From: Ruminiclostridium papyrosolvens DSM 2782
GTDB taxonomy: Bacteria > Bacillota > Clostridia > Acetivibrionales > DSM-1351
Direction: 5' to 3'
DNA length: 64,000 nucleotides
Assembly: GCF_029318685.1 (NCBI RefSeq)
Contig: NZ_CP119677.1
Span: 2,285,001 to 2,349,000, forward strand
In this document: positions 1-64,000 of the stretch, in pieces
Layout of the letters: each line of letters opens with the position of its first letter
Numbering within the stretch: position 1 is the stretch's first letter
Program-made: the position numbers and the translations under genes
Notes under the pieces: model-generated
What the model was told of the DNA's origin: nothing
Database searches by the model: none
Seen by the model: only the letters and a program-made list of their open reading frames with translations

Positions 1-3022
<3,022 letters not shown>

Positions 3023-3200
3023 AAAGAAAACAGGTATTCAAAAGTAGAAGGTCTTAACCAGACAATGAGAGCTTCACATCTTCTTAAGAGAATAACATTA
3101 ATCAGTTCTGAAGGTACAAAAGTATCTTAAAAAAAGTTAACAAAATTGTCAGAAGCTAGTAGTATGTAAGTAATACGAAGCTTATCACAATTTTAAATTT

Positions 3201-3316
3201 TCTGGTGGAAATGACGAGATGGCCACACCCGTTCCCATACCGAACACGGCAGTTAAGCATCTCAGTGCCGATAATACTTGGCTGGAAACGGCCCGGGAAA
3301 GTAGGTCTCCGCCAGA
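3201..3316 (+). rRNA. 5S ribosomal RNA
   Basis: About 116 nt. The terminal helix is TCTGGTGG with CCGCCAGA, and the conserved internal segment CCGTTCCCATACCGAACACG is present. It lies 178 nt after the 23S end with no tRNA between. Ends are set by the terminal helix and may be off by a base. A strong terminator follows, so this closes the rRNA operon. Confidence 0.96.
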
Positions 3317-3324
3317 TTTATATG

Positions 3325-3359
3325 AAAACCTCAAGCTTATAGCTTGAGGTTTTGTTTTT
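3325..3359 (+). terminator. Rho-independent terminator of the rRNA operon
   Basis: A 13-bp perfect stem (AAAACCTCAAGCT / AGCTTGAGGTTTT, loop TAT) is followed by GTTTTT. The next base, 3360, begins a group II intron-like GTGCGCC, matching the known preference of group IIC introns to insert just after terminator stem-loops. Confidence 0.93.
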
Positions 3360-3583
3360 GTGCGCCGTGTGTCCAGCGAAACTGGACACACGCCAGTGGG
3401 TGTAAGTCTAATACGGGGGGCTGATAATGCCAACCGTTAGCAAAAGGTAAGTGGTAAACCATGAGTACCTCGACTGAAGGCATCTGCCATGTGATAATTA
3501 CTCCTGAATAGTTTTAGTTGCAACTTTAAATACTTTTAGGAGTTTTTAAAGCAAACTTGTTGAAGTTTCAAGGAGAATTCATT

Positions 3584-3946
3584 ATGGATGCACAAAAATC
3601 AACTCATAAGTACCGACTTTCTCAGTGGGCTCCCATTATCCATGCATGCCGCACTAGCGGAATGTCTGTAAAGGCATGGTGTCAAGAAAACAGCATTAAC
3701 GAAAAACAGTTTTTTTACTGGCAACGTAGAGTTCGTGAAGAAATCAGTTCATTTTCTTCTGAATTACCGGTAGCCAAACAGAATACAGCTTTTATTCCAC
3801 TTAAAGTGTTGGACAGCAAAACGTGTACCGATAAATATTTTAGTCCTGATATGGTTCTATGTATTGGCAGTTCTCGCCTTGAACTTTCAAATCAAACATC
3901 ACCGGAGTTGCTTGCCAATATATTAAAGGTGCTGGGACATGTTTAA
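3584..3946 (+). CDS. tnpA: IS66 accessory protein TnpA
   Basis: A small 120-residue protein of the IS66 TnpA family, an accessory DNA-binding factor needed with TnpB for transposition. It has a helix-turn-helix-like stretch (residues about 15-50, SGMSVKAWCQEN followed by KQFFYWQRRVREE) typical of the family. The ATG at 3584 is chosen because AAGGAGAATTC lies just upstream. The frame stays open a few codons further 5' without a better signal. It overlaps tnpB by 8 nt, suggesting translational coupling. The product is identical to that of copy 2. Confidence 0.9.
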   Translation: MDAQKSTHKYRLSQWAPIIHACRTSGMSVKAWCQENSINEKQFFYWQRRVREEISSFSSELPVAKQNTAFIPLKVLDSKTCTDKYFSPDMVLCIGSSRLELSNQTSPELLANILKVLGHV

Positions 3947-4295
3947 TGATGCAGCCGGTTTTGATCAAATATACATTGCTTGCGGATATACCGACCTTCG
4001 CTGCGGAATTGATGGCCTTGCAGCCATTGTCCAAAATGAATTTAAGCTTAATCCATTTCAAAACACTCTATTTCTCTTTTGCGGGAGAAAAACAAATCGC
4101 ATAAAGGCTATTTTGTGGGAGGGAGATGGATTTGTTCTTCTGTATAAACGTCTGGAAAGCGGACGGTTTCAATGGCCTCGTAGTGAAAAGGAAGCAAGAT
4201 GTATCACATCCAAGCAATTCAGATGGCTTACTGAAGGATTATCTATTGATCAGTCAAAAGCAGTGAAGAAATCGTTTCCCAAGCATATTTTGTAG
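3939..4295 (+). CDS. tnpB: IS66 accessory protein TnpB (Orf2)
   Basis: 118 residues, the usual size for IS66 TnpB. It carries the family hallmark near the N-terminus (IYIACGYTDLRCGIDGLAA) and the central segment LFLFCGRKTNRIKAILWEGDG. Its biochemical role is unclear, but it is required along with TnpA for IS66 transposition. It overlaps tnpA, and a 95-nt gap separates it from tnpC. The product is the same as copy 2. Confidence 0.94.
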   Translation: MFNDAAGFDQIYIACGYTDLRCGIDGLAAIVQNEFKLNPFQNTLFLFCGRKTNRIKAILWEGDGFVLLYKRLESGRFQWPRSEKEARCITSKQFRWLTEGLSIDQSKAVKKSFPKHIL

Positions 4296-4390
4296 TGGAT
4301 AAAAGCAGGAATTTGTGAGGATTATCCACAGATTTCAGCAATTCCCTTTTTGCACTGTTCATGGTGTTTTTTGTATAGTATGATAGTTCT

Positions 4391-6004
4391 ATGGATAAAA
4401 AATACTGTGTAAATGAATTAACTAAATACAGCAAAGCAGACATAATCAATATGTTCATCTCCTTACAGAGTGATAAGGAAAAACAGGATACAAAGATGCA
4501 GGAACTGAATCAGAAGATGGATCTGCTTTTTGAACAGTTAAGTGTATCAAAACAACACCGGTTTGGACGTTCCTCCGAAAAAATGAAGTTTGAAGATCAA
4601 ATGGAGCTCTATTTTAACGAAGCTGAAGTTTTAGCTGCTGAAAAAGTTCCTGAACCAGAGCTGGAGGAAGTATGCCCCAAAGCCTATAAACGGAAGAAAC
4701 ACAAAGGAAAGCGTGAAGAAGATCTAAAGAACATTCCTGTTACAATCATAGAGCATACACTATCTGAAGAGCAGCTTAGATCAACATTTGGTGAAAAATG
4801 GCGCCGTCTTCCTGATGAGGTATACAAAAGGCTGGCTCTTCACCCTGTCCAATTCGAAGTAGAAGAACATCATGTGGCGGTTTATTGCGGAAATGACAAC
4901 CAAACCATCGTTAAGGCAAGTCGGCCAACCGACTTGCTTCGAAACAGTATTGTCACTCCTTCACTGGAGGCAGCCATCCTAAACTCGAAGTACATCAATG
5001 CACTTCCATTAAACAGGATTGAACAGGAATTTGCCAGAAACGATGTAATGATTTCAAGACAAGTAATGGCAAACTGGACTATCCTTTGTGGAGAGAGGTA
5101 TTTATCACTTTTATATGACCGTTTGCATCAGGAACTATATAAATGCAAGGTATCACAAGCGGATGAAACCCCTGTGATTGTATCCAAAGATGGTAGAGCG
5201 ACAGGATCAAAAAGTTACATGTGGGTATACCGTACAGGAAAGCTGTATAATGCTCCGCCAATTATACTTTATGATTACCAGCGAACCAGAAACAGCAGCC
5301 ATCCAAAGGATTTTTTAAAGAAATACCAGGGTGTATTGGTAACGGATGGCTACCAAGTATATCATCAATTAGAAAAAGAAGAATCCGGTATAACGATAGC
5401 GGGCTGTTGGAGTCATGCCAGACGACGATATGCTGATGTGGTTAAAACCATGGACAAAGAAGCTGCAAAAAGTACACTTGCATATGCTGCATTGAGGCAA
5501 ATTGCCATGATCTACAAAATCGACAATGATCTGATAGAACTTACACCGGAAGATCGGGTCGTACAACGGCAGCTACTTGTAAAGCCACAAGTGGAGGCTT
5601 TCTTCGCATGGATAAAAAACCATAAACAAGAAGTGGCATCACAGTCAGAAACGGGCAAAGGCTTTACCTATTGTATCAATCAGGAAAAATATCTAAAGAC
5701 CTTCCTTACGAATGGGGATGTACCACTAGACAACAATGCAACGGAATCTGCAATTCGCGGGTTTTGTATAGGGAAAAACAACTGGCATATGATAGATACC
5801 ATCGAAGGAGCAAAATCCAGCGCAATTATTTACAGTATTGCAGAAACGGCAAAGGCCAATAATCTTAAGCCATATGAGTATTTTAAATACCTACTGAAGG
5901 AAATACCCCAGCATATGGATGACAAAGACTTAACTTTTTTAGATAAACTGCTTCCATGGTCAGATCAACTGCCGGAACAATGCAGAAAGCAAACTAAGCA
6001 GTAA
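4391..6004 (+). CDS. tnpC: IS66 family transposase TnpC
   Basis: 537-residue DDE transposase that cuts and joins the element ends. An N-terminal coiled-coil/leucine-rich stretch (about 1-60) precedes the zinc-finger-like IS66 region. The catalytic core includes QADETPVIV (first Asp), VTDGYQVYH (second Asp) and DNNATESAIRGFCIGKNNW (the Glu region), all conserved in IS66. The length is full and there is no frameshift, so the copy looks active. Translation is identical to copy 2, implying recent movement. The C-terminal IS66 tail (about 480-537) is intact. Confidence 0.96.
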   Translation: MDKKYCVNELTKYSKADIINMFISLQSDKEKQDTKMQELNQKMDLLFEQLSVSKQHRFGRSSEKMKFEDQMELYFNEAEVLAAEKVPEPELEEVCPKAYKRKKHKGKREEDLKNIPVTIIEHTLSEEQLRSTFGEKWRRLPDEVYKRLALHPVQFEVEEHHVAVYCGNDNQTIVKASRPTDLLRNSIVTPSLEAAILNSKYINALPLNRIEQEFARNDVMISRQVMANWTILCGERYLSLLYDRLHQELYKCKVSQADETPVIVSKDGRATGSKSYMWVYRTGKLYNAPPIILYDYQRTRNSSHPKDFLKKYQGVLVTDGYQVYHQLEKEESGITIAGCWSHARRRYADVVKTMDKEAAKSTLAYAALRQIAMIYKIDNDLIELTPEDRVVQRQLLVKPQVEAFFAWIKNHKQEVASQSETGKGFTYCINQEKYLKTFLTNGDVPLDNNATESAIRGFCIGKNNWHMIDTIEGAKSSAIIYSIAETAKANNLKPYEYFKYLLKEIPQHMDDKDLTFLDKLLPWSDQLPEQCRKQTKQ

Positions 6005-6177
6005 ATTCAGCCGCCTATATGGTGGTTTTTTTGATAACTGTACTCATGGTTTACCGCTTACAGCAAAAGAGCAAGGGGGGGTCCTCGGTGACGAGGAATC
6101 TGAAGGAAGTTACGGCAAAGTTCCGGTCTTAGGAATAGGTCTTCAAGAGAGCGCTACTTTATTTTTGTGGTTGGCGC

Positions 6178-6206
6178 TTGACAAATAAAATAAATTACCC
6201 TACAAT
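6178..6206 (+). promoter_or_regulatory. SigA-type promoter for the marR operon
   Basis: TTGACA (6178-6183), a 17-bp spacer and TACAAT (6201-6206), near-perfect consensus. It lies 60 bp upstream of the marR start codon and immediately downstream of the intron remnant. Confidence 0.8.
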
Positions 6207-6265
6207 TTTAAATATTAAAAAAAGTTTGGATACAAATAGTGAGGATACAAACAATTGGAGGATAT

Positions 6266-6697
6266 ATGAATCAGAGTTTTCATTACTTGCTTATGATTAA
6301 TCAGGCATTATTTCAGAAAAAAGTATTTAATGGGTTAATAGAAACAGGTTTAACATCTGGACAGCCAAAAGTATTAGACTACCTTAGTATACATGATGGA
6401 AGTATACAAAAGGATATTGCTTTTGGATGTCAGATAGACCCTGCTACACTAACAGGAATATTGAAAATCATGGAAGAAAAGGGTTTAATAGAGCGGCGGA
6501 CATTAAATGGTAATCAGCGCTCAAGCTATGTATATTTGACAGATATCGGAAAGGAAAAGGCAGAAAAGGTAGCAGAGACATTTCTTGCGATAGAAACAGA
6601 AGTGTTTCATGGGATTGAAAAAAACGAGAGAGAAAAGTTTATGAATATATTTTATAAAATATGCAGTAATATGACTGATACGGAGAGACTACAATGA
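6266..6697 (+). CDS. MarR family transcriptional regulator
   Basis: 143-residue winged-helix regulator. The MarR core is visible: recognition region KDIAFGCQIDPATLTGILKI (about 50-70), the wing GLIERRTLNGNQRSSYVYLT, and C-terminal dimerisation helices. The ATG at 6266 is preferred over upstream GTG 6239 because GGAGG sits 5-9 nt before it. The stop overlaps the next gene (ATGA), so the two are co-transcribed and probably translationally coupled. The regulator likely controls its own operon. Its ligand is unknown. Confidence 0.9.
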   Translation: MNQSFHYLLMINQALFQKKVFNGLIETGLTSGQPKVLDYLSIHDGSIQKDIAFGCQIDPATLTGILKIMEEKGLIERRTLNGNQRSSYVYLTDIGKEKAEKVAETFLAIETEVFHGIEKNEREKFMNIFYKICSNMTDTERLQ

Positions 6698-8007
6698 GTA
6701 AAAAAGAAATGTTAAAACGATACATTTTATTTAGTATAGGGTTATTAGTAAATTCCTTTGGTGTAAGTTTTATTACGAAAGCAAACCTTGGCACATCACC
6801 GATTTCCAGTATCCCATATACATTAAGTTTAGCATTTAAACCGACACTTGGTATGTTTACTCTGTATATGAGTATTGTTCTAATTATTATCCAAATAATT
6901 TTACTGCGTAAGAATTTTTCTAGACAATATTTATTGCAAATACCAGTGTCTATGGCATTTTCATGGTTTATTGACCTGACTATGAAAATGCTATCTTTTA
7001 TGGAGCCGGATATGTACTACATGAAATTTCTCTCTCTGATTGTTGGCTGCATAATATTAGGAGTAGGTGTTTACATGGAGATGGCAGCAGATGTTGTAAT
7101 GCTGCCAGGAGAAGCATTTGTAAAAGCAGTGTCTGTGACATTTCATAAAGATTTTGGTAAAACGAAGGTTATTTTTGATTCATCGATGACAACTGTAGCT
7201 GGCGCCATAGGGCTGCTTATATTCCATAAACTTGCTGGTGTGCGTGAAGGAACAATTGTTGCTGCGCTGCTTGTAGGGATGATAGCACGATTTTTGAAAA
7301 GAAAGCTGGGCTTTGTTGAGAACTTCCTGTCAGAAAATGCAAGAGAAGTTGAAAAAAAGTGGTTGCAGCAGAATTCGGACAAGGTTGTTATTACAATCAG
7401 CAGGGAATACGGAAGCAGCGGAAGAAAAATTGCGCAGCAATTGGCAAAAAATCTTGGATTTGATTATTATGATAAAAGTATTATAGAAATGGCAGCAAAA
7501 GAAAGTAATTTGCCAGAAGCATATATAGAAGCAAAAGAACAAGTAATGACAAACAGCTTTCTGTATGATTTTTTTTCACAGTATAAAATCTTAACAGATG
7601 AAGAAACAGAACTGGATAAATTGTATGAGATTGAGACTAAGATTATTAGAGAGGCTGCTGGCAAAGGTAATTGCGTAATAGTCGGGAGGTGCGCTGATTA
7701 TGTTTTGAAAGATTTGAAAAATTGCTATAAAATATTTGTATATGCGAAAGAAGATTATAAAGTACATCAGATCAGTCAGCGTGAGCATCTGGAAAAGTCG
7801 GTAGCTATGAAACGCATGCGTGATATTAATAAAAAGCGTTTCATGCATTACAAATATTATACAGGCAGAATTCTGGGTCTTTCGGAAAATTACAATCTAT
7901 GTCTGGATGTTAGTACACTTGGTGTAGAAGAAGCAGTTGAAATCATTAAGGAATACATAAGCTTTAGTTGTATGGATATAAAGGGTGTCTCCATTACGTC
8001 TGGTTAA
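6694..8007 (+). CDS. YitT/YczE-like membrane protein fused to cytidylate-kinase-like domain
   Basis: 437 residues in two parts. Residues 1 to about 215 form a five- or six-helix membrane domain of the YczE/YyaS/YitT type (NSFGVSFITKANLGTSPISS near the start; PGEAFVKAVS in the middle). Residues about 230-437 are a soluble cytidylate-kinase-2-like domain, with ITISREYGSSGRKIAQQLAK as the P-loop-type start and CVIVGRCADYVL as a core strand. Related fusions occur in clostridia, but the substrate of neither half is known. It is coupled to marR, so this may be a stress- or ligand-inducible transporter/kinase. Function beyond the domains is inference. Confidence 0.85.
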   Translation: MSKKEMLKRYILFSIGLLVNSFGVSFITKANLGTSPISSIPYTLSLAFKPTLGMFTLYMSIVLIIIQIILLRKNFSRQYLLQIPVSMAFSWFIDLTMKMLSFMEPDMYYMKFLSLIVGCIILGVGVYMEMAADVVMLPGEAFVKAVSVTFHKDFGKTKVIFDSSMTTVAGAIGLLIFHKLAGVREGTIVAALLVGMIARFLKRKLGFVENFLSENAREVEKKWLQQNSDKVVITISREYGSSGRKIAQQLAKNLGFDYYDKSIIEMAAKESNLPEAYIEAKEQVMTNSFLYDFFSQYKILTDEETELDKLYEIETKIIREAAGKGNCVIVGRCADYVLKDLKNCYKIFVYAKEDYKVHQISQREHLEKSVAMKRMRDINKKRFMHYKYYTGRILGLSENYNLCLDVSTLGVEEAVEIIKEYISFSCMDIKGVSITSG

Positions 8008-8302
8008 GTAATTGATTTAACCAGTGAAAGGAGATTTTTGAGATGATTTGAATCTAAGAGAATGCTTTTTTAATAAAACATGCAACTCCAAGTGGATACC
8101 AGCACTGAGGCTTATACTTTTTGTCCTCGAGGCCCCTCAAACTTGTGATTTAAAGGTGGTTGGAAAATAAAAAGTTGGAGTTCTATTTCGTATTTGAGAA
8201 CTAATTATTCAATTGTAGAAACATTTAACTTACAGAGCCACTTATTTCTCAGCTCCTATCATAATTTATATAAATTTTATTAATCAAACATTTCAGCATG
8301 CA
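8008..8302 (+). other. Non-coding stretch after the marR operon
   Basis: No supported gene. The strong Shine-Dalgarno GAAAGGAG near 8022 is followed by an ATG whose frame stops after two codons. Around 8191-8225 the sequence TTTGAGAACTAATTATT resembles the promoter-side repeat found near 30854 (TTTGAGAACTAACTATT). Otherwise nothing clear. Confidence 0.4.
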
Positions 8303-8336
8303 GTGCTCTTTGATTTATCAATCAGAGGGCACTTTT
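8303..8336 (+). terminator. Rho-independent terminator
   Basis: A 13-bp stem (GTGCTCTTTGATT / AATCAGAGGGCAC with two G-U pairs, four-base loop) is followed by TTTTT. It probably ends the marR operon. It is followed four bases later by GTGAGCC, a possible intron start. Confidence 0.8.
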
Positions 8337-8340
8337 TATA

Positions 8341-8505
8341 GTGAGCCGTGTAGCTAAACTCGGTGCGTTGTAGTAATGCAGGGTGCTAAGCGAAAGGGTA
8401 AAGCTCTCATTAGAGAGTGAGCAATCATATCCGTAACATTAAGTGAATTCTGTAGCATCGTTACCTTTTACCAAGCAAAGGGTGTAGGAAGGTTCAGGCT
8501 GTACC
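8341..8505 (+). mobile_element. Probable second group II intron 5' remnant
   Basis: Begins GTGAGCCGTGTAG just behind a terminator, as group IIC introns do. It is a GC-richer, structured tract with segments that look like intron domain I RNA: GGGTGCTAAGCGAAAGGG, CCGTAACATTAAGTGAATT and AAGGGTGTAGGAAGGTTCAGGCTGT. It stops at an AT-only run near 8506. There is no maturase and no domain V. It differs from the 3360 fragment, so it is not a copy of it. Identification is from remembered intron features and position, and is tentative. Confidence 0.42.
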
Positions 8506-8855
8506 ATATATATATAAATATAGCACTTTATGTAAAATTATGATAAAATTAAAGAAGTCTTTAAGAATAATAAAAAATTATAGAATGTCAAGCGAAGGGG
8601 ATGACTTATTGAAATAAACTCAACCAAAAAACAAGGGTGATTTTTGTAGAATAAATGATTCCTTTTTGAGTTATTTTGTAATATAATATATTATGATTGT
8701 ATTATTTTGGCAATAACTATTAAGCACCTTCATTCTTATGGACAAAATTAAAAAACTAAGAAAAAATATTCTAAATCGTATTCTACTGGAATACACATTA
8801 CATTAGATAAATAAAAAAGAGAGACACAACAGCAAAAGAGAGGAGTGGGGGGTAA
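8506..8855 (+). other. AT-rich intergenic region upstream of ssb-like gene
   Basis: About 350 nt of very AT-rich sequence with no reading frame of note. It presumably carries the promoter of the SSB-like gene, but no convincing -35/-10 pair stands out. The ribosome-binding site GAGGAGTGGGGGG is just upstream of 8856. Confidence 0.4.
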
Positions 8856-9548
8856 ATGGTCGGAAATGTAATAGAAAACAACGTAGTGACCATTTCAGGA
8901 AGAGTAGTTTCGGAGGTTGAATATAGTCATGAGGTATATGGAGAAGGATTCTATTCTTTTCAATTAGATGTACCCAGATTAAGTGAAAGCAGTGACAAAA
9001 TATCTGTTACATTTTCAGAACGTCTGGTTCCAAAGGAGAAGCTTGTAATTGGCTCACTGTTGGAAATAGAGGGTCAATTCAGATCATATAACAGTTATAA
9101 GAGTGAATCAAATAAACTTGTACTTACTGTTTTTGCAAGGGAAGTCGTTTTTATTGATGAAGATAAAAGAATAAAAAATCCTAATCAGATTTATCTGAAC
9201 GGTTATATATGTAAGTCACCCATATATAGAATGACCCCTTTTGGAAGGGAAATAACAGATATACTTGTGGCAGTTAACAGACCATATAATAAATCAGACT
9301 ATATCCCATGCATAGCTTGGGGCAGAAATGCCAGGTATTCTCAAAATCTGTCTATCGGAGACAATATTAAAATATGGGGAAGAATCCAAAGCAGAGAGTA
9401 TCAAAAGAAGCTTGAGTCAGGAGAAACTCTGACAAAGACTGCTTATGAGGTTTCGGTCTCTAAAATGGAAATTTCCGAACCGTCAGCTACTAATGAAAAT
9501 GATGAGAACGACGAGAATAACGATATTGAAAATTCAACAGAAGAATAA
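8856..9548 (+). CDS. Single-stranded DNA-binding protein-like, two OB folds
   Basis: 230 residues with two consecutive OB-fold-like halves. Residues about 8-100 start NNVVTISGRVVSEVEYSHEV; residues about 108-205 start QIYLNGYICKSPIYRMTP and contain ITDILVAVNRPY and YIPCIAWGRNA, strongly SSB/PriB-like. The tail is acidic and Asn/Glu-rich, as in SSB C-termini, but lacks the classic DDDIPF ending. Predicted to bind single-stranded DNA in replication or repair. It is not the usual ssb context (no rpsF/rpsR), so this is a paralogue-type protein. A bidirectional terminator follows. Confidence 0.8.
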   Translation: MVGNVIENNVVTISGRVVSEVEYSHEVYGEGFYSFQLDVPRLSESSDKISVTFSERLVPKEKLVIGSLLEIEGQFRSYNSYKSESNKLVLTVFAREVVFIDEDKRIKNPNQIYLNGYICKSPIYRMTPFGREITDILVAVNRPYNKSDYIPCIAWGRNARYSQNLSIGDNIKIWGRIQSREYQKKLESGETLTKTAYEVSVSKMEISEPSATNENDENDENNDIENSTEE

Positions 9549-9568
9549 TCTTTTATGAACATAGAGAC

Positions 9569-9615
9569 AAAAACCATCACACTTCAGTTTTTGAACAGAA
9601 GTGTGATGGTTTTTT
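9569..9615. terminator. Bidirectional terminator between convergent genes
   Basis: AAAAACCATCACACTTC and GAAGTGTGATGGTTTTTT form a 17-bp stem with a 12-nt loop, with A-run and T-run on opposite sides. It serves both the + strand SSB-like gene and the - strand NADH dehydrogenase, whose stop is at 9619. Confidence 0.93.
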
Positions 9616-9618
9616 AGT

Positions 9619-11373
9619 TTATGAGCTTCGTCTTACAAGGTATCTCCATAACTTCATCAACGTCGGCATAAGGTAACTGTCTATGCCAAACACTCTTCCT
9701 GCACCTCCCCACATAGCTATTTCAGCAGGGATAAGCCACCAGCTTGTCTCATACAAGCCTGTTGAAAGAAGAAAATTGATGTTTAAAGAAATTGCGGCAA
9801 GGGCTGCAATAAACGTAAATGTTCCTGATATAAATGCAAGTCCAAGTCCCACTTCAGCTAAAACTATCATTATTTGGAAGACAAGAGCGTTTGGAATTAC
9901 TAATCTATTTGCTATCCATGCATACCACTCGGGTGTATGTGAGGAAATAATTCTGAATACTTTTTCTCCGGATTCCGTAATAGAAGCACTGGAAGCACCA
10001 TCAACGGGCATGCCTGCCAACATTGGTGAAGTCAACCAGCCTTCCTTTATTTTATTGTAGCCCTCTATAAACCAGGTGTAGCCAAGGAACAGTCTTAGGG
10101 GTACAAGCCATATTGTAGCGGATCTACGGGTATAGTGGTACTCAAGAAAGGATTTTCTGTGTCTTTTGTTTATTAATTCATGATTCAGATATTTTATAAC
10201 AAGTTCAAATCCCCCTATGCCAAATAAATAATGGACGTTTACCATGTACTTCATTAGTATTGACAGCCATACAGGAAGTTGCTTACCCATTATCTCACTA
10301 ACGGCAAAATTGCTCCCGATTGAAACCATAACACCATGGAGCTTAGGTGATAATTTGACTTTCTCAGTGCCTCTGATATCAGCCAGAATATTAACAGCTG
10401 CATTTTTACCCGTTTGCACCGCTGATTCTACCAGCGGAGGAAGAATTTTATCATCATAGGTGAAAGCAGATACATCTCCTATTGCGTATACATTTTTAAA
10501 GGTTGTTTTAGTGTATTCGTCAACAACAATTCTTGAAGTTCTATTTTTTTCAGTGTCTATTTCATCGGTCAGAGAGGAGGCTTTTATACCGGCAGTCCAT
10601 ATAAGGGTACGTGTATTTATGGAGCGTCCGTCTTTTAGCTCCACTTTTTCAGAATCAAGTTTTGTAATTGCACTTTCAAGAAGTACATTGACTCCTAAAG
10701 AAGAAGTAAGATAATCCATGGATTTTTTAACATTATTCTCATTTAGTATTGTAAGTATTTTGGGCAGGGCTTCTATCAGGTAAAGACTTACCTGATTACG
10801 GGAAATACCGTAATCTATGCAAAGTTTTTTAACCCATCTTCCCAATTCGCCCATCATCTCAACGCCTGTAAAGCCACCTCCGCCTACTACAAAGGTCAAA
10901 AGAGCTTTTTTTCTGGTTTCATCAATTTCTTGTGAAGCAAGTTCAAAGCAGTCCAATATATGCTCTTTTATCCTGAGTGAATCTTTAAATGACCAAAGAG
11001 GGTAGCTGTATTCCTTCATTCCGGGTATACCGTAATAATTCGGCTCACTTCCAAAAGCTAAAACAAGATAGTCATATTCATACTTATTATTATTTGATGA
11101 AACAACTTTACTTTCCATATCAAATTTTACAATTTCATCTTTTACTATATTAACATCAGTGTATTGAAATATATCTCTGAGAGGTACAATAACTCCATGG
11201 GAGTCTATTCTGTTTCCGGCAGTTTCGTGAAGCTCAGTCAACAGTGTATGATATGAATTTTTATCTATAATCGTAATCGATAAATCTTCTTTCTTCTTCT
11301 TTTTTCGTTGAAGGTATAAAGCAGTTTCTATTCCTGCATAACCTGCACCTACGATTACTATTTTTCTGGACAT
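9619..11373 (-). CDS. ndh2: Membrane-anchored type II NADH dehydrogenase with DoxX-like C-terminus
   Basis: 584 residues. Residues 1 to about 390 are a two-dinucleotide-fold flavoprotein: FAD site IVIVGAGYAGIETALYLQ (5-22), NAD site FVVGGGGFTGVEMMGELGRW (about 163-182), and the FAD-closing motif NVYAIGDVSAF. This is the NDH-2 architecture, oxidising NADH and reducing quinone. Residues about 415-584 form a four-helix DoxX-like membrane domain (LFLGYTWFIEGYNKIKEGW), so it is an NDH-2 with its own membrane anchor. It is divergent from apbE, eetA, eetB and a polyprenyl synthase. That set recalls the flavin-based extracellular electron transfer locus of Listeria, where Ndh2 also has an extra membrane domain. 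Role in electron export is inferred. Confidence 0.85.
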   Translation of the reverse strand: MSRKIVIVGAGYAGIETALYLQRKKKKKEDLSITIIDKNSYHTLLTELHETAGNRIDSHGVIVPLRDIFQYTDVNIVKDEIVKFDMESKVVSSNNNKYEYDYLVLAFGSEPNYYGIPGMKEYSYPLWSFKDSLRIKEHILDCFELASQEIDETRKKALLTFVVGGGGFTGVEMMGELGRWVKKLCIDYGISRNQVSLYLIEALPKILTILNENNVKKSMDYLTSSLGVNVLLESAITKLDSEKVELKDGRSINTRTLIWTAGIKASSLTDEIDTEKNRTSRIVVDEYTKTTFKNVYAIGDVSAFTYDDKILPPLVESAVQTGKNAAVNILADIRGTEKVKLSPKLHGVMVSIGSNFAVSEIMGKQLPVWLSILMKYMVNVHYLFGIGGFELVIKYLNHELINKRHRKSFLEYHYTRRSATIWLVPLRLFLGYTWFIEGYNKIKEGWLTSPMLAGMPVDGASSASITESGEKVFRIISSHTPEWYAWIANRLVIPNALVFQIMIVLAEVGLGLAFISGTFTFIAALAAISLNINFLLSTGLYETSWWLIPAEIAMWGGAGRVFGIDSYLMPTLMKLWRYLVRRSS

Positions 11374-11504
11374 TATTATCTCTCCTGTTTTTGTTATAAA
11401 AGTAGAAATTTCAGGGAAACCTTTATAAATATATTTGTACGTTTATATGATGTATATTTTGCTTGAATTGTATTCATATTCGTAACTATATGGGGGTGAG
11501 TTGT

Positions 11505-12557
11505 TTGAAAAATTATCGTTTTTTAATTCTTTTGACATTTATAATTGTTTCTTTTTACCTAAGCGGATGTTCACAGAGTAACGCCAGTAATGATTACATT
11601 GAAAAAGAAAGCTTTCAAATGGGTACTGTAATTTCTCAAAGAATTTATGGAAGTAATGCTGAGGATTGTGCTAACAAAGTTATTCAAAGGTTAAACAACC
11701 TTGAAGAAAATATGTCTGTTAATATTAAAACAAGTACTGTTAGCCGGATTAACAGTCATTCCGGGCAATCACAGGCATTCCGCATAAATAACGATATCTA
11801 TAATATTCTAACTGCAGCCGATAAATTTTCCAAGTTGAGCAATGGGGCCTTTGACATAACTATAGGGCCTTTAGTTAAGGAGTGGGGCGTTTTTACTGAT
11901 CATCCCCATGTGCCTTCCCCGAGCAGGATAAGTGAACTTCTAAAACTTGTGAATTACAAATCAATTGACTTTGGCCAAGACCAAATGACCTTCAGGCTTC
12001 CCATGAAGGGTCAAATGATTGATTTTGGTGCTATTGCAAAAGGGTATGCAGCAGATGAAGCCGTAAAAATCTGTCGTAGAGAAGGAATAAAATCAGCTTA
12101 CATAAATCTTGGAGGAAATGTTTATGTAGTTGGAAATAAACCGGATAATACACCATGGAGAATTGGTATTCAAAATCCAAGAGCAGTGGACGGTAAATAT
12201 ATTGGTATTCTAAGTGTTTCAGACAAAACTATAGTAACCTCCGGTGACTATGAGAGATTTTTTATGAAAGACGGTATCAGGTATCACCATATTATAGACC
12301 CTAGAACGGGATGCCCCAGCAATTCGGATTTGATTAGTTCAACCATTGTTACGGACAGTTCCATTAATGCCGATGCTCTGTCAACTGCAACATTTGTGAT
12401 GGGATTGAGGAAGTCAGAAGAATTATTGAAAAAGCTGGATGGTGTTGATGCTATATTTGTTACTAAAGATAAAAAGGTCTATTTAACTGAAAACCTTAAA
12501 AAGGACTTTGATTTTCAGGATGAAAGTGGGGAGTTTACTTATGTTGAAAAAGGGTGA
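11505..12557 (+). CDS. apbE: ApbE/FmnB-type FAD:protein FMN transferase lipoprotein
   Basis: About 350 residues. Predicted to transfer FMN from FAD onto Thr/Ser of exported target proteins. The signal peptide ends in a lipobox (LSGC, about residues 20-23), so it is lipid-anchored outside the membrane. Family signatures include the N-terminal FQMGTVISQRIYG, DFGAIAKGYAADEAV, INLGGNVYVVG, and the C-terminal TGCPSN plus NADALSTATFVMG. TTG 11505 is chosen because GGGGGTGAG lies 5-6 nt upstream. It overlaps the next gene by 17 nt. In the EET locus the homologue FmnB flavinylates exported carriers. Confidence 0.92.
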   Translation: MKNYRFLILLTFIIVSFYLSGCSQSNASNDYIEKESFQMGTVISQRIYGSNAEDCANKVIQRLNNLEENMSVNIKTSTVSRINSHSGQSQAFRINNDIYNILTAADKFSKLSNGAFDITIGPLVKEWGVFTDHPHVPSPSRISELLKLVNYKSIDFGQDQMTFRLPMKGQMIDFGAIAKGYAADEAVKICRREGIKSAYINLGGNVYVVGNKPDNTPWRIGIQNPRAVDGKYIGILSVSDKTIVTSGDYERFFMKDGIRYHHIIDPRTGCPSNSDLISSTIVTDSSINADALSTATFVMGLRKSEELLKKLDGVDAIFVTKDKKVYLTENLKKDFDFQDESGEFTYVEKG

Positions 12558-12948
12558 CATAATTCTTTTATTGGTAATAGTTATTGCTATGTTTTCAGCT
12601 ATTTTTTTTGGCAAAGAAAATGCAGTCAGTTTAAGCAATGTCAATGGAATCAAAGTTGATAACATTGGTATTACGGCGATAATAAAAAGGAATGACAAAG
12701 TTATCAGAAAAATAAATCTGACAAGTCTGGATAAAAGAGAAGTAATTAATATATCAGGGTTGCATAAGGTAACTATTGCAGCAGAAAAAAACAGAATTTG
12801 CTTTTTAGAATCGGATTGCCCTGACAAGGTTTGTGTAAAAACCGGCTGGCTCAGCCACCCCGGGGACATAGCTGTTTGTCTGCCTAATAAAATAATTATT
12901 AAGCTTGAGCAAGACAAGAATCAGAATGTGGATGGAGTGGTAAAGTGA
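12541..12948 (+). CDS. eetA: NusG domain II-containing protein, EetA-like
   Basis: 135 residues: one N-terminal membrane segment (IILLLVIVIAMFSAIFF, about 6-22), then an exported NusG-domain-II beta fold with the conserved SDCPDKVCVKTGWLSHPGD and AVCLPNKIIIKLE. The two cysteines in CPDKVC are typical of the family. ATG 12541 lies inside the end of apbE and is preferred because it starts immediately before the membrane helix. The stop overlaps eetB by 4 nt. Name assigned by synteny with Listeria-type EET loci; biochemistry is not visible in the sequence. Confidence 0.85.
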   Translation: MLKKGDIILLLVIVIAMFSAIFFGKENAVSLSNVNGIKVDNIGITAIIKRNDKVIRKINLTSLDKREVINISGLHKVTIAAEKNRICFLESDCPDKVCVKTGWLSHPGDIAVCLPNKIIIKLEQDKNQNVDGVVK

Positions 12949-13481
12949 GATTATATATAAAAAACAGAGTAGATATAAAGAAAATGGTTCTTCTGGCGCT
13001 TCTTACTTCTCAGGCCTTGGTGTTGTCTGTTGTTGAATCATGGTTTCCTGTTCCCGTAGGAATTCCAGGGATAAAGCTTGGATTATCAAATATAATAACT
13101 ATCGTTTCCTTAAATTTTTTTAGCCTGTCAAATACTATGGCTATTGTTTTGGTGAAATGCGTTCTCTCATCCCTGTTTATGGGGGGGCCGGTAATTTTTG
13201 CTTTTAGTATATGCGGAGGAATTTTGAGTACACTGATTATGTGGATAATGTTAAAATATATGGAGAGGTGGTTAAGCTTAATTGGAATAAGCATAGCCGG
13301 AGCAATAGCGCATAATATCGGGCAGATATTGGTAGCATGCTTTATAATGAGTGATTTATCTGTTGTAGGGTATTTACCTGTATTGCTTTTGTCCGGAATT
13401 ATTATGGGGACTTTTGTAGGAATATGCAGCTCCTTTTTTGTAAGAGCCTTAAAAAGGTTAAATATTATATCAAATTTATAA
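12945..13481 (+). CDS. eetB: Gx transporter / heptaprenyl diphosphate synthase component I-like, EetB-like
   Basis: 178-residue integral membrane protein with about five hydrophobic helices. The N-terminal signature PVPVGIPGIKLGLSNIITI is that of the Gx-transporter family (ECF S-component-like), historically named heptaprenyl diphosphate synthase component I. The GTG start overlaps the eetA stop (GTGA). In extracellular electron transfer loci, EetA and EetB are proposed to pass electrons from quinol across the membrane to flavins. That role is assigned by neighbourhood. Confidence 0.85.
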   Translation: MRLYIKNRVDIKKMVLLALLTSQALVLSVVESWFPVPVGIPGIKLGLSNIITIVSLNFFSLSNTMAIVLVKCVLSSLFMGGPVIFAFSICGGILSTLIMWIMLKYMERWLSLIGISIAGAIAHNIGQILVACFIMSDLSVVGYLPVLLLSGIIMGTFVGICSSFFVRALKRLNIISNL

Positions 13482-13490
13482 GGGGTAATT

Positions 13491-14447
13491 ATGTTTTTTG
13501 AAAACCAAAGGTTAAACAATGATATTGAGAAAGTTGAGGAAAATCTACGTACAAATGTTACTTCAAAAAACCAGCTTTTGGTTAAGGCTATCGCCGATAC
13601 AGTGGGTGCAGGCGGTAAGAGACTCAGACCTGCAATGGTTATTGCTTCATCATATTTCGGTAAAATACGGCAGGACAGGCTTATTAAGCTTGCAAGTGCC
13701 ATAGAATTGCTTCATACTGCTACTCTCGTACACGACGATGTTCTGGACTACTCACCATTCAGGCGAAACAGGGAAACAGTATACAAAAAATACGGAACAG
13801 ATATGGCTATTTACTGCGGAGATTTTTTGTACACTAAAGCACTTTTGATGCTTGCAGATATTGTTCCTGCAAAACACCTTACTATAGCAGCTAAGGCGGT
13901 AAAGACCATTTGTGAAGGAGAAGTAGACCAATACAGGGATAAGTATGTAATGAACTTGTCAGTTCCATCATATCTGAAAAGGATTTCAAGAAAAACAGCA
14001 GTACTTTTTGGGGCTTCCTGTGCTTTGGGTGCGTTATGTGCAAAATGTAATCATAGTATTACAAACAGCCTTTCAAAACTTGGATTTTACTACGGAGTTA
14101 TGTTCCAGATGATTGATGATTACCGGGACTACAAAAGCGGTGATTCTGAATGGGGAAAGCCTGTCTTTAATGACCTTTCCAAGGGCATACTGACTCTGCC
14201 GGGAATATATGCTTGTAAAAATAATAAGGAAATATACCAGAAGGTTGAAAACTACTGGAGAAAAGAAGAGAAGTCAAATGAAGAACTTCAGGATATTATT
14301 TCTCAGATATATTCTTCAGGAGGTATGGAATATACAGAAAATTACATACAAAGATATAGACAAAAGGCTTTCCGCGAGATAGAAAAGCTCCCCAAAAGCG
14401 AGGCAAGAGATATTTTTGCTGATTTGATAAATAAATTGCATATCTGA
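13491..14447 (+). CDS. Polyprenyl diphosphate synthase (heptaprenyl/dimethylmenaquinone-type)
   Basis: 318 residues. Class I trans-prenyltransferase condensing isopentenyl diphosphate units to a long polyprenyl chain. The two Asp-rich magnesium sites are visible: LVHDDVLDYSPFRR (FARM, about 79-92) and MIDDYRDYKSG (SARM, about 203-213). GGKRLRPAMV near residue 42 binds diphosphate. It lies nine nt after eetB. In EET loci the homologue (DmkB) makes the quinone tail. The partner menA-type prenyltransferase is not in this window. Confidence 0.92.
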   Translation: MFFENQRLNNDIEKVEENLRTNVTSKNQLLVKAIADTVGAGGKRLRPAMVIASSYFGKIRQDRLIKLASAIELLHTATLVHDDVLDYSPFRRNRETVYKKYGTDMAIYCGDFLYTKALLMLADIVPAKHLTIAAKAVKTICEGEVDQYRDKYVMNLSVPSYLKRISRKTAVLFGASCALGALCAKCNHSITNSLSKLGFYYGVMFQMIDDYRDYKSGDSEWGKPVFNDLSKGILTLPGIYACKNNKEIYQKVENYWRKEEKSNEELQDIISQIYSSGGMEYTENYIQRYRQKAFREIEKLPKSEARDIFADLINKLHI

Positions 14448-14492
14448 TATAATATAGGGGTTCTTTAGAATATGTAATATGGAGTCGACATA

Positions 14493-16949
14493 ATGAAAGT
14501 TACAACTGTATCAGTGGTGCTAAGTAATACAACCAGGGCTTTTGATAAAAAATATACTTATAGTGTACCTGAATACTTGTCTCTACAAGTTTTTCAAGGT
14601 TGCAGGGTACTTGTTCCATTCGGAAACGGAGAGCAGGTAAGGGAAGGGTTTGTTTTGGATACAAACCCTTTGGTATTGAGTGACAAGCCAATTGTATATA
14701 AAGAAATAAAAGAAGTAATTGAGCCGTACCCGCTTTTGACAAATGACAGTATACAGCTTCTGGAATGGATGAAAAGAAGGTATATTTGTACATACTCAGA
14801 CATTATTAAATGCATGTTGCCTCCGGGGATAAGTGTAAAAACAGTTAAGAATATAAAGATTAATAATGATTTTCAAAAAGAATTCAAAAAAACGGGGTTA
14901 AAAAAGGTTTTGAGTGTTCTTTCCGATTGCGGAGGGGAATGCGAGTACGAAGAGCTTAGAAGTCTTTGCTCAATAAAAGGATTCAAATCAGCTGTTGAGG
15001 AGCTGTGCCAAGATAGGGCGGTTTACATGGAGGAAAGCTATGAGCAAAAGGTTAATGCAAAGACGGTTAAAGCCGTCAGCCTTGCAAGACCGGCCTCTGA
15101 GATTTTGGATGAACTTGAAAACAATCGGATTAAGAGGATACAACATGTAAGAGTTCTTGAGATACTTCTTGATAATGAAATAGTTTCCGTCAGCGATATC
15201 CAAAGGTTTGCCGGTGTCACAACTTCCGTACTTGATACTCTAAGCAAACATGGGTACATAAGCTACAAGAGTCTTGAAATCAAAAGGAATCCTCTTAAAG
15301 ACAAGTATTATGAAAAGACAGAACCTTTATCTCCCACAGAGGATCAGGCAAATGCACTGGCTTTTTTAAAGAAACAGCTGGACTGCAGAAATTTTCAGGA
15401 AACATTGCTCCATGGCATTACAGGAAGCGGAAAGACAGAGGTATACCTTCAGCTTATTTCCCACTGCTTTTTATTAGGGAAAAAGGCTATTTTGCTTGTT
15501 CCTGAAATTTCACTGACACCTCAGATGGTAGAGAGATTTGTTTCAAGATTCGGTAACAGGGTTGCCGTTATACATTCAAAGCTCTCTCTTGGGGAAAGAT
15601 TTGATCAGTGGAAACTTATAAGAGACGGCAAAGTAGATGTGGTAGTAGGAGCACGTTCAGCGGTATTTGCTCCTATGGAAAATCTAGGATTAATTGTTAT
15701 TGACGAAGAGCATGAAGGTTCCTATAAGTCGGAATCTTTGCCTAGATATAATGCAAAGGATGTCGCCCGCAAGAGATGTGAAATAAATAACTGTCTGCTT
15801 GTATACGGGTCTGCAACACCTTCTGTTGAGACATATTATAATGCGCAAACAGAGAAAATTCACCTTCTGGAAATGCAAAACAGACCCAGAACAGCAGTTC
15901 TGCCAAAAGTTGAGCTTGTGGATATGAGGGTCGAGCTGGAAAATGGAAATAAGACGCCTTTCAGTTCCAGATTAGTAGAAGAGCTTCTGAAAAATAAAGA
16001 GAATAATCAGCAGAGTATTTTATTTCTTAACAGAAGAGGATTTTCAACTTTTGTAATTTGCAGGAATTGTGGTTATACTATGAAATGTCCGGAGTGCAGC
16101 ATAGCATTGACATATCATTCTAAAAGTAAGAGACTGATTTGTCACTATTGCGGATTTACCGTACAGAATCCTTCGGTATGCCCATCCTGTAAAAGTGAAA
16201 ATATCAGATATTTTGGTATAGGTACTCAGAAAATCGAAGAGGAAGTTATTAAGCGTATTCCTGAGACTTCGGTAATACGTATGGATATGGATACCGTAGG
16301 CTACAAAAATGCACACGAGGAAATACTTAACCGGTTTAAAAATGAAAATATAAATATCATGGTAGGTACACAGATGATAGCCAAAGGACATGATTTTCCT
16401 AATGTTACTCTGGTAGGAGTACTTGCAGCAGACGGTATGCTCAATACCGGTGATTACAGAGCCTCTGAAAGGACTTTTCAGCTTCTTACACAGGTGGCTG
16501 GAAGAGCAGGAAGAGGAGACATCGGAGGTCGTGTAATCATTCAAACGTATAATACTGATGAGTACAGTATTATTGCAGCATGTAAACACGATTTTAAGTC
16601 ATTTTACAATCAGGAAATTACGATTCGTAAAAGACTTGACTATCCGCCGTTTACTAATATTGCATTAGTTACCTTTACAGGCAAGCGCGACAGAGGTGTT
16701 TTTGAGGCGGCAAAAAACGTGAAACCTCTTCTGTGCGAAGGCTGTTCCGAAGACACTCTTGTACTGGGGCCTTCCAGATGTCCGGTACCTAAGATTGCAA
16801 ACAAGTACCGTTGGAGGTTTGTTGTCAAGGAAAGGGATACGGATTTGCTTATCGAACGGCTATCAACCATGGGCGACAGGTTTTGGAAAAATAACAAGGA
16901 CAAAGATGTGACTATGAGCATAGATATAAATCCTTATAATATGCTATAA
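14493..16949 (+). CDS. priA: Primosomal protein N', DNA helicase PriA
   Basis: 818 residues. Restarts stalled replication forks as a 3'-5' superfamily 2 helicase. Layout: N-terminal 3'-end-binding domain, winged helix, then helicase with Walker A GITGSGKTEVYL (about 308-319), DEEH box VIDEEHEGSYK (about 404) and motif VI TQVAGRAGRGD. An eight-cysteine zinc region spans about 523-566 (CRNCGYTMKCPEC, CHYCG, CPSC). Typical length and intact. First of the long priA-def-fmt-rsmB-rlmN operon conserved in Firmicutes. Confidence 0.97.
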   Translation: MKVTTVSVVLSNTTRAFDKKYTYSVPEYLSLQVFQGCRVLVPFGNGEQVREGFVLDTNPLVLSDKPIVYKEIKEVIEPYPLLTNDSIQLLEWMKRRYICTYSDIIKCMLPPGISVKTVKNIKINNDFQKEFKKTGLKKVLSVLSDCGGECEYEELRSLCSIKGFKSAVEELCQDRAVYMEESYEQKVNAKTVKAVSLARPASEILDELENNRIKRIQHVRVLEILLDNEIVSVSDIQRFAGVTTSVLDTLSKHGYISYKSLEIKRNPLKDKYYEKTEPLSPTEDQANALAFLKKQLDCRNFQETLLHGITGSGKTEVYLQLISHCFLLGKKAILLVPEISLTPQMVERFVSRFGNRVAVIHSKLSLGERFDQWKLIRDGKVDVVVGARSAVFAPMENLGLIVIDEEHEGSYKSESLPRYNAKDVARKRCEINNCLLVYGSATPSVETYYNAQTEKIHLLEMQNRPRTAVLPKVELVDMRVELENGNKTPFSSRLVEELLKNKENNQQSILFLNRRGFSTFVICRNCGYTMKCPECSIALTYHSKSKRLICHYCGFTVQNPSVCPSCKSENIRYFGIGTQKIEEEVIKRIPETSVIRMDMDTVGYKNAHEEILNRFKNENINIMVGTQMIAKGHDFPNVTLVGVLAADGMLNTGDYRASERTFQLLTQVAGRAGRGDIGGRVIIQTYNTDEYSIIAACKHDFKSFYNQEITIRKRLDYPPFTNIALVTFTGKRDRGVFEAAKNVKPLLCEGCSEDTLVLGPSRCPVPKIANKYRWRFVVKERDTDLLIERLSTMGDRFWKNNKDKDVTMSIDINPYNML

Positions 16950-16980
16950 TAGATAAGATATATATAATTGGAGGTTGGAT

Positions 16981-17460
16981 ATGGCTTACAGGCAAATAAG
17001 GAAAGATGGGGAAGAAGTATTAAGAAAGATTAGCAGACCGGTTGAAAATATCGATAAAAAAATACTATCTCTTTTAGAGGATATGGCGGATACTATGTAC
17101 AGAGCTGACGGTGTAGGTTTGGCAGCACCCCAGATTGGTGTTCTCAAGAGGATGGTTGTTATTGATGTTGGGGACGGTTTATATGAGATGATTAATCCTG
17201 TTATTCTGGAGCAAAGCGGAGAACAGGATGGTATAGAAGGTTGCCTGAGTATCCTCGGGGTTTTGGGAAAGGTTAAGCGCCCCATGAATGTCACACTAAA
17301 ATATACTGATAGAAACGGTGAGGATATAACCATCGAAGCCAGTGAGTTTTTTGCCAGGGCCATATGTCATGAATTAGATCATTTGGACGGAATTTTATAT
17401 AAAGATAAAGCATATAAGATGTACACTGAAAAAGAATTTGAGGAAATGCAAAAAGATTAA
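16981..17460 (+). CDS. def: Peptide deformylase
   Basis: 159-residue metalloenzyme removing the formyl group from nascent peptides. All three motifs are present: GVGLAAPQIG, EGCLSI (metal Cys) and ICHELDHLDG (HExxH, about 128-137). ATG 16981 is preferred over TTG 16975 because GGAGG at 16970-16974 gives normal spacing. Lies between priA and fmt, as usual. Confidence 0.97.
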   Translation: MAYRQIRKDGEEVLRKISRPVENIDKKILSLLEDMADTMYRADGVGLAAPQIGVLKRMVVIDVGDGLYEMINPVILEQSGEQDGIEGCLSILGVLGKVKRPMNVTLKYTDRNGEDITIEASEFFARAICHELDHLDGILYKDKAYKMYTEKEFEEMQKD

Positions 17461-17500
17461 TCTATGAAATATCACGGTTATTTAGGAGAGTGAAGTATTA

Positions 17501-18439
17501 GTGAAGATAATTTTTATGGGTACACCTGAATTTGCAGTGCCTAGTCTTGAAATGCTTATAAATGAAGGATATGAAGTCATTGCAGTTGTTACTCAGCCTG
17601 ACAAGCCAAAGGGTAGAGGCAACAAACTGGCAGCTCCTCCGGTGAAGGAGTTTGCGTTGAAACACGGTATTACAGTTCTCCAGCCTTCTAAAATAAAGAC
17701 ACCTGAGTTTGTTGAACAAATCAGGAATTTGGCTCCGGATTTACTGATTACCGCCGCCTATGGGAAAATTATATCAAAGGAGATGCTGGATGTACCAACC
17801 TTAGGATGTATAAATGTACATGGCTCTCTTTTGCCTGCGTACAGGGGAGCAGCTCCTATTCAGTGGTCAATTATAAACGGTGAAAAGGTGACAGGTATTA
17901 CTACTATGTTTACTGATGTAGGACTTGATACCGGAGATATGTTACTTAAAAAGGAGCTTGAAATAGGCTCAGATATGACAGCGGGAGAATTACATGATGC
18001 CATGGCTGTTTTAGGAGCCCAAGTATTGAAAGAAACTCTTTCAGAACTAAAACAAGGAACACTTATAAGAAAGCAGCAGGAGGATTCCTTGTCATCATAC
18101 GCCCCAATTATTACAAAAGAAGTAGGGCTTATTGACTGGAATAAAACTGCTCAACAGGTACACGACCTGGTAAGAGGAACAAGCCCGTGGCCGGGAGCGT
18201 ACACCTTTTTAAATGAAAGTAAAATGAGGGTTTGGAAAACCTGCCTTTCAGATTTGGAGAATAACCAAAATTATTGCCCCGGAGAGATTGTAAGAGTTGA
18301 TGAGAGCGGATTACTGATAAAATGCTCTGATGGCTACATAATCATAAGTGAGCTGCAATTTGATTCTTCTAAAAGGATGAAGGTCAGCGATTACTTGAGA
18401 GGACACAAAATTAGCATAGGTGAGAAACTTGGAAACTAA
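17501..18439 (+). CDS. fmt: Methionyl-tRNA formyltransferase
   Basis: 312 residues. Formylates initiator Met-tRNA with 10-formyl-THF. The N-terminal domain starts FMGTPEFAVPSLE; the catalytic signature INVHGSLLPAYRGAAPIQW (about 105-123) contains the His and the SLLP loop, with GITTMFTDVGLDTGD after it. The C-terminal OB domain runs to about 310. GTG start with GGAGAG upstream. Pairs functionally with def, 40 nt before. Confidence 0.97.
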   Translation: MKIIFMGTPEFAVPSLEMLINEGYEVIAVVTQPDKPKGRGNKLAAPPVKEFALKHGITVLQPSKIKTPEFVEQIRNLAPDLLITAAYGKIISKEMLDVPTLGCINVHGSLLPAYRGAAPIQWSIINGEKVTGITTMFTDVGLDTGDMLLKKELEIGSDMTAGELHDAMAVLGAQVLKETLSELKQGTLIRKQQEDSLSSYAPIITKEVGLIDWNKTAQQVHDLVRGTSPWPGAYTFLNESKMRVWKTCLSDLENNQNYCPGEIVRVDESGLLIKCSDGYIIISELQFDSSKRMKVSDYLRGHKISIGEKLGN

Positions 18440-18440
18440 T

Positions 18441-19175
18441 GTGAAGACATTTTTACGTATATTAATTATTATATTGACTGTTTTTATTTCGCTGCTGATA
18501 GTATTTGGAGTCGCTTACGTAAATGCTTCCATTGATGTATATAGTGCCATACTGGTTGTATTGATTACAACTGTAGGATTCTGTATTGGTGCATTAGCTG
18601 TAATGAGTGGAGCTATTTTTCATACATTCAAAATGAAAAAAGCGTCAGGATTGACTTTGACACTTACAAAATTGGGACTAAGGATTCTAATGCCTGTTGC
18701 TGTTTTATTTACAAAATCAAACAGCAAAGAAAAAAAGAGTATAAGATATATCTATATTGAATTAAATAATATTGTGGTGGAATCCTATAATAAAAAGTAT
18801 GATGCCAGAGATATAATGATTCTGTTGCCACACTGTCTTCAGAACAGCCAGTGTGGACTAAAGGTGACTTCCGACCCTGAGCTTTGTCGCCAATGTGGTA
18901 AATGCAAAATCGGAGTACTCCTAAAATATGCAAAGGATAATGGACTAAATCTGTTTGTTGCTACAGGGGGCACAGTAGCAAGGAATATAGTAAAAAAAAC
19001 AAAACCGGGGATTATTATATCTGTGGCATGCGAAAGGGATTTAATGAGCGGTATTTCAGATATTAAGGGTATTCCGGTAATTGGTATTATTAACAAACAG
19101 CCAAACGGACCGTGTATTAATACAGATGTAGATGTAGAAGGTATCATCAATAAAATAAAACAGCTTACCGTTTAA
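18441..19175 (+). CDS. DUF116 family membrane-linked protein
   Basis: About 244 residues. Two N-terminal membrane helices (about 5-30 and 35-65), then a soluble DUF116 domain. Conserved cysteines are seen in LLPHCLQNSQCG and ELCRQCGKCKIG, plus SVACERDLMSGI. The Cys pattern suggests metal or Fe-S binding, but function is unknown. GTG 18441 just after the fmt stop is chosen; an alternative GTG at 18420 overlaps fmt and has poorer signals. DUF116 in the fmt-rsmB interval is common in clostridia. Confidence 0.85.
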   Translation: MKTFLRILIIILTVFISLLIVFGVAYVNASIDVYSAILVVLITTVGFCIGALAVMSGAIFHTFKMKKASGLTLTLTKLGLRILMPVAVLFTKSNSKEKKSIRYIYIELNNIVVESYNKKYDARDIMILLPHCLQNSQCGLKVTSDPELCRQCGKCKIGVLLKYAKDNGLNLFVATGGTVARNIVKKTKPGIIISVACERDLMSGISDIKGIPVIGIINKQPNGPCINTDVDVEGIINKIKQLTV

Positions 19176-19213
19176 TGCAGTATAGATGCCATTATATACA
19201 GGAGGACAGTATT

Positions 19214-19912
19214 ATGGGCTTTTTATATATGGATAAATATTACTTGATACTGGTTGTTCCGGCACTGATTATATCAATGATTGCTCAGATACAGGTTAAA
19301 AGCACTTTTCATAAATATAGCAAAATTGGTAATTCTAAACATATGACGGGAGCAGAAGTTGCTCGTTATCTGCTTCAGGTAAACGGTATACAGGATGTTG
19401 AAGTTACTCATGTAGGTGGTCAGCTTACAGACCATTATGACCCCAGAAAGAAAGTACTCAGGTTATCTGAATCCACCTATGGAAGTACTTCAGTAGCCGC
19501 TATAGGTGTTGCTGCACATGAAACAGGACATGCAATACAACACAAAGTAAAATACGGGCCTCTTGTTTTACGAAGTACCTTGGTTCCGGCAGCAGGGATT
19601 GGTTCTTCAGCAGGTCCGTACATTGCAATATTGGGATTATTTCTGGGCTGGCCGATAATAATTAATATCGGACTGCTTTTGTTTTTTGCAGCGATATTGT
19701 TTTACCTTGTAACACTGCCGGTAGAGTTCAACGCCAGTAAAAGGGCATTATCAGTGTTGGGCAGCACCGGAATACTTATGACGGAAGAACTTACGTCTGC
19801 AAAAAAGGTTTTAAATGCGGCAGCGATGACTTATGTAGCGTCGGCATTAGTTGCAATTGCCAGCTTTCTACGTTTACTGCTGCTTGCAAATGAACGAAGA
19901 AACAGGGATTAG
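19214..19912 (+). CDS. Neutral zinc metallopeptidase, YugP-like membrane protein
   Basis: About 232 residues. Membrane-embedded putative peptidase (zinc_peptidase_2 family). The zinc motif GVAAHETGHAIQH carries HExxH, with hydrophobic segments at the N-terminus and after residue 110. ATG 19214 is favoured by CAGGAGGACAG upstream; the frame extends to 19175 without a ribosome site. It overlaps the reading frame entering rsmB by one base. Substrate unknown. Confidence 0.88.
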   Translation: MGFLYMDKYYLILVVPALIISMIAQIQVKSTFHKYSKIGNSKHMTGAEVARYLLQVNGIQDVEVTHVGGQLTDHYDPRKKVLRLSESTYGSTSVAAIGVAAHETGHAIQHKVKYGPLVLRSTLVPAAGIGSSAGPYIAILGLFLGWPIIINIGLLLFFAAILFYLVTLPVEFNASKRALSVLGSTGILMTEELTSAKKVLNAAAMTYVASALVAIASFLRLLLLANERRNRD

Positions 19913-19965
19913 TGGTAAAAGAAATCAAATTAATAAAAGACGGTATTTGGCTCATGGAGGTTAAT

Positions 19966-21315
19966 GTGGCAGTAGATTTAGCAAGAGAGACAGCATTAAA
20001 GATTTTGTACGATATTACTGAAAATCAAGCATATTCAAATATTTCTGTTAACAGGCATCTTGATAATGATAAGCTCAGAGAGATTGACAGGTCATTTGCA
20101 ACAGAACTGGTCTATGGTACGGTAAAATGGCTTTTGCAAATAGATTATATTATAGGAAAGTACTCCAGTGTTAAGCTTAAAAAGCTGTCACCATGGATTA
20201 AAAATGTTTTAAGACTTGGCGTATATCAGCTGCTTCATACTGACAGAATACCTGTTTCGGCAGCCTGCAACACGGCAGTTGAGCTTGCAAAAAGGTATGG
20301 GCATCAGGCTTCCAGCAGATTTGTTAATGCAGTACTTAGAAATATTTCAAAAAATATAGATAACATTCCTTATCCTGATAAAAGTGATATTGCAAGCTAT
20401 CTAAGTATTTTTTACTCACATCCCGTTTGGATGGTGCAAAAATGGATAGAATTATATGGGAAAGAGTTTACAGAGGAACTGTTAAAAAGTAATAATCAGG
20501 TGCCGGATTTCATTATCAGGACAAATACTTTGAAGACAGACAGGCAAACTCTGTTGGATTTGTTACATAAAGAAGGAATAAATGCGGAACCGGGAAGGTA
20601 TATTGAGGAAGCGGTCATATTGAAAAATCCATCATCAATATCAAACCTAGAAACCTTTAAAAAAGGGTATTTTCAGGTTCAGGATGAGAGTTCAATGCTG
20701 GCTGGAAAAATCCTTGACCCCAAAGAGGGTGAAACGGTAATTGACGTATGCAGTGCTCCCGGTGGAAAAGCAACACATATTGCACAGATTATGAATAATA
20801 ATGGAACAGTTTTGGCAAGAGATATTTATGAGCATAAGCTCAATCTTATAGAGCAGTCATGCAGAAGGTTAGGGATAGATATTATTAAAACGGAAATACA
20901 TGATGCATGTGATATTGATGAAAACCTCATAGGAAAAGCTGACAGAGTTTTGATAGATGCACCTTGTTCGGGACTGGGCATAATCAGAAAAAAACCGGAT
21001 ATCAAGTACTCAAGGACAGAGAATGAGTTAAAAGAGATTACCGATCTCCAGCAGAAGATACTTAATATTGCTGCGAGGTATTTGAAAGTTGGAGGATACT
21101 TAATTTACAGTACATGTACAATACAGCCCCAAGAAAATCTCGAAATTGTACAGGATTTTCTTGCAAAGAATGCTGGTTTTAAGTTGTCAGGCTTTCGGGA
21201 ACTTATGCCTTCTGCTCTGGATATTTCCAGTTCAGAAGAAGGATATATTCAATTATATCCGAATATAAATCAGACAGATGGATTTTTTATAAGTAAAATA
21301 AAAAGGGAGAAATAA
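19966..21315 (+). CDS. rsmB: 16S rRNA (cytosine-967-C5)-methyltransferase RsmB
   Basis: About 449 residues. N-terminal NusB-like RNA-binding domain (about 1-140), then a SAM-dependent methyltransferase with the SAM loop [14 protein letters not shown], motif [17 protein letters not shown] and catalytic [11 protein letters not shown] (TC cysteine). GTG 19966 is chosen because GGAGG is five bases upstream; ATG 19954 and GTG 19912 are in-frame alternatives. It modifies C967 in 16S rRNA. Confidence 0.95.
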
Positions 21316-21325
21316 ATTACCTATA

Positions 21326-22375
21326 ATGATTAATTTAATGGATATGACTTTGGAGGAACTTGAACAGATGCTGTCGGAGATGGGGCAGCAGAAATTCAGA
21401 GCAAAGCAGATTTTTAAATGGACAAACAGTGGAATAAGATCTTTTGATGATATGACTAATATCTCAAAGCAATTAAGAGATGAATTAGTAAAAGTAACAA
21501 AAATAAGCAGGATTAAAATAGCTGATAAGCTTCAATCACAAATTGATTCAACCGTCAAATATTTATTTGAGCTGGAAGACGGAAATATTATTGAAAGTGT
21601 TATTATGGAGTACAAGCATGGCTTTACAGCCTGTATCTCTTCTCAGGCAGGGTGCAGGATGGGATGCAAGTTTTGCGCATCTACAGGAGCAGAGTTTTCA
21701 AGAAATTTGACTCCGGGTGAAATGCTTGATCAGGTAATGACTATGCAAGAGGACTCCGGTAACAGAATTGGTCATATAGTTTTGATGGGAATAGGGGAAC
21801 CGCTGGATAATTACGAAAATGTAATTAAGTTTCTAAAGATAGTGAATCATCCGGACGGATTGATGATAGGAATGCGCAATATTTCCCTTTCTACCTGCGG
21901 CGTAGTCCCTAGAATGTTACAGCTTGCACAGGAGAATATCCCCATAACTCTATCTGTTTCCCTACATAGTGCAAGGGATGACAAGAGGTCGGCTATGATG
22001 CCTGTTAATAAGGCTTATTGTATTGACAAATTAATTTCAGCATGTAAGATATATACAGAGAGTACAAAAAGAAGGATAACATTTGAATATGCAATGATTT
22101 CAGGAGAAAATGATTCTGAGCAGGATGCCAGAGAGCTGGCGGGACTATTAAAAGGAATGCTTTGCCATGTAAATTTGATTCCGGTAAATACCGTTACAGG
22201 TAATGGTTATAAAAAAAGCTCAAGAATTCACATAGATAAATTTAAAAACATTTTGGAGTCTAAAGGTATTGAAACTACCGTTAGGAGGGAACTTGGCAGC
22301 GATATAAATGCTGCCTGCGGACAGCTTAGAAAGAATAAAATTGACAGTAGTGCCAATTTACTTTATGAATCTTAA
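21326..22375 (+). CDS. rlmN: 23S rRNA A2503 / tRNA A37 C2-methyltransferase RlmN
   Basis: 349-residue radical SAM enzyme. The Fe-S motif CRMGCKFC (about 110-117) is followed by [25 protein letters not shown] and [15 protein letters not shown] are typical of RlmN, and the C-terminal catalytic Cys lies in [10 protein letters not shown] (about 331). Methylates adenine C2 in 23S rRNA and some tRNAs. An in-frame ATG at 21338 is an alternative start. Follows rsmB by 10 nt. Confidence 0.96.
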
Positions 22376-22400
22376 AGTGTTTATTTCAGGAGTGATTTGT

Positions 22401-23126
22401 TTGAAGTATGGTATTAAAACTGATAGGGGATTGAAAAGACAGCTAAATGAAGATAATTGTAATGTTTTGGTAGGTTATCCGGGAATCCCGGTTTGTTTCG
22501 TCATAGCTGACGGAATGGGCGGCCACCAGTGTGGTGAAGTCGCCAGTAAACAGGCAGTTGACTCGGTCTGCAATTACCTTCTGAAATCTGATTGGTCTAC
22601 AGAAGATATTCCTGAGCTACTAAAGAAAATAATAACTACTGTTAATGAAGAAATATACAAATTTTCGCTGCTTGACATTTCTACTCAGGGTATGGGGACT
22701 ACACTTATTATAACTGTACTTAAAAACAGGAAACTCTATATTGGACATGTTGGTGACAGCAGAGTTTACCTGATTAGAAATAAAACTATCGAGAAAGTAA
22801 CCTGGGATCATTCATTTATAGAGGAAATGCTTAAAAATGGCTCAATAACAAAGGATGAAGCGATAAACCATCCTAAGAAAAATCTCATTACCCGCGCTGT
22901 AGGATATGAACCTGACTTGCAGGTTGATACATACGAAATAGACGTTGAAGAAAATGATGTTATACTTTTATGCACTGATGGTCTTAGCAACATGATGGCA
23001 GAAGATGATATTTTGGACATAATTATTAATAATAAGGATCCTCAGGATGCTTGTGATACTTTAATCCAAAATGCGAATAATAAAGGCGGGGAAGACAACG
23101 TAACCGTAATCATTGGGAAAATATAA
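22401..23126 (+). CDS. PP2C-type protein serine/threonine phosphatase (Stp/PrpC)
   Basis: 241 residues. Metal-dependent phosphatase opposing the downstream PASTA kinase. PP2C motifs are visible: RQLNEDN near the start, VIADGMGGHQCGEVAS (metal Asp), GHVGDSRVYLI, ITRAVG and LCTDGLSNM. TTG 22401 is chosen with CAGGAGTGAT upstream; the frame reaches back into rlmN but those codons lie outside the family's usual start. 13 nt before the kinase gene. Confidence 0.94.
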   Translation: MKYGIKTDRGLKRQLNEDNCNVLVGYPGIPVCFVIADGMGGHQCGEVASKQAVDSVCNYLLKSDWSTEDIPELLKKIITTVNEEIYKFSLLDISTQGMGTTLIITVLKNRKLYIGHVGDSRVYLIRNKTIEKVTWDHSFIEEMLKNGSITKDEAINHPKKNLITRAVGYEPDLQVDTYEIDVEENDVILLCTDGLSNMMAEDDILDIIINNKDPQDACDTLIQNANNKGGEDNVTVIIGKI

Positions 23127-23139
23127 AATGAGGTGAAGT

Positions 23140-25020
23140 ATGGAAGGTCAAATTTTAGGAAACAGGTATCTATTACTGGAAAAAATAGGCGGCGGCGGAA
23201 TGGCTGTCGTATATAAAGCAAAATGTACACTTTTAAACAGATTTGTGGCTGTTAAGGTGTTGCGAACAGAATTTACAAACGATGATGAGTTTGTAAAACG
23301 GTTCAAAATAGAAGCTCAGGCGGTTGCAAGCCTTTCACACCCCAATGTTGTATCGATTTATGACGTGGGACATCAAGATGATATCCATTACATTGTTATG
23401 GAATATGTCGATGGTATGACTTTAAAAGATTATTTAAACAAGCATGGTGCGTTAAACTGGAATGATGCAGTTAAAATAACCATTCAAATTTGCTCTGCAA
23501 TTGAACATGCGCATAAGAATAACATTGTACATAGAGACATCAAACCGCACAATATCCTGTTGACAAAAGAAGGTATTGCAAAAGTCACGGATTTTGGAAT
23601 AGCACGTGCAGTAACCTCTTCTACAATTACTATGGTTGGAAGTACAATCGGTTCAGTACATTATTTTTCCCCAGAGCAGGCAAGAGGCGGATTTATTGAT
23701 GAAAAATCTGATTTATATTCCTTGGGAATAGCCCTATATGAAATGGTTACAGGCAAGGTTCCTTTTGATGGAGATTCGCCTGTAGCGGTGGCATTGAAGC
23801 ATATTCAGGAGACTCCGTTAGAGCCTCACAAGCTAGTTCCCAGCTTACCTTATGGTGTAAATGAAATAATTATGAAAGCTATTCAAAAAGAACAAAATGT
23901 GCGTTATCAATCAGCTACGGAAATGCTAAGCGATTTAAACACTGTTCTGGTACAGCCTCAAGGCGGGTTTATAGGTCATAATTCAGTTTCAAGTCAGTCA
24001 ACAATCAGAATGAGAACTGTAAATTCTGACGATATTGACAGTACTGTAAGAGTAAGTACAAAGCCGACTAATGTAAGTAATAAAAAGTATGAATCCGAAA
24101 AACAAAAAAAGAAAAACAATACAACTTATTGGCTGGCCGGTATTGCCAGTGTGCTTGTTATAGGATTATTACTGTTTATAACTATAAGTTTGTTGACAAA
24201 AGGTACGCCTGATAATAAAGTTAATACTATGCCCGATTATCGTAATAAGAGATTTGAAGAAATAAAGGATGATTTAGTTAAAAGAGGAATCAATTATACC
24301 GAGAACTGGCAGGATAATGATGCAGTAGAGAAAGGTATAATATTCAATCAGAGTGTCGAACCGGGAGCAGAGTACAGAAACGGTAGTTTTACAAATCTTG
24401 AGCTTTCCATCAGTAATGGCCCTAAGAGTAAAAAAGTGCCTGATGTTATAAATAAAGATTATAGAGATGCTCAAAGTCAACTTGAAAGTCAGGATATAAA
24501 ATATAAAATTGAAGAAGAATTTAATGAGAGTGTTAAGGCAGATTATGTAATCCGTACAGAGCCAAAAGCTAATGAAGAGATTAAAGATGATACGGTAGTG
24601 ACAATTTTTGTTAGTAAGGGTGTGGAAGTTAAATTAGTAAAAGTTCCGAATCTTGTTGGCAAAACGGAAAGTGTTGCTCTAAAACTACTTAAAGATGCAA
24701 AATTATCTCTTGGAAGTGTACTTCCGGCAGGCACTACTAATGGAATCGTTAATAGACAAGCTCCTGAAGCATACTCTGAAGTCGCTCCGGGTGAAACGGT
24801 AACAATCTGGCTTACACCTCAGGAACAACAGGCGCCTCCAAGTTCAAGCCAGAGCCAACCATCAGATACTCAGACCAGCGGTAATACTGGTGGAGATACA
24901 AAAGGTAATGGTAAAGGCGGTAAAGGAAATACATCCGGAGGTCAGGATACTTCAGGTACGCAGCAGCCTGATAACGGCTCCGGAGACGGAGATAATAAAA
25001 CAAACCCTGATGGAAAGTAA
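23140..25020 (+). CDS. prkC: Serine/threonine protein kinase with PASTA domains (PrkC/Stk)
   Basis: 626 residues. Eukaryotic-type kinase domain (about 9-270): Gly loop IGGGGMAVVYKA, Lys in FVAVKVLR, catalytic HRDIKPHNILL (about 131-141), DFG, SPEQARG. One membrane helix (about 331-353). Three PASTA repeats outside the membrane (about 356-424, 425-491, 492-563) bind peptidoglycan/muropeptides. The C-terminal tail (about 564-626) is unusually Gly/Ser/Gln/Asn-rich and low complexity, perhaps a wall-spanning spacer. Coupled with the PP2C gene and rsgA, as in other Firmicutes. Confidence 0.95.
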   Translation: MEGQILGNRYLLLEKIGGGGMAVVYKAKCTLLNRFVAVKVLRTEFTNDDEFVKRFKIEAQAVASLSHPNVVSIYDVGHQDDIHYIVMEYVDGMTLKDYLNKHGALNWNDAVKITIQICSAIEHAHKNNIVHRDIKPHNILLTKEGIAKVTDFGIARAVTSSTITMVGSTIGSVHYFSPEQARGGFIDEKSDLYSLGIALYEMVTGKVPFDGDSPVAVALKHIQETPLEPHKLVPSLPYGVNEIIMKAIQKEQNVRYQSATEMLSDLNTVLVQPQGGFIGHNSVSSQSTIRMRTVNSDDIDSTVRVSTKPTNVSNKKYESEKQKKKNNTTYWLAGIASVLVIGLLLFITISLLTKGTPDNKVNTMPDYRNKRFEEIKDDLVKRGINYTENWQDNDAVEKGIIFNQSVEPGAEYRNGSFTNLELSISNGPKSKKVPDVINKDYRDAQSQLESQDIKYKIEEEFNESVKADYVIRTEPKANEEIKDDTVVTIFVSKGVEVKLVKVPNLVGKTESVALKLLKDAKLSLGSVLPAGTTNGIVNRQAPEAYSEVAPGETVTIWLTPQEQQAPPSSSQSQPSDTQTSGNTGGDTKGNGKGGKGNTSGGQDTSGTQQPDNGSGDGDNKTNPDGK

Positions 25021-25035
25021 AATAGGAGGTTCATT

Positions 25036-25953
25036 TTGCCGCTTGGTATAATACTTAAGGGAATTGGTGGTTTTTACTACGTAAAGCAAGAAGATACAGA
25101 GAATATTTATGAGTGCAAACCCAGAGGGGTATTCAGGAAGAATTCTGTTACCCCCCTTCCGGGTGATAGGGTAGGCTTTAGCATTATTGACGAAGCTAAA
25201 AAGCTTGGAAACGTTGATGAAATACTTCCACGCATGTCAGAACTTGTACGCCCGGCAATTGCCAACGTTGACCAAATAGCAATTGTTGTAGCTGCAAAAG
25301 CGCCAAACCCTGATTATATGTTGCTGGACAAGCTGCTAATTACCTCAGAAATGAAAAAAATCAGAGTTATAATATGCATTAATAAGATTGACCTTGATGA
25401 TGGTACTGCTAAAACTATCAGAAACGCATATTCATTGGCCGGCTATGAAGTCGTAGAAATAAGTTCTGTCCGTAATGTCGGATACAAGCTCTTAAAGGAA
25501 GAACTAAAAGAACACATCACTGTTTTTGCAGGTCAATCGGGGGTAGGAAAATCAACCATTTTAAATCATATTATGGATTCATGGGTTATGGAAACGGGAA
25601 GTGTGAGCAACAAAATAGAACGTGGAAAGCATACTACACGGCATGCGGAACTTCTTGAACTTAAATACGGTGGTTATGTTGCGGATACCCCCGGGTTTAG
25701 TTCTTTTGAGATTACAGATATCCCGTATAATGAACTGGAAAGTTATTATCCCGAGTTCCGGCCTTACATTAATACCTGCAGGTTTAACTCCTGCAGTCAT
25801 ATAACAGAACCTGGATGCAGGATTATTGAAGCACTTGAACACAGCGAAATTGATAACAACAGATATCAAAGATATATACAATTATATAAAGCCTTAAAAG
25901 ATATTCCAAAATATAAAGGAAAAAAGACCGAATCTAGGAGAGTGATAAAATGA
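25036..25953 (+). CDS. rsgA: Ribosome small-subunit-dependent GTPase RsgA (YloQ)
   Basis: 305 residues. Late 30S assembly factor with circularly permuted GTPase. N-terminal OB fold (about 1-65), G4 motif INKIDLDD before G1 [12 protein letters not shown] (about 166-177), G3 DTPGF, then zinc-knuckle [14 protein letters not shown] (about 248-261). TTG start with AGGAGG just upstream. It overlaps rpe by four bases. Confidence 0.96.
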
Positions 25954-26618
25954 TTAAAATTGCACCCTCAATTTTATCAGCCGACTTTTCATGTCTGGGC
26001 AGTGAAATTGAAAAAATAGATAAAAACGGTGCGGATATTATTCATATCGATGTTATGGATGGTCATTTTGTGCCAAATATAACAATCGGGCCGGGAGTTG
26101 TTAAATGTTTACGTAAATACACACAAAAAACTTTTGATGTTCATCTGATGATATCAAACCCTGATGAATATATTGAGCAGTTTGCACAGGCCGGTGCTGA
26201 TATCATAACTGTACATGCTGAAGCTACAAAACATCTTAACAGAACAATTCAATTAATAAAAAACTGTGGAAAGAAAGCGGGAGTAGCTCTGAATCCGGCA
26301 ACACCGCTGACTGTACTGGATTTTGTATTGCAGGACGTGGATATGGTACTTATTATGACTGTTAATCCTGGCTTCGGAGGCCAATCCTATCTGCCCCAAT
26401 CTACAAAAAAGATTTCAGACTTAAAAAATATGATGATAAGAAATACTCTTGTAGCTGATATTGAAGTAGATGGCGGAATTGATGCCAACAACATAAATAT
26501 TGTAACAAAGGCAGGAGCTAATGTAATTGTTGCAGGTTCTGCCGTGTTTAAACAAGATGACGTTGGTGAAGCTATTAGAGGCTTAAAACTGAATTCCTAC
26601 AACAGGAGTGCATTGTAA
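25950..26618 (+). CDS. rpe: Ribulose-phosphate 3-epimerase
   Basis: 222-residue TIM barrel interconverting ribulose-5-P and xylulose-5-P in the pentose phosphate pathway. Signatures: [30 protein letters not shown] (metal His/Asp), [10 protein letters not shown] and VDGGID (second catalytic Asp). ATG overlaps the rsgA stop. Confidence 0.97.
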
Positions 26619-26640
26619 TTTCATATGGCGGAGAGATAAA

Positions 26641-27276
26641 ATGAAGGCTGTTTGTGTTTGTAATGGTTCAATTAGTGATTATGACTTAATTAAAAAGTAC
26701 ATACAAGAATCAGATTATATTATTTCTGTAGATGGAGGAGCGGGTCACCTGAGGAAAATGGGAATTAATCCTGATATTCTCATAGGTGACTTTGATTCTG
26801 CCAATTCACAGGATTTGGATTATTATTTAAGAAAAGGCATAAATGTATCGAAGTTTCCGGTTGAAAAGGACATGACTGATTCAGAACTTGCTATTGAAAA
26901 GATATTGGAGTTGGGAGCTACAGAGGTTGTCTTTTTAGGAGCCTTGGGAACAAGAATTGACCATTCCTTTGCTAACATTATGCTTCTGAAAAAAATGCTG
27001 GATATTGGACTTAGGGGTTCTATTGCAGATGAACATAACGAATTATATATGTTCGATTCAAATTTCAGCATTAGTAAAAAAGAGGGCAGAAAGCTTTCTT
27101 TAATTCCCATAACGGAGAAAGTCACAGGTGTAAGTACAAGGGGGTTAAAGTATCCGCTAGTCAATGCAACTATGGTTTTGGGAACTTCCTGGGGAATTAG
27201 TAATGAATTTGAGGAAGAAGTAGCTTTTGTCAGTATTGATAGTGGAATTTTACTTGCATGTCTGTCCAGAGATTGA
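26641..27276 (+). CDS. thiN: Thiamine pyrophosphokinase
   Basis: 211 residues. Makes thiamine diphosphate from thiamine and ATP. Family motifs: VDGGAGHLRKMG, ILIGDFDS, PVEKDMTDSELAI, GALGTRIDHS, and C-terminal GTSWGISNEF. ATG 26641 has GGAGAGATAAA upstream; the frame extends 11 codons back into rpe without a signal. Last gene of the operon. Confidence 0.95.
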   Translation: MKAVCVCNGSISDYDLIKKYIQESDYIISVDGGAGHLRKMGINPDILIGDFDSANSQDLDYYLRKGINVSKFPVEKDMTDSELAIEKILELGATEVVFLGALGTRIDHSFANIMLLKKMLDIGLRGSIADEHNELYMFDSNFSISKKEGRKLSLIPITEKVTGVSTRGLKYPLVNATMVLGTSWGISNEFEEEVAFVSIDSGILLACLSRD

Positions 27277-27354
27277 TATGTCAATTTCTCGGAAAAATTT
27301 GGTTGCCAACAGTAAAAAATCATGTTAATATTGGATTGAACAAGTAATAAATGT

Positions 27355-27430
27355 GGGGCATTAGCGCAGTTGGGAGCGCATCACACTGGCAGTGTGGGGG
27401 TCAGGGGTTCAAGTCCCCTATGCTCCACCA
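27355..27430 (+). tRNA. tRNA-Ala (GGC anticodon)
   Basis: Full cloverleaf of 76 nt with encoded CCA. Acceptor GGGGCAT/ATGCTCC, D stem GCGC/GCGC, anticodon stem-loop with CTGGCAG loop (anticodon GGC), T stem AGGGG/CCCCT with loop TTCAAGT. Discriminator base A. Confidence 0.97.
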
Positions 27431-27434
27431 ATAA

Positions 27435-27467
27435 AAAACTACAAGGCCTAAACCTTGTGGTTTTTTA
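27435..27467 (+). terminator. Terminator after tRNA-Ala
   Basis: The stem ACAAGG/CCTTGT extends through A-run/T-run pairing (AAAAAAC upstream with GTTTTTT downstream), loop CCTAAA, and ends in a T-run. It closes the tRNA transcript. Confidence 0.88.
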
Positions 27468-27515
27468 TTTCAATAATGATTGTAATATGTTAAAGTAATT
27501 AGGGAGGACGAAGAT

Positions 27516-27779
27516 ATGATTCAAAAAAAGATTAAAGCTGTTATACTAATAGTTATTTTGTTTCTAAGTGGTTGTTTAGTTACATTTATCGGCTTTTTTA
27601 AAGGACGTGACATAGCCATAAGTGTATCAAGACCTAAGGGTGCATCTGGATGGACAACATCACAAGAATTAATGACTAGTTGTACATACTTCCCGATAGT
27701 TATTGGAGTGTCCATAATAATACTGTCTTTAATGCTTTCCACTGTTTTATTTATGCAATGGATTAACAAATCAAATTAA
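27516..27779 (+). CDS. Small two-helix membrane protein, unknown
   Basis: 87 residues with two hydrophobic helices (about 8-28 and 58-82) and a short polar loop between. A LSGC sequence in the first helix resembles a lipobox, but the second helix makes a membrane protein more likely. Good ribosome site AGGGAGGACG. No family recognised. It stands alone, bounded by the tRNA terminator and the hairpin repeat at 27814. Confidence 0.7.
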   Translation: MIQKKIKAVILIVILFLSGCLVTFIGFFKGRDIAISVSRPKGASGWTTSQELMTSCTYFPIVIGVSIIILSLMLSTVLFMQWINKSN

Positions 27780-27813
27780 CTTATGATCTTTATATTTCGA
27801 GAATCATATTATT

Positions 27814-27848
27814 ACCGCACATTCAGTTATTGAATTTGCGGTTTTTTC
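27814..27848 (+). repeat. Dispersed terminator-like repeat, copy 1
   Basis: ACCGCAcATTCAg...TGAATtTGCGGT hairpin followed by TTTTTT. The preceding flank (TATATTTCGAGAATCATATTATT) and following flank (CATATCC...GTGCGCAGTTTT) also resemble those of copies at 32221, 33767 and 42999, so the repeat is longer than the stem. Ends the small membrane-protein gene. Confidence 0.75.
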
Positions 27849-27986
27849 ATATCCTCATTACGTGCGCAGTTTTAATATTTTGTATAGAAGCTTTTTTCTT
27901 CGGAATTATAGAATTCATATTATTTATAGGTAAGCGGTAAACCATGAGTACAGTTATCAAAAAAACCGCCATATAGGCGGCTGAAT

Positions 27987-29600
27987 TTACTGCTTAGTTT
28001 GCTTTCTGCATTGTTCCGGCAGTTGATCTGACCATGGAAGCAGTTTATCTAAAAAAGTTAAGTCTTTGTCATCCATATGCTGGGGTATTTCCTTCAGTAG
28101 GTATTTAAAATACTCATATGGCTTAAGATTATTGGCCTTTGCCGTTTCTGCAATACTGTAAATAATTGCGCTGGATTTTGCTCCTTCGATGGTATCTATC
28201 ATATGCCAGTTGTTTTTCCCTATACAAAACCCGCGAATTGCAGATTCCGTTGCATTGTTGTCTAGTGGTACATCCCCATTCGTAAGGAAGGTTTTTAGAT
28301 ATTTTTCCTGATTGATACAATAGGTAAAGCCTTTGCCCGTTTCTGACTGTGATGCCACTTCTTGTTTATGGTTTTTTATCCATGCGAAGAAAGCCTCCAC
28401 TTGTGGCTTTACAAGTAGCTGCCGTTGTACGACCCGATCTTCCGGTGTAAGTTCTATCAGATCATTGTCGATTTTGTAGATCATGGCAATTTGCCTCAAT
28501 GCAGCATATGCAAGTGTACTTTTTGCAGCTTCTTTGTCCATGGTTTTAACCACATCAGCATATCGTCGTCTGGCATGACTCCAACAGCCCGCTATCGTTA
28601 TACCGGATTCTTCTTTTTCTAATTGATGATATACTTGGTAGCCATCCGTTACCAATACACCCTGGTATTTCTTTAAAAAATCCTTTGGATGGCTGCTGTT
28701 TCTGGTTCGCTGGTAATCATAAAGTATAATTGGCGGAGCATTATACAGCTTTCCTGTACGGTATACCCACATGTAACTTTTTGATCCTGTCGCTCTACCA
28801 TCTTTGGATACAATCACAGGGGTTTCATCCGCTTGTGATACCTTGCATTTATATAGTTCCTGATGCAAACGGTCATATAAAAGTGATAAATACCTCTCTC
28901 CACAAAGGATAGTCCAGTTTGCCATTACTTGTCTTGAAATCATTACATCGTTTCTGGCAAATTCCTGTTCAATCCTGTTTAATGGAAGTGCATTGATGTA
29001 CTTCGAGTTTAGGATGGCTGCCTCCAGTGAAGGAGTGACAATACTGTTTCGAAGCAAGTCGGTTGGCCGACTTGCCTTAACGATGGTTTGGTTGTCATTT
29101 CCGCAATAAACCGCCACATGATGTTCTTCTACTTCGAATTGGACAGGGTGAAGAGCCAGCCTTTTGTATACCTCATCAGGAAGACGGCGCCATTTTTCAC
29201 CAAATGTTGATCTAAGCTGCTCTTCAGATAGTGTATGCTCTATGATTGTAACAGGAATGTTCTTTAGATCTTCTTCACGCTTTCCTTTGTGTTTCTTCCG
29301 TTTATAGGCTTTGGGGCATACTTCCTCCAGCTCTGGTTCAGGAACTTTTTCAGCAGCTAAAACTTCAGCTTCGTTAAAATAGAGCTCCATTTGATCTTCA
29401 AACTTCATTTTTTCGGAGGAACGTCCAAACCGGTGTTGTTTTGATACACTTAACTGTTCAAAAAGCAGATCCATCTTCTGATTCAGTTCCTGCATCTTTG
29501 TATCCTGTTTTTCCTTATCACTCTGTAAGGAGATGAACATATTGATTATGTCTGCTTTGCTGTATTTAGTTAATTCATTTACACAGTATTTTTTATCCAT
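27987..29600 (-). CDS. tnpC: IS66 family transposase TnpC, copy 2
   Basis: 537 residues, identical in sequence to the transposase at 4391-6004. Intact DDE-type core: QADETPVIV, VTDGYQVYH and DNNATESAIRGF. Being full length with no frameshift, it should be functional. The hairpin with T-run downstream (about 27959-27980) has a perfect CCGCC/GGCGG stem, where copy 1 has a G-U pair. Confidence 0.96.
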   Translation of the reverse strand: MDKKYCVNELTKYSKADIINMFISLQSDKEKQDTKMQELNQKMDLLFEQLSVSKQHRFGRSSEKMKFEDQMELYFNEAEVLAAEKVPEPELEEVCPKAYKRKKHKGKREEDLKNIPVTIIEHTLSEEQLRSTFGEKWRRLPDEVYKRLALHPVQFEVEEHHVAVYCGNDNQTIVKASRPTDLLRNSIVTPSLEAAILNSKYINALPLNRIEQEFARNDVMISRQVMANWTILCGERYLSLLYDRLHQELYKCKVSQADETPVIVSKDGRATGSKSYMWVYRTGKLYNAPPIILYDYQRTRNSSHPKDFLKKYQGVLVTDGYQVYHQLEKEESGITIAGCWSHARRRYADVVKTMDKEAAKSTLAYAALRQIAMIYKIDNDLIELTPEDRVVQRQLLVKPQVEAFFAWIKNHKQEVASQSETGKGFTYCINQEKYLKTFLTNGDVPLDNNATESAIRGFCIGKNNWHMIDTIEGAKSSAIIYSIAETAKANNLKPYEYFKYLLKEIPQHMDDKDLTFLDKLLPWSDQLPEQCRKQTKQ

Positions 29601-29695
29601 AGAACTATCATACTATACAAAAAACACCATGAACAGTGCAAAAAGGGAATTGCTGAAATCTGTGGATAATCCTCACAAATTCCTGCTTTTATCCA

Positions 29696-30052
29696 CTACA
29701 AAATATGCTTGGGAAACGATTTCTTCACTGCTTTTGACTGATCAATAGATAATCCTTCAGTAAGCCATCTGAATTGCTTGGATGTGATACATCTTGCTTC
29801 CTTTTCACTACGAGGCCATTGAAACCGTCCGCTTTCCAGACGTTTATACAGAAGAACAAATCCATCTCCCTCCCACAAAATAGCCTTTATGCGATTTGTT
29901 TTTCTCCCGCAAAAGAGAAATAGAGTGTTTTGAAATGGATTAAGCTTAAATTCATTTTGGACAATGGCTGCAAGGCCATCAATTCCGCAGCGAAGGTCGG
30001 TATATCCGCAAGCAATGTATATTTGATCAAAACCGGCTGCATCATTAAACAT
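29696..30052 (-). CDS. tnpB: IS66 accessory protein TnpB, copy 2
   Basis: 118 residues, identical to the product at 3939-4295, with GYTDLRCGIDGLAA and CGRKTNRIKAILWEGDG. Overlaps tnpA by 8 nt. Required with TnpA and TnpC for transposition of IS66 elements. Confidence 0.94.
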   Translation of the reverse strand: MFNDAAGFDQIYIACGYTDLRCGIDGLAAIVQNEFKLNPFQNTLFLFCGRKTNRIKAILWEGDGFVLLYKRLESGRFQWPRSEKEARCITSKQFRWLTEGLSIDQSKAVKKSFPKHIL

Positions 30053-30407
30053 GTCCCAGCACCTTTAATATATTGGCAAGCAACTCCGGTGATGTTTGAT
30101 TTGAAAGTTCAAGGCGAGAGCTGCCAATACATAGAACCATATCAGGACTAAAATATTTATCGGTACACGTTTTGCTGTCCAACACTTTAAGTGGAATAAA
30201 AGCTGTATTCTGTTTGGCTACCGGTAATTCAGAAGAAAATGAACTGATTTCTTCACGAACTCTACGTTGCCAGTAAAAAAACTGTTTTTCGTTAATGCTG
30301 TTTTCTTGACACCATGCCTTTACAGACATTCCGCTAGTGCGGCATGCATGGATAATGGGAGCCCACTGAGAAAGTCGGTACTTATGAGTTGATTTTTGTG
30401 CATCCAT
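30045..30407 (-). CDS. tnpA: IS66 accessory protein TnpA, copy 2
   Basis: 120 residues, identical to the product at 3584-3946. The start codon complement at 30405-30407 has AAGGAGAATTC before it. The silent difference at 30120 lies in this gene. Confidence 0.9.
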   Translation of the reverse strand: MDAQKSTHKYRLSQWAPIIHACRTSGMSVKAWCQENSINEKQFFYWQRRVREEISSFSSELPVAKQNTAFIPLKVLDSKTCTDKYFSPDMVLCIGSSRLELSNQTSPELLANILKVLGHV

Positions 30408-30552
30408 AATGAATTCTCCTTGAAACTTCAACAAGTTTGCTTTAAAAACTCCTAAAAGTATTTAAAGTTGCAACTAAAACTATTCAGGAGTAATTATCAC
30501 ATGGCAGATGCCTTCAGTCGAGGTACTCATGGTTTACCACTTACATTTATAG

Positions 30553-30889
30553 CGTTTAAAGATTACATGACAATCGTTGTACGCATTCTGGTAGTAGCTT
30601 TATATACAATAGCTATATTAGGACTTAGATTGTGGTAGATGAGTGATAGTACTGATGAAAAAAATGATTCGTAAAATAAGTCAAGTAAGAATGAAGGGAA
30701 TGAATTTTATCAAAGTTGAAGATTTTGAAGATATTTATAAGGGAAACAGAAATAATACTACATCAATAATATTAGAAATGAAAGTTAGATTTATTGCAGC
30801 AAAAAGAAAAGGTGTTATAGATATACAAGTGTTTTAAGTCTTGACATTAGTCATCTTTGAGAACTAACTATTTCCGTAGTGATTGAAAC
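30553..30889 (+). other. Intergenic after IS66 copy 2, doubtful small ORF
   Basis: A 64-codon frame at 30643-30837 encodes a basic peptide (MKKMIRKISQVRMKG near its start) with no recognisable family and only weak ribosome-binding signal. It could be a fragment of the gene disrupted by the insertion. A GTAGTGATTGAAACTTGACA repeat starts near 30876. I do not assert a gene. Confidence 0.25.
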
Positions 30890-30918
30890 TTGACATATAA
30901 ACATGCCAGCTGTAGTAT
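30890..30918 (+). promoter_or_regulatory. Promoter of the aldo/keto reductase gene (repeat-type)
   Basis: TTGACA, 17-bp spacer, TAGTAT. The sequence GATTGAAACTTGACATATAA around the -35 and AACATGCCAG in the spacer recur at 33176-33201 with few changes. The gene start is 104 bp downstream of the -10, leaving a longish untranslated leader. Confidence 0.7.
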
Positions 30919-31021
30919 TATTTCTAAATACATGATTTTGATTAGTATCATATCATATTGCGAACTGAAGTGCATTTAGATAATATTCCATTAATTATAT
31001 AAAAAAGGAGGAGATATTTAA

Positions 31022-32173
31022 GTGGAATTTAGAGAACTTGGCAAAACTGGTCTACAAGTCAGCGTGATCGGCCTAGGATGCGAAAATCTTGACGGTAAGC
31101 CGTACTCGCAGGTTGAAGAAACAATTAATGTTGCTCTTGAAAATGGTGTAAATATTCTTGATGTGTTTATGCCTGGGAAAGAAATTCGAGAAAACATTGC
31201 TAGAGCTTTAGGAGATAGACGTAAAAGAGTTGTGATACAAGGACACATAGGTTCTACAGATATTAGGCAACAGTATGATATAAGCCGAGATATGCCTACA
31301 GTACGGCGATACTTTGACGATATTTTGCGTATATTTGGCGGCTACATAGATTTAGGAATGATGTTTTTCATTGACTCTGATGAAGATTATAAAAATGTAT
31401 TTGAAACAGATTTTATTAAATATGTAGAACACCTGAAAAAGCAAGGCTACATTGGTCATATAGGATTTAGTTCACATAATCCGGACACGGCGATTAAAGT
31501 AATAAATACAGGAATTCCAGAAATGCTAATGTTTAGCATAAACCCTGCATTTGATATGCTTCCCTCTGAAGAATATATTTTTAATCATTTTCAAAATGGC
31601 TTTGCTCCGGAACTGTTTCGAGGAATTGACCCCAAGCGAGCGGAACTATATAAACTTTGCACACAAAAACAGATTGGAATTACAGTGATGAAAGCGCTGG
31701 GTGGGGGTAAATTGATTTCACCTGAACACACACCGTTTACAATGCCGCTTACAGTGCCTCAATGTGTTAATTATGCATTGTCAAGACCGGCAGTTGCAAG
31801 CGTATTACTTGGCTGCCGGACATCCAGTGAGGTGTTAAATTCTATGCGGTATTTTGAACTTGACGATTCAGAGAAAGATTATGCTGAGATTCTTGGAACG
31901 ATGCGCAATGATTTTAAAGGAAACTGTGTTTATTGCGGCCACTGTCAGCCTTGCCCAGTAGGGATTGACATTGCAACAGTAAACAAGTACTTAGACATTG
32001 CTCGCTTAGATCAAATCAATATACCTCCATCCATTCACTCTCACTATTTAAGCTTAACTCACATTGGAAGTGATTGCATTGGCTGTGGTAACTGCGAGAG
32101 CCGCTGCCCTTTTAGTGTACCAATTATCAAAAATATGGCAGAGGCTGAAAGGCTTTTAGGCAAGAATTCCTAG
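31022..32173 (+). CDS. Aldo/keto reductase with C-terminal 4Fe-4S ferredoxin domain
   Basis: 383 residues. N-terminal AKR TIM barrel (about 1-270) beginning MEFRELGKTGLQVSVIGLG; the region GVNILDVFMPGKE holds the position of the catalytic Tyr/Asp stretch, and the usual Tyr is not obvious (FMPG). The C-terminal region has CVYCGHCQPCPVGIDI and CIGCGNCESRCPFSVPI, two cysteine clusters for iron-sulfur binding, as in the PRK-type AKR/ferredoxin family of clostridia. GTG start after AAAAAAGGAGGAG. Probably a cytosolic oxidoreductase; substrate unknown. Stand-alone, with own promoter and terminator repeat. Confidence 0.9.
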   Translation: MEFRELGKTGLQVSVIGLGCENLDGKPYSQVEETINVALENGVNILDVFMPGKEIRENIARALGDRRKRVVIQGHIGSTDIRQQYDISRDMPTVRRYFDDILRIFGGYIDLGMMFFIDSDEDYKNVFETDFIKYVEHLKKQGYIGHIGFSSHNPDTAIKVINTGIPEMLMFSINPAFDMLPSEEYIFNHFQNGFAPELFRGIDPKRAELYKLCTQKQIGITVMKALGGGKLISPEHTPFTMPLTVPQCVNYALSRPAVASVLLGCRTSSEVLNSMRYFELDDSEKDYAEILGTMRNDFKGNCVYCGHCQPCPVGIDIATVNKYLDIARLDQINIPPSIHSHYLSLTHIGSDCIGCGNCESRCPFSVPIIKNMAEAERLLGKNS

Positions 32174-32220
32174 GTTGCATTTATAAAATTACAGTATTTA
32201 TATATCAAAATCATTCTACT

Positions 32221-32254
32221 ACCGCATATTCAGTAAATGAAAATGCGGTTTTTT
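32221..32254 (+). repeat. Dispersed terminator-like repeat, copy 2
   Basis: ACCGCATaTTcAgtaaatGAAAATGCGGT hairpin (given with mismatches) followed by TTTTTT. The upstream flank TATATATCAAAATCATTCTACT is close to that of the copy at 33767. Ends the aldo/keto reductase gene. Confidence 0.8.
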
Positions 32255-32350
32255 ACAACCCATTTTAGAGAGCAGTTTGAACATATTTAGAACTAAGTAA
32301 ATTGATCTTTGAAAAGTTAAAAGTGCGGTACATGTTATATAAAGATTTTC

Positions 32351-32379
32351 TTGACTCAAGTCAATACCAAATATAGTAT
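32351..32379 (+). promoter_or_regulatory. Promoter for conserved hypothetical gene
   Basis: TTGACT, 17-bp spacer, TAGTAT. Upstream at 32310-32335 ATCTTTGAAAAGTTAAAAGTGCGGTA resembles the segment before the promoter at 33182 (TCCTTGAAAACTGAATAGTGCGGTA). Confidence 0.65.
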
Positions 32380-32460
32380 AGATGTAATAGTTTTTTATTA
32401 GGCGAGTAGTTATATGTTTTGAACAAAGGACAGATTATTTATTTTAGGTGGGGTACTAAT

Positions 32461-33000
32461 ATGTATTTGTATCATTATTATGATAAAAGCGATGGTGCTT
32501 TTAAGAATTTATCTGATTTGACAGTTGAGGATGCCAAAGAATTACTATTGAAAATAAAACGTGAACGCCCAAATGCACTGGCATCTGCCAGACATGAAAG
32601 TTATATAGAAACACGCTTGGGGTATGAAGATATGGCTCGGAGATTATTTGCAGAAAAGGACGGGAAAATATTGAGAAAAGCTCCGCATTATATGGTTGTA
32701 GAAGCTTGCCCATGGTTATGTAGTTGGTTCGAAAATCCTGCTTATATTAAAATTCCAATCAATGAATTTGATTTATCAACGCTTTCTTTTACTTATGGAG
32801 ATATGCACCCAACGTTTAGCCCTCGTGTAAATGATCGTAAAGAATATAGGAAACAACTTTATTTGTATAAAGACATTCTAAAACTAATTAATAAATACGG
32901 CCTACCGCAGGAATGGAACGCTGATGGCAGATATGGACCAGAGCGTTATATTGAAGTTCAAGTTTGGAGCGATGAAACAATAAGTAGATTCGTAAAATAA
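32461..33000 (+). CDS. Conserved hypothetical protein
   Basis: 179 residues, soluble, no signal peptide or membrane segment. N-terminus MYLYHYYDKSDGAFKNLSDL and the sequence PHYMVVEACPWLCSWF are distinctive and recall a family of uncharacterised Firmicutes proteins, but I cannot assign a function. ATG 32461 is chosen because AGGTGGGG lies upstream; the frame continues to 32419. It has its own promoter and terminator repeat. Confidence 0.75.
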   Translation: MYLYHYYDKSDGAFKNLSDLTVEDAKELLLKIKRERPNALASARHESYIETRLGYEDMARRLFAEKDGKILRKAPHYMVVEACPWLCSWFENPAYIKIPINEFDLSTLSFTYGDMHPTFSPRVNDRKEYRKQLYLYKDILKLINKYGLPQEWNADGRYGPERYIEVQVWSDETISRFVK

Positions 33001-33097
33001 TGAATTTCGGTTAGCGGGCATTCTTTATATTCCATGATTTAACTTACGCTAATGAACTAGAAATCTTAACAAACAACTGAATATAGCATAAATCAGC

Positions 33098-33132
33098 ACC
33101 GCATTATTCAGCAATTAAATTGCGGTATTTTT
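33098..33132 (+). repeat. Dispersed terminator-like repeat, copy 3
   Basis: ACCGCATTATTCAGC with AATTAAATTGCGGT followed by ATTTTTG. More diverged than the others. The promoter-side repeat begins only about 20 nt later (TCCTTGAAAACTGAATAGTG), so terminator and next promoter are packed together. Confidence 0.65.
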
Positions 33133-33181
33133 GTGCACCAAGTACTCCTTGAAAACTGAATAGTGCGGTAGTGGTTGAAAC

Positions 33182-33210
33182 TTGACTTAGAAACATGTCA
33201 GATATATTAT
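33182..33210 (+). promoter_or_regulatory. Promoter of the deaminase gene (repeat-type)
   Basis: TTGACT, 17-bp spacer, TATTAT. GGTTGAAACTTGACTTAGAA and AACATGTCAG parallel the promoter at 30890. Confidence 0.7.
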
Positions 33211-33248
33211 TACCTGTAATGCATTGCTTTTAAATAATAAAAAGGGGA

Positions 33249-33713
33249 GTGATTGAGATAAATCTTAATTCCAGTATAAAACATCCAAGCGAGGATATTA
33301 TGAAAGAATTAATAAAAGACCAATGGACAAAGGATTCAATTTTTGCTGCGGTTATAGATGCTGAAGGTAATATAGTTTCAAAAGGGAAAACGACAGTTCG
33401 AGATGACCATGATCCTACGGCACATGCAGAAATAAATGCTATAAGAAGTGCCTGTAAGCGACTAAAAGTAGATGTTTTACCTAAAGGGTATTGGCTTTAT
33501 TCAACATTTGAGCCATGTCCTTTATGCGCTGCAGCTATAATCTGGGCTGGATTTGAAGGTGTGGTATATGCTAACAATGCTGATCATAGAGGAAAAGAGA
33601 TTAATTGGTCATTTATAAAGTGTAGTGATGTTTTACTATCAGGTAAGTATATAAAAGATGTAGCACTAGTTGAAGATTTTTTAATTGATGAAATAAAAGA
33701 TTACTTTGAATAA
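33249..33713 (+). CDS. Nucleoside/guanine deaminase-like zinc hydrolase
   Basis: 154 residues of the cytidine/deoxycytidylate deaminase superfamily. The zinc site is clear: HAEINAIRSA (His and catalytic Glu, about 59-68) and PCPLCAAAIIWAG (the two Cys, about 93-105), with FAAVIDAEGNIV before them. Closest in layout to guanine deaminase-type enzymes acting on free bases or nucleosides. The start is uncertain: GTG 33249 sits very close to the AAAAGGGGA site; ATG 33300 is the alternative. Confidence 0.85.
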   Translation: MIEINLNSSIKHPSEDIMKELIKDQWTKDSIFAAVIDAEGNIVSKGKTTVRDDHDPTAHAEINAIRSACKRLKVDVLPKGYWLYSTFEPCPLCAAAIIWAGFEGVVYANNADHRGKEINWSFIKCSDVLLSGKYIKDVALVEDFLIDEIKDYFE

Positions 33714-33766
33714 ATATATTATCTATCTGAATAACACATTTTTTATATATCAGTTGTCATTCTAAT

Positions 33767-33802
33767 ACCGCAAATTCAGTATCCTGAACTTGCCGGTTTT
33801 TT
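33767..33802 (+). repeat. Dispersed terminator-like repeat, copy 4
   Basis: ACCGCAAaTTCAG / CTGAAcTTGCcGGT hairpin followed by TTTTTT. Upstream flank TATATATCAGTTGTCATTCTA and downstream CATACC...CCGGACGCAAAATGGAT match the copies at 32221 and 42999. Ends the deaminase gene. Confidence 0.78.
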
Positions 33803-34154
33803 CATACCTGTATCCGGACGCAAAATGGATAAAAAGAGAAGGAAGCGATATTATCTTGTTTATTTTCAAAATAGCTTTAGAACAGCTATTAATAAATACT
33901 TTTAGACTTGGGATTGAATCCGGTCGTGGAGTAAACACTTAGTTGAGGAAGAAGAAAAACCTTGTAAAATTTTAAAAAATCGTTAAAGGTATAAAAATAG
34001 TGTGTAGATTAAGGAAAAAATGATGTAATTCAAACATCAAACACATACGATAAATTGTCCACACCCCCACCAGGTGCTTTTTTCATACCCTCACTTTTTG
34101 TGGTAACAGCGAGTTATTTACTGAAGGATTAATGCACGTAAAAGTCTTTTGATG
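33803..34154 (+). other. Intergenic, no gene seen
   Basis: About 350 nt without a supported reading frame. A weak hairpin CACCCCCACCAGGTG followed by CTTTTTTC at about 34064-34087 could be a terminator left from a lost gene. The same kind of CACC/GGTG hairpin recurs near 35000. Confidence 0.35.
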
Positions 34155-34183
34155 TTGACAAAATGTAAATAATCAATTACACT
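34155..34183 (+). promoter_or_regulatory. Promoter of the XRE regulator operon
   Basis: TTGACA (34155-34160), 17-bp spacer, TACACT (34178-34183), directly followed by a 26-bp palindrome. Confidence 0.75.
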
Positions 34184-34184
34184 T

Positions 34185-34210
34185 AAAAAGTAATGTATAC
34201 ATTACTTTTT
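34185..34210. promoter_or_regulatory. Perfect 26-bp palindromic operator candidate
   Basis: Left half AAAAAGTAATGTA, right half TACATTACTTTTT, no mismatch or spacer. It covers the expected transcription start just after the -10 and lies 18 bp before the XRE regulator's TTG, so autorepression is likely. An RNA hairpin role is less likely because the ribosome site lies outside it. Confidence 0.7.
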
Positions 34211-34227
34211 GGCAAGGAGGAATTACT

Positions 34228-34440
34228 TTGATACAAAATCGGATTAAGGTTTTGAGAGCAGAACGAGACTGGACACAAGCTGATCTAGCTGAGATGGTAG
34301 GTATTTCCCGCCAAGCAATAATATCTATTGAAAAGTATAAATATACTCCTTCATTAGAATTAGCTTTCAAAATTGCGGAGGTTTTTAACGTGCTAATCAC
34401 TGAAGTTTTTGAACACAAGGAGGACATGAACAATGACTGA
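34228..34440 (+). CDS. Short XRE-family helix-turn-helix regulator
   Basis: 70 residues, nearly all one lambda-Cro-type HTH: RIKVLRAERDWTQADLAEMVGISRQAIISIEKYK split over residues 5-38, then SLELAFKIAEVFNV. TTG start with AAGGAGG at proper distance. Predicted dimeric repressor, probably of its own operon through the palindrome 34185-34210. The end overlaps the next gene by 8 nt. Confidence 0.92.
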   Translation: MIQNRIKVLRAERDWTQADLAEMVGISRQAIISIEKYKYTPSLELAFKIAEVFNVLITEVFEHKEDMNND

Positions 34441-34756
34441 ACAAACCATCATTTTATTTTTTCTTCTCGTTGGCCTTGGTATAACTCTTTTTCTTTATAT
34501 CTGGAAAGCAAAAAAGAGCATTGAATACAAGAATGACGAACGTTGGCAGTTACTACAAAATAAAGCAAATAATGTGGCAAATCATTCAAATAATGTTTTG
34601 ATAGTATTATTGTTTGCCGGAAACATGGTATCACTATTTTCCGATATCCAAATGACATTTACCCTTAACCGTGTTTTAACCTGTATCCTGCTTTTCATCT
34701 GTTTACGAAATACAATAGAATTGTTTGCTTTAAAATATTTTGACAAGCGGCTGTGA
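34433..34756 (+). CDS. Small membrane protein paired with XRE regulator
   Basis: 107 residues with three probable membrane helices (about 4-22, 52-70, 78-97) separated by a charged segment SIEYKNDERWQLLQNKANN. Proteins of this kind often follow short XRE regulators in Firmicutes, but the function is unknown. ATG has AAGGAGGAC upstream. A strong terminator follows. Confidence 0.82.
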   Translation: MTEQTIILFFLLVGLGITLFLYIWKAKKSIEYKNDERWQLLQNKANNVANHSNNVLIVLLFAGNMVSLFSDIQMTFTLNRVLTCILLFICLRNTIELFALKYFDKRL

Positions 34757-34761
34757 TGACG

Positions 34762-34810
34762 AAAGACAAAGAATAGAAGTATTTGCGATACCTCGATTCT
34801 TTGTCTTTTT
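34762..34810 (+). terminator. Terminator of the XRE operon
   Basis: AAAGACAAAGAAT pairs with ATTCTTTGTCTTT; an inner GTAT/ATAC extends the stem, and it is followed by TT. Strong rho-independent form. Confidence 0.9.
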
Positions 34811-35715
34811 ACGAAAAGATTTAAAAAATACGATTGGTGAGTATAAATAACTACAAGCCAGTCCAAACATAAATCACATATGATGATTTTTATTAAGTAG
34901 TATGTATGCACTTTTATTTTGCATTAGTTTAATAAGGCTAAAAGAACTATTTATATAAAAACGTTTACCTTTTTTAATAAATCTTACATACAAACACTCC
35001 ACCGGGTGTTTTTTTCTGTCCCTTTTTGAGATGTAATATAGGAAAAGATTCAGAGGAAATATATAACCTGACAGCAAAAAAGGTTATCCTATATAAAAAT
35101 AGTATATTGGAATTGTATTTAACGTGTATGCCCGAGTCTATAGAACTAAAGTGTAAAAGCACAGGCAAAAATGGTAACTATAGTGTTGAATACAACTCTA
35201 TAGAAAATTGATTTATGAGGTACCCTACAGATACATATACACCTATATCTGTACCGAAAAGACCAATTTGAATTAATGACTTGAAACCCCTGATACCAGG
35301 GGCTTTTATTATGTGTGCATAAGCTTAATTTTTTTGATTGGCCACTTTGAATCCTATTATTAACACACTCATACGCCGTTATAAAATAGCACAATATGAT
35401 AAAATGTGATATTTATTTCCAATAAACTACAACATTTTACCGATATTTTTCCTTGTGAACCAATAATAATCTCTTCATCCTTCTGTATTAGAGCTATACA
35501 ATTAATATTAGTAAAATTATCCTTTAAAATATCTAAATTATTGTCAAGAAGTATCCATAGAGGTTACTGAAGAAACTGGGTCTTATATCCGGATTAATTT
35601 TTTGAATTCTGGCAAGAAGAATGTGGGATCATTAGTATTTAAGGCTGAAAGGCCTTAAAATAAAGGGGATTGCAAATTCTGAATCGCCTATCTATTATAA
35701 TTAAAGGAGGCTTTT
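34811..35715 (+). other. Long intergenic region with decayed coding fragments
   Basis: No intact gene in about 900 nt. A 61-codon frame at 35026-35211 (ending STGKNGNYSVEYNSIEN) lacks a ribosome site and may be the tail of a lost protein. A hairpin CCCCTG/CAGGGG with TTTTATT at 35285-35308 is a likely terminator. A frame ending at about 35660 reads VSIEVTEETGSYIRINF then KKNVGSLVFKAERP and stop, like the tail of an exported protein. Together these suggest gene loss before the large surface protein. Confidence 0.4.
35285..35308 (+). terminator. Probable rho-independent terminator
   Basis: CCCCTG, 5-nt loop, CAGGGG, then CTTTTATT. Position fits the end of the decayed fragment at 35026-35211. 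Confidence 0.6.
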
Positions 35716-38700
35716 ATGAGAGCAAGAAAGAGAGCTTTAAGTTGGATTGTGACTGTAATAATGGTAATAACCATGCTTCCATTACCTCAAGCAACAGTCA
35801 TGGCCGACAGTGCCACAGCAACAACTATTTATGTAGCTACGAATGGTGACGACGCCGCAGGTGACGGAACCGAAGTAAAGCCATATAAAACAATTGCCAA
35901 GGCAAAAGAAGTAGTACGGACTTTGCCAAAGACCGGCGGTGATATCGTTGTACAAATTGCAGATGGATTTTATCCTAACGATGAAACCTTAGTTTTTGAC
36001 AAAGATGATTCCGGAAGTAATGATTGCACTATCCGCTATGAGGCAGCTCCTGGAGCAAAGCCGGTAATCAGTGGCGGTGAGATGCTGGCAAAAGGCGTGT
36101 GGACAGAAGCTGCCGGACTAACTCAGGCTGGCAGCTTAAAGGTTTATAAAACTACACTCAACAGAAGCGAAAAGTTACGCGCAATCTATGTAAACGACAA
36201 GCGCGCCAACATGACTGTAAGCCCAACAATAACTTCTGCAAACAGAACTACCACGGGCGTACCTACAGTCAGCTTTGACGGTACCAACAACCCTTGGGCT
36301 TGGCAGAACGGTAGCGAAATCAAAGGAGCTATCGTATTTGGCACCGGCTCAGGCCTGACACTGAATACGAAAAACCCACAAAACATCGAAGCTGAAAGTT
36401 TGGGCGGTGCAAGATGGGCGAGACCGTTTGTTTGCTTTGCGTCTGCAGAAAAAGCACCGTCAGCCAGCAATATGTCTGACGGCACTATGCTTCGATTCCA
36501 GATGCCATATGCAGCAATTTCACAGTCTTTGGGTAATAACACTCAATACAATCCAAATAATGATCAAGTAATCCGTAACGCTTTCGAGTTCCTGGACAAG
36601 CGTGGGGATTTCTATTTCGATCAGGCTGAAAGCACACTTTACTACATCCCGCTTGAGGGTGAGGATATCAATACAGCTGATGTAGTTATTCCTATACTTG
36701 AGACAGTTGTCGACATAAGAGGAATTCCTGTGGGAGACAGGCTTAATCCTGTTGCCAACTCGGATGATGGAAGAGTTAAAAACATAACCTTCAACGGGCT
36801 GACGTTCGCTCACACTGACTATAAACTGTATGAACTAACAGGTACATATAAATATAGTGACAAAACAGATCCGGAGACAACAAGTTCGCGAGGATTTGCA
36901 TCCGTTCAGGGCTGTATAGTAAATAAAGTTTACTTCCCAAGCTATATAAACTGGCATGAAACTTTCTATCGTGGGTATGACATACCGCCGGCAGCAGTAA
37001 TGGTTAATGCAGCAAGAAACATCAAAGTACTGAACGGCGAGATCGGGTTTACCGGATTTAATGGCGTTCATCTGGAGAACGATGTAAAGGATTGCGAAGT
37101 AACGGGCAACTATATAGTAGATACGCTCAGCTCCGGCGTTGTAGTCGGACATCCGCAGCATATCTATGAAAATGATAAGAAGGATATAAATGAATCAAGT
37201 GATGCAGGAATAAAGAGCTGGTCTGGCATAGATAAGGAAAAATATCAGGCGGGCACTGAGGCCGTTCCGACCAATATCAATATTACAAATAACTTTTTGT
37301 ACAGGAACTGCTATGGATTCCCTGGCGCCAACTCATTTACTTCTTTTTACACAACTAACATGAATGTACTTCATAACTACATTTATGACTCCACTTACGG
37401 TGCTATGAGCATAGGCTGGGGCTGGTGCGAGTACGATGGATTCGGCTATACTGCTCAAGGTACCAATAAGACTGGCGGTCCTTATGCGGGTACTAGTGAA
37501 GATAGCAAAGCAAGGTCTTCAGAAATATCAACAACATCAAGAAATAACCATATAAACTATAACAGAGTAGAGGAATGCTGTACATTAGTAAACGACTCAG
37601 GAGCCATATACTCACTGGGACGTCAGGGTGATCCCGGTGATTTGCCGGATGGGGGAACGTGGGACACAGTCAATAATTTGACAAGCAGCCCCGTTACAGA
37701 TCCTAAAAGTAACTGGTATCCTGATAACTGGATAAATTACACTGAGATGAACTACAACTTCCTTGACCCAAATCGCACAAACAGACCACAGAGTTCCAAC
37801 AATTGGACAAACGGGTTCCATCCCGACGAAGGTAGTACGTTCATAAAGATGAATTACAACGTTGTACAGTCGAAGCTCTCCTATGCTCCTGGACGGAGTC
37901 GTCTTTTTGAGTTTAACAACTGGAAGCGTAAAAGCGATATGACTGCTATCGGAGGTTATGTGGATGGGGATAACGACCAGAATGGCGGTCCTAGAATTAC
38001 TGCTAATAATTACAAAAGCGTAGACCGCATTTGGCCGGTTGCCGGCAACAAAATCGTTTTGGATTCTGGTCTTACCGATGAATACACTCATATGATTCCA
38101 AAGAGCCTTATTGACGATACCGAGTATGAGTTGGCTTCTAATGTTGTCATGGGTAAAGGTGAAACACTAAACCGCAGAGGTCTGCTTAAAGCTGAAGACA
38201 CTGTTTGGCTCGCACCGGCTGGCACAACTGTCTTCACTGAAGGCACTAATATGACAAAAGCTGCCGGAAACGCAAAGACAATCGACGCTCCATCTGTAGC
38301 AGGAGAATACAAATTATATATCGTTTATGGAGACGGTGTCACACCAATTGCTACCTCCAAGTATACGGTGTATGTCGATACGAGCGCATCAGCCGTTAAT
38401 GTGGAAGACGGTAAAACTTATGAAGTTTCAGCGGTACGTCCTCTTAAACTTACATTAGGTGAAGGCTATACCTATACGCTCGACGGCAAGTCTGTTGCAG
38501 ACGGGTACGAAATCTCCACCGAAGGAAGCTGGACCTTGGTACTCGGCACTCAGACACAGCCGAATTTCAAAACCATTAAATTTACTACAACAGTATCGGA
38601 AGCAAATAAGCTACTCCAGGCTAATATTTCAGTGGCCCCCGGAGGGACAGTCAGGTTTGCATACGATTTGAACGATGCGACGAAAGAGATATGGCTTTCC

Positions 38701-41619
38701 TCTTCGAGCGACGGAAATTTTATTGAAAGCGATAAAGAAACAAAGACAACTGGCGACAAGCTCGGTATGATTGCGCCTAAGACAGCAGGCCCATACGTTA
38801 TTTTTGTACGGTCAAAGGACGGCAAAGTACTCAGCCAGTCTCACGCTGCTGTTACAGTGCGAGACATGACGCCTGCAGATATTCCTAAAAATGGACTTGA
38901 CTTATGGTTAAAAGCCGATGAGGGAGTGCAAACGGATAGCAGCGGCAACGTAACTGGATGGACAAATATGGGAGGCGTCAATGCCAAGCTTGTACCGGCA
39001 GATGTCACCAGTAGCGACGGTGATGGCCTTGGACAACCAAGCGGTAACCCTACGCTAAAGAAAGATGTATACGACTATGTAGATTTTGCAGCGACGTCAA
39101 GGCCGCTAAAATTTGCAGACTTTAAGAATTATAACGGCAAGACGCAGATGACGATATTCACGCTGCTTAGCCCAACAAACACAGCCAACAGCTCCAGCGA
39201 CCAAAATGGCGTTGTTTACTTCGGCTTGAACGAGACCGACGGAAGTTGGGCTGGCAACGATGGTTGGAGCGGTATCAATCTGGGTGTAGGAACAAACAGA
39301 GTTAACCTTCGCTTTGGTAATGCTAATGGAGACATACAGGGCGGTGGACAAAGTATTTCAGCAACTATCAGTGGTCTAACCAGCGTCCGGGCACAGCTAG
39401 ACGGTTCCAATAGAGACGTTTATGTTAATAGTAACCGTATCGGCGGAGGAACCAATGCTACGGCACTTGCCGGAAACAGATCCGATCTTGGCATAGGTTA
39501 CTCGATGGCTGCTAAAACCCCTTACCGTTTCCTTGGTGGGGTGGCGCAGGTTCTCATCTATGACAGGGTGCTGACAGCTGACGAAATTGCGAAAGTAGAA
39601 GCATATTTTACTAAGTACAAAGCTGGCAATGGTGGAGTTGCAAACGCAGTTGTACCGACTGTCGATAAAACTCTGCTGAACGCCTTGATTAAGAACGTCA
39701 GTAACCAGGACCAAGAGATTTATACAACTGATTCATGGAACGCTTTTGCAAGTGCCTTAAGTGCAGCACAAACTGCTTCCTCGAATACTAAGATTGGGCA
39801 AGAAGCAGCGGATAATTCATATGTCGCTTTGCGTGACGCGTTCAAAGCGCTTACTGTGAAGCCTAGCGGCATTGGAACCGCCCAATACGGTACCCCTACA
39901 CTCGGTGGAGACAACCTCGACCCACTCTGGGCTATGACAGACACGATGCCGAACATGAAGCATCTGACAATGAAGGATGGTCCTACTAGTGGTACTACTA
40001 AAGTGTTGTGGGATGATAAGAACCTGTATGTGCTGGCACGTGTAAAAGACCCTGTGCTCAACACAGGCAGCAGCAACGTGTGGGAGCAGGATTCAATAGA
40101 GATCTTTGTGGATGAGACCAACAGTAAAGCAACTAAATACGGCGATGGTATGGGACAATACCGTATAAACTATAAAAATGTACAAAGTATTAGTCCAGAC
40201 AAATATAAGACCGGTGTTGAGTCTTTTGCCAAAGTAGTGGATGGTGGTTATTACATTGAAACAAAGATTCCATTTAAGATTGTGACTCCTAAGGCTGATC
40301 AAAAAATTGGATTTGATTTGCAGATCAATGACGCGGGAGCAAACAATAACCGTCAAGACGTAATAATGTGGAACGACGAGTCGGGACAATCCTATACTAA
40401 CGGTTCAAAATGGGGTGTGGTTACACTTGTAAAGAAGACAACACCTCCAGCTGGTGGTAATACTACTACACCAACACCTACGACAACTGGCAATGTTGTA
40501 GTTAAAGACGGAGTGGTCACAGCACAGCCAAAGGTTGAAAAAGGCGTGGCAAGCGTAGAAGTTCCTAAGGATGCACTTGATAAGGCATTCGCTACTTCTT
40601 CTACAGCTAAAGTAGTAGTAACAGCTGCACAGGGTGCAAAGGAATATGTTCAGACATTGCCTGTAAGCTCACTTCAGTCTGCAGACAGTAAAAAGAATAT
40701 TGAAATTGTGACTCCTGTAGGAACAGCTGTAATACCTGCGGACGCACTGAAAGATCAGGCTATACAGCAGAAAACAGTTAATATCAGCCTTTCAGCATCT
40801 GATAAGAATCAGATAGAAAACAGACCTGTAATTGATGTTGATCTAAAGGCAGGCGGAAACAGTTTGTCAATCAGCAATCCTTTATCACCGGTTACAGTGT
40901 CAATTGACTACAAGCCTACTGCAGATGAATTAGCAAATGCTGAACATATTGTAGTTTGGTCTATAGACAGTAATGGTAAGGCAACACCTGTAACAAGCGG
41001 AAAATATGATGCAGGTAGTGGTAAGGTAGTATTTGAAGCAACTGAGTCAGGAACGTACGCTGTAACATATGTTGAAAAGAAATTTGAGGATACGTTTAAG
41101 ACTAAATGGGCAGAGGACAAAATAGAAGTACTTGCTTCAAAAGGAATAATAGGAGGAACGTCTGAAACAACATTCTCTCCTCAGAATTCCATTACAAGGG
41201 CAGAATATTTGACTCTTCTTATGAAGGCTTTAGGACTCAAATCTAGTGCAACAGTTGCTTTCGATGATGTTAAACCAGAAAATTATTATTTCAATGCGAT
41301 AGCTACAGCTAAAATGCTTGGAATTACAAATGGAACAGGCGACAATAAGTTTAATCCTGACCAACTAATTTCAAGACAGGATATGATAGTTCTTGCTGAT
41401 AAAGCGTTAACGATTGCTAAAGAAATGGCTAAAAACGGATCATCAATGGATTTGGAAAAATTCTCTGATAATTCCGACATATCAAGCTACGCTGTCGATA
41501 GTGTTGCAAACTTTGTAAAATCCGGTTTGATAAGCGGTGCAAACGGCAATATCAATGCTAAGAGCAATGCAACAAGAGCTGAAGCAGCGGTTCTTATCTA
41601 CAAAATATATAATAAGTAG
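35716..41619 (+). CDS. SLH-anchored multidomain surface protein: beta-helix, LamG-like, CBM9-like
   Basis: 1967 residues. Signal peptide 1 to about 30. Residues about 34-800: right-handed parallel beta-helix starting TIYVATNGDDAAGDGTEVKP, the style of GH141/PL-type polysaccharide-active enzymes (enzymatic class inferred). About 1058-1300: concanavalin/LamG-like domain (GLDLWLKADEGVQ). About 1312-1385: FIVAR-like helical repeat. About 1390-1575: CBM9-like domain (VLWDDKNLYVLARVKDPVL, WEQDSIEIFVDE). A Pro/Thr linker and a beta region follow, then three SLH repeats (about 1793-1967). AAAGGAGG precedes the ATG. The first three quarters are visibly more GC-rich than the SLH end. Confidence 0.88.
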   Translation: MRARKRALSWIVTVIMVITMLPLPQATVMADSATATTIYVATNGDDAAGDGTEVKPYKTIAKAKEVVRTLPKTGGDIVVQIADGFYPNDETLVFDKDDSGSNDCTIRYEAAPGAKPVISGGEMLAKGVWTEAAGLTQAGSLKVYKTTLNRSEKLRAIYVNDKRANMTVSPTITSANRTTTGVPTVSFDGTNNPWAWQNGSEIKGAIVFGTGSGLTLNTKNPQNIEAESLGGARWARPFVCFASAEKAPSASNMSDGTMLRFQMPYAAISQSLGNNTQYNPNNDQVIRNAFEFLDKRGDFYFDQAESTLYYIPLEGEDINTADVVIPILETVVDIRGIPVGDRLNPVANSDDGRVKNITFNGLTFAHTDYKLYELTGTYKYSDKTDPETTSSRGFASVQGCIVNKVYFPSYINWHETFYRGYDIPPAAVMVNAARNIKVLNGEIGFTGFNGVHLENDVKDCEVTGNYIVDTLSSGVVVGHPQHIYENDKKDINESSDAGIKSWSGIDKEKYQAGTEAVPTNINITNNFLYRNCYGFPGANSFTSFYTTNMNVLHNYIYDSTYGAMSIGWGWCEYDGFGYTAQGTNKTGGPYAGTSEDSKARSSEISTTSRNNHINYNRVEECCTLVNDSGAIYSLGRQGDPGDLPDGGTWDTVNNLTSSPVTDPKSNWYPDNWINYTEMNYNFLDPNRTNRPQSSNNWTNGFHPDEGSTFIKMNYNVVQSKLSYAPGRSRLFEFNNWKRKSDMTAIGGYVDGDNDQNGGPRITANNYKSVDRIWPVAGNKIVLDSGLTDEYTHMIPKSLIDDTEYELASNVVMGKGETLNRRGLLKAEDTVWLAPAGTTVFTEGTNMTKAAGNAKTIDAPSVAGEYKLYIVYGDGVTPIATSKYTVYVDTSASAVNVEDGKTYEVSAVRPLKLTLGEGYTYTLDGKSVADGYEISTEGSWTLVLGTQTQPNFKTIKFTTTVSEANKLLQANISVAPGGTVRFAYDLNDATKEIWLSSSSDGNFIESDKETKTTGDKLGMIAPKTAGPYVIFVRSKDGKVLSQSHAAVTVRDMTPADIPKNGLDLWLKADEGVQTDSSGNVTGWTNMGGVNAKLVPADVTSSDGDGLGQPSGNPTLKKDVYDYVDFAATSRPLKFADFKNYNGKTQMTIFTLLSPTNTANSSSDQNGVVYFGLNETDGSWAGNDGWSGINLGVGTNRVNLRFGNANGDIQGGGQSISATISGLTSVRAQLDGSNRDVYVNSNRIGGGTNATALAGNRSDLGIGYSMAAKTPYRFLGGVAQVLIYDRVLTADEIAKVEAYFTKYKAGNGGVANAVVPTVDKTLLNALIKNVSNQDQEIYTTDSWNAFASALSAAQTASSNTKIGQEAADNSYVALRDAFKALTVKPSGIGTAQYGTPTLGGDNLDPLWAMTDTMPNMKHLTMKDGPTSGTTKVLWDDKNLYVLARVKDPVLNTGSSNVWEQDSIEIFVDETNSKATKYGDGMGQYRINYKNVQSISPDKYKTGVESFAKVVDGGYYIETKIPFKIVTPKADQKIGFDLQINDAGANNNRQDVIMWNDESGQSYTNGSKWGVVTLVKKTTPPAGGNTTTPTPTTTGNVVVKDGVVTAQPKVEKGVASVEVPKDALDKAFATSSTAKVVVTAAQGAKEYVQTLPVSSLQSADSKKNIEIVTPVGTAVIPADALKDQAIQQKTVNISLSASDKNQIENRPVIDVDLKAGGNSLSISNPLSPVTVSIDYKPTADELANAEHIVVWSIDSNGKATPVTSGKYDAGSGKVVFEATESGTYAVTYVEKKFEDTFKTKWAEDKIEVLASKGIIGGTSETTFSPQNSITRAEYLTLLMKALGLKSSATVAFDDVKPENYYFNAIATAKMLGITNGTGDNKFNPDQLISRQDMIVLADKALTIAKEMAKNGSSMDLEKFSDNSDISSYAVDSVANFVKSGLISGANGNINAKSNATRAEAAVLIYKIYNK

Positions 41620-41640
41620 TAATTAATTAAAATCTATAAC

Positions 41641-41692
41641 AAAAAGGGGCTGTCTAAGAATCATATCAATGATTTGAGATAGCCCTTTTTTT
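41641..41692 (+). terminator. Terminator of the surface-protein gene
   Basis: AAAAAGGGGCTGTCT...AGAATCAT pairs with ATGATTTGAGATAGCCCTTTTT around loop ATCA, ending in seven T. Confidence 0.92.
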
Positions 41693-41818
41693 GTGCGCTA
41701 ACTACTTATTCCACTTACTCATGCGTGTGAAAAATGATAGTTCTCTATTTTTATTTTAATCTCCTTTTGATTGGAAGCAGGTTGCCTTAAAAGGCATACA
41801 AAATTGGTATCAAATAGC

Positions 41819-41847
41819 TTGACGTAAAAACATATATAATATAATAT
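41819..41847 (+). promoter_or_regulatory. Promoter for SnoaL-like gene
   Basis: TTGACG, 17-bp spacer, TAATAT. The AGCTTGACGTAAAAACATAT context resembles the ACTTGACATATAAACATG repeat promoter near 30890. The rest of 41693-41944 shows nothing else. Confidence 0.65.
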
Positions 41848-41944
41848 CGTTTATAACGAATTATTTCGAAATCGGAATTGATAAACAGGAATTTGCCGGA
41901 CAACATTGAACTGTAGATAACTTATAAGAAAGGACTATAAATTA

Positions 41945-42331
41945 ATGAATGACTTAATAAAAGAATTGATAGACGCTGCCGACAAGGCAATAAGAGAGGA
42001 ACGGTTTGATGATTTAATGAATTTTTACACTGAGGATGCAGTTCTTGTTATCAAACCCGGTCTGGAAGTTCAGGGCAAAGAAGCTATTAAGAAAGCTTTT
42101 ATAAAAATTGCCGGGTACTTTAAAAATAGTATAATACCTACACAAGGTAAAATGCTTATGATTGAGGCTGGCGATACGGTTTTGGTTATGTCTCAAACTC
42201 TACTGGAAGCGGACAATAAAAGCGAATCGGAATTTAGTATGAACCGAAGAGCAACTTATATTTATAGAAATATTGATGGAAAATGGTTGTGCGCAATTGA
42301 CAATTCATATGGAACATCATTACTTGACTAA
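41945..42331 (+). CDS. SnoaL-like / NTF2-fold protein
   Basis: 128 residues. Cone-shaped NTF2-like fold predicted from [31 protein letters not shown] at the N-terminus and [13 protein letters not shown] at the end, typical of the DUF4440/SnoaL group. These proteins bind small molecules or act as simple enzymes; no specific role can be given. Ribosome site AAGAAAGGACT. Stand-alone gene with its own promoter. Confidence 0.8.
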
Positions 42332-42350
42332 AATATTAACAGCGCAGTAG

Positions 42351-42396
42351 TGTGATAATGTTAGAAACTTGATATTTAAACGTTGGAGCATATTGA
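42351..42396 (+). promoter_or_regulatory. Promoter-side repeat, diverged copy, before kinase gene
   Basis: GTTAGAAACTTGATATTTAAACG corresponds to the repeat GATTGAAACTTGACATATAAAC at 30881. TTGATA with ATTGAA 17 bp later is a weak promoter; the repeat identity is clearer than promoter function. Confidence 0.5.
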
Positions 42397-42474
42397 ATAA
42401 TTTGTAAAGATTTGCTTCGGATTAAGAATATTTAGTCTTCTATTAGAAAGTATATCAAAAGGACGGGTATTGCT

Positions 42475-42963
42475 TTGAAAGTTCTGATTTTTGGGATAGT
42501 TGCAAGTGGAAAGACAACTCTTGCAAGAGAATTATCTTTGAGATACAACATGAAATTTTATGAAGGTGATTGCATCGCATGGGGATTTCCAGGAGAACAA
42601 CGATATAAACGTACAGAAACAGAACAAACAAATATTATTTTAGACATTGATAAAAAAGGTGATTGGATTATTGAGGGTACATACAGAGAAAGTCAAAAAT
42701 GCTTGTTTGATATGGCAGAAACCATTATATTTTTGGATACTTCTCTAAGTATAAGAAAACTTAGAATTATCACAAGATTTATCAAACAAATAATTGGTAT
42801 AGAAAAGTGCAATTATAAGCCTACATTTGAAATGCTTAGATTAATGTTTAAATGGACTGATGATTTCGAGAAAAATAGAAGAAAGTATGAGGAGATGTTG
42901 CTCTTGCATAAGCATAAATTGGTTTGGGTTAAATCTAAAAAAGAATTACAGGAAAAGTTATAG
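42475..42963 (+). CDS. P-loop AAA/adenylate-kinase-like protein
   Basis: 162 residues. Walker A FGIVASGKTTLARELS (about 5-20) and the strand DWIIEGTYRES plus FLDTSLSIRKLRIITR place it with the small nucleotide-kinase-like proteins often annotated as topology modulators or shikimate-kinase-like. Substrate unknown. TTG start with AAAGGACGG upstream. Followed by a terminator repeat. Confidence 0.8.
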   Translation: MKVLIFGIVASGKTTLARELSLRYNMKFYEGDCIAWGFPGEQRYKRTETEQTNIILDIDKKGDWIIEGTYRESQKCLFDMAETIIFLDTSLSIRKLRIITRFIKQIIGIEKCNYKPTFEMLRLMFKWTDDFEKNRRKYEEMLLLHKHKLVWVKSKKELQEKL

Positions 42964-42998
42964 TTTAATTTATATTATATATATAGGAATACTCTATT

Positions 42999-43031
42999 AC
43001 CGCATATTCAGTAAATGAACTGCGGTTTTTT
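42999..43031 (+). repeat. Dispersed terminator-like repeat, copy 5
   Basis: ACCGCATATTCAGTAAATGA, identical over 20 bases to the copy at 32221, followed by ACTGCGGT and TTTTTT. The downstream flank TCC...GGACGCAATATAAATA matches copy 4. Confidence 0.8.
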
Positions 43032-43074
43032 CGTGTCCATCTTTGGACGCAATATAAATAAACTTTTTTTGCTA

Positions 43075-43103
43075 TTGACATATAAATAACATATATGTAA
43101 AAT
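43075..43103 (+). promoter_or_regulatory. Promoter upstream of decayed gene and secreted protein
   Basis: TTGACA, 17-bp spacer, TAAAAT. The spacer TATAAATAACATATATG contains the palindromic CATATATG. Confidence 0.65.
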
Positions 43104-43140
43104 ATTAACAAATAAACTTGTCTAATAAGGAGCTGCTATC

Positions 43141-43337
43141 ACTATTATAAAGAGACTACCAGATACAGAATTTGAAATTTGGACGAGCGATCCACCTATA
43201 GCTACATCAGTGGTAATGGAGTAATTGGTAAATATCAGTTAGTAATTAAAGAAGAGGGGAATTATTATATTTTTGTTATTGGTGCTGCATCCGATTATTC
43301 AGCATTAAAAGTAGGTATTATCAACATTATAAATTAA
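43141..43337 (+). pseudogene. Frameshifted remnant related to the next secreted protein
   Basis: The ribosome site AAGGAGC near 43127 is followed by no usable start codon. Two adjoining frames read KRLPDTEFEIWTSDPP (ending at 43224) and ISGNGVIGKYQLVIKEEG then NYYIFVIGAASDYS to a stop at 43335. The latter parallels the C-terminus of the intact neighbour (NYYFVGVTNASSDS), suggesting a decayed tandem duplicate. The frames overlap around 43190-43224, consistent with a single-base frameshift. Confidence 0.45.
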
Positions 43338-43358
43338 GTCTTTAACTGGAGGTATAAC

Positions 43359-43868
43359 ATGAATAGGTCAAAAAAATTTTTTACAAGTGTTCTTTCTATG
43401 ATTATGGTAATGGTAATGGGGTTATCTTTTTCTGTGAGTGCTGTGAGCGCTGCAACTAATGCGAGTGTACACGATATTTATTATACTGTTTATAATGAAA
43501 AAGGTGAAATCGTTAAAGAAGGAATAATTCCGGCAATAGGTGCAAGATATTCTTGGGGAGGTTCCATTACGCTGGACAATGGTTGGTACACAGCCTTTAT
43601 GCAGTCAGGGCCTAAGGGTTTTTACGTTACAAAAGACACATCCATGTCGTTTTCTTATTCTTTAAACAGAAGTGCTACCATCGAATATGACTTTTATCAA
43701 AACACTACTTCAGACACAACATACCCCAATACTTGGAAGACTGGGACAAAGAAAGCATCCAGCGCTACTTTAACTTATACCGCTGACAAAACAAATTATT
43801 ATTTTGTTGGCGTTACTAACGCTTCCTCAGATAGTATAACAATTTCGAATGTTTCGTTTGTGTTTTAA
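43359..43868 (+). CDS. Small secreted beta-rich protein, unknown
   Basis: 169 residues. Signal peptide about 1-31 (ends SAVSAAT, typical cleavage). The mature part is rich in aromatic/Thr/Ser beta strands (YYTVYNEKGEIVKEGIIPA, GGSITLDNGWYTAFM) and looks like a compact extracellular beta-sandwich. No family recognised. Good site TGGAGG before ATG. The adjacent remnant 43141-43337 seems related. Confidence 0.75.
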   Translation: MNRSKKFFTSVLSMIMVMVMGLSFSVSAVSAATNASVHDIYYTVYNEKGEIVKEGIIPAIGARYSWGGSITLDNGWYTAFMQSGPKGFYVTKDTSMSFSYSLNRSATIEYDFYQNTTSDTTYPNTWKTGTKKASSATLTYTADKTNYYFVGVTNASSDSITISNVSFVF

Positions 43869-44211
43869 CACTTAAGAGACATTAATTATTTTCTCGGTTG
43901 TGGCTTCAAACAATATTTCTGGCTGTCGATGCTAATCGGATGTAGCATTTATTATAAAAGAAAGAAAAAATATTTTACGGAAGGCAGATAGGAAAAAGTA
44001 CAGACACCAAAAAGAACGAACTTATTTTGGGTTATTTAAAATAGGCTCGTTTTTTTATTGTTTATTTTCTTCATGAACAATAAAGAAGATGCTCTTCCCA
44101 ATATTAAGAGCTTACGATTTAGTAATTAAGTTCTGCAGTACTATTATTTGTAAAAGAAAATAAATAAAATGTAAAAAATATGCTGATTTTGGCTTAAATT
44201 GAAATAATTCA
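43869..44211 (+). other. Intergenic region with probable terminator
   Basis: AT-rich, no gene. AAGAACGAACTTATTTT pairs imperfectly with AAAATAGGCTCGTT and is followed by TTTTTATT at about 44021-44060, likely the terminator of the secreted-protein gene. Confidence 0.5.
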
Positions 44212-44240
44212 TTGACAAATGCCAGACAGTAGCATAATAT
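44212..44240 (+). promoter_or_regulatory. Consensus promoter of the YcaO/RiPP locus
   Basis: TTGACA (44212-44217), 17-bp spacer, TAATAT (44235-44240). It leaves an untranslated leader of about 350 nt before ycaO with no gene in it, unusual enough to hint at leader regulation. Confidence 0.8.
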
Positions 44241-44561
44241 GTAAATGTATGGATAGGAAGTTAATGGTAAGAAATGCAATGTGTTTTTATTTGATAACTG
44301 AATATTTATAACAAAACCTAACTTTTTTTAAATCAATTTACGAAGACTGTTCTCTCTGTATCTATGGAGATACAATGGAATTAAGTATTTCATTCTGATA
44401 CACAAAATCACCTCTACATTTCGATATTGACCTATGTGATCCGATGCTGAATTCTTTCTTCATGGATAAAATATTTACACATGTATCCTCCATTCAGCCC
44501 CAACTCTTTTAGATTACAATCAAAACTAAGAAAACAAAAAAGACTGGCAGATAGTTATTAT

Positions 44562-44600
44562 GGAAAGGAGAGTATGCATTAGCATACAAAATGAAGATTG
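44562..44600 (+). promoter_or_regulatory. Ribosome site separated from ycaO start by a hairpin
   Basis: GGAAAGGAG (44562-44570) is the only strong ribosome site, but ycaO's first possible start, TTG 44598, is 27 nt away. Between them is a perfect hairpin GTATGC-ATTA-GCATAC (44572-44587). Folding it would leave roughly 11 unpaired bases, a workable spacing. The ATG inside the hairpin opens a two-codon frame (ATG CAT TAG). Confidence 0.45.
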
Positions 44601-46478
44601 ATTAGTTTACAACAGAAAATGCATTTTAAAGAAATATCTCCAATTGAAACAGTTAATAAGTTAAAGGGAATACTTAAGGCATGTGAAATAGAGGTTGATG
44701 AAACCTGGCTCCAAAAAAGCAGTTTAAATACATATACAGTTAGAATTGAGATTAAGGGAACAGGTATAGGAACAAATGGTAAGGGCATATCGAAGGATTT
44801 TGCACTTGCAAGCGGGTACGCTGAGTTTTTTGAGCGCTTTCAAAATAATATGCTCGGTACAAATGTTATTGTATCAGATAAAGTGGATGAGCATGGGGGG
44901 GCTTTAGATGGAAAATGCTTAACTGCAGAAGAATTGATAGCTAATAATAATAGCTTCATGCGACTGTATTTTGAAAACCGCAATATGGGAAATGCTTCTT
45001 TTCAGGAGAAAGTGCAAAACTTCAAAAGTGTTCATGTATTAGAGCATTTATTAAATAATGAAGATACCTATTATTCATTACCTTTTTATAATTTTAAAGA
45101 TGGTAAAGTTGAATTTCTACCAATAAACAGTTATGTGTTAAATTATGGAAGTAACGGAATGTGTGCCGGTAATACATCAGAGGAAGCAATTGTTCAAGGA
45201 TTATCTGAAATAATAGAACGCTATATACAAAAACGTCTATTTACAGAAAAACCGGCATTACCAGATATACCCGAAGAGTATATTAAGCAATTTCCGTACA
45301 TTTATGAAATGTTTTTGTTGTTGAAAGAAAACTCAAGTTATAAAGTAATGTTGAAAGATTGTTCGTTTGGCGGCAAATATCCTGTGGCAGCGCTAATAAT
45401 CATTGAAAAAAATACAGGTAAATATGGAATTAAGTTAGGATGTCATCCTGACTATGGAATTGCTATGGAACGGGCTTTTACCGAAGCCACGCAGGGACAG
45501 GATATTTTTGAATATGTAAATCGTAGTGTTATAGATTTCTTTAATACTAATGTAGAGGATGAAACTAATATATGTAACAGTTACAAAATAGGTGTTGGAC
45601 AATTTCCATATCAACTATTCGGAAGAACCCCTTCATTTGAATTTGCTCCTGTAAAAGATGTTTCAACTATGACAAATGCGGAAATTGCAAACAGTTGGAT
45701 TAATGAATTTATTAATGATGGTTATGATGTTTTGGTTCGGAATGTATCACATTTTAATTTCCCTTCATTTCATATTATAATACCCGGAATGTCAGAGATG
45801 AGAAATACAAGTGATACATTATTCAGGGTTTATAATACTAAACATTTAGTTTCAGGCTTACTTTATAATGCAGATAAAATTACACTTGATAATACAAAAT
45901 ATATTATTGGAACAATGGACTATTTCTCCAATGCACAATTAGAGAATATAGTAAGCAATTTTTATAGTTTTTTGGAAGATGTTAAAATTCCTTTTGAAGA
46001 ATTAGGAGAAGGATGTCCATACCTGACAGCAATGTGCTATATAGTAAATAAAGACTATTTAAATGCATTAAGAGAGATTACTTATATTGAAAATAGAATC
46101 ACAATGAGAAAAATAGATGCAAATGTATTGGAGTGGATTACCTCAATAAAATACTACCTCAGTGCAATGTGTGAATTAAAAGATCATAAAAATTCATTAC
46201 AATACCTAGAATCAATGTTTGATAAAGAATACATTCTTCGATTAGATTCTTTATTTGAGGATCCGGCATCAGTAATTATAAAACAGTATCCATCCAGTGC
46301 TCAGTTAGAAAATCTAAAGGAAAATGAAAACTATAAGAGATTTGAACATGCATTTCATCAATACATCTGTGCTCAGAAGAAGAATCCGATAAATCAGGAG
46401 GATATAGCAAAATTAATTGAATTTAATTCAGATAAAGTAACTTATGACGAAAATCCTTCGAAGAATGTGATTGATTAG
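44598..46478 (+). CDS. YcaO-domain peptide-modifying enzyme, stand-alone
   Basis: 626 residues. YcaO enzymes use ATP to activate peptide backbone amides, making azolines, thioamides or amidines in RiPPs. ATP-site motifs: GISKDFALASGYAEFFERF (about 63-81; Glu76, Glu79), CAGNTSEEAIVQGLSEIIERY (about 188-208) and GIAMERAFTEATQGQ (about 288-302). The C-terminal 150 residues are helical and TPR-like, replacing the PxPxP tail of azoline-forming YcaOs. There is no E1/Ocin-ThiF or TfuA partner beside it. TTG start uncertain (ATG 44619 possible). Followed by a precursor-like peptide and an M50 protease. Confidence 0.88.
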   Translation: MISLQQKMHFKEISPIETVNKLKGILKACEIEVDETWLQKSSLNTYTVRIEIKGTGIGTNGKGISKDFALASGYAEFFERFQNNMLGTNVIVSDKVDEHGGALDGKCLTAEELIANNNSFMRLYFENRNMGNASFQEKVQNFKSVHVLEHLLNNEDTYYSLPFYNFKDGKVEFLPINSYVLNYGSNGMCAGNTSEEAIVQGLSEIIERYIQKRLFTEKPALPDIPEEYIKQFPYIYEMFLLLKENSSYKVMLKDCSFGGKYPVAALIIIEKNTGKYGIKLGCHPDYGIAMERAFTEATQGQDIFEYVNRSVIDFFNTNVEDETNICNSYKIGVGQFPYQLFGRTPSFEFAPVKDVSTMTNAEIANSWINEFINDGYDVLVRNVSHFNFPSFHIIIPGMSEMRNTSDTLFRVYNTKHLVSGLLYNADKITLDNTKYIIGTMDYFSNAQLENIVSNFYSFLEDVKIPFEELGEGCPYLTAMCYIVNKDYLNALREITYIENRITMRKIDANVLEWITSIKYYLSAMCELKDHKNSLQYLESMFDKEYILRLDSLFEDPASVIIKQYPSSAQLENLKENENYKRFEHAFHQYICAQKKNPINQEDIAKLIEFNSDKVTYDENPSKNVID

Positions 46479-46572
46479 CTAATTTTCAATATTCTTTCTT
46501 TTCACATATTTTTTATAAAGTGTTTCGTGAAAAGAAATTATATAATCTAATAACAGAAAGGAGGATAAAATT

Positions 46573-46731
46573 ATGAATACTCTAGTTGAAGGTCTATTAA
46601 CTGATGACGAGCTTCAGAAAATACATGAAGATCATGTAGAGAAAGTAAAATCAGAAGACGTAAACAGCTTAGGGGCAGCTCTGGGTGGATCTACTGTGAC
46701 ATTTGCAGCAGGAGGCGCTGCATTCCTATAA
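46573..46731 (+). CDS. Candidate RiPP precursor peptide (52 aa)
   Basis: A short gene with an excellent ribosome site (GAAAGGAGGATAAAATT before ATG). Residues 1-30 are charged and helical (TDDELQKIHEDHVEKVKSED), like a leader. Residues 31-52 are Gly/Ala-rich with Ser and Thr (SLGAALGGSTVTF, then AAGGAAFL) and contain no Cys. A GG at 38-39 could be a processing site. It sits directly between ycaO and the M50 protease with a stem-loop after it. Being a substrate is inferred from size, composition and position; the modification is unknown. Confidence 0.78.
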   Translation: MNTLVEGLLTDDELQKIHEDHVEKVKSEDVNSLGAALGGSTVTFAAGGAAFL

Positions 46732-46758
46732 CTATTGTTGAATTAAAATAGTTATGTA

Positions 46759-46792
46759 AATAGGTAACATATTATTTGATATGTTACCTATT
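46759..46792 (+). terminator. Stem-loop after precursor gene (partial terminator / mRNA stabiliser)
   Basis: A 14-bp perfect stem AATAGGTAACATAT / ATATGTTACCTATT with six-base loop but no proper T-run. In RiPP operons such elements lower expression of downstream enzymes relative to the precursor and protect its mRNA; here that is inference. Confidence 0.6.
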
Positions 46793-46850
46793 AATATACC
46801 TAGAAATCGTAATTTATTTTACACTTAAATGGTAATGAAAAGGGTATAAT

Positions 46851-47651
46851 ATGAAATCATATATGAAAAACGATATAACTGTTATTAAACAGGATGAAGA
46901 AGTTGTTGTAGTATATAATCGTAATAATAGAAATACTTATAAAATTGGACATAAAGAATTTGAGATACTGAATTTATTAAACAAAGCTAATACAATTGAT
47001 GATATCTATGACAGTAATTTTAGTAAAGACTATATTATTCATCTGATTAATACCTTCAGTGAAGTAGGACTCATTAATGAAAAAAGCATAAAAAAAAGAT
47101 TTCGTAACTGGAAATTAATTGATGGGATAGAAGTATTTAAGTCTAAAAAATTATTTATAAAGATACTTTACTATATTATTCTTTTTCTGCCTATACCATT
47201 ATTATTTATAGGAATTTCATTGGTTAAGTTTAACTTTAATAGTGTGGTTTTTTCTTTTAATTTTATAAATATAATATGTGCTTTAATATTTGCATTAATA
47301 TCAACTTTATTACATGAAATTTCTCATGGAATAGTAGCTGCTATTAATAATGTTTATGTAATTGAAATAGGCTTAAAATTTAACCATTTTATACCAACCA
47401 TGTATACTTCTCTATATGGAATGGAATATATAAATAATAAGAGAAAAATACTAGTCTATATTGCAGGGATATTGTCAGATATTGGTTTGATAGGAATTTC
47501 ACTAATTTTATATCGCGCATTTCCATCCTTAGATAATATATTATTCTTATATATTTTTATAGAAATACTTTCTGTTATTTCAAATCTATGTATATTCATG
47601 CAGACTGATGGATATAAAATATTTAAGGTATTATTAGGTGAAGATATATAA
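46851..47651 (+). CDS. Membrane M50-family metalloprotease with PqqD/RRE-like N-terminus
   Basis: 266 residues. Residues about 1-85 resemble a PqqD-like RiPP recognition element: a strand pair (ITVIKQDEEVVVVYN), then helices with FEILNLLNKANTIDDIYD and a final wing FSEVGLINE. From about 105 onward it is membrane: five or six helices with the zinc motif LLHEISHGIVAA (HEISH 155-159) and a late Asp in QTDGYKIF, the site-2-protease arrangement. It likely cleaves or helps export the modified peptide; the N-terminal domain would bind the leader. Located 119 nt after the precursor. Confidence 0.82.
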   Translation: MKSYMKNDITVIKQDEEVVVVYNRNNRNTYKIGHKEFEILNLLNKANTIDDIYDSNFSKDYIIHLINTFSEVGLINEKSIKKRFRNWKLIDGIEVFKSKKLFIKILYYIILFLPIPLLFIGISLVKFNFNSVVFSFNFINIICALIFALISTLLHEISHGIVAAINNVYVIEIGLKFNHFIPTMYTSLYGMEYINNKRKILVYIAGILSDIGLIGISLILYRAFPSLDNILFLYIFIEILSVISNLCIFMQTDGYKIFKVLLGEDI

Positions 47652-47676
47652 ACCTTTTATATCTTCTGTTGTTTTC

Positions 47677-47712
47677 TATTTCACAATGTTTACATGTGAA
47701 CATTGTGAAATA
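47677..47712. promoter_or_regulatory. 36-nt palindrome after the M50 gene
   Basis: Arms TATTTCACAATGTT and AACATTGTGAAATA pair perfectly around TACATGTG, itself containing ACATGT. It has no T-run, so it may be an operator for the following FlxA-like gene or an mRNA 3' end structure rather than a canonical terminator. Confidence 0.55.
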
Positions 47713-47783
47713 CTATAAAACATTTCTGGAAAATTACGATATAAATAGTGTAAATATAATTAGTATTTTCGGAGGAACTTATT

Positions 47784-48536
47784 ATGAGTGTTTCAGCAGT
47801 ATCTACCAGTTCAAATATTACTTATGCACCTATGGGTTTTGATAATAGCATAAAACTATTGGAGAAACAAAAGATGCAATTGCAGGAGCAAATTCAAAAA
47901 GTCAATGAGAGTAAAATGGATCCTAAAATGAAACAGGAAAAAGTCAAGGAATTAACGGAGCAAATTACTGATATAGAATCACAGATTAGGCAAAAGCGGA
48001 TGGAAAAAATCAAGCCGGATTATGGAAAAGTGGATTCAAAAAATAATAATTATAATGAAGATAATAAAGCCCAATATGAAAAATCTGATGTAAGTATAAA
48101 CTCAAAAAATATGATTTCTGCAGTGACTGGGTATTCAGATTTAAAAACTATGGGAAAAGTAAGAACTGATCTGAAAAATCAGCTAAGAATTGCATCTCAT
48201 AGTGATAAGAGTCCTGAAGCAGGTCAAGGTATTGCAAAGAAGATTGAAAAACTTGAAGGTGACATACATAAAAAATCGGAAAAAATAAATAGTGATTTAA
48301 GAAAAGCGGCTAAGGACGGAGAAAAAACAGGAAAACAAGAAACGAAAAATGATATTAAAGAAGATAGTAAAGATAAAGAAAATCCAGTGTCGATTATTAC
48401 AGGCGATGCAGAATCTATTCAAGATGAGAACAGAGGTATTATATCTTCGAATGACGTCAAAAGTTCTGAAAAAGTCATAAAGAATGGAAAGGAAACAGTT
48501 CCACCCCAAGGAAGAGCTGTTGATATACGAATTTAA
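47784..48536 (+). CDS. FlxA-like coiled-coil protein
   Basis: 250 residues, no signal peptide or membrane helix. N-terminus MSVSAVSTSSNITYAP, then a Gln/Lys/Glu-rich coiled coil (about 22-75) resembling FlxA proteins (KQKMQLQEQIQKVNESKMD). The rest is low-complexity, charged and probably disordered. FlxA-like proteins are linked to flagellar regulation in enterics, but in clostridia the role is unclear. Site GGAGGAACTT. Not clearly part of the RiPP operon. Confidence 0.7.
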   Translation: MSVSAVSTSSNITYAPMGFDNSIKLLEKQKMQLQEQIQKVNESKMDPKMKQEKVKELTEQITDIESQIRQKRMEKIKPDYGKVDSKNNNYNEDNKAQYEKSDVSINSKNMISAVTGYSDLKTMGKVRTDLKNQLRIASHSDKSPEAGQGIAKKIEKLEGDIHKKSEKINSDLRKAAKDGEKTGKQETKNDIKEDSKDKENPVSIITGDAESIQDENRGIISSNDVKSSEKVIKNGKETVPPQGRAVDIRI

Positions 48537-48659
48537 GAATTAGAAGATATTAGTAATCCAAAGAAGTACTTCATTGCAAGGTGCTTTTTTGGGTTAACAA
48601 ACTATTCTGATTTCAAAAACCTGATGGTTTAGCTCTAAAGTGATACGAGGAGGTATACA

Positions 48660-49073
48660 ATGAGTTTATTTATCAATAGTGTGGGAGCTGGAAAAACATA
48701 TACTTCTACTGCAGCACTGGATGATAAGAATAATAATGAAAATACCCGGGTGAAGCAAAAAAAGAAACAAATTCTGTCAGTAAGAGAAGGTAATTATTAC
48801 TGTACCTACATAGTTGATGAAAAAGGACAGATGATACTGTTAAAAAGGATTCCTGCAGATAAAGTAAAAAAACAAAATGGCTTGGAAATGGAACGTGAAA
48901 CTGATGATGTAAGGCCCTGTGATTATAATGCTGTAAAAAATGCCAGAACTGCTTTTGAATGTAGACAACAGATGGATATGGAAATCTCACATAAAAAGAA
49001 TTTGAAAGAAGTAATGACTATTTTAGAGGACTACGCAGGTATCACTGAAGATCCAAATAAAAACTATTATTAA
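48660..49073 (+). CDS. Hypothetical basic protein
   Basis: 137 residues, soluble, Lys-rich N-terminal third (KQKKKQILSVREGNYYCTYI) and a helical C-terminus. The start MSLFINSVGAGKT resembles the beginning of the preceding gene product in style but no family is recognised. Strong site CGAGGAGG. A weak hairpin with TTTTTT at 48563-48590 separates it from the FlxA-like gene. Confidence 0.7.
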   Translation: MSLFINSVGAGKTYTSTAALDDKNNNENTRVKQKKKQILSVREGNYYCTYIVDEKGQMILLKRIPADKVKKQNGLEMERETDDVRPCDYNAVKNARTAFECRQQMDMEISHKKNLKEVMTILEDYAGITEDPNKNYY

Positions 49074-49121
49074 TATGTTGTATACTGAATAGTAATCATA
49101 TACAAATTTGGAGTGATTTTA

Positions 49122-49949
49122 ATGAAGCTTTCAACATTTTATTTCAGCGGTACCGGTAATACAGAATGGGCCGTCAGAGAGTTTGAGCGTATAATTGCTG
49201 AAGGCGGGCATGATGTAGACTCAATTTCAATAGACGGAGTTGATGCCCGGAAGCCCTCTTTTCTTGTAGAAATAGTCCGAAACTCAGATTTTATCGGTTT
49301 TGCAAATCCCATATATGGTGGTAACATACCTCCGGTTATGAGGGTATTTATTAGCAATGTAATAAAAGCGTTGGCAGATGAAGCAGAGTGGGCAAAACCG
49401 GTGTATATTATCAATACTTTTGCTTATATAAATGGCTTTGGTCCTTTTTGTGCAGGGAAGCTTCTAAAAAATACGGGATTCAGGTTGATTTCCTATGTAA
49501 ATATACAAATCTGCAACAATATTTCTACTCCAAACTTGAAAGTAAAAAAAATTACACAAGAAAAACTAAATAAAAGAAAGCTATTAGCAGTAGAAGAATT
49601 ACAAAAAGCAGCAGGTATGCTTTTTGCAGGTAAACCTTATATAACCGGTAGAGGTCTTTATTTAATACCAAACATTCTGATAAGGAAAATATCCAAAAAG
49701 GCAATTGCAGACAACTATAAAGTCTTTTGTGTTGAGAAGAATTCTTGTGAGAGATGTATGTTATGTGTTGATAAGTGCCCCACAAAAAGCATCGAGTATA
49801 AAGATGATAGCTTCAGGTTTTTACCAACTTGCACTGCTTGTATGCGTTGCTATAATAATTGTCCAACCTATTCTATTCTTTTTAATGGGAAATTTGCTGA
49901 CCCAAACATATATGAGCGATATCGGGGGCCTGATGTTGTTCAAAATTAG
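49122..49949 (+). CDS. EFR1-type flavodoxin-ferredoxin fusion protein
   Basis: 275 residues. N-terminal flavodoxin-like FMN site (FYFSGTGNTEWAVREF, about 5-20), middle FANPIYGGNIPPVM, and C-terminal two 4Fe-4S motifs CERCMLCVDKCPTKSIEY and CTACMRCYNNCPTYSI. This architecture is the EFR1 family of ferrodoxins in clostridia, electron carriers of unknown partner. ATG 49122 is preferred over upstream GTG 49113 because TTGGAG precedes it by about 8 nt. Confidence 0.88.
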   Translation: MKLSTFYFSGTGNTEWAVREFERIIAEGGHDVDSISIDGVDARKPSFLVEIVRNSDFIGFANPIYGGNIPPVMRVFISNVIKALADEAEWAKPVYIINTFAYINGFGPFCAGKLLKNTGFRLISYVNIQICNNISTPNLKVKKITQEKLNKRKLLAVEELQKAAGMLFAGKPYITGRGLYLIPNILIRKISKKAIADNYKVFCVEKNSCERCMLCVDKCPTKSIEYKDDSFRFLPTCTACMRCYNNCPTYSILFNGKFADPNIYERYRGPDVVQN

Positions 49950-50120
49950 CGTATATCCTGTCTAGACAGTTCTCAAGATTTTGAAAAATGAATAGTAGAG
50001 TATAGATTAAGACTTTAAAAATAAATTTTTCCTATGTAAAAAATCAGGGCCAAATTAACATTAAGTTATGTAAACTCATATTATATTAATAAATTCATCA
50101 TTTGTGGAGGCATTATATAT

Positions 50121-50897
50121 ATGAATTACAAATATTCTTATAATAAAGATAGAATTGATAATAGAGATTTACTTTTTTCCAGATCAGTATCACCACATCC
50201 TGAAATAATACTGCCTAAATTAGTAGACTTAAGAGGGAAATGTCCACCTGTATATAACCAAGGGAACTTAGGATCGTGTACTGCAAATGCCGGATGCACT
50301 TGTAGAGCTATGCTGTTGCAAGATAATCAAATTCAGTTATCAAGAATGTTTTTATATTATGAAGAAAGAAAATTAGAAGGAAAAACCAATAAGGATGATG
50401 GGGCAAGTCTTAGAGATACATGCAAATCAATCTATAAGAAAGGCGTTTGTGAAGAAAAATATATGCCATATAATCCGGAAAATTATAAGTTGCCACCTTC
50501 AAAACTTGCAAAAATAAATGCACAACAATACAGGATTATTGCATATAAATCATTAAGTTCCTTAGACGAAATCAAGCAAAACTTGGCTTTCAGGCAGCAA
50601 CCGGTATTATTAGGAATGAATGTATATGAAAGTTTTGAATCGGAGGCAGTAACTAAAACAGGGATTATGCCAATGCCGCGCAAGAACGAAAAAAAGCTGG
50701 GAGCTCATGCTGTTTTAATAGTTGGTTATAAGGATATAGGTAAGAACCATGGTATGCCCGGCAGAAACAAGCATCAACAAGGTTATCTTTTAGTGAGAAA
50801 TTCATGGGGAGATAAATGGGGTGATAAAGGATATTTTTATATGCCGTTTGATTATGTGATACCTGATTATACTTTTGATTATTGGATTATGGAATAA
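50121..50897 (+). CDS. C1 (papain) family cysteine protease without propeptide
   Basis: 258 residues. Catalytic triad positions are all visible: Cys in YNQGNLGSCTANAGC (about 50-64), His in GAHAVLIVGYKD, Asn in LVRNSWGDKWGDKGYF. It has no signal peptide and only a 40-residue N-terminal extension, so it probably works inside the cell. Related clostridial proteins of this kind are uncharacterised. Site GTGGAGG. Lies upstream of an ICMT-like gene, separated by 54 nt. Confidence 0.88.
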   Translation: MNYKYSYNKDRIDNRDLLFSRSVSPHPEIILPKLVDLRGKCPPVYNQGNLGSCTANAGCTCRAMLLQDNQIQLSRMFLYYEERKLEGKTNKDDGASLRDTCKSIYKKGVCEEKYMPYNPENYKLPPSKLAKINAQQYRIIAYKSLSSLDEIKQNLAFRQQPVLLGMNVYESFESEAVTKTGIMPMPRKNEKKLGAHAVLIVGYKDIGKNHGMPGRNKHQQGYLLVRNSWGDKWGDKGYFYMPFDYVIPDYTFDYWIME

Positions 50898-50951
50898 GAT
50901 AAATGCGAAACTATTGTAAATATATGCTTTTACCTTGGAGGTGATATTTTA

Positions 50952-51626
50952 GTGGATAAACGAGCAGTTATCTATATTGTTAGGCTGGTGGCACAGAGAG
51001 TAATAGGTTTCTTTCTGTTTCTATTAGGAGCGTCGTGGATGCTTAGTGTCAGAGATATTGTTTATTTTGGATTGTACATTTTGATAGCGATTATCTCTGG
51101 AATTATAATGTATAAAGCAAATTCTGAGACAATTCGGGAAAGAGGAAAAATTAATACAAATTCTCCATTTTGGGATAAGGTGTTACTAACTATTTACTGG
51201 ATGCTTGCGTACTTCGTTATATATTTTATTGCGGGGATAGGGTATAAATCAGGGGGGTCGGTAGATTATTTATTTTGTATAGGAATATTTCTTCTAATTT
51301 TTTCGACAGCTATTACTTTAAAGGCTATGATTGTTAACACTTATTTAGAATCAACTGCAAGATTACAAACCGATAGAAGACAGAAAGTCTGTAAGGATGG
51401 ACCATATTCGATAATAAGACACCCTACATATTCAGCAGTACTAATTTGGTGTGTTGCCATATCTTTGATATTTCCAGCTATATCTGTGACAATTACAGCA
51501 TCGGCTATAGCAAGTATAATCATTATTCGAACATATTTAGAAGATACTATGTTGAAAAGAGGCTTAGACGGATATAAAACGTATACGCAGGATGTGAAAT
51601 ATCGGTTGATTCCTTTCATATGGTAA
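50952..51626 (+). CDS. Isoprenylcysteine/phospholipid methyltransferase-like membrane protein
   Basis: 224 residues with five or six membrane helices. The C-terminal signature KDGPYSIIRHPTYSAVLIW and the last EDTMLKRGLDGYKTYTQDVKYR match the ICMT/PEMT fold, SAM-dependent methyltransferases acting in the membrane. Substrate unknown; bacterial members may act on lipids or amines. GTG start with TTGGAGGTGAT. Confidence 0.85.
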   Translation: MDKRAVIYIVRLVAQRVIGFFLFLLGASWMLSVRDIVYFGLYILIAIISGIIMYKANSETIRERGKINTNSPFWDKVLLTIYWMLAYFVIYFIAGIGYKSGGSVDYLFCIGIFLLIFSTAITLKAMIVNTYLESTARLQTDRRQKVCKDGPYSIIRHPTYSAVLIWCVAISLIFPAISVTITASAIASIIIIRTYLEDTMLKRGLDGYKTYTQDVKYRLIPFIW

Positions 51627-51695
51627 CAAGTAAATTTCTATAATATTGAGATTATAGGAGGACAGTATATTTATAACTTTTGAGGTTAAAAGAAA

Positions 51696-52115
51696 ATGTT
51701 TATTGAAAAGTCGTGTGGTGTAATAGTTTACAGGATACAGATTGAAAATATTGAATTCTTAGCAGTAAAAAGTAAAGCTAATGGTCATTGGGGTTTTCCA
51801 AAAGGCCATATGGAAAATCATGAGAGCGAGGAACAAACAGCTAAGAGGGAAGTTTTTGAAGAAACAGGATTAAGTGTTGATTTGCTTCGCGGATTTAGAG
51901 CAAAGACACAATACATGTTGGATGACGGTATTTCCAAGGAAGTTATATATTTTATTGGGACATCTTCAGAAAAGAATGTAAGTATACAGGCAGATGAAAT
52001 TCAAGAGTACAGGTGGTTAAAGTACAGCAAAATGAAGGAATTATTGAGTTTTGATAACTCAAAGCAAATACTAAAAGAGGCTCATGACTTTCTCTCTTTA
52101 TTAAATTATAGCTGA
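51696..52115 (+). CDS. Nudix hydrolase, Ap4A-hydrolase-like
   Basis: 139 residues. The Nudix box is complete: GHMENHESEEQTAKREVFEE with TGL after it (about 32-54), preceded by WGFPKG, which is typical of diadenosine tetraphosphate hydrolases. The N-terminus EKSCGVIVYR fits the same group. Probably cleaves dinucleoside polyphosphates. Ends in a strong terminator. Confidence 0.9.
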   Translation: MFIEKSCGVIVYRIQIENIEFLAVKSKANGHWGFPKGHMENHESEEQTAKREVFEETGLSVDLLRGFRAKTQYMLDDGISKEVIYFIGTSSEKNVSIQADEIQEYRWLKYSKMKELLSFDNSKQILKEAHDFLSLLNYS

Positions 52116-52122
52116 AATTGTG

Positions 52123-52158
52123 AAAAAAGTGCTTCAACCTTAATTGAAACACTTTTTT
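52123..52158. terminator. Bidirectional-looking terminator
   Basis: AAAAAAGTGCTTCAA and TTGAAACACTTTTTT pair around CCTTAA. It lies between the Nudix gene (+) and the secreted-protein gene (-). Confidence 0.9.
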
Positions 52159-52214
52159 CTTAGCCTTCATTTATTAGGATACAGATATTTCTTTAATAAT
52201 TAATAAATTTTCTT

Positions 52215-53327
52215 TTAAATATTACTTACCGGTACAGCTATAACTTCAGTACAGCGAATAATAAAATCACCAGCAGTTTTGGGTTTATAGTACTCCGATG
52301 AATTAGATTCAAATACTATGTATGCGTTTGAATCACTAAGATAAATCCCTTCTGCCATTGTCGGTAACATATAGCTCCTTGATGGAGAGACACCAAAGTA
52401 ACTGTTACCCGGTTTGAAATTTTCATAACAATACAATTCCGATACAAAATTTATACTATCAGGGGTTCTGACATTTGACCTGGTAATAGTGAGCTTACCT
52501 CCACGTATTGCTGCACCCTGTGAATACCAAGGAATTGATGATTTATAAGTACTGCCACTGCTGCTTAAAGCTGATGCGCTTTCAGCTTTGGATGGTGTAA
52601 ATGCATATATATATGGTGTTTTTGTACCATCCGCAGGGTCTGCAAATTCACCAATCCATAATAAGTCGTTCCCGGTGTCATACGTTAGAAAACTGGCTGT
52701 TATACCACTAAGAGTTATGGTTTTGGCATTTGTTGCGGCAAGAGTACTTACTGCTTTAATGTTACCATTATTATAACTTGTAGCTTTATCGTAACATGTC
52801 TTTAATGCCGAATCAGTAATACGCAATAGTTTATTTGTTCCCGCTATGAAGGTATAGCTGCCTGTGGAAGCAATTCCACCAAAATGAGATTTGTCGCTGC
52901 CAACTATAATTTTAGTCCAGTTAGTATTATCAGATGACATAAAAATACAAGATGCATTACCTGTGTTAGAATAAGCGCTGATTAAAGTATATGTTACAGA
53001 ACTTATAGTGTTATAGCACAGGCCTTGTATAGTGTAGCTGCAGCTGCTGTCAGCACCAAGCATATCATTAGGGGCTGCAAAGCTTTTGGCTGTATTAACA
53101 TTTCCTGCCAATGTGTCCATTGAAGCTGTGGTAGTAGTTACGTTATTATAGAAACCTGCACTTTTACTATTTATTACCTTTTTATAATCGTTATATTTAG
53201 AAGAGCCTCCTACAAAATACGTATAAAATGTTGATGATATTGCTGCATATGTATTAATTGATGCTGCAAACAACATAGTCAAACATAGAAATGGAACCAA
53301 AATTCTTTTTAAATTTTTTTTAGACAT
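52215..53327 (-). CDS. Secreted protein, unknown, beta-rich
   Basis: 370 residues. Signal peptide about 1-28 (ILVPFLCLTMLFAASINTYA). The mature part has repeated short strands and turns (TYTLISAYSNTGNASCIFM, TLSGITASFLTYDTGNDLLW) suggestive of a beta-propeller or similar, with no catalytic motif recognised. Complement of the start is at 53325-53327 with AAGGAGAAG before it. Transcribed alone on the minus strand. Confidence 0.72.
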   Translation of the reverse strand: MSKKNLKRILVPFLCLTMLFAASINTYAAISSTFYTYFVGGSSKYNDYKKVINSKSAGFYNNVTTTTASMDTLAGNVNTAKSFAAPNDMLGADSSCSYTIQGLCYNTISSVTYTLISAYSNTGNASCIFMSSDNTNWTKIIVGSDKSHFGGIASTGSYTFIAGTNKLLRITDSALKTCYDKATSYNNGNIKAVSTLAATNAKTITLSGITASFLTYDTGNDLLWIGEFADPADGTKTPYIYAFTPSKAESASALSSSGSTYKSSIPWYSQGAAIRGGKLTITRSNVRTPDSINFVSELYCYENFKPGNSYFGVSPSRSYMLPTMAEGIYLSDSNAYIVFESNSSEYYKPKTAGDFIIRCTEVIAVPVSNI

Positions 53328-53737
53328 AGATCTTCTCCTTTAGCATGATTTTCATCTGTACCCACAATATAAAGTATCGACCTTGATATGGAAAACTTTA
53401 CAGTTATTTCAATTGTTGCTGTGTTTTTTGTGAAATAATGAACCTTCTAAAAGGAAAGACGGATAATGTTTTACTGTTATTTAGAGCTGATTCAAAGGCT
53501 GAAACAACCTAGAAAGCGTATGTCGGAATGGAACAAGAGACACTGGTCTGCTTATTATTTACAATTTTACCGAAGAGGTTACGTATTTGTAATCTTTATT
53601 AAAAAAGAGGGGTAAAACGTCCGAAAGCCTTGCAGTATAAGCGTTTGCTGTTTTAATAATTTTCATTTACAACTGAGCAAATAAGGGTTAAAATGAGCTT
53701 TGTAAATAAATTAAATAATGCAAATGGAGTAATCACT
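53328..53737 (+). other. Intergenic region upstream of LTA synthase
   Basis: About 400 nt with no gene. A GC-richer patch GGGGTAAAACGTCCGAAAGCC around 53609-53631 looks structured, but I cannot match it to a riboswitch. The + strand frame is open from ATG 53693 into the LTA synthase gene, without a good ribosome site. Confidence 0.35.
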
Positions 53738-55585
53738 ATGGAAAAACCAAGCAATAAACTAACTGGGCTTCTGTTTAGAAATCTATTACCTAAAGATATT
53801 ATCCCATTTTATGTAATACTTGCGCTATTGGGCAAGAACATAATTCTTGTGGGATTTATAATTAATAAGGACCATTACAGTTCATCATTAAAAAGTGCTG
53901 TAAAAATGATTCTCACTACTTACCATTTCCGTGCAGTTTACTATTTGGGTTTTACACTGTTGGTGACATGGCTGCTCTTCTTGTTTAAAAACCGAACACG
54001 TTTTTATGTATCTATATTTGTCAATTTTCTGTTTTCCGCGTTATTCTTGATTGACCTGTGGTATGTACGTGGATTTAATACTCTTCCTACACTACATACA
54101 CTTCAGGCTGGAGGAAACATGTCCGATTCACTGAGTGGGTTTTTTGCATTAGTGAGCTGGAAGGATTTAATATTTATTATAGATATTCCGGTACTTATTG
54201 CTTTGGGCGTAATTAAACGAAATTATTACAGAAATATTCCCAGAAATATAGTTTTTTCAATGGGAATGCTGATTTTATCACTGACTAGTATTTACTGTAT
54301 AGCTCCGGCAGTAAATAGCATATCAGCTAAACCTATTCCTATGAATTGGGTATTTTACAGATTTGATGCTACAAATACAATAGACAATATATCGCCATTA
54401 GGTTATGAGGTCTATAGTTCAGTATTGTATTTTTCGGAAAAACGAAATATAAAGCTTAATACTGCTGAGAGAAATAGGATTGCAAAGTGGTATCAAGATA
54501 AAAAAGAAAACCTTCCCGATAATGAGTATAAGGGCATGTTTAAAGGAAAAAACCTTCTTGTTATTCAGGTAGAATCTCTTGAAAAATTTGTTATTAATCA
54601 AAAAATCAACGGTCAGGAAATTACTCCTGAGTTGAATAAGCTGGTAAAAAACAGCATGTTTTTTACAAATATACATGAACAGGTAGGAGGAGGCAACAGC
54701 TCAGATGCTGATTTAATGACAAATGCATCGGTATACCCCATTCAGTTGGGAACCACATTTTTCAGCAATCCTTTTACCCATTACAATTCATTCCCCAAAA
54801 TGCTGAAGAAAAATGGGTACTTCACTACGGCAATCCATCCTGATAACGGTGCTTTCTGGAACTGGATGCCGGCGCTGAAATCCATGGGCTTTAATAAGTG
54901 CTATGATTCATCCTATTATAAAACTACTGAGAGAATTAATATGGGTATTAGCGACGGAACATACTTTGACCAGATTGAACCTATAATAGTGAAGGAAAAA
55001 CAGCCGTTTTATACATTTTTGGTTACACTGTCCAGCCATACACCTTTTGAACTTGCTGACAAATACAGAGAATTAAAACTTTCGGAAGAGCTTGACAAAT
55101 CCAAACTGGGAGGATATCTACAATGTATTCACTATACCGACAAGCAGTTGGGACGTCTTCTGGACAAGCTGCAAAAAGACGGAATACTTGATAATACTGT
55201 AGTAGCCATATATGGCGACCACGAGGGAATTCATAAGTATTTTCCAAAAGACATAGGTATGCTGTCTGAGCAGGAGAGCTGGTGGAAAGACAACGGCAAG
55301 CGTATTCCATTAATTATTTACAATAAAAACCTGAAAGGGAAAGAGATAAATGTTAACGGCGGACAGGTTGACACAATGCCTACATTGGCTTACTTAATGG
55401 GGATTGATGAAAGTAGTTATATTAGTACCGCAATGGGCAGAAATCTTCTGAAAACGAACAAAGACTTTGCGGTACTTAGAAATTCCACTGTGGTAGGAAA
55501 CGTAGATGAAAAGGATAAGGCACATGCTGTTGAGGGCCTTGAAATATCAGATAAAATAATACGCGGGGATTATTTTAAGAAATAA
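53738..55585 (+). CDS. Lipoteichoic acid synthase-like sulfatase-fold transferase
   Basis: 615 residues. Five membrane helices in the first 220 residues, then an extracellular sulfatase-fold domain. LtaS family enzymes polymerise glycerol phosphate from phosphatidylglycerol. Motifs: VIQVESLEKFVI (metal Glu), GGGNSSDADLMTNAS (nucleophile position, apparently Ser where LtaS has Thr), AIHPDNGAFWNW, and IYGDHEGIH. ATG 53738 has TGGAG upstream. A pssA-type gene follows, suggesting an envelope-lipid context. Confidence 0.88.
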   Translation: MEKPSNKLTGLLFRNLLPKDIIPFYVILALLGKNIILVGFIINKDHYSSSLKSAVKMILTTYHFRAVYYLGFTLLVTWLLFLFKNRTRFYVSIFVNFLFSALFLIDLWYVRGFNTLPTLHTLQAGGNMSDSLSGFFALVSWKDLIFIIDIPVLIALGVIKRNYYRNIPRNIVFSMGMLILSLTSIYCIAPAVNSISAKPIPMNWVFYRFDATNTIDNISPLGYEVYSSVLYFSEKRNIKLNTAERNRIAKWYQDKKENLPDNEYKGMFKGKNLLVIQVESLEKFVINQKINGQEITPELNKLVKNSMFFTNIHEQVGGGNSSDADLMTNASVYPIQLGTTFFSNPFTHYNSFPKMLKKNGYFTTAIHPDNGAFWNWMPALKSMGFNKCYDSSYYKTTERINMGISDGTYFDQIEPIIVKEKQPFYTFLVTLSSHTPFELADKYRELKLSEELDKSKLGGYLQCIHYTDKQLGRLLDKLQKDGILDNTVVAIYGDHEGIHKYFPKDIGMLSEQESWWKDNGKRIPLIIYNKNLKGKEINVNGGQVDTMPTLAYLMGIDESSYISTAMGRNLLKTNKDFAVLRNSTVVGNVDEKDKAHAVEGLEISDKIIRGDYFKK

Positions 55586-55666
55586 GAGTCAGGGAACCAG
55601 AATTAAATATAATCAAGTATGAAATTAATGAGAACTTATTAATATAAAATGTAGAGGGTGGATCAT

Positions 55667-56206
55667 TTGAGAGACAGGATTAAGCGTTCTTTGCCTAATT
55701 TTTTAACACTTATAAATTTATCACTTGGCGTAATTGCCTTATTGTTTGTAATTAGAAATGACCTTGTACAGGCATCCCTTATGGTTATGGTAGCGGCATT
55801 AACCGACAGATTTGATGGTAAGGCTGCCAGAATGCTGGACTGTACAAGTGAGTTAGGCAAGGAATTAGATTCCCTGTCAGACTTAGTTTCTTTTGGAATT
55901 GCACCAATAATAATAACTTGGAAAATCAGTTTTATTAGTTTTCCGGTTATAGGTTGCCTGCTGGCAGTTATATATCCTATTGCAGGAGCATACAGACTGG
56001 CTCGTTACAATGTGACAGCATTTAATAATGTTTTTTCTGGAGTACCCATAACAATTGCCGGAGCTTTGCTGGCCATAATTAACCTGTTCAACTGCTATTC
56101 AATAGAACATCACAGGTATAGTAATGCAAATACCTTATTTAGTGCTGTCATTGTTGTTTTGCTTTCTTTTCTTATGGTCAGTAAAATCAGAATTAAAAAA
56201 AGATAA
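55667..56206 (+). CDS. pssA: CDP-diacylglycerol-serine O-phosphatidyltransferase (PssA-type)
   Basis: 179 residues with several membrane helices. The CDP-alcohol phosphotransferase signature is complete: DRFDGKAARMLDCTSELG followed by KELDSLSDLVSFG (D-x2-DGxxAR-x8-Gx3Dx3D). DSLSDLVSFGIAP is typical of PssA, making phosphatidylserine from CDP-diacylglycerol. TTG 55667 is chosen with GAGGGTGG upstream; GTG 55658 is in frame. Length is short but normal for Gram-positive PssA. Confidence 0.87.
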   Translation: MRDRIKRSLPNFLTLINLSLGVIALLFVIRNDLVQASLMVMVAALTDRFDGKAARMLDCTSELGKELDSLSDLVSFGIAPIIITWKISFISFPVIGCLLAVIYPIAGAYRLARYNVTAFNNVFSGVPITIAGALLAIINLFNCYSIEHHRYSNANTLFSAVIVVLLSFLMVSKIRIKKR

Positions 56207-56345
56207 AATAGTATGTTAACCCCAGTACCTTCAAGTCCATATACTTTATCAATAGAAAATCCTCAAAAATGTCGAGACATCAAATTGATTATAGGTTAAA
56301 ATAAGTTTACTTCATGAAGTAAAGTACATAGAAATCAGAGGAGCT

Positions 56346-56768
56346 ATGGATAAATTCTTATTTATAAATGTAATGATTACATTTATAGAAACGCGTATTA
56401 AAAGAAAAATTGACTATGATGAATTAGTCTATGAGACTGGTTTTTCTTTACCGTATATTCGTGAATTATTCCAATGCCAGATGAACAAATCTCTTTATCG
56501 CTATATTCTGGAAAGAAAAATTGCCAATGCTGCTTTTGAATGCCGCTATACAGACAGAAGTCTGCTTAGCATCGGAATGAGCTATGGTTTTAACAATGCA
56601 GACGCTTTTACCAGAGCATTTAAAAGAATTGTAGGGACGACACCATCTGAATTGCGAAAAATGGATATTACTATTAGAAGAACGAAGCTCTGCGCGGGAG
56701 TTTATGGTATTGAACTTTTTATTTTGAACGATAAAACTATGAAAGGTAAGGGGAAAAATGAAGAGTAG
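56346..56768 (+). CDS. Short AraC-family regulator
   Basis: 140 residues, consisting almost only of the two-HTH AraC DNA-binding domain (about 10-105): DYDELVYETGFSLPYIRELF, then GMSYGFNNADAFTRAFKRI and GTTPSELRK. No ligand-binding domain remains, so the signal may come from another protein. A GGAG sequence lies only three bases before ATG. The end overlaps the next gene by 11 nt, hinting they work together. Confidence 0.85.
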   Translation: MDKFLFINVMITFIETRIKRKIDYDELVYETGFSLPYIRELFQCQMNKSLYRYILERKIANAAFECRYTDRSLLSIGMSYGFNNADAFTRAFKRIVGTTPSELRKMDITIRRTKLCAGVYGIELFILNDKTMKGKGKNEE

Positions 56769-57819
56769 TCAATGTAATCAAGATCAAGCAATTCTATTAG
56801 GGGTACCTAGAGTACAATATTGTCCCGAGGGGCTGACACCATTTCCGTCCTGTTTGTATGCATGTGCTAACTATATGGGTATTAATGTGACCTACGATTA
56901 TACTATGGCAGCCAGTGGTGCGGCCTTCCGTTTAACCTGGGATGAGACCAGTTGGAATATGGGCAATGTAGATGCTATATGTACTTATGATGAGCCAGAG
57001 CGGGTTTTTAGACAAGGAGTTGAAGCTCTTGGTTGTAAATATAAATTACTGGGCAGAAAGAAGGACACCCAAAAATCAGAATTTATTACATTCATTAAAG
57101 AACAGATAGATAAAGGAAACCCTGTTATCGCATTGGGGATTATTGGCCCACCGGAGGCGTGTATCATTGCAGGCTATCGCGATGGCGGGGAAACTCTGTT
57201 AGGATGGAACTTTTTTCAGGACAATCCGGAGTTTAATTCGGGCATTACCTTTGACGAATCCGGGTATTTTATTACTGAACGCTGGTGGGAAAATCCCGAC
57301 ACACTTGCTGTTATGTCTCTTGAACCGGCAAATGGCAAAATATTTGATGCAAAAACAATTATAAACAACGCCCTTGAGGTGATGGTAGGACGAAAAATGG
57401 GTAATTATGCAAAAGGTTTGTTAGCCTACGAAGCATGGGCAAAGGCTGTCAGCAATGACAGTGATTTTTCAGAAGGACTGATTTTGCCTCTTTTAGCAGA
57501 AAGGATGTTTACTCATGGTGATGCTATTGATTGTATTTCAGACGGAAGGTATAATGCTGCGGTTTTCATAAAAAAAGCAGCAGTACAGTACCCTGAACAC
57601 CAATCACTTCTTGAACAGACTGCAAAACATTTTATGACTGTATCAGAACTTCAAAAAGAGCTTTTTGAAGTTACCGGAGGCTGGGAACGTGGCGAGAGTC
57701 AGATGCGGCAATTTGCTAAAACGGATGTGAGAAAAAAGACGGTACAGCTCATTCGCATAGCAGAAGAAAATGACAAAAAAGCATTTGACATCTTAAAGCA
57801 GTTAGCAGCAGTATTATAG
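56758..57819 (+). CDS. BtrH/C39-like papain-fold protein of unknown role
   Basis: 353 residues, soluble. The first 190 residues look like a BtrH-N or C39-type papain-fold: LTPFPSCLYACANYMG carries a candidate Cys (about 30), and GNPVIALGIIGPPEACIIAGYRDGG resembles the strand that normally carries the catalytic His, but no His is there, so it may be inactive or a binding domain. The rest is helical. Overlaps and is presumably co-translated with the AraC regulator; may be its sensor. Confidence 0.65.
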   Translation: MKSSQCNQDQAILLGVPRVQYCPEGLTPFPSCLYACANYMGINVTYDYTMAASGAAFRLTWDETSWNMGNVDAICTYDEPERVFRQGVEALGCKYKLLGRKKDTQKSEFITFIKEQIDKGNPVIALGIIGPPEACIIAGYRDGGETLLGWNFFQDNPEFNSGITFDESGYFITERWWENPDTLAVMSLEPANGKIFDAKTIINNALEVMVGRKMGNYAKGLLAYEAWAKAVSNDSDFSEGLILPLLAERMFTHGDAIDCISDGRYNAAVFIKKAAVQYPEHQSLLEQTAKHFMTVSELQKELFEVTGGWERGESQMRQFAKTDVRKKTVQLIRIAEENDKKAFDILKQLAAVL

Positions 57820-57869
57820 CCTGAATTGCTGCATTTGTTAAAAATCAAAAAGACATTACAGTAGTAGAT

Positions 57870-57913
57870 AGAACAGAGTATGTTTAAAAAATACATACCC
57901 TGTTCTTTTTTTT
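57870..57913 (+). terminator. Terminator after the AraC/BtrH-like operon
   Basis: AGAACAGAGTATGT pairs with ACATACCCTGTTCT (one mismatch) around TTAAAAAAT, followed by eight T. Confidence 0.93.
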
Positions 57914-58213
57914 GTACAAATTATCAAGCATGTTCAAGCTAGACTTAGTGCCAAGAAAACAGTGATGAAATTTGCTGCAATAATATAACATATTATCAAT
58001 AATAATACTATATATTGTAAAATAATAAGAAAACAAGTTAGTTTACTACTAATAACAAATATGGTAAAATTATACAAAGTAGTCTCAAAAATACAAAATA
58101 CCAAGTAATTCACTTAGACATAGCATATTGTGAGTGTAACTATATAAAATTTGTACAAGCTAAAAATACTGTATTCAAATAAAAAAATTAACTGCATAAG
58201 GGGGGCTAATTTC
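57914..58213 (+). other. Intergenic promoter region of the NRPS/PKS cluster
   Basis: Very AT-rich. TTTACT-N17-TAAAAT at 58042-58070 is a possible promoter. TTGTACAA occurs twice (57912-57919 and 58151-58158). A poor extended reading frame upstream of 58214 is ignored. Confidence 0.4.
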
Positions 58214-59515
58214 GTGGATGAAAATCAAAAAACAAAATCTATAAAATTTGATATGGCTTATAATTTTGATAAAAAATTAATTGAGGACATATCCAAGTTT
58301 GGTATTGTATCAGGAGTCTATGCAAAGATGAAGCACGACGATGTAGGCGGCGGAAGAGCTTCATTGATTTTACCTGAAGTGTCATGGCAGAAGATTGAAG
58401 AACATGTACAGTTATGTCACAAGAATAACATTAAATTTAATTATTTACTCAATGCTCTATGCCTTGGAAACAAAGAGTTTGTTAAGGAACACCATAAAAA
58501 AATCCTTGAATTGCTGGATAGAGTGGTTAATGCCAAGGTGGATTCTGTAACCGTTGCAAACCCATACATATGCCAAATGATAAAAAAGCAATATCCACAT
58601 TTAGAAGTTTCCATTAGCGTTAATTTAAGAATAAGAAGTTTGCAGCAAATAAGATACTGGGAAGGCTTTGGTGCAGATGAAATAACTTTAGATCAGCTTG
58701 TTAACAGAGATTTCAATTTATTAAGAGAAATCCTGAAATATACGAAACAAACCGGAACCAGAATACGGCTTTTTGCAAACAACCTCTGTCTTCATGATTG
58801 CCCTTTAAGAACACATCATGGGCTTTCAAATTCACATGCTTCGCAGACCGGAGAATATACAACGGAATCGCATATATTATATGAATATTACTTGTGTACT
58901 CTTCTCAAAATGACAAGTCCTGCAAAGCTTATATCGGCAACATGGATTAGGCCGGATGATGTCCATTACTATGAAGAGCTGATGAATGAGGTGGGTAATC
59001 CAAACTTGTCTTTAAAGCTTGTGGAGCGTGGTTCCACTTCCGAGTATTTGCTTAAAACAGTAAAAGCTTATAGTGAACGACGTTTTGACGGTAATTTAAT
59101 GGATATTATATATGCAATTCAGAAAAGGTTTTTATTGGATAATAAAAAGGAAGCGGCAGACGATAGTAATGTATTTGCTGAGAGAATTTCCAAAGGTGAA
59201 TACAATCCTGAAAGTTTAAGGAAGTTAGATAATTTATTTAATCTTGACTGGTTTCACATTGACAACAGAAAATTGGATGGATTCTTAGACAAATTCAAAT
59301 CAAAATCATGTGGTAATAAGATATGCGATGATGAGGGCTGGAGACAAAGCAGCAGCTTAGACATAAACTCAGAACAAACATGCTCCTATTGTAGGGCTTG
59401 GGCTGAAAAAGCAATAACTGTTGATGAAGACAAAAGGCGCCAGTACATTGAAGGTATTCGTGAATTTCTTGATGATTTAAATTCAAGCAAAGTATTTAAT
59501 CTAAACAAGGCTTAA
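58214..59515 (+). CDS. U32 peptidase-like protein in NRPS/PKS cluster
   Basis: 433 residues. Resembles U32-family proteins: TIM-barrel-like core with VTVANPYICQMIKKQYP and VSISVNLRIRSLQQIRYW, then FGADEITLDQLVNRD, a standard U32 pattern, and the NNLCLHDCPLRTHH cysteines of the U32 metal site. A later CSYCRAW adds more Cys. U32 proteins such as TrhP/UbiU perform hydroxylation or Fe-S chemistry, so this may modify the product. GTG 58214 has AAGGGGGG upstream. It starts the biosynthetic operon. Confidence 0.78.
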   Translation: MDENQKTKSIKFDMAYNFDKKLIEDISKFGIVSGVYAKMKHDDVGGGRASLILPEVSWQKIEEHVQLCHKNNIKFNYLLNALCLGNKEFVKEHHKKILELLDRVVNAKVDSVTVANPYICQMIKKQYPHLEVSISVNLRIRSLQQIRYWEGFGADEITLDQLVNRDFNLLREILKYTKQTGTRIRLFANNLCLHDCPLRTHHGLSNSHASQTGEYTTESHILYEYYLCTLLKMTSPAKLISATWIRPDDVHYYEELMNEVGNPNLSLKLVERGSTSEYLLKTVKAYSERRFDGNLMDIIYAIQKRFLLDNKKEAADDSNVFAERISKGEYNPESLRKLDNLFNLDWFHIDNRKLDGFLDKFKSKSCGNKICDDEGWRQSSSLDINSEQTCSYCRAWAEKAITVDEDKRRQYIEGIREFLDDLNSSKVFNLNKA

Positions 59516-59547
59516 ATATAAAATATACTCTATAAATGGAGGACATT

Positions 59548-60549
59548 ATGGCTTCTAAAGAATTATCTATGATTTTAGACAGGTTGAAACGTGAAAGAGA
59601 TATATTAGCTGACAGACTTAAATCACAAGAAGAAACAAAAGGCTCGGATTCTGCTTTTAAGTTTCAGAAAACGTGGGGAAAGCTTCAATTGAATATTGAA
59701 TTCCCGAAAATTCTTTTTAATGAATTACAGGATACAGATGTATTTAAAGATATAGAAGTAAGAAAAATTGATGTTGAAGGACTTGACTGTGAGTGGATAA
59801 CCGCTTCTGACAGTGATCCTGACATTCGTCTTCTTTATCTCCATGGAGGAGCATTTATGTTTGGAGATTTGGACACACACAGACATTTGTGTGCCCAACT
59901 TGCCAAGGTTTCCGGCTGCTCTATTTTATCTGTTGACTATAGACTTGCACCTGAAAATCCATTTCCTGCCGCATTGGAGGATTGTATAAAAGCGTATATG
60001 TGGATGCAGAAAAACAGCTATTTAGGAGTTAGTGATGCAAGGAGAGTATTTATTGCCGGAGATTCAGCAGGTGGTACCTTGACATTAACAATGTTATTAA
60101 AGCTGAAACAGCTTAACATAACACTTCCTAATGCTGCAATGACTTTGTCTGCCAGTGCGGACGAAACACGTTCTAATAATTCGTGGGTCAGTCGTGAAAA
60201 TACCGATTTTATGCTAGGTAGTTTTGCTCCTGCACTTAGGAAGGGAGCAGGAAAGGAATCAGCGTATCTTCATGGGCACGACCCCAAGGACCCGCTTGTT
60301 TCTCCTTTGTTTGGAAAGCTGGAGGGTTTGCCTCCTTTACTTATGCAAGTAAGCGATGCCGAATGCTTGAGAGACGATTCTGAAGAATTTGCAAAAAAGG
60401 CAACAAAAGCAGGAGTAGATGTTACATTGGAAATATGGCCTGAAATGGTTCATGTATGGCAAGCATTTGCACCTATATTACCTGAAGCAGTCGAAGCAAT
60501 TAATAACTTGGGAGCATTTATTAGGAAACATAGTGTTGTAGATATATAG
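59548..60549 (+). CDS. Alpha/beta hydrolase, hormone-sensitive lipase family
   Basis: 333 residues. The oxyanion motif LYLHGGAFMFGD, the LAPENPFPAALED segment, nucleophile elbow AGDSAGGTLT (Ser), then an Asp near MQVSDAECLRDD and a catalytic His in WPEMVHVWQ. Acts as an esterase; in this operon it may cleave or transfer an acyl group. ATG 59548 has GGAGG upstream. Nine nt separate it from the megasynthase start. Confidence 0.88.
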   Translation: MASKELSMILDRLKRERDILADRLKSQEETKGSDSAFKFQKTWGKLQLNIEFPKILFNELQDTDVFKDIEVRKIDVEGLDCEWITASDSDPDIRLLYLHGGAFMFGDLDTHRHLCAQLAKVSGCSILSVDYRLAPENPFPAALEDCIKAYMWMQKNSYLGVSDARRVFIAGDSAGGTLTLTMLLKLKQLNITLPNAAMTLSASADETRSNNSWVSRENTDFMLGSFAPALRKGAGKESAYLHGHDPKDPLVSPLFGKLEGLPPLLMQVSDAECLRDDSEEFAKKATKAGVDVTLEIWPEMVHVWQAFAPILPEAVEAINNLGAFIRKHSVVDI

Positions 60550-60557
60550 GGGGTAGC

Positions 60558-63500
60558 ATGGGAGTAAAAAAAATACTGTCTGCACTAAAGCAGATGAAAG
60601 TTATATTGTGGGTAGAAAACAACAAGGTAAATTATCTGTGTAAGGATACTTTATATACAGATGACCTGAAAAAACTTCTATCAGAAAACGAAAAGGAAAT
60701 TATCGATTTTTATTATAAGCATCGTGTAAAAAGGAAAAACAACGAAGATTTCAAAGGCGAAATCATTGGGAATGCTAAGCTAATTCAGCTTCCATTTGAT
60801 TATTATCGGCCGCCTAAGCAAAAAAGCGAGTACGCTTTAAAAACATTCAAATTTTTTGACAGAAAAAGCTTATCTCAAAATTTCAATGGTCAAGAGTTCA
60901 ATGATGAACTTATTCTTATTGCAGTTACTCAAATTCTTTTATATAGGTATACCGGTGATAGCGAAATATCAACTGGTTGCTTATTCTCAGATACCGATGA
61001 AGAAAAGATTTTTTCAAACATATCTTTTTTGCATTGCAAAATGTCTTATGAGCTCAGTTTTAAACAATTACTAAATATTCTTTCAGAGGAAATTGCGTCT
61101 TTAAAAAGCGAGGGCAATAACTCTATTAATTATAATCCTTTATATCAGGTTGCCTTTAGCTTTAATGACTTTAAAGATGAACCATTTAATAGGCTTGAAA
61201 CAAATTATTTTAATTCTGATTCTGAGTTACCCCTTGCGGATTTACATATATCTTTTTCAAAGACAAGTGAAGGAATAAAGGGTTATATCTGGTACAACTC
61301 TTCTTTGTTTAAGCCGGATACTATAGACAGGATGTGTTGTCACTTTAGTGAACTGTTACAGGGCGCTTTGAAATCACCGGATAGTAAAATATCTGTACTC
61401 CCGATACTCTCTGAGGCAGAAAAGCAGGTTATTAATACAGTCTGGGAGGATAGTAATGTTGTATATGAAAAATTGTTGCCTCAGATATTTGAGGAACAAG
61501 TAGAAAAAACACCGGATAATATAGCAGTCATATATAAAAAGGAAAAACTTACATATAAGGATTTAAATGCAAAAATTAATATGCTTGCAAACAAATTGAT
61601 TGAACTTGGGGTTGGACCTGAGGTTCCGGTAGCTGTATTAATTGAGCGTTCGTCCTTTGCGGTTATATGTTTGATGGCAATATTGAAAGCAGGTGGAGTA
61701 TATGTACCTATTGACCAGTCGTATCCTGTGGGCCATCAGAAGTATATACTGGAACAGGCAGAAATAGACGTTATTATAAGTCAGAAGGACTTAATAAGCA
61801 AACTGCCTGTTGAAAATCGCAAGGTTATTTGTATTGATGACCGTTGGGATGAAATTGAGAAGATGAGCAGTTTAAATCCAGAAAAAAGGGCAAATACAGA
61901 TAATTCAGCAGTTATATTATACACCTCGGGGTCAACGGGTAAACCAAAGGGAGTAGTGCATGGTCAGGGAATGTTAATATACTATTTGTCCTGGTGGTGG
62001 GATAATTTTCCTTTTGATAAGGAAGAGATTCTTTGTCAAAGAACAAATATTAATCACATACCGTCACTTCAAGAGCTTTTGGTGGGACTGTTAAAGGGTA
62101 TACCTACGGTTATATTACCCGACGAAATTGTAAGAGATCCCTTTAAGCTAATGGATGAACTGGCAAAAAGTAATGTTACTCGTATAAGGATAGTTCCTTC
62201 GCTTCTTAAAATGATACTTGACTCCGGAATTAATATAGGAGCAAGTGTGCCAAAGCTTAAACTTTGGTATAGTCTGGGAGAGCCTTTGAGCTTTGATTTA
62301 TATACAAGATTTCGTAATTCTGCTCCAAATGCTATTATTTTAAACGAGTTTGCAACTACTGAAACCAATGGAGTACTGTATTTTGATTCAAGGGATCATA
62401 GTGATGAAATGAAAAGTGTACCTATTGGTAAAATCTTTGCCGATTCTGGAGTATTTATTCTGGATAAAAATAAAGAAATCGTTCCAATTGGTGTTGCCGG
62501 AGAAATCCATGTGTGCGGTATTTGCGTTGCAAAGGGTTATCTAAACCTTCCTGAAATAACGGCAGAGAGATTTATACAGAACCCGTTTTGCTCTAATACT
62601 GCTTCAAAACTGTATAATACCGGCGATTATGCCAAGTACCTTGCAAATGGCTCCATAGAATATATTGGTCGAAGAGATAATCAGGTCAAAATAAGAGGGG
62701 TCAGAATAGAATTAACTCAAATAGAAGTTGAGTTATCAAAGCACCCCGGAATAAAAGAAAATGCAGTTTGTATTATTGACAATAAATCAGGCGGTAAAAA
62801 GCTTGCTTCCTTTATTGTGCTTGAAGACGGCGTTGAGTTATCGGAAGCTGAATTGAAGGAGTATTGTGAAAGAGAATTGCCGGAATACATGGTACCTTCA
62901 TATATAGTAAAAATAAGCAAATTACCTCAGACACCGAATGCAAAGCTTGACCGTACTGCACTGCCGGCATTGCTGAAAGAGGTACAAAAGTACTCCGCTG
63001 GCAAAAATAGCAGTAAAGAAAATAATCAGAAGAAAATTGAGAATTCAATATCAGTTATAAAAAATAAAACAGCAGAAATATTAGAAATAAATGCTGATTT
63101 AATAGATATAAATAAGAGCTTTAAGGATTTGGGAGTTGACTCTGTTTCGGCGGTAAATCTGGTAAGACTCATAAACAAAGAGTTTAACTGTAAAATGGCA
63201 GTAACTTCCTTGTACAATTATCCAAGTATTGCTGAATTTGCAGAGAGTGCTATCCAATTTATTAGCAGGGATGCTTATGAGGAAAAAAATAAAAATAAGA
63301 ACAAACAAAATTGCAGTAACGAATTGGATAATGGCAGCATTGCAGTTATAGGAATGTCGGGGTGCTTTCCGAAAGCTGATAATGTCATGCAGTTTTGGGA
63401 AAATCTTATTGCAAACAGAGTATCAATAAGTGAAATACCAAGTGACAGATGGGAAATTGATAAATATTATGACAAGGACCCAAGGAAAGAGAACAAAACC

Positions 63501-64000
63501 ATTAGCAAAGTGGCCGGTTTTATAAACAACATAGACCAATTTGACAATACCTTTTTTAATATTTCCAGAAGAGAAGCGGAACTTATGGACCCACAGCAAA
63601 GGTTATCGCTTATGGAGTGCTGGAAAGCCTTTGAGGATGCAGGATATTCTGCACAAGCTATTTCGGGGTCAAAAACGGGGGTCTTTATAGGTGTATGGAA
63701 CAGTGACTATTCTCAAAGGCTGGATAGAGCCGGTATAAATCCTGATGCATATACTATGATGGGAAATGATTCATCGATTCTTGCAGCCCGTATTTCATAC
63801 TTTTTAAACTTAAAGGGACCCAATATTCCAATAAATACTGCATGTTCATCTTCTTTGGTTGCAGTACATGAAGCTTGTCAGAGCATATTGGCAGGTGAAT
63901 GCAGTATGGCTGTAGCCGGTGGCGCTACGGTTATTACTACGCAAAATTGTTTTATTACAACCTCCAAATCAGGTATGCTAACTCCCGAAGGAGGATGTAA
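60558..64000 (+). CDS. Hybrid NRPS/PKS megasynthase, partial (runs past window)
   Basis: At least 1147 residues, open to the window end. Residues 1 to about 295 match the C-terminal lobe of a condensation domain (YRYTGDSEISTGCLF, PLYQVAFSFND) but lack the HHxxxDG lobe. About 305-815: adenylation domain (LYTSGSTGKPKGVVHG, NTGDYAKY, AKLDRTALP). In place of the usual FDxS with Asp235 it reads HIPS. About 828-896: carrier domain, phosphopantetheine Ser862 in GVDSVSA. From about 925: ketosynthase, active-site Cys1096 in NTACSSSLVAVHE. ATG after AGGGGG. Confidence 0.95.
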   Translation, partial: MGVKKILSALKQMKVILWVENNKVNYLCKDTLYTDDLKKLLSENEKEIIDFYYKHRVKRKNNEDFKGEIIGNAKLIQLPFDYYRPPKQKSEYALKTFKFFDRKSLSQNFNGQEFNDELILIAVTQILLYRYTGDSEISTGCLFSDTDEEKIFSNISFLHCKMSYELSFKQLLNILSEEIASLKSEGNNSINYNPLYQVAFSFNDFKDEPFNRLETNYFNSDSELPLADLHISFSKTSEGIKGYIWYNSSLFKPDTIDRMCCHFSELLQGALKSPDSKISVLPILSEAEKQVINTVWEDSNVVYEKLLPQIFEEQVEKTPDNIAVIYKKEKLTYKDLNAKINMLANKLIELGVGPEVPVAVLIERSSFAVICLMAILKAGGVYVPIDQSYPVGHQKYILEQAEIDVIISQKDLISKLPVENRKVICIDDRWDEIEKMSSLNPEKRANTDNSAVILYTSGSTGKPKGVVHGQGMLIYYLSWWWDNFPFDKEEILCQRTNINHIPSLQELLVGLLKGIPTVILPDEIVRDPFKLMDELAKSNVTRIRIVPSLLKMILDSGINIGASVPKLKLWYSLGEPLSFDLYTRFRNSAPNAIILNEFATTETNGVLYFDSRDHSDEMKSVPIGKIFADSGVFILDKNKEIVPIGVAGEIHVCGICVAKGYLNLPEITAERFIQNPFCSNTASKLYNTGDYAKYLANGSIEYIGRRDNQVKIRGVRIELTQIEVELSKHPGIKENAVCIIDNKSGGKKLASFIVLEDGVELSEAELKEYCERELPEYMVPSYIVKISKLPQTPNAKLDRTALPALLKEVQKYSAGKNSSKENNQKKIENSISVIKNKTAEILEINADLIDINKSFKDLGVDSVSAVNLVRLINKEFNCKMAVTSLYNYPSIAEFAESAIQFISRDAYEEKNKNKNKQNCSNELDNGSIAVIGMSGCFPKADNVMQFWENLIANRVSISEIPSDRWEIDKYYDKDPRKENKTISKVAGFINNIDQFDNTFFNISRREAELMDPQQRLSLMECWKAFEDAGYSAQAISGSKTGVFIGVWNSDYSQRLDRAGINPDAYTMMGNDSSILAARISYFLNLKGPNIPINTACSSSLVAVHEACQSILAGECSMAVAGGATVITTQNCFITTSKSGMLTPEGGC

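What the first reader, a model, noticed from the sequence alone, without database searches (positions are those of the whole stretch)
44212..47651. Candidate minimal RiPP locus: YcaO, cysteine-free precursor, membrane M50 protease
Seen: a consensus promoter drives ycaO, then a 52-codon gene with the best ribosome site in the region, then an M50 protease gene, on one strand. The peptide has a charged helical leader half and a Gly/Ala/Ser/Thr tail (LGAALGG, STVTFAAGGAAFL) without Cys. Known: YcaO enzymes modify RiPP backbones and precursors are usually next to them. Inference: a small RiPP system whose product is not thiazole-based, since the core lacks Cys. I know of no characterised system with just these three parts.
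Basis: partly seen in the sequence, partly recalled or inferred. Interest (0 to 1): 0.88.

Follow-up and report, generated by a model that had tools for sequence, protein, structure and literature searches.

The report
Three-gene YcaO peptide-natural-product locus
This stretch holds a very small gene set that probably makes a modified, membrane-active peptide: a short precursor, one backbone-modifying enzyme related to an E. coli enzyme that alters the ribosome, and one membrane protease that carries a precursor-recognition fold; the same arrangement was found in two distantly related bacteria, but nothing has been made or tested yet.

Summary
The genes are real: ycaO (44619-46478), a 52-codon Cys-free peptide (46573-46731) and an M50 protease (46851-47651), one strand. 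The promoter claim is at chance level. The minimal-RiPP reading gains independent support. (1) Two distant contigs, L039 and L040 (YcaO 48% and 44% identical), have the same order: YcaO, peptide(s), M50. (2) The peptides share a leader block (GLLTDDEL / GLMTDEEL / GLLNAEEI / SLITREEM); leave-one-out, the window peptide ranks 1st of 8,167 short ORFs. (3) The predicted M50 structure is an RRE fold joined to a site-2-protease fold. (4) A hairpin follows the last peptide gene in all three loci. The YcaO is of the E. coli type by sequence and full-length predicted fold, not the azoline type. E. coli YcaO was shown in 2026 to thioamidate ribosomal protein uL16, so I favour thioamidation over oxazoline; the chemistry is inferred. 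Nearest described: daptides (same kind of protease) and RiPP-associated E. coli-group YcaOs, noted in one sentence in print. Against: another close homologue (L041, 45%) has a different layout; 41 related YcaOs look stand-alone; the three loci are not firmly one clade; only three examples are known.

The parts
44619..46478 (+). ycaO gene, 619 aa (alternative start TTG 44598): E. coli-type YcaO with C-terminal helical (TPR-like) domain; probable backbone-modifying enzyme
   Evidence: PF02624 162.9 bits; NF040716 218 bits, under its cut-off of 700; AlphaFold2 model pLDDT 87.2 matches 4q85 over 547 residues, Z 42.8; residues aligned to E. coli E75, E78, R79, N187, E191, E199, E202, R203, R286, E290 identical, S16 is Thr and S184 is Cys
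46573..46731 (+). precursor peptide gene, 52 aa, no Cys; hydrophobic Gly/Ala/Ser/Thr tail
   Evidence: strong ribosome site; rank 1 of 8,167 short ORFs in leave-one-out leader scoring
46591..46614 (+). conserved leader block GLLTDDEL, proposed RRE-binding site
   Evidence: 0 of 400 shuffles reach the four-peptide block score
46851..47651 (+). membrane M50 protease gene, 266 aa: RRE fold joined to site-2 protease fold
   Evidence: NF041824 8.1e-12 but 45 of 300 bits; model pLDDT 80.5; folds
46854..47084 (+). residues 2-78 of the M50 protein: RiPP recognition element (RRE/PqqD-like) fold
   Evidence: three strands then three helices; TbiB1 Z 8.4 over 76 residues, lasso B1 Z 8.4 over 75, TigE Z 9.7 over 84
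47127..47648 (+). residues 93-266 of the M50 protein: site-2 protease domain with HEISH (47313-47327) and Asp253 (47607-47609)
   Evidence: SpoIVFB Z 11.4, RseP entries Z 9.6-11.3; H155, E156, H159, D253 invariant in nine sequences
46759..46792 (+). 15-bp hairpin between precursor and protease genes; proposed attenuator or stabiliser
   Evidence: 119-nt gap folds at -25.9 kcal/mol, z -3.1; the same gap in L039 z -4.5, in L040 z -4.7

Best explanation
A minimal RiPP locus. The ribosome makes a 52-residue precursor. Its leader block GLLTDDEL is bound by the RRE at the N-terminus of the membrane protease (inferred from fold). The E. coli-type YcaO uses ATP to activate one or more backbone amides in the C-terminal core (enzyme class shown by sequence and fold; chemistry inferred: most likely a thioamide from free sulfide in this presumed anaerobe, less likely a Ser/Thr oxazoline). 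The site-2 protease then cuts off the leader at the membrane and frees a short hydrophobic peptide, perhaps also helping it out of the cell as has been proposed for the epipeptide protease EpeP (inferred). The hairpin behind the precursor gene probably keeps precursor output above enzyme output (inferred). The product is probably a membrane-active bacteriocin or a signal (weakest step).
For: Same gene order YcaO - peptide(s) - M50 in two distant contigs, L039 and L040; leader block shared by all four peptides, 0 of 400 shuffles, leave-one-out ranks 1 (window), 1 and 11 (L039), 2 (L040) of about 8,167; RRE + site-2 protease fold; catalytic residues kept in M50 and ATP-site residues in YcaO; YcaO fold = E. 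coli YcaO over the full length, Z 42.8, then methanogen YcaOs at Z 25-26, above the heterocyclases and other RiPP YcaOs at 18-23; E. coli YcaO thioamidates uL16, in vitro with sulfide (PMC13063428, abstract, passages and section 30); post-precursor hairpin in 3 of 3 loci; accessory distribution: related YcaO in 0 of 10 congeners at E <= 1e-10 and in 7 of 391 class genomes, itself included, at E <= 1e-20.
Against: No product, mass or activity is known. No dedicated sulfur donor: no TfuA match in the whole genome. No ThiF-type partner at the locus. The RRE sits on the protease, not on the YcaO, so YcaO's substrate recognition is unexplained. Core residues are not conserved, so no modification site can be named. 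No exporter was seen beside the window locus. L041, about as close as L040, has another layout. 41 related YcaOs look stand-alone. In the careful tree only window + L039 group (92/88); L040 falls in an unresolved fork. YcaO pI of 5.04 fits neither the uL16 type (4.4) nor a neutral RiPP type clearly. Foldseek alone gave no match at E <= 0.001 for the protease model.
Confidence: 0.75

Rival explanations
1. Same RiPP logic, but the YcaO makes Ser/Thr oxazolines (or another backbone heterocycle) rather than a thioamide.
For: The window core has Ser and Thr (STVTF), and Ser/Thr occur in all four peptides; azoline formation is the classical YcaO reaction (recalled; also stated in PMC8442711, passages); in the ThiF-containing relative clusters L041 and L074 one precursor each ends in Cys.
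Against: No ThiF/E1-exemplar match at the window, L039 or L040 locus; protein ends NVID, no PxPxP tail; nearest fold is E. coli YcaO, then methanogen YcaOs, then heterocyclases; Ser/Thr positions are not conserved.
Confidence: 0.25
2. The YcaO is a uL16-thioamidating (ribosome-modifying) enzyme and the peptide and protease are unrelated neighbours.
For: Best NCBIfam model is the E. coli YcaO equivalog; full-length fold match including the C-terminal helical domain; 41 related YcaOs look stand-alone, 19 of them with thioredoxin and thioredoxin-reductase genes in the locus; acidic pI 5.04.
Against: Gene order kept with two distant contigs; leader block shared; RRE fold on the adjacent protease; not found in any of 10 congeners, unlike a housekeeping function; only 218 of the 700 bits needed for the equivalog.
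Confidence: 0.12
3. The peptide is an unmodified substrate or signal of the membrane protease (pheromone-like), with YcaO acting elsewhere.
For: M50 proteases process peptide signals (recalled); hydrophobic tail ending AAFL; no exporter seen beside the window locus.
Against: YcaO is the first gene of all three loci and the peptide genes directly follow it; the M50 carries a RiPP recognition fold.
Confidence: 0.1

Closest known systems
Daptides (PMC10036551; PMC12338566, also held as PMC12670281)
   Same: RRE fused N-terminally to a site-2 protease removes the leader; some clusters have a YcaO; hydrophobic small-residue cores; relatives of this very YcaO occur in daptide-like clusters with a class-III aminotransferase (L074, L080)
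   Different: No C-terminal Thr, no aminotransferase or dehydrogenase match at the locus, no methyltransferase or DUF-RRE seen; leader block GLLTDDEL rather than ELExMEAP; the two daptide YcaOs described have a PxPxP tail and need a C-terminal amine, this one lacks the tail
E. coli YcaO group / uL16 thioamidation (PMC13063428)
   Same: Full-length fold including the C-terminal helical domain, ATP-site residues; the paper says a few non-acidic members of the group sit in RiPP contexts
   Different: Dedicated small precursor and RRE-protease beside it; not found in congeners; 21% identical in the structural alignment
Epipeptides (EpeX with EpeP; PMC10885120)
   Same: Membrane M50 protease that cuts and is thought to export the product; weak match to NF058609 (30 of 225 bits)
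   Different: No radical-SAM exemplar match at the locus
YcaO-TfuA thioamidated RiPPs
   Same: Proposed backbone thioamide on a RiPP core
   Different: No TfuA match in the whole genome
Linear azol(in)e peptides (SLS-like)
   Same: YcaO on a RiPP precursor
   Different: No Cys in the peptide, no ThiF-like partner at the locus, no PxPxP tail; the same genome has a separate SLS-like cluster

Membership tests
RiPP gene cluster (general) | small precursor gene next to modifying enzyme, with conserved leader and variable core | tested here: met
   order kept in window, L039, L040; leader block 0 of 400 shuffles, leave-one-out ranks 1, 1/11, 2; cores differ
RiPP gene cluster (general) | RRE domain for leader binding | tested here: met
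   predicted fold of M50 residues 2-78 matches RRE structures; binding itself not tested
RiPP gene cluster (general) | post-translationally modified product | not testable with these tools
   needs mass spectrometry
Daptides | C-terminal Thr in the core | tested here: not met
   peptides end in Leu (window), Leu and Val (L039), Leu (L040)
Daptides | oxidative decarboxylase, aminotransferase and methyltransferase in the cluster | tested here: not met
   no match to daptide-type aminotransferase or SDR exemplars among called genes of window 36001-56000, L039, L040; methyltransferase and iron-type dehydrogenase had no exemplar and were judged from the gene lists only; other places in the genome were not searched
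Daptides | RRE-site-2 protease (DapP) | tested here: inconclusive
   same architecture but 45 of 300 bits for NF041824 and placed apart from daptide proteases at 87/91, under the program's mark
E. coli YcaO group | full-length YcaO plus TPR-like domain | tested here: met
   4q85 Z 42.8 over 547 residues
E. coli YcaO group, uL16 type | very acidic pI (4.4 in E. coli) | tested here: inconclusive
   pI 5.04; range 4.67-8.66 over 96 rows, window included; no clean split by context
E. coli YcaO group, uL16 type | no small ORF nearby | tested here: not met
   criterion from PMC13063428
E. coli YcaO group, uL16 type | thioamidates uL16 | not testable with these tools
   needs experiment
Linear azol(in)e peptides | PxPxP tail of YcaO and E1/ocin-ThiF partner | tested here: not met
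   C-terminus ...NPSKNVID; no ThiF-exemplar match in window 36001-56000
YcaO-TfuA thioamidated RiPPs | TfuA partner | tested here: not met
   0 of 1, own whole genome, E <= 0.001
Epipeptides | radical-SAM epimerase beside precursor | tested here: not met
   no rSAM-exemplar match in window 36001-56000

The most novel reading that the evidence does not exclude
A branch of the E. coli-type YcaO family, whose best-characterised role is to thioamidate a ribosomal protein, has been captured as the sole modifying enzyme of a three-gene RiPP class, making thioamides without TfuA or ThiF and relying on an RRE carried by the membrane protease.
Probability: 0.3. Interest if true: 0.75.

Novelty: new variant of a known kind. 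Interest (0 to 1): 0.52.

Why it matters
If right, it is one of the smallest YcaO RiPP systems and links two recent themes: ribosomal-protein thioamidation by E. coli YcaO and the RRE-site-2 proteases of daptides. Three genes are easy to express together, so the chemistry of RiPP-associated E. coli-type YcaOs, and how such an enzyme finds its substrate without its own RRE, becomes directly testable. The precursor leader block gives a search handle for more members.

Tried and rejected
Promoter as evidence: rejected, at chance level. RNA element in 43860-47860: no Rfam match at E <= 1. Phage or plasmid carriage: no M50 match in phages or plasmids; YcaO in plasmids: 26 records, best coverage 64% (YcaO was not searched in phages); viral contigs: none for the M50, 2 YcaO loci whose flanks show no M50 match. 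Defence: no PADLOC match; PHROGs: only a weak hit (0.0034) to a family of unknown function, on the M50 N-terminus. Whole-system homologues in the class sample: none; peptide hits at E 0.0185-0.09 in 10 other genomes taken as chance and not followed. YcaO profile in a phylum sample: 1 of 398, itself, at E <= 1e-60. RimO as explanation: RimO-family matches in 11 of 11 genus genomes, over the family cut-off in 10 of 11, although the 10 congeners have no related YcaO, so RimO does not depend on it here. pI as discriminator: no clean split. Leave-one-out for the L040 peptide was topped by an unrelated-looking ORF at window 26101. L094 (Bifidobacterium) and L043 peptides as extra family members: L094 ranked 49-196, L043 ranked 6-15 of about 8,167; not claimed. 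The first genome-contig scan with the single protein found nothing; the second, with alignment A2, kept 80 of 194 relatives, so members beyond rank 80 were not seen, nor any that lack both search patterns. Trees: YcaO ORFs of 480 aa or less were left out; some records are in it twice (identical rows). The careful YcaO tree used 24 rows chosen by me from the 97. Plain Foldseek was not run for the YcaO model, only the second-look aligner.
Full report
What is there. On the + strand lie ycaO (ATG 44619 to 46478, 619 aa), a 52-codon gene (46573-46731) and an M50 protease gene (46851-47651, 266 aa). The peptide MNTLVEGLLTDDELQKIHEDHVEKVKSEDVNSLGAALGGSTVTFAAGGAAFL has no Cys. Its ribosome site is AGGAGG eight bases before ATG; ycaO shows no such site before ATG 44619 and the M50 gene a moderate one. 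I saw nothing next to it that looks like part of the system: a secreted-looking protein of unknown function before it, a FlxA-like protein after it.

The genome. The window is G000:C1:2285001-2349000 of a 5.03-Mb single-contig genome. From genome sizes and grouping of its relatives I take it for a Ruminiclostridium-like clostridium; this is inference, no call names it. The system looks accessory: a related YcaO (E <= 1e-10) occurs in 0 of 10 congeners and in 4 of 58 genomes of the order, window included; in the class sample in 7 of 391, window included, at E <= 1e-20; in the phylum sample with a profile at E <= 1e-60 only in the window, 1 of 398. The precursor has no convincing match besides itself in 391 class genomes (10 others at E 0.0185-0.09).

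The same system elsewhere. A scan of the species-genome collection with an alignment of five YcaOs found 194 relatives, of which the best 80 were kept. Two of the three closest have the same architecture. L039 (contig of a MAG called Endomicrobium sp., 48%): YcaO 6977-8797, peptides 8856-9017 (53 aa) and 9074-9259 (61 aa), M50 9418-10407, then two small membrane-like proteins, an ABC ATPase (Pfam) and a membrane protein. L040 (Tissierellia MAG, 44%): YcaO 6983-8815, peptide 8835-8975 (46 aa), M50 9027-9809, then a binding-protein-dependent ABC system that reads as an importer. The third, L041 (45%), differs: its precursor-like ORF, M50 and ThiF genes lie about 4-7 kb before its YcaO. Of 94 YcaO loci with more than 600 nt read downstream, 15 have a 35-85-codon ATG ORF with strong ribosome site within 700 nt; window, L039 and L040 are the three in which an M50 gene directly follows the peptide.

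The peptides are related in their leaders. An ungapped block GLLTDDEL / GLLNAEEI / GLMTDEEL / SLITREEM scores 131 against a shuffle mean of 65 and maximum of 93 (0 of 400); with window, L040 and one L039 peptide: 0 of 400 with the 61-aa one, 3 and 4 of 400 with the 53-aa one. Leave-one-out over about 8,167 short ORFs of the window and the loci: window peptide rank 1; L039 peptides ranks 1 and 11; L040 peptide rank 2, behind an ORF at window 26101. The cores differ but are hydrophobic, rich in small residues (less so in L040), without Cys, and end in Leu or Val; the 53-aa L039 peptide has one Cys in its leader. In all three loci a hairpin fills the gap between the last peptide gene and the M50 gene: z -3.1, -4.5, -4.7 (the L039 gap was cut from 158 to 141 nt to fit the tool).

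The protease carries the recognition fold. AlphaFold2 on seven sequences gave pLDDT 80.5. Residues 2-78 have the three-strand, three-helix order of an RRE and align to TbiB1 (Z 8.4, 76 residues, 2.5 A), the lasso B1 protein (Z 8.4), a sactipeptide enzyme (Z 7.1-7.2) and TigE (Z 9.7, 84 residues); residues 93-266 align to SpoIVFB (Z 11.4) and RseP entries (Z 9.6-11.3) (the tool warns that Z under about 8 can mean a common arrangement only). Foldseek alone gave no E <= 0.001, best 0.08 for SpoIVFB and 0.13 for TbiB1 with probability 0.99-1.00. His155, Glu156, His159 and Asp253 are invariant in nine sequences, window included. Daptide clusters were found through such an RRE N-terminally fused to a site-2 protease (PMC10036551, passages). 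In a 17-row protease tree those linked to E. coli-type YcaOs (window, L039, L040, L041, L080, one of two in L074), plus L154 near which I saw no YcaO, fall on one side at 87/91, apart from daptide-like and radical-SAM-linked proteases; branches are long and the split is below the program's mark. In the class sample related proteases occur in 32 of 391 genomes at E <= 1e-8, window included; of eight stretches fetched, five have a radical-SAM gene next to or near the protease and one a class-III aminotransferase.

The YcaO is of the E. coli kind. NCBIfam's E. coli YcaO model gives 218 bits (cut-off 700) against 43.6 for the azoline SagD model (cut-off 219); the general YcaO domain model passes its cut-off (125 of 76). 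phmmer finds 4q84 at 9.6e-41. The AlphaFold2 model (pLDDT 87.2) aligns to 4q85 over 547 residues, Z 42.8, including the C-terminal helical domain; methanogen YcaOs follow at 25-26, then cyanobactin-type heterocyclases, MusD and McbD at 18-23. Residues at E. coli positions E75, E78, R79, N187, E191, E199, E202, R203, R286 and E290 are identical; S16 is Thr and S184 is Cys (their role as ATP/Mg ligands is recalled). E. coli YcaO was shown in 2026 to thioamidate uL16; the in-vitro reaction used a non-physiological sulfide level; the authors add that a few non-acidic members of its group sit in RiPP contexts (PMC13063428: abstract, passages, section 30). That sentence is the nearest statement in print that I found; its supplement could not be opened, so these loci may be listed there.

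Tree context. In a 97-row tree window, L039 and L040 group at SH-aLRT 91 inside a 51-row clade (99) that also holds daptide-like clusters (L074, L080) and L041 with ThiF, GG-leader peptide clusters (L042, L083), L043, a Bifidobacterium (L094) and 41 YcaOs of mostly uncultured Clostridia without such neighbours, 19 of them with thioredoxin and thioredoxin-reductase genes in the locus. Of these 41, one (L061) has under 2 kb read downstream and six under 2 kb upstream. In a careful 24-row tree only window + L039 is supported (92/88); L040 and the stand-alone group lie in an unresolved fork (94/94). So the three loci may not be one clade, and gain or loss of the RiPP link cannot be ordered.

Mechanism. 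Shown: gene order, leader conservation, predicted folds, kept catalytic residues. Inferred: RRE binds the leader block; YcaO modifies the core; the site-2 protease frees it. Chemistry, my odds: thioamide about 0.4, oxazoline about 0.25, other about 0.35. For thioamide: nearest characterised relatives make thioamides, no E1 partner seen, no PxPxP, no Cys, host presumed anaerobic. Against: no TfuA match in the genome and no named sulfur donor. Release: EpeP, an M50 protease, is thought to cut and export an epipeptide (PMC10885120, passages), which would excuse the missing exporter; L039 has an ABC ATPase gene downstream.

Novelty. Paper searches for YcaO with M50, with daptide, with site-2 protease, with RimO and RiPP, with Nif11 and Clostridi-, with thioamide and Bacillota, with RRE, M50 and precursor peptide, and with uL16 thioamidation listed, by titles and abstract starts, no description of a YcaO-peptide-M50 system; I opened passages of six of the listed papers. 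The library lacks most subscription journals. I rate it a new variant of a known kind.

Noticed in passing
L015:6068-11289 (G000:C1 about 4261000-4266300): The same genome has a second YcaO in an SLS-like azoline cluster: two identical 41-aa Cys-rich precursors, nitroreductase (SagB-like), weak ThiF (SagC-like), YcaO (SagD-like), CAAX-protease-like membrane proteins and ABC genes.
   Followed up: partly
L010, L024, L096, L100, L103, L104, L106, L108, L111, L112, L115, L116, L117: A separate E. coli-type YcaO clade (17 rows, SH-aLRT 100) has a Met/Ser/His/Gln-repeat peptide gene (MHSMQSMHSM...) in the locus in 13 of 17 rows; two record pairs are duplicates, and matching of such low-complexity peptides is loose. 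A possible YcaO substrate; not studied.
   Followed up: no
L046, L053, L058 and 16 other loci: Stand-alone YcaOs of uncultured Clostridia with thioredoxin reductase and thioredoxin genes in the locus (19 of 41 rows of their clade); candidates for ribosomal-protein thioamidation in Bacillota.
   Followed up: no
L074:3995-15597, L080, L041: Clusters that combine an E. coli-type YcaO with a ThiF protein and an M50 protease, two of them (L074, L080) with a daptide-like class-III aminotransferase; in L074 a second M50 groups apart from the daptide type, and one precursor each in L041 and L074 ends in Cys.
   Followed up: partly
L042:8898-14207 and L083:7488-13157: Same YcaO clade beside long GG-leader peptides: 12 related ORFs in L042 (no Pfam match for the first) and two in L083, the latter with a C39-peptidase ABC transporter.
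   Followed up: no
L087, L088, L091, L095, L097, L101: Two E. coli-type YcaO genes per locus; 4 of the 6 loci also have GG-leader-type peptides.
   Followed up: no
L013:834-12804 (G004, same genus): A daptide-like cluster without YcaO: two peptides ending in Ser-Thr and Ala-Thr, class-III aminotransferase, methyltransferase, SDR, RRE-M50-like protein, ABC gene.
   Followed up: partly
window 44572-44587: A strong ribosome site followed at once by a small hairpin and a two-codon frame ahead of ycaO; the region folds no better than shuffles (z 0.02).
   Followed up: partly
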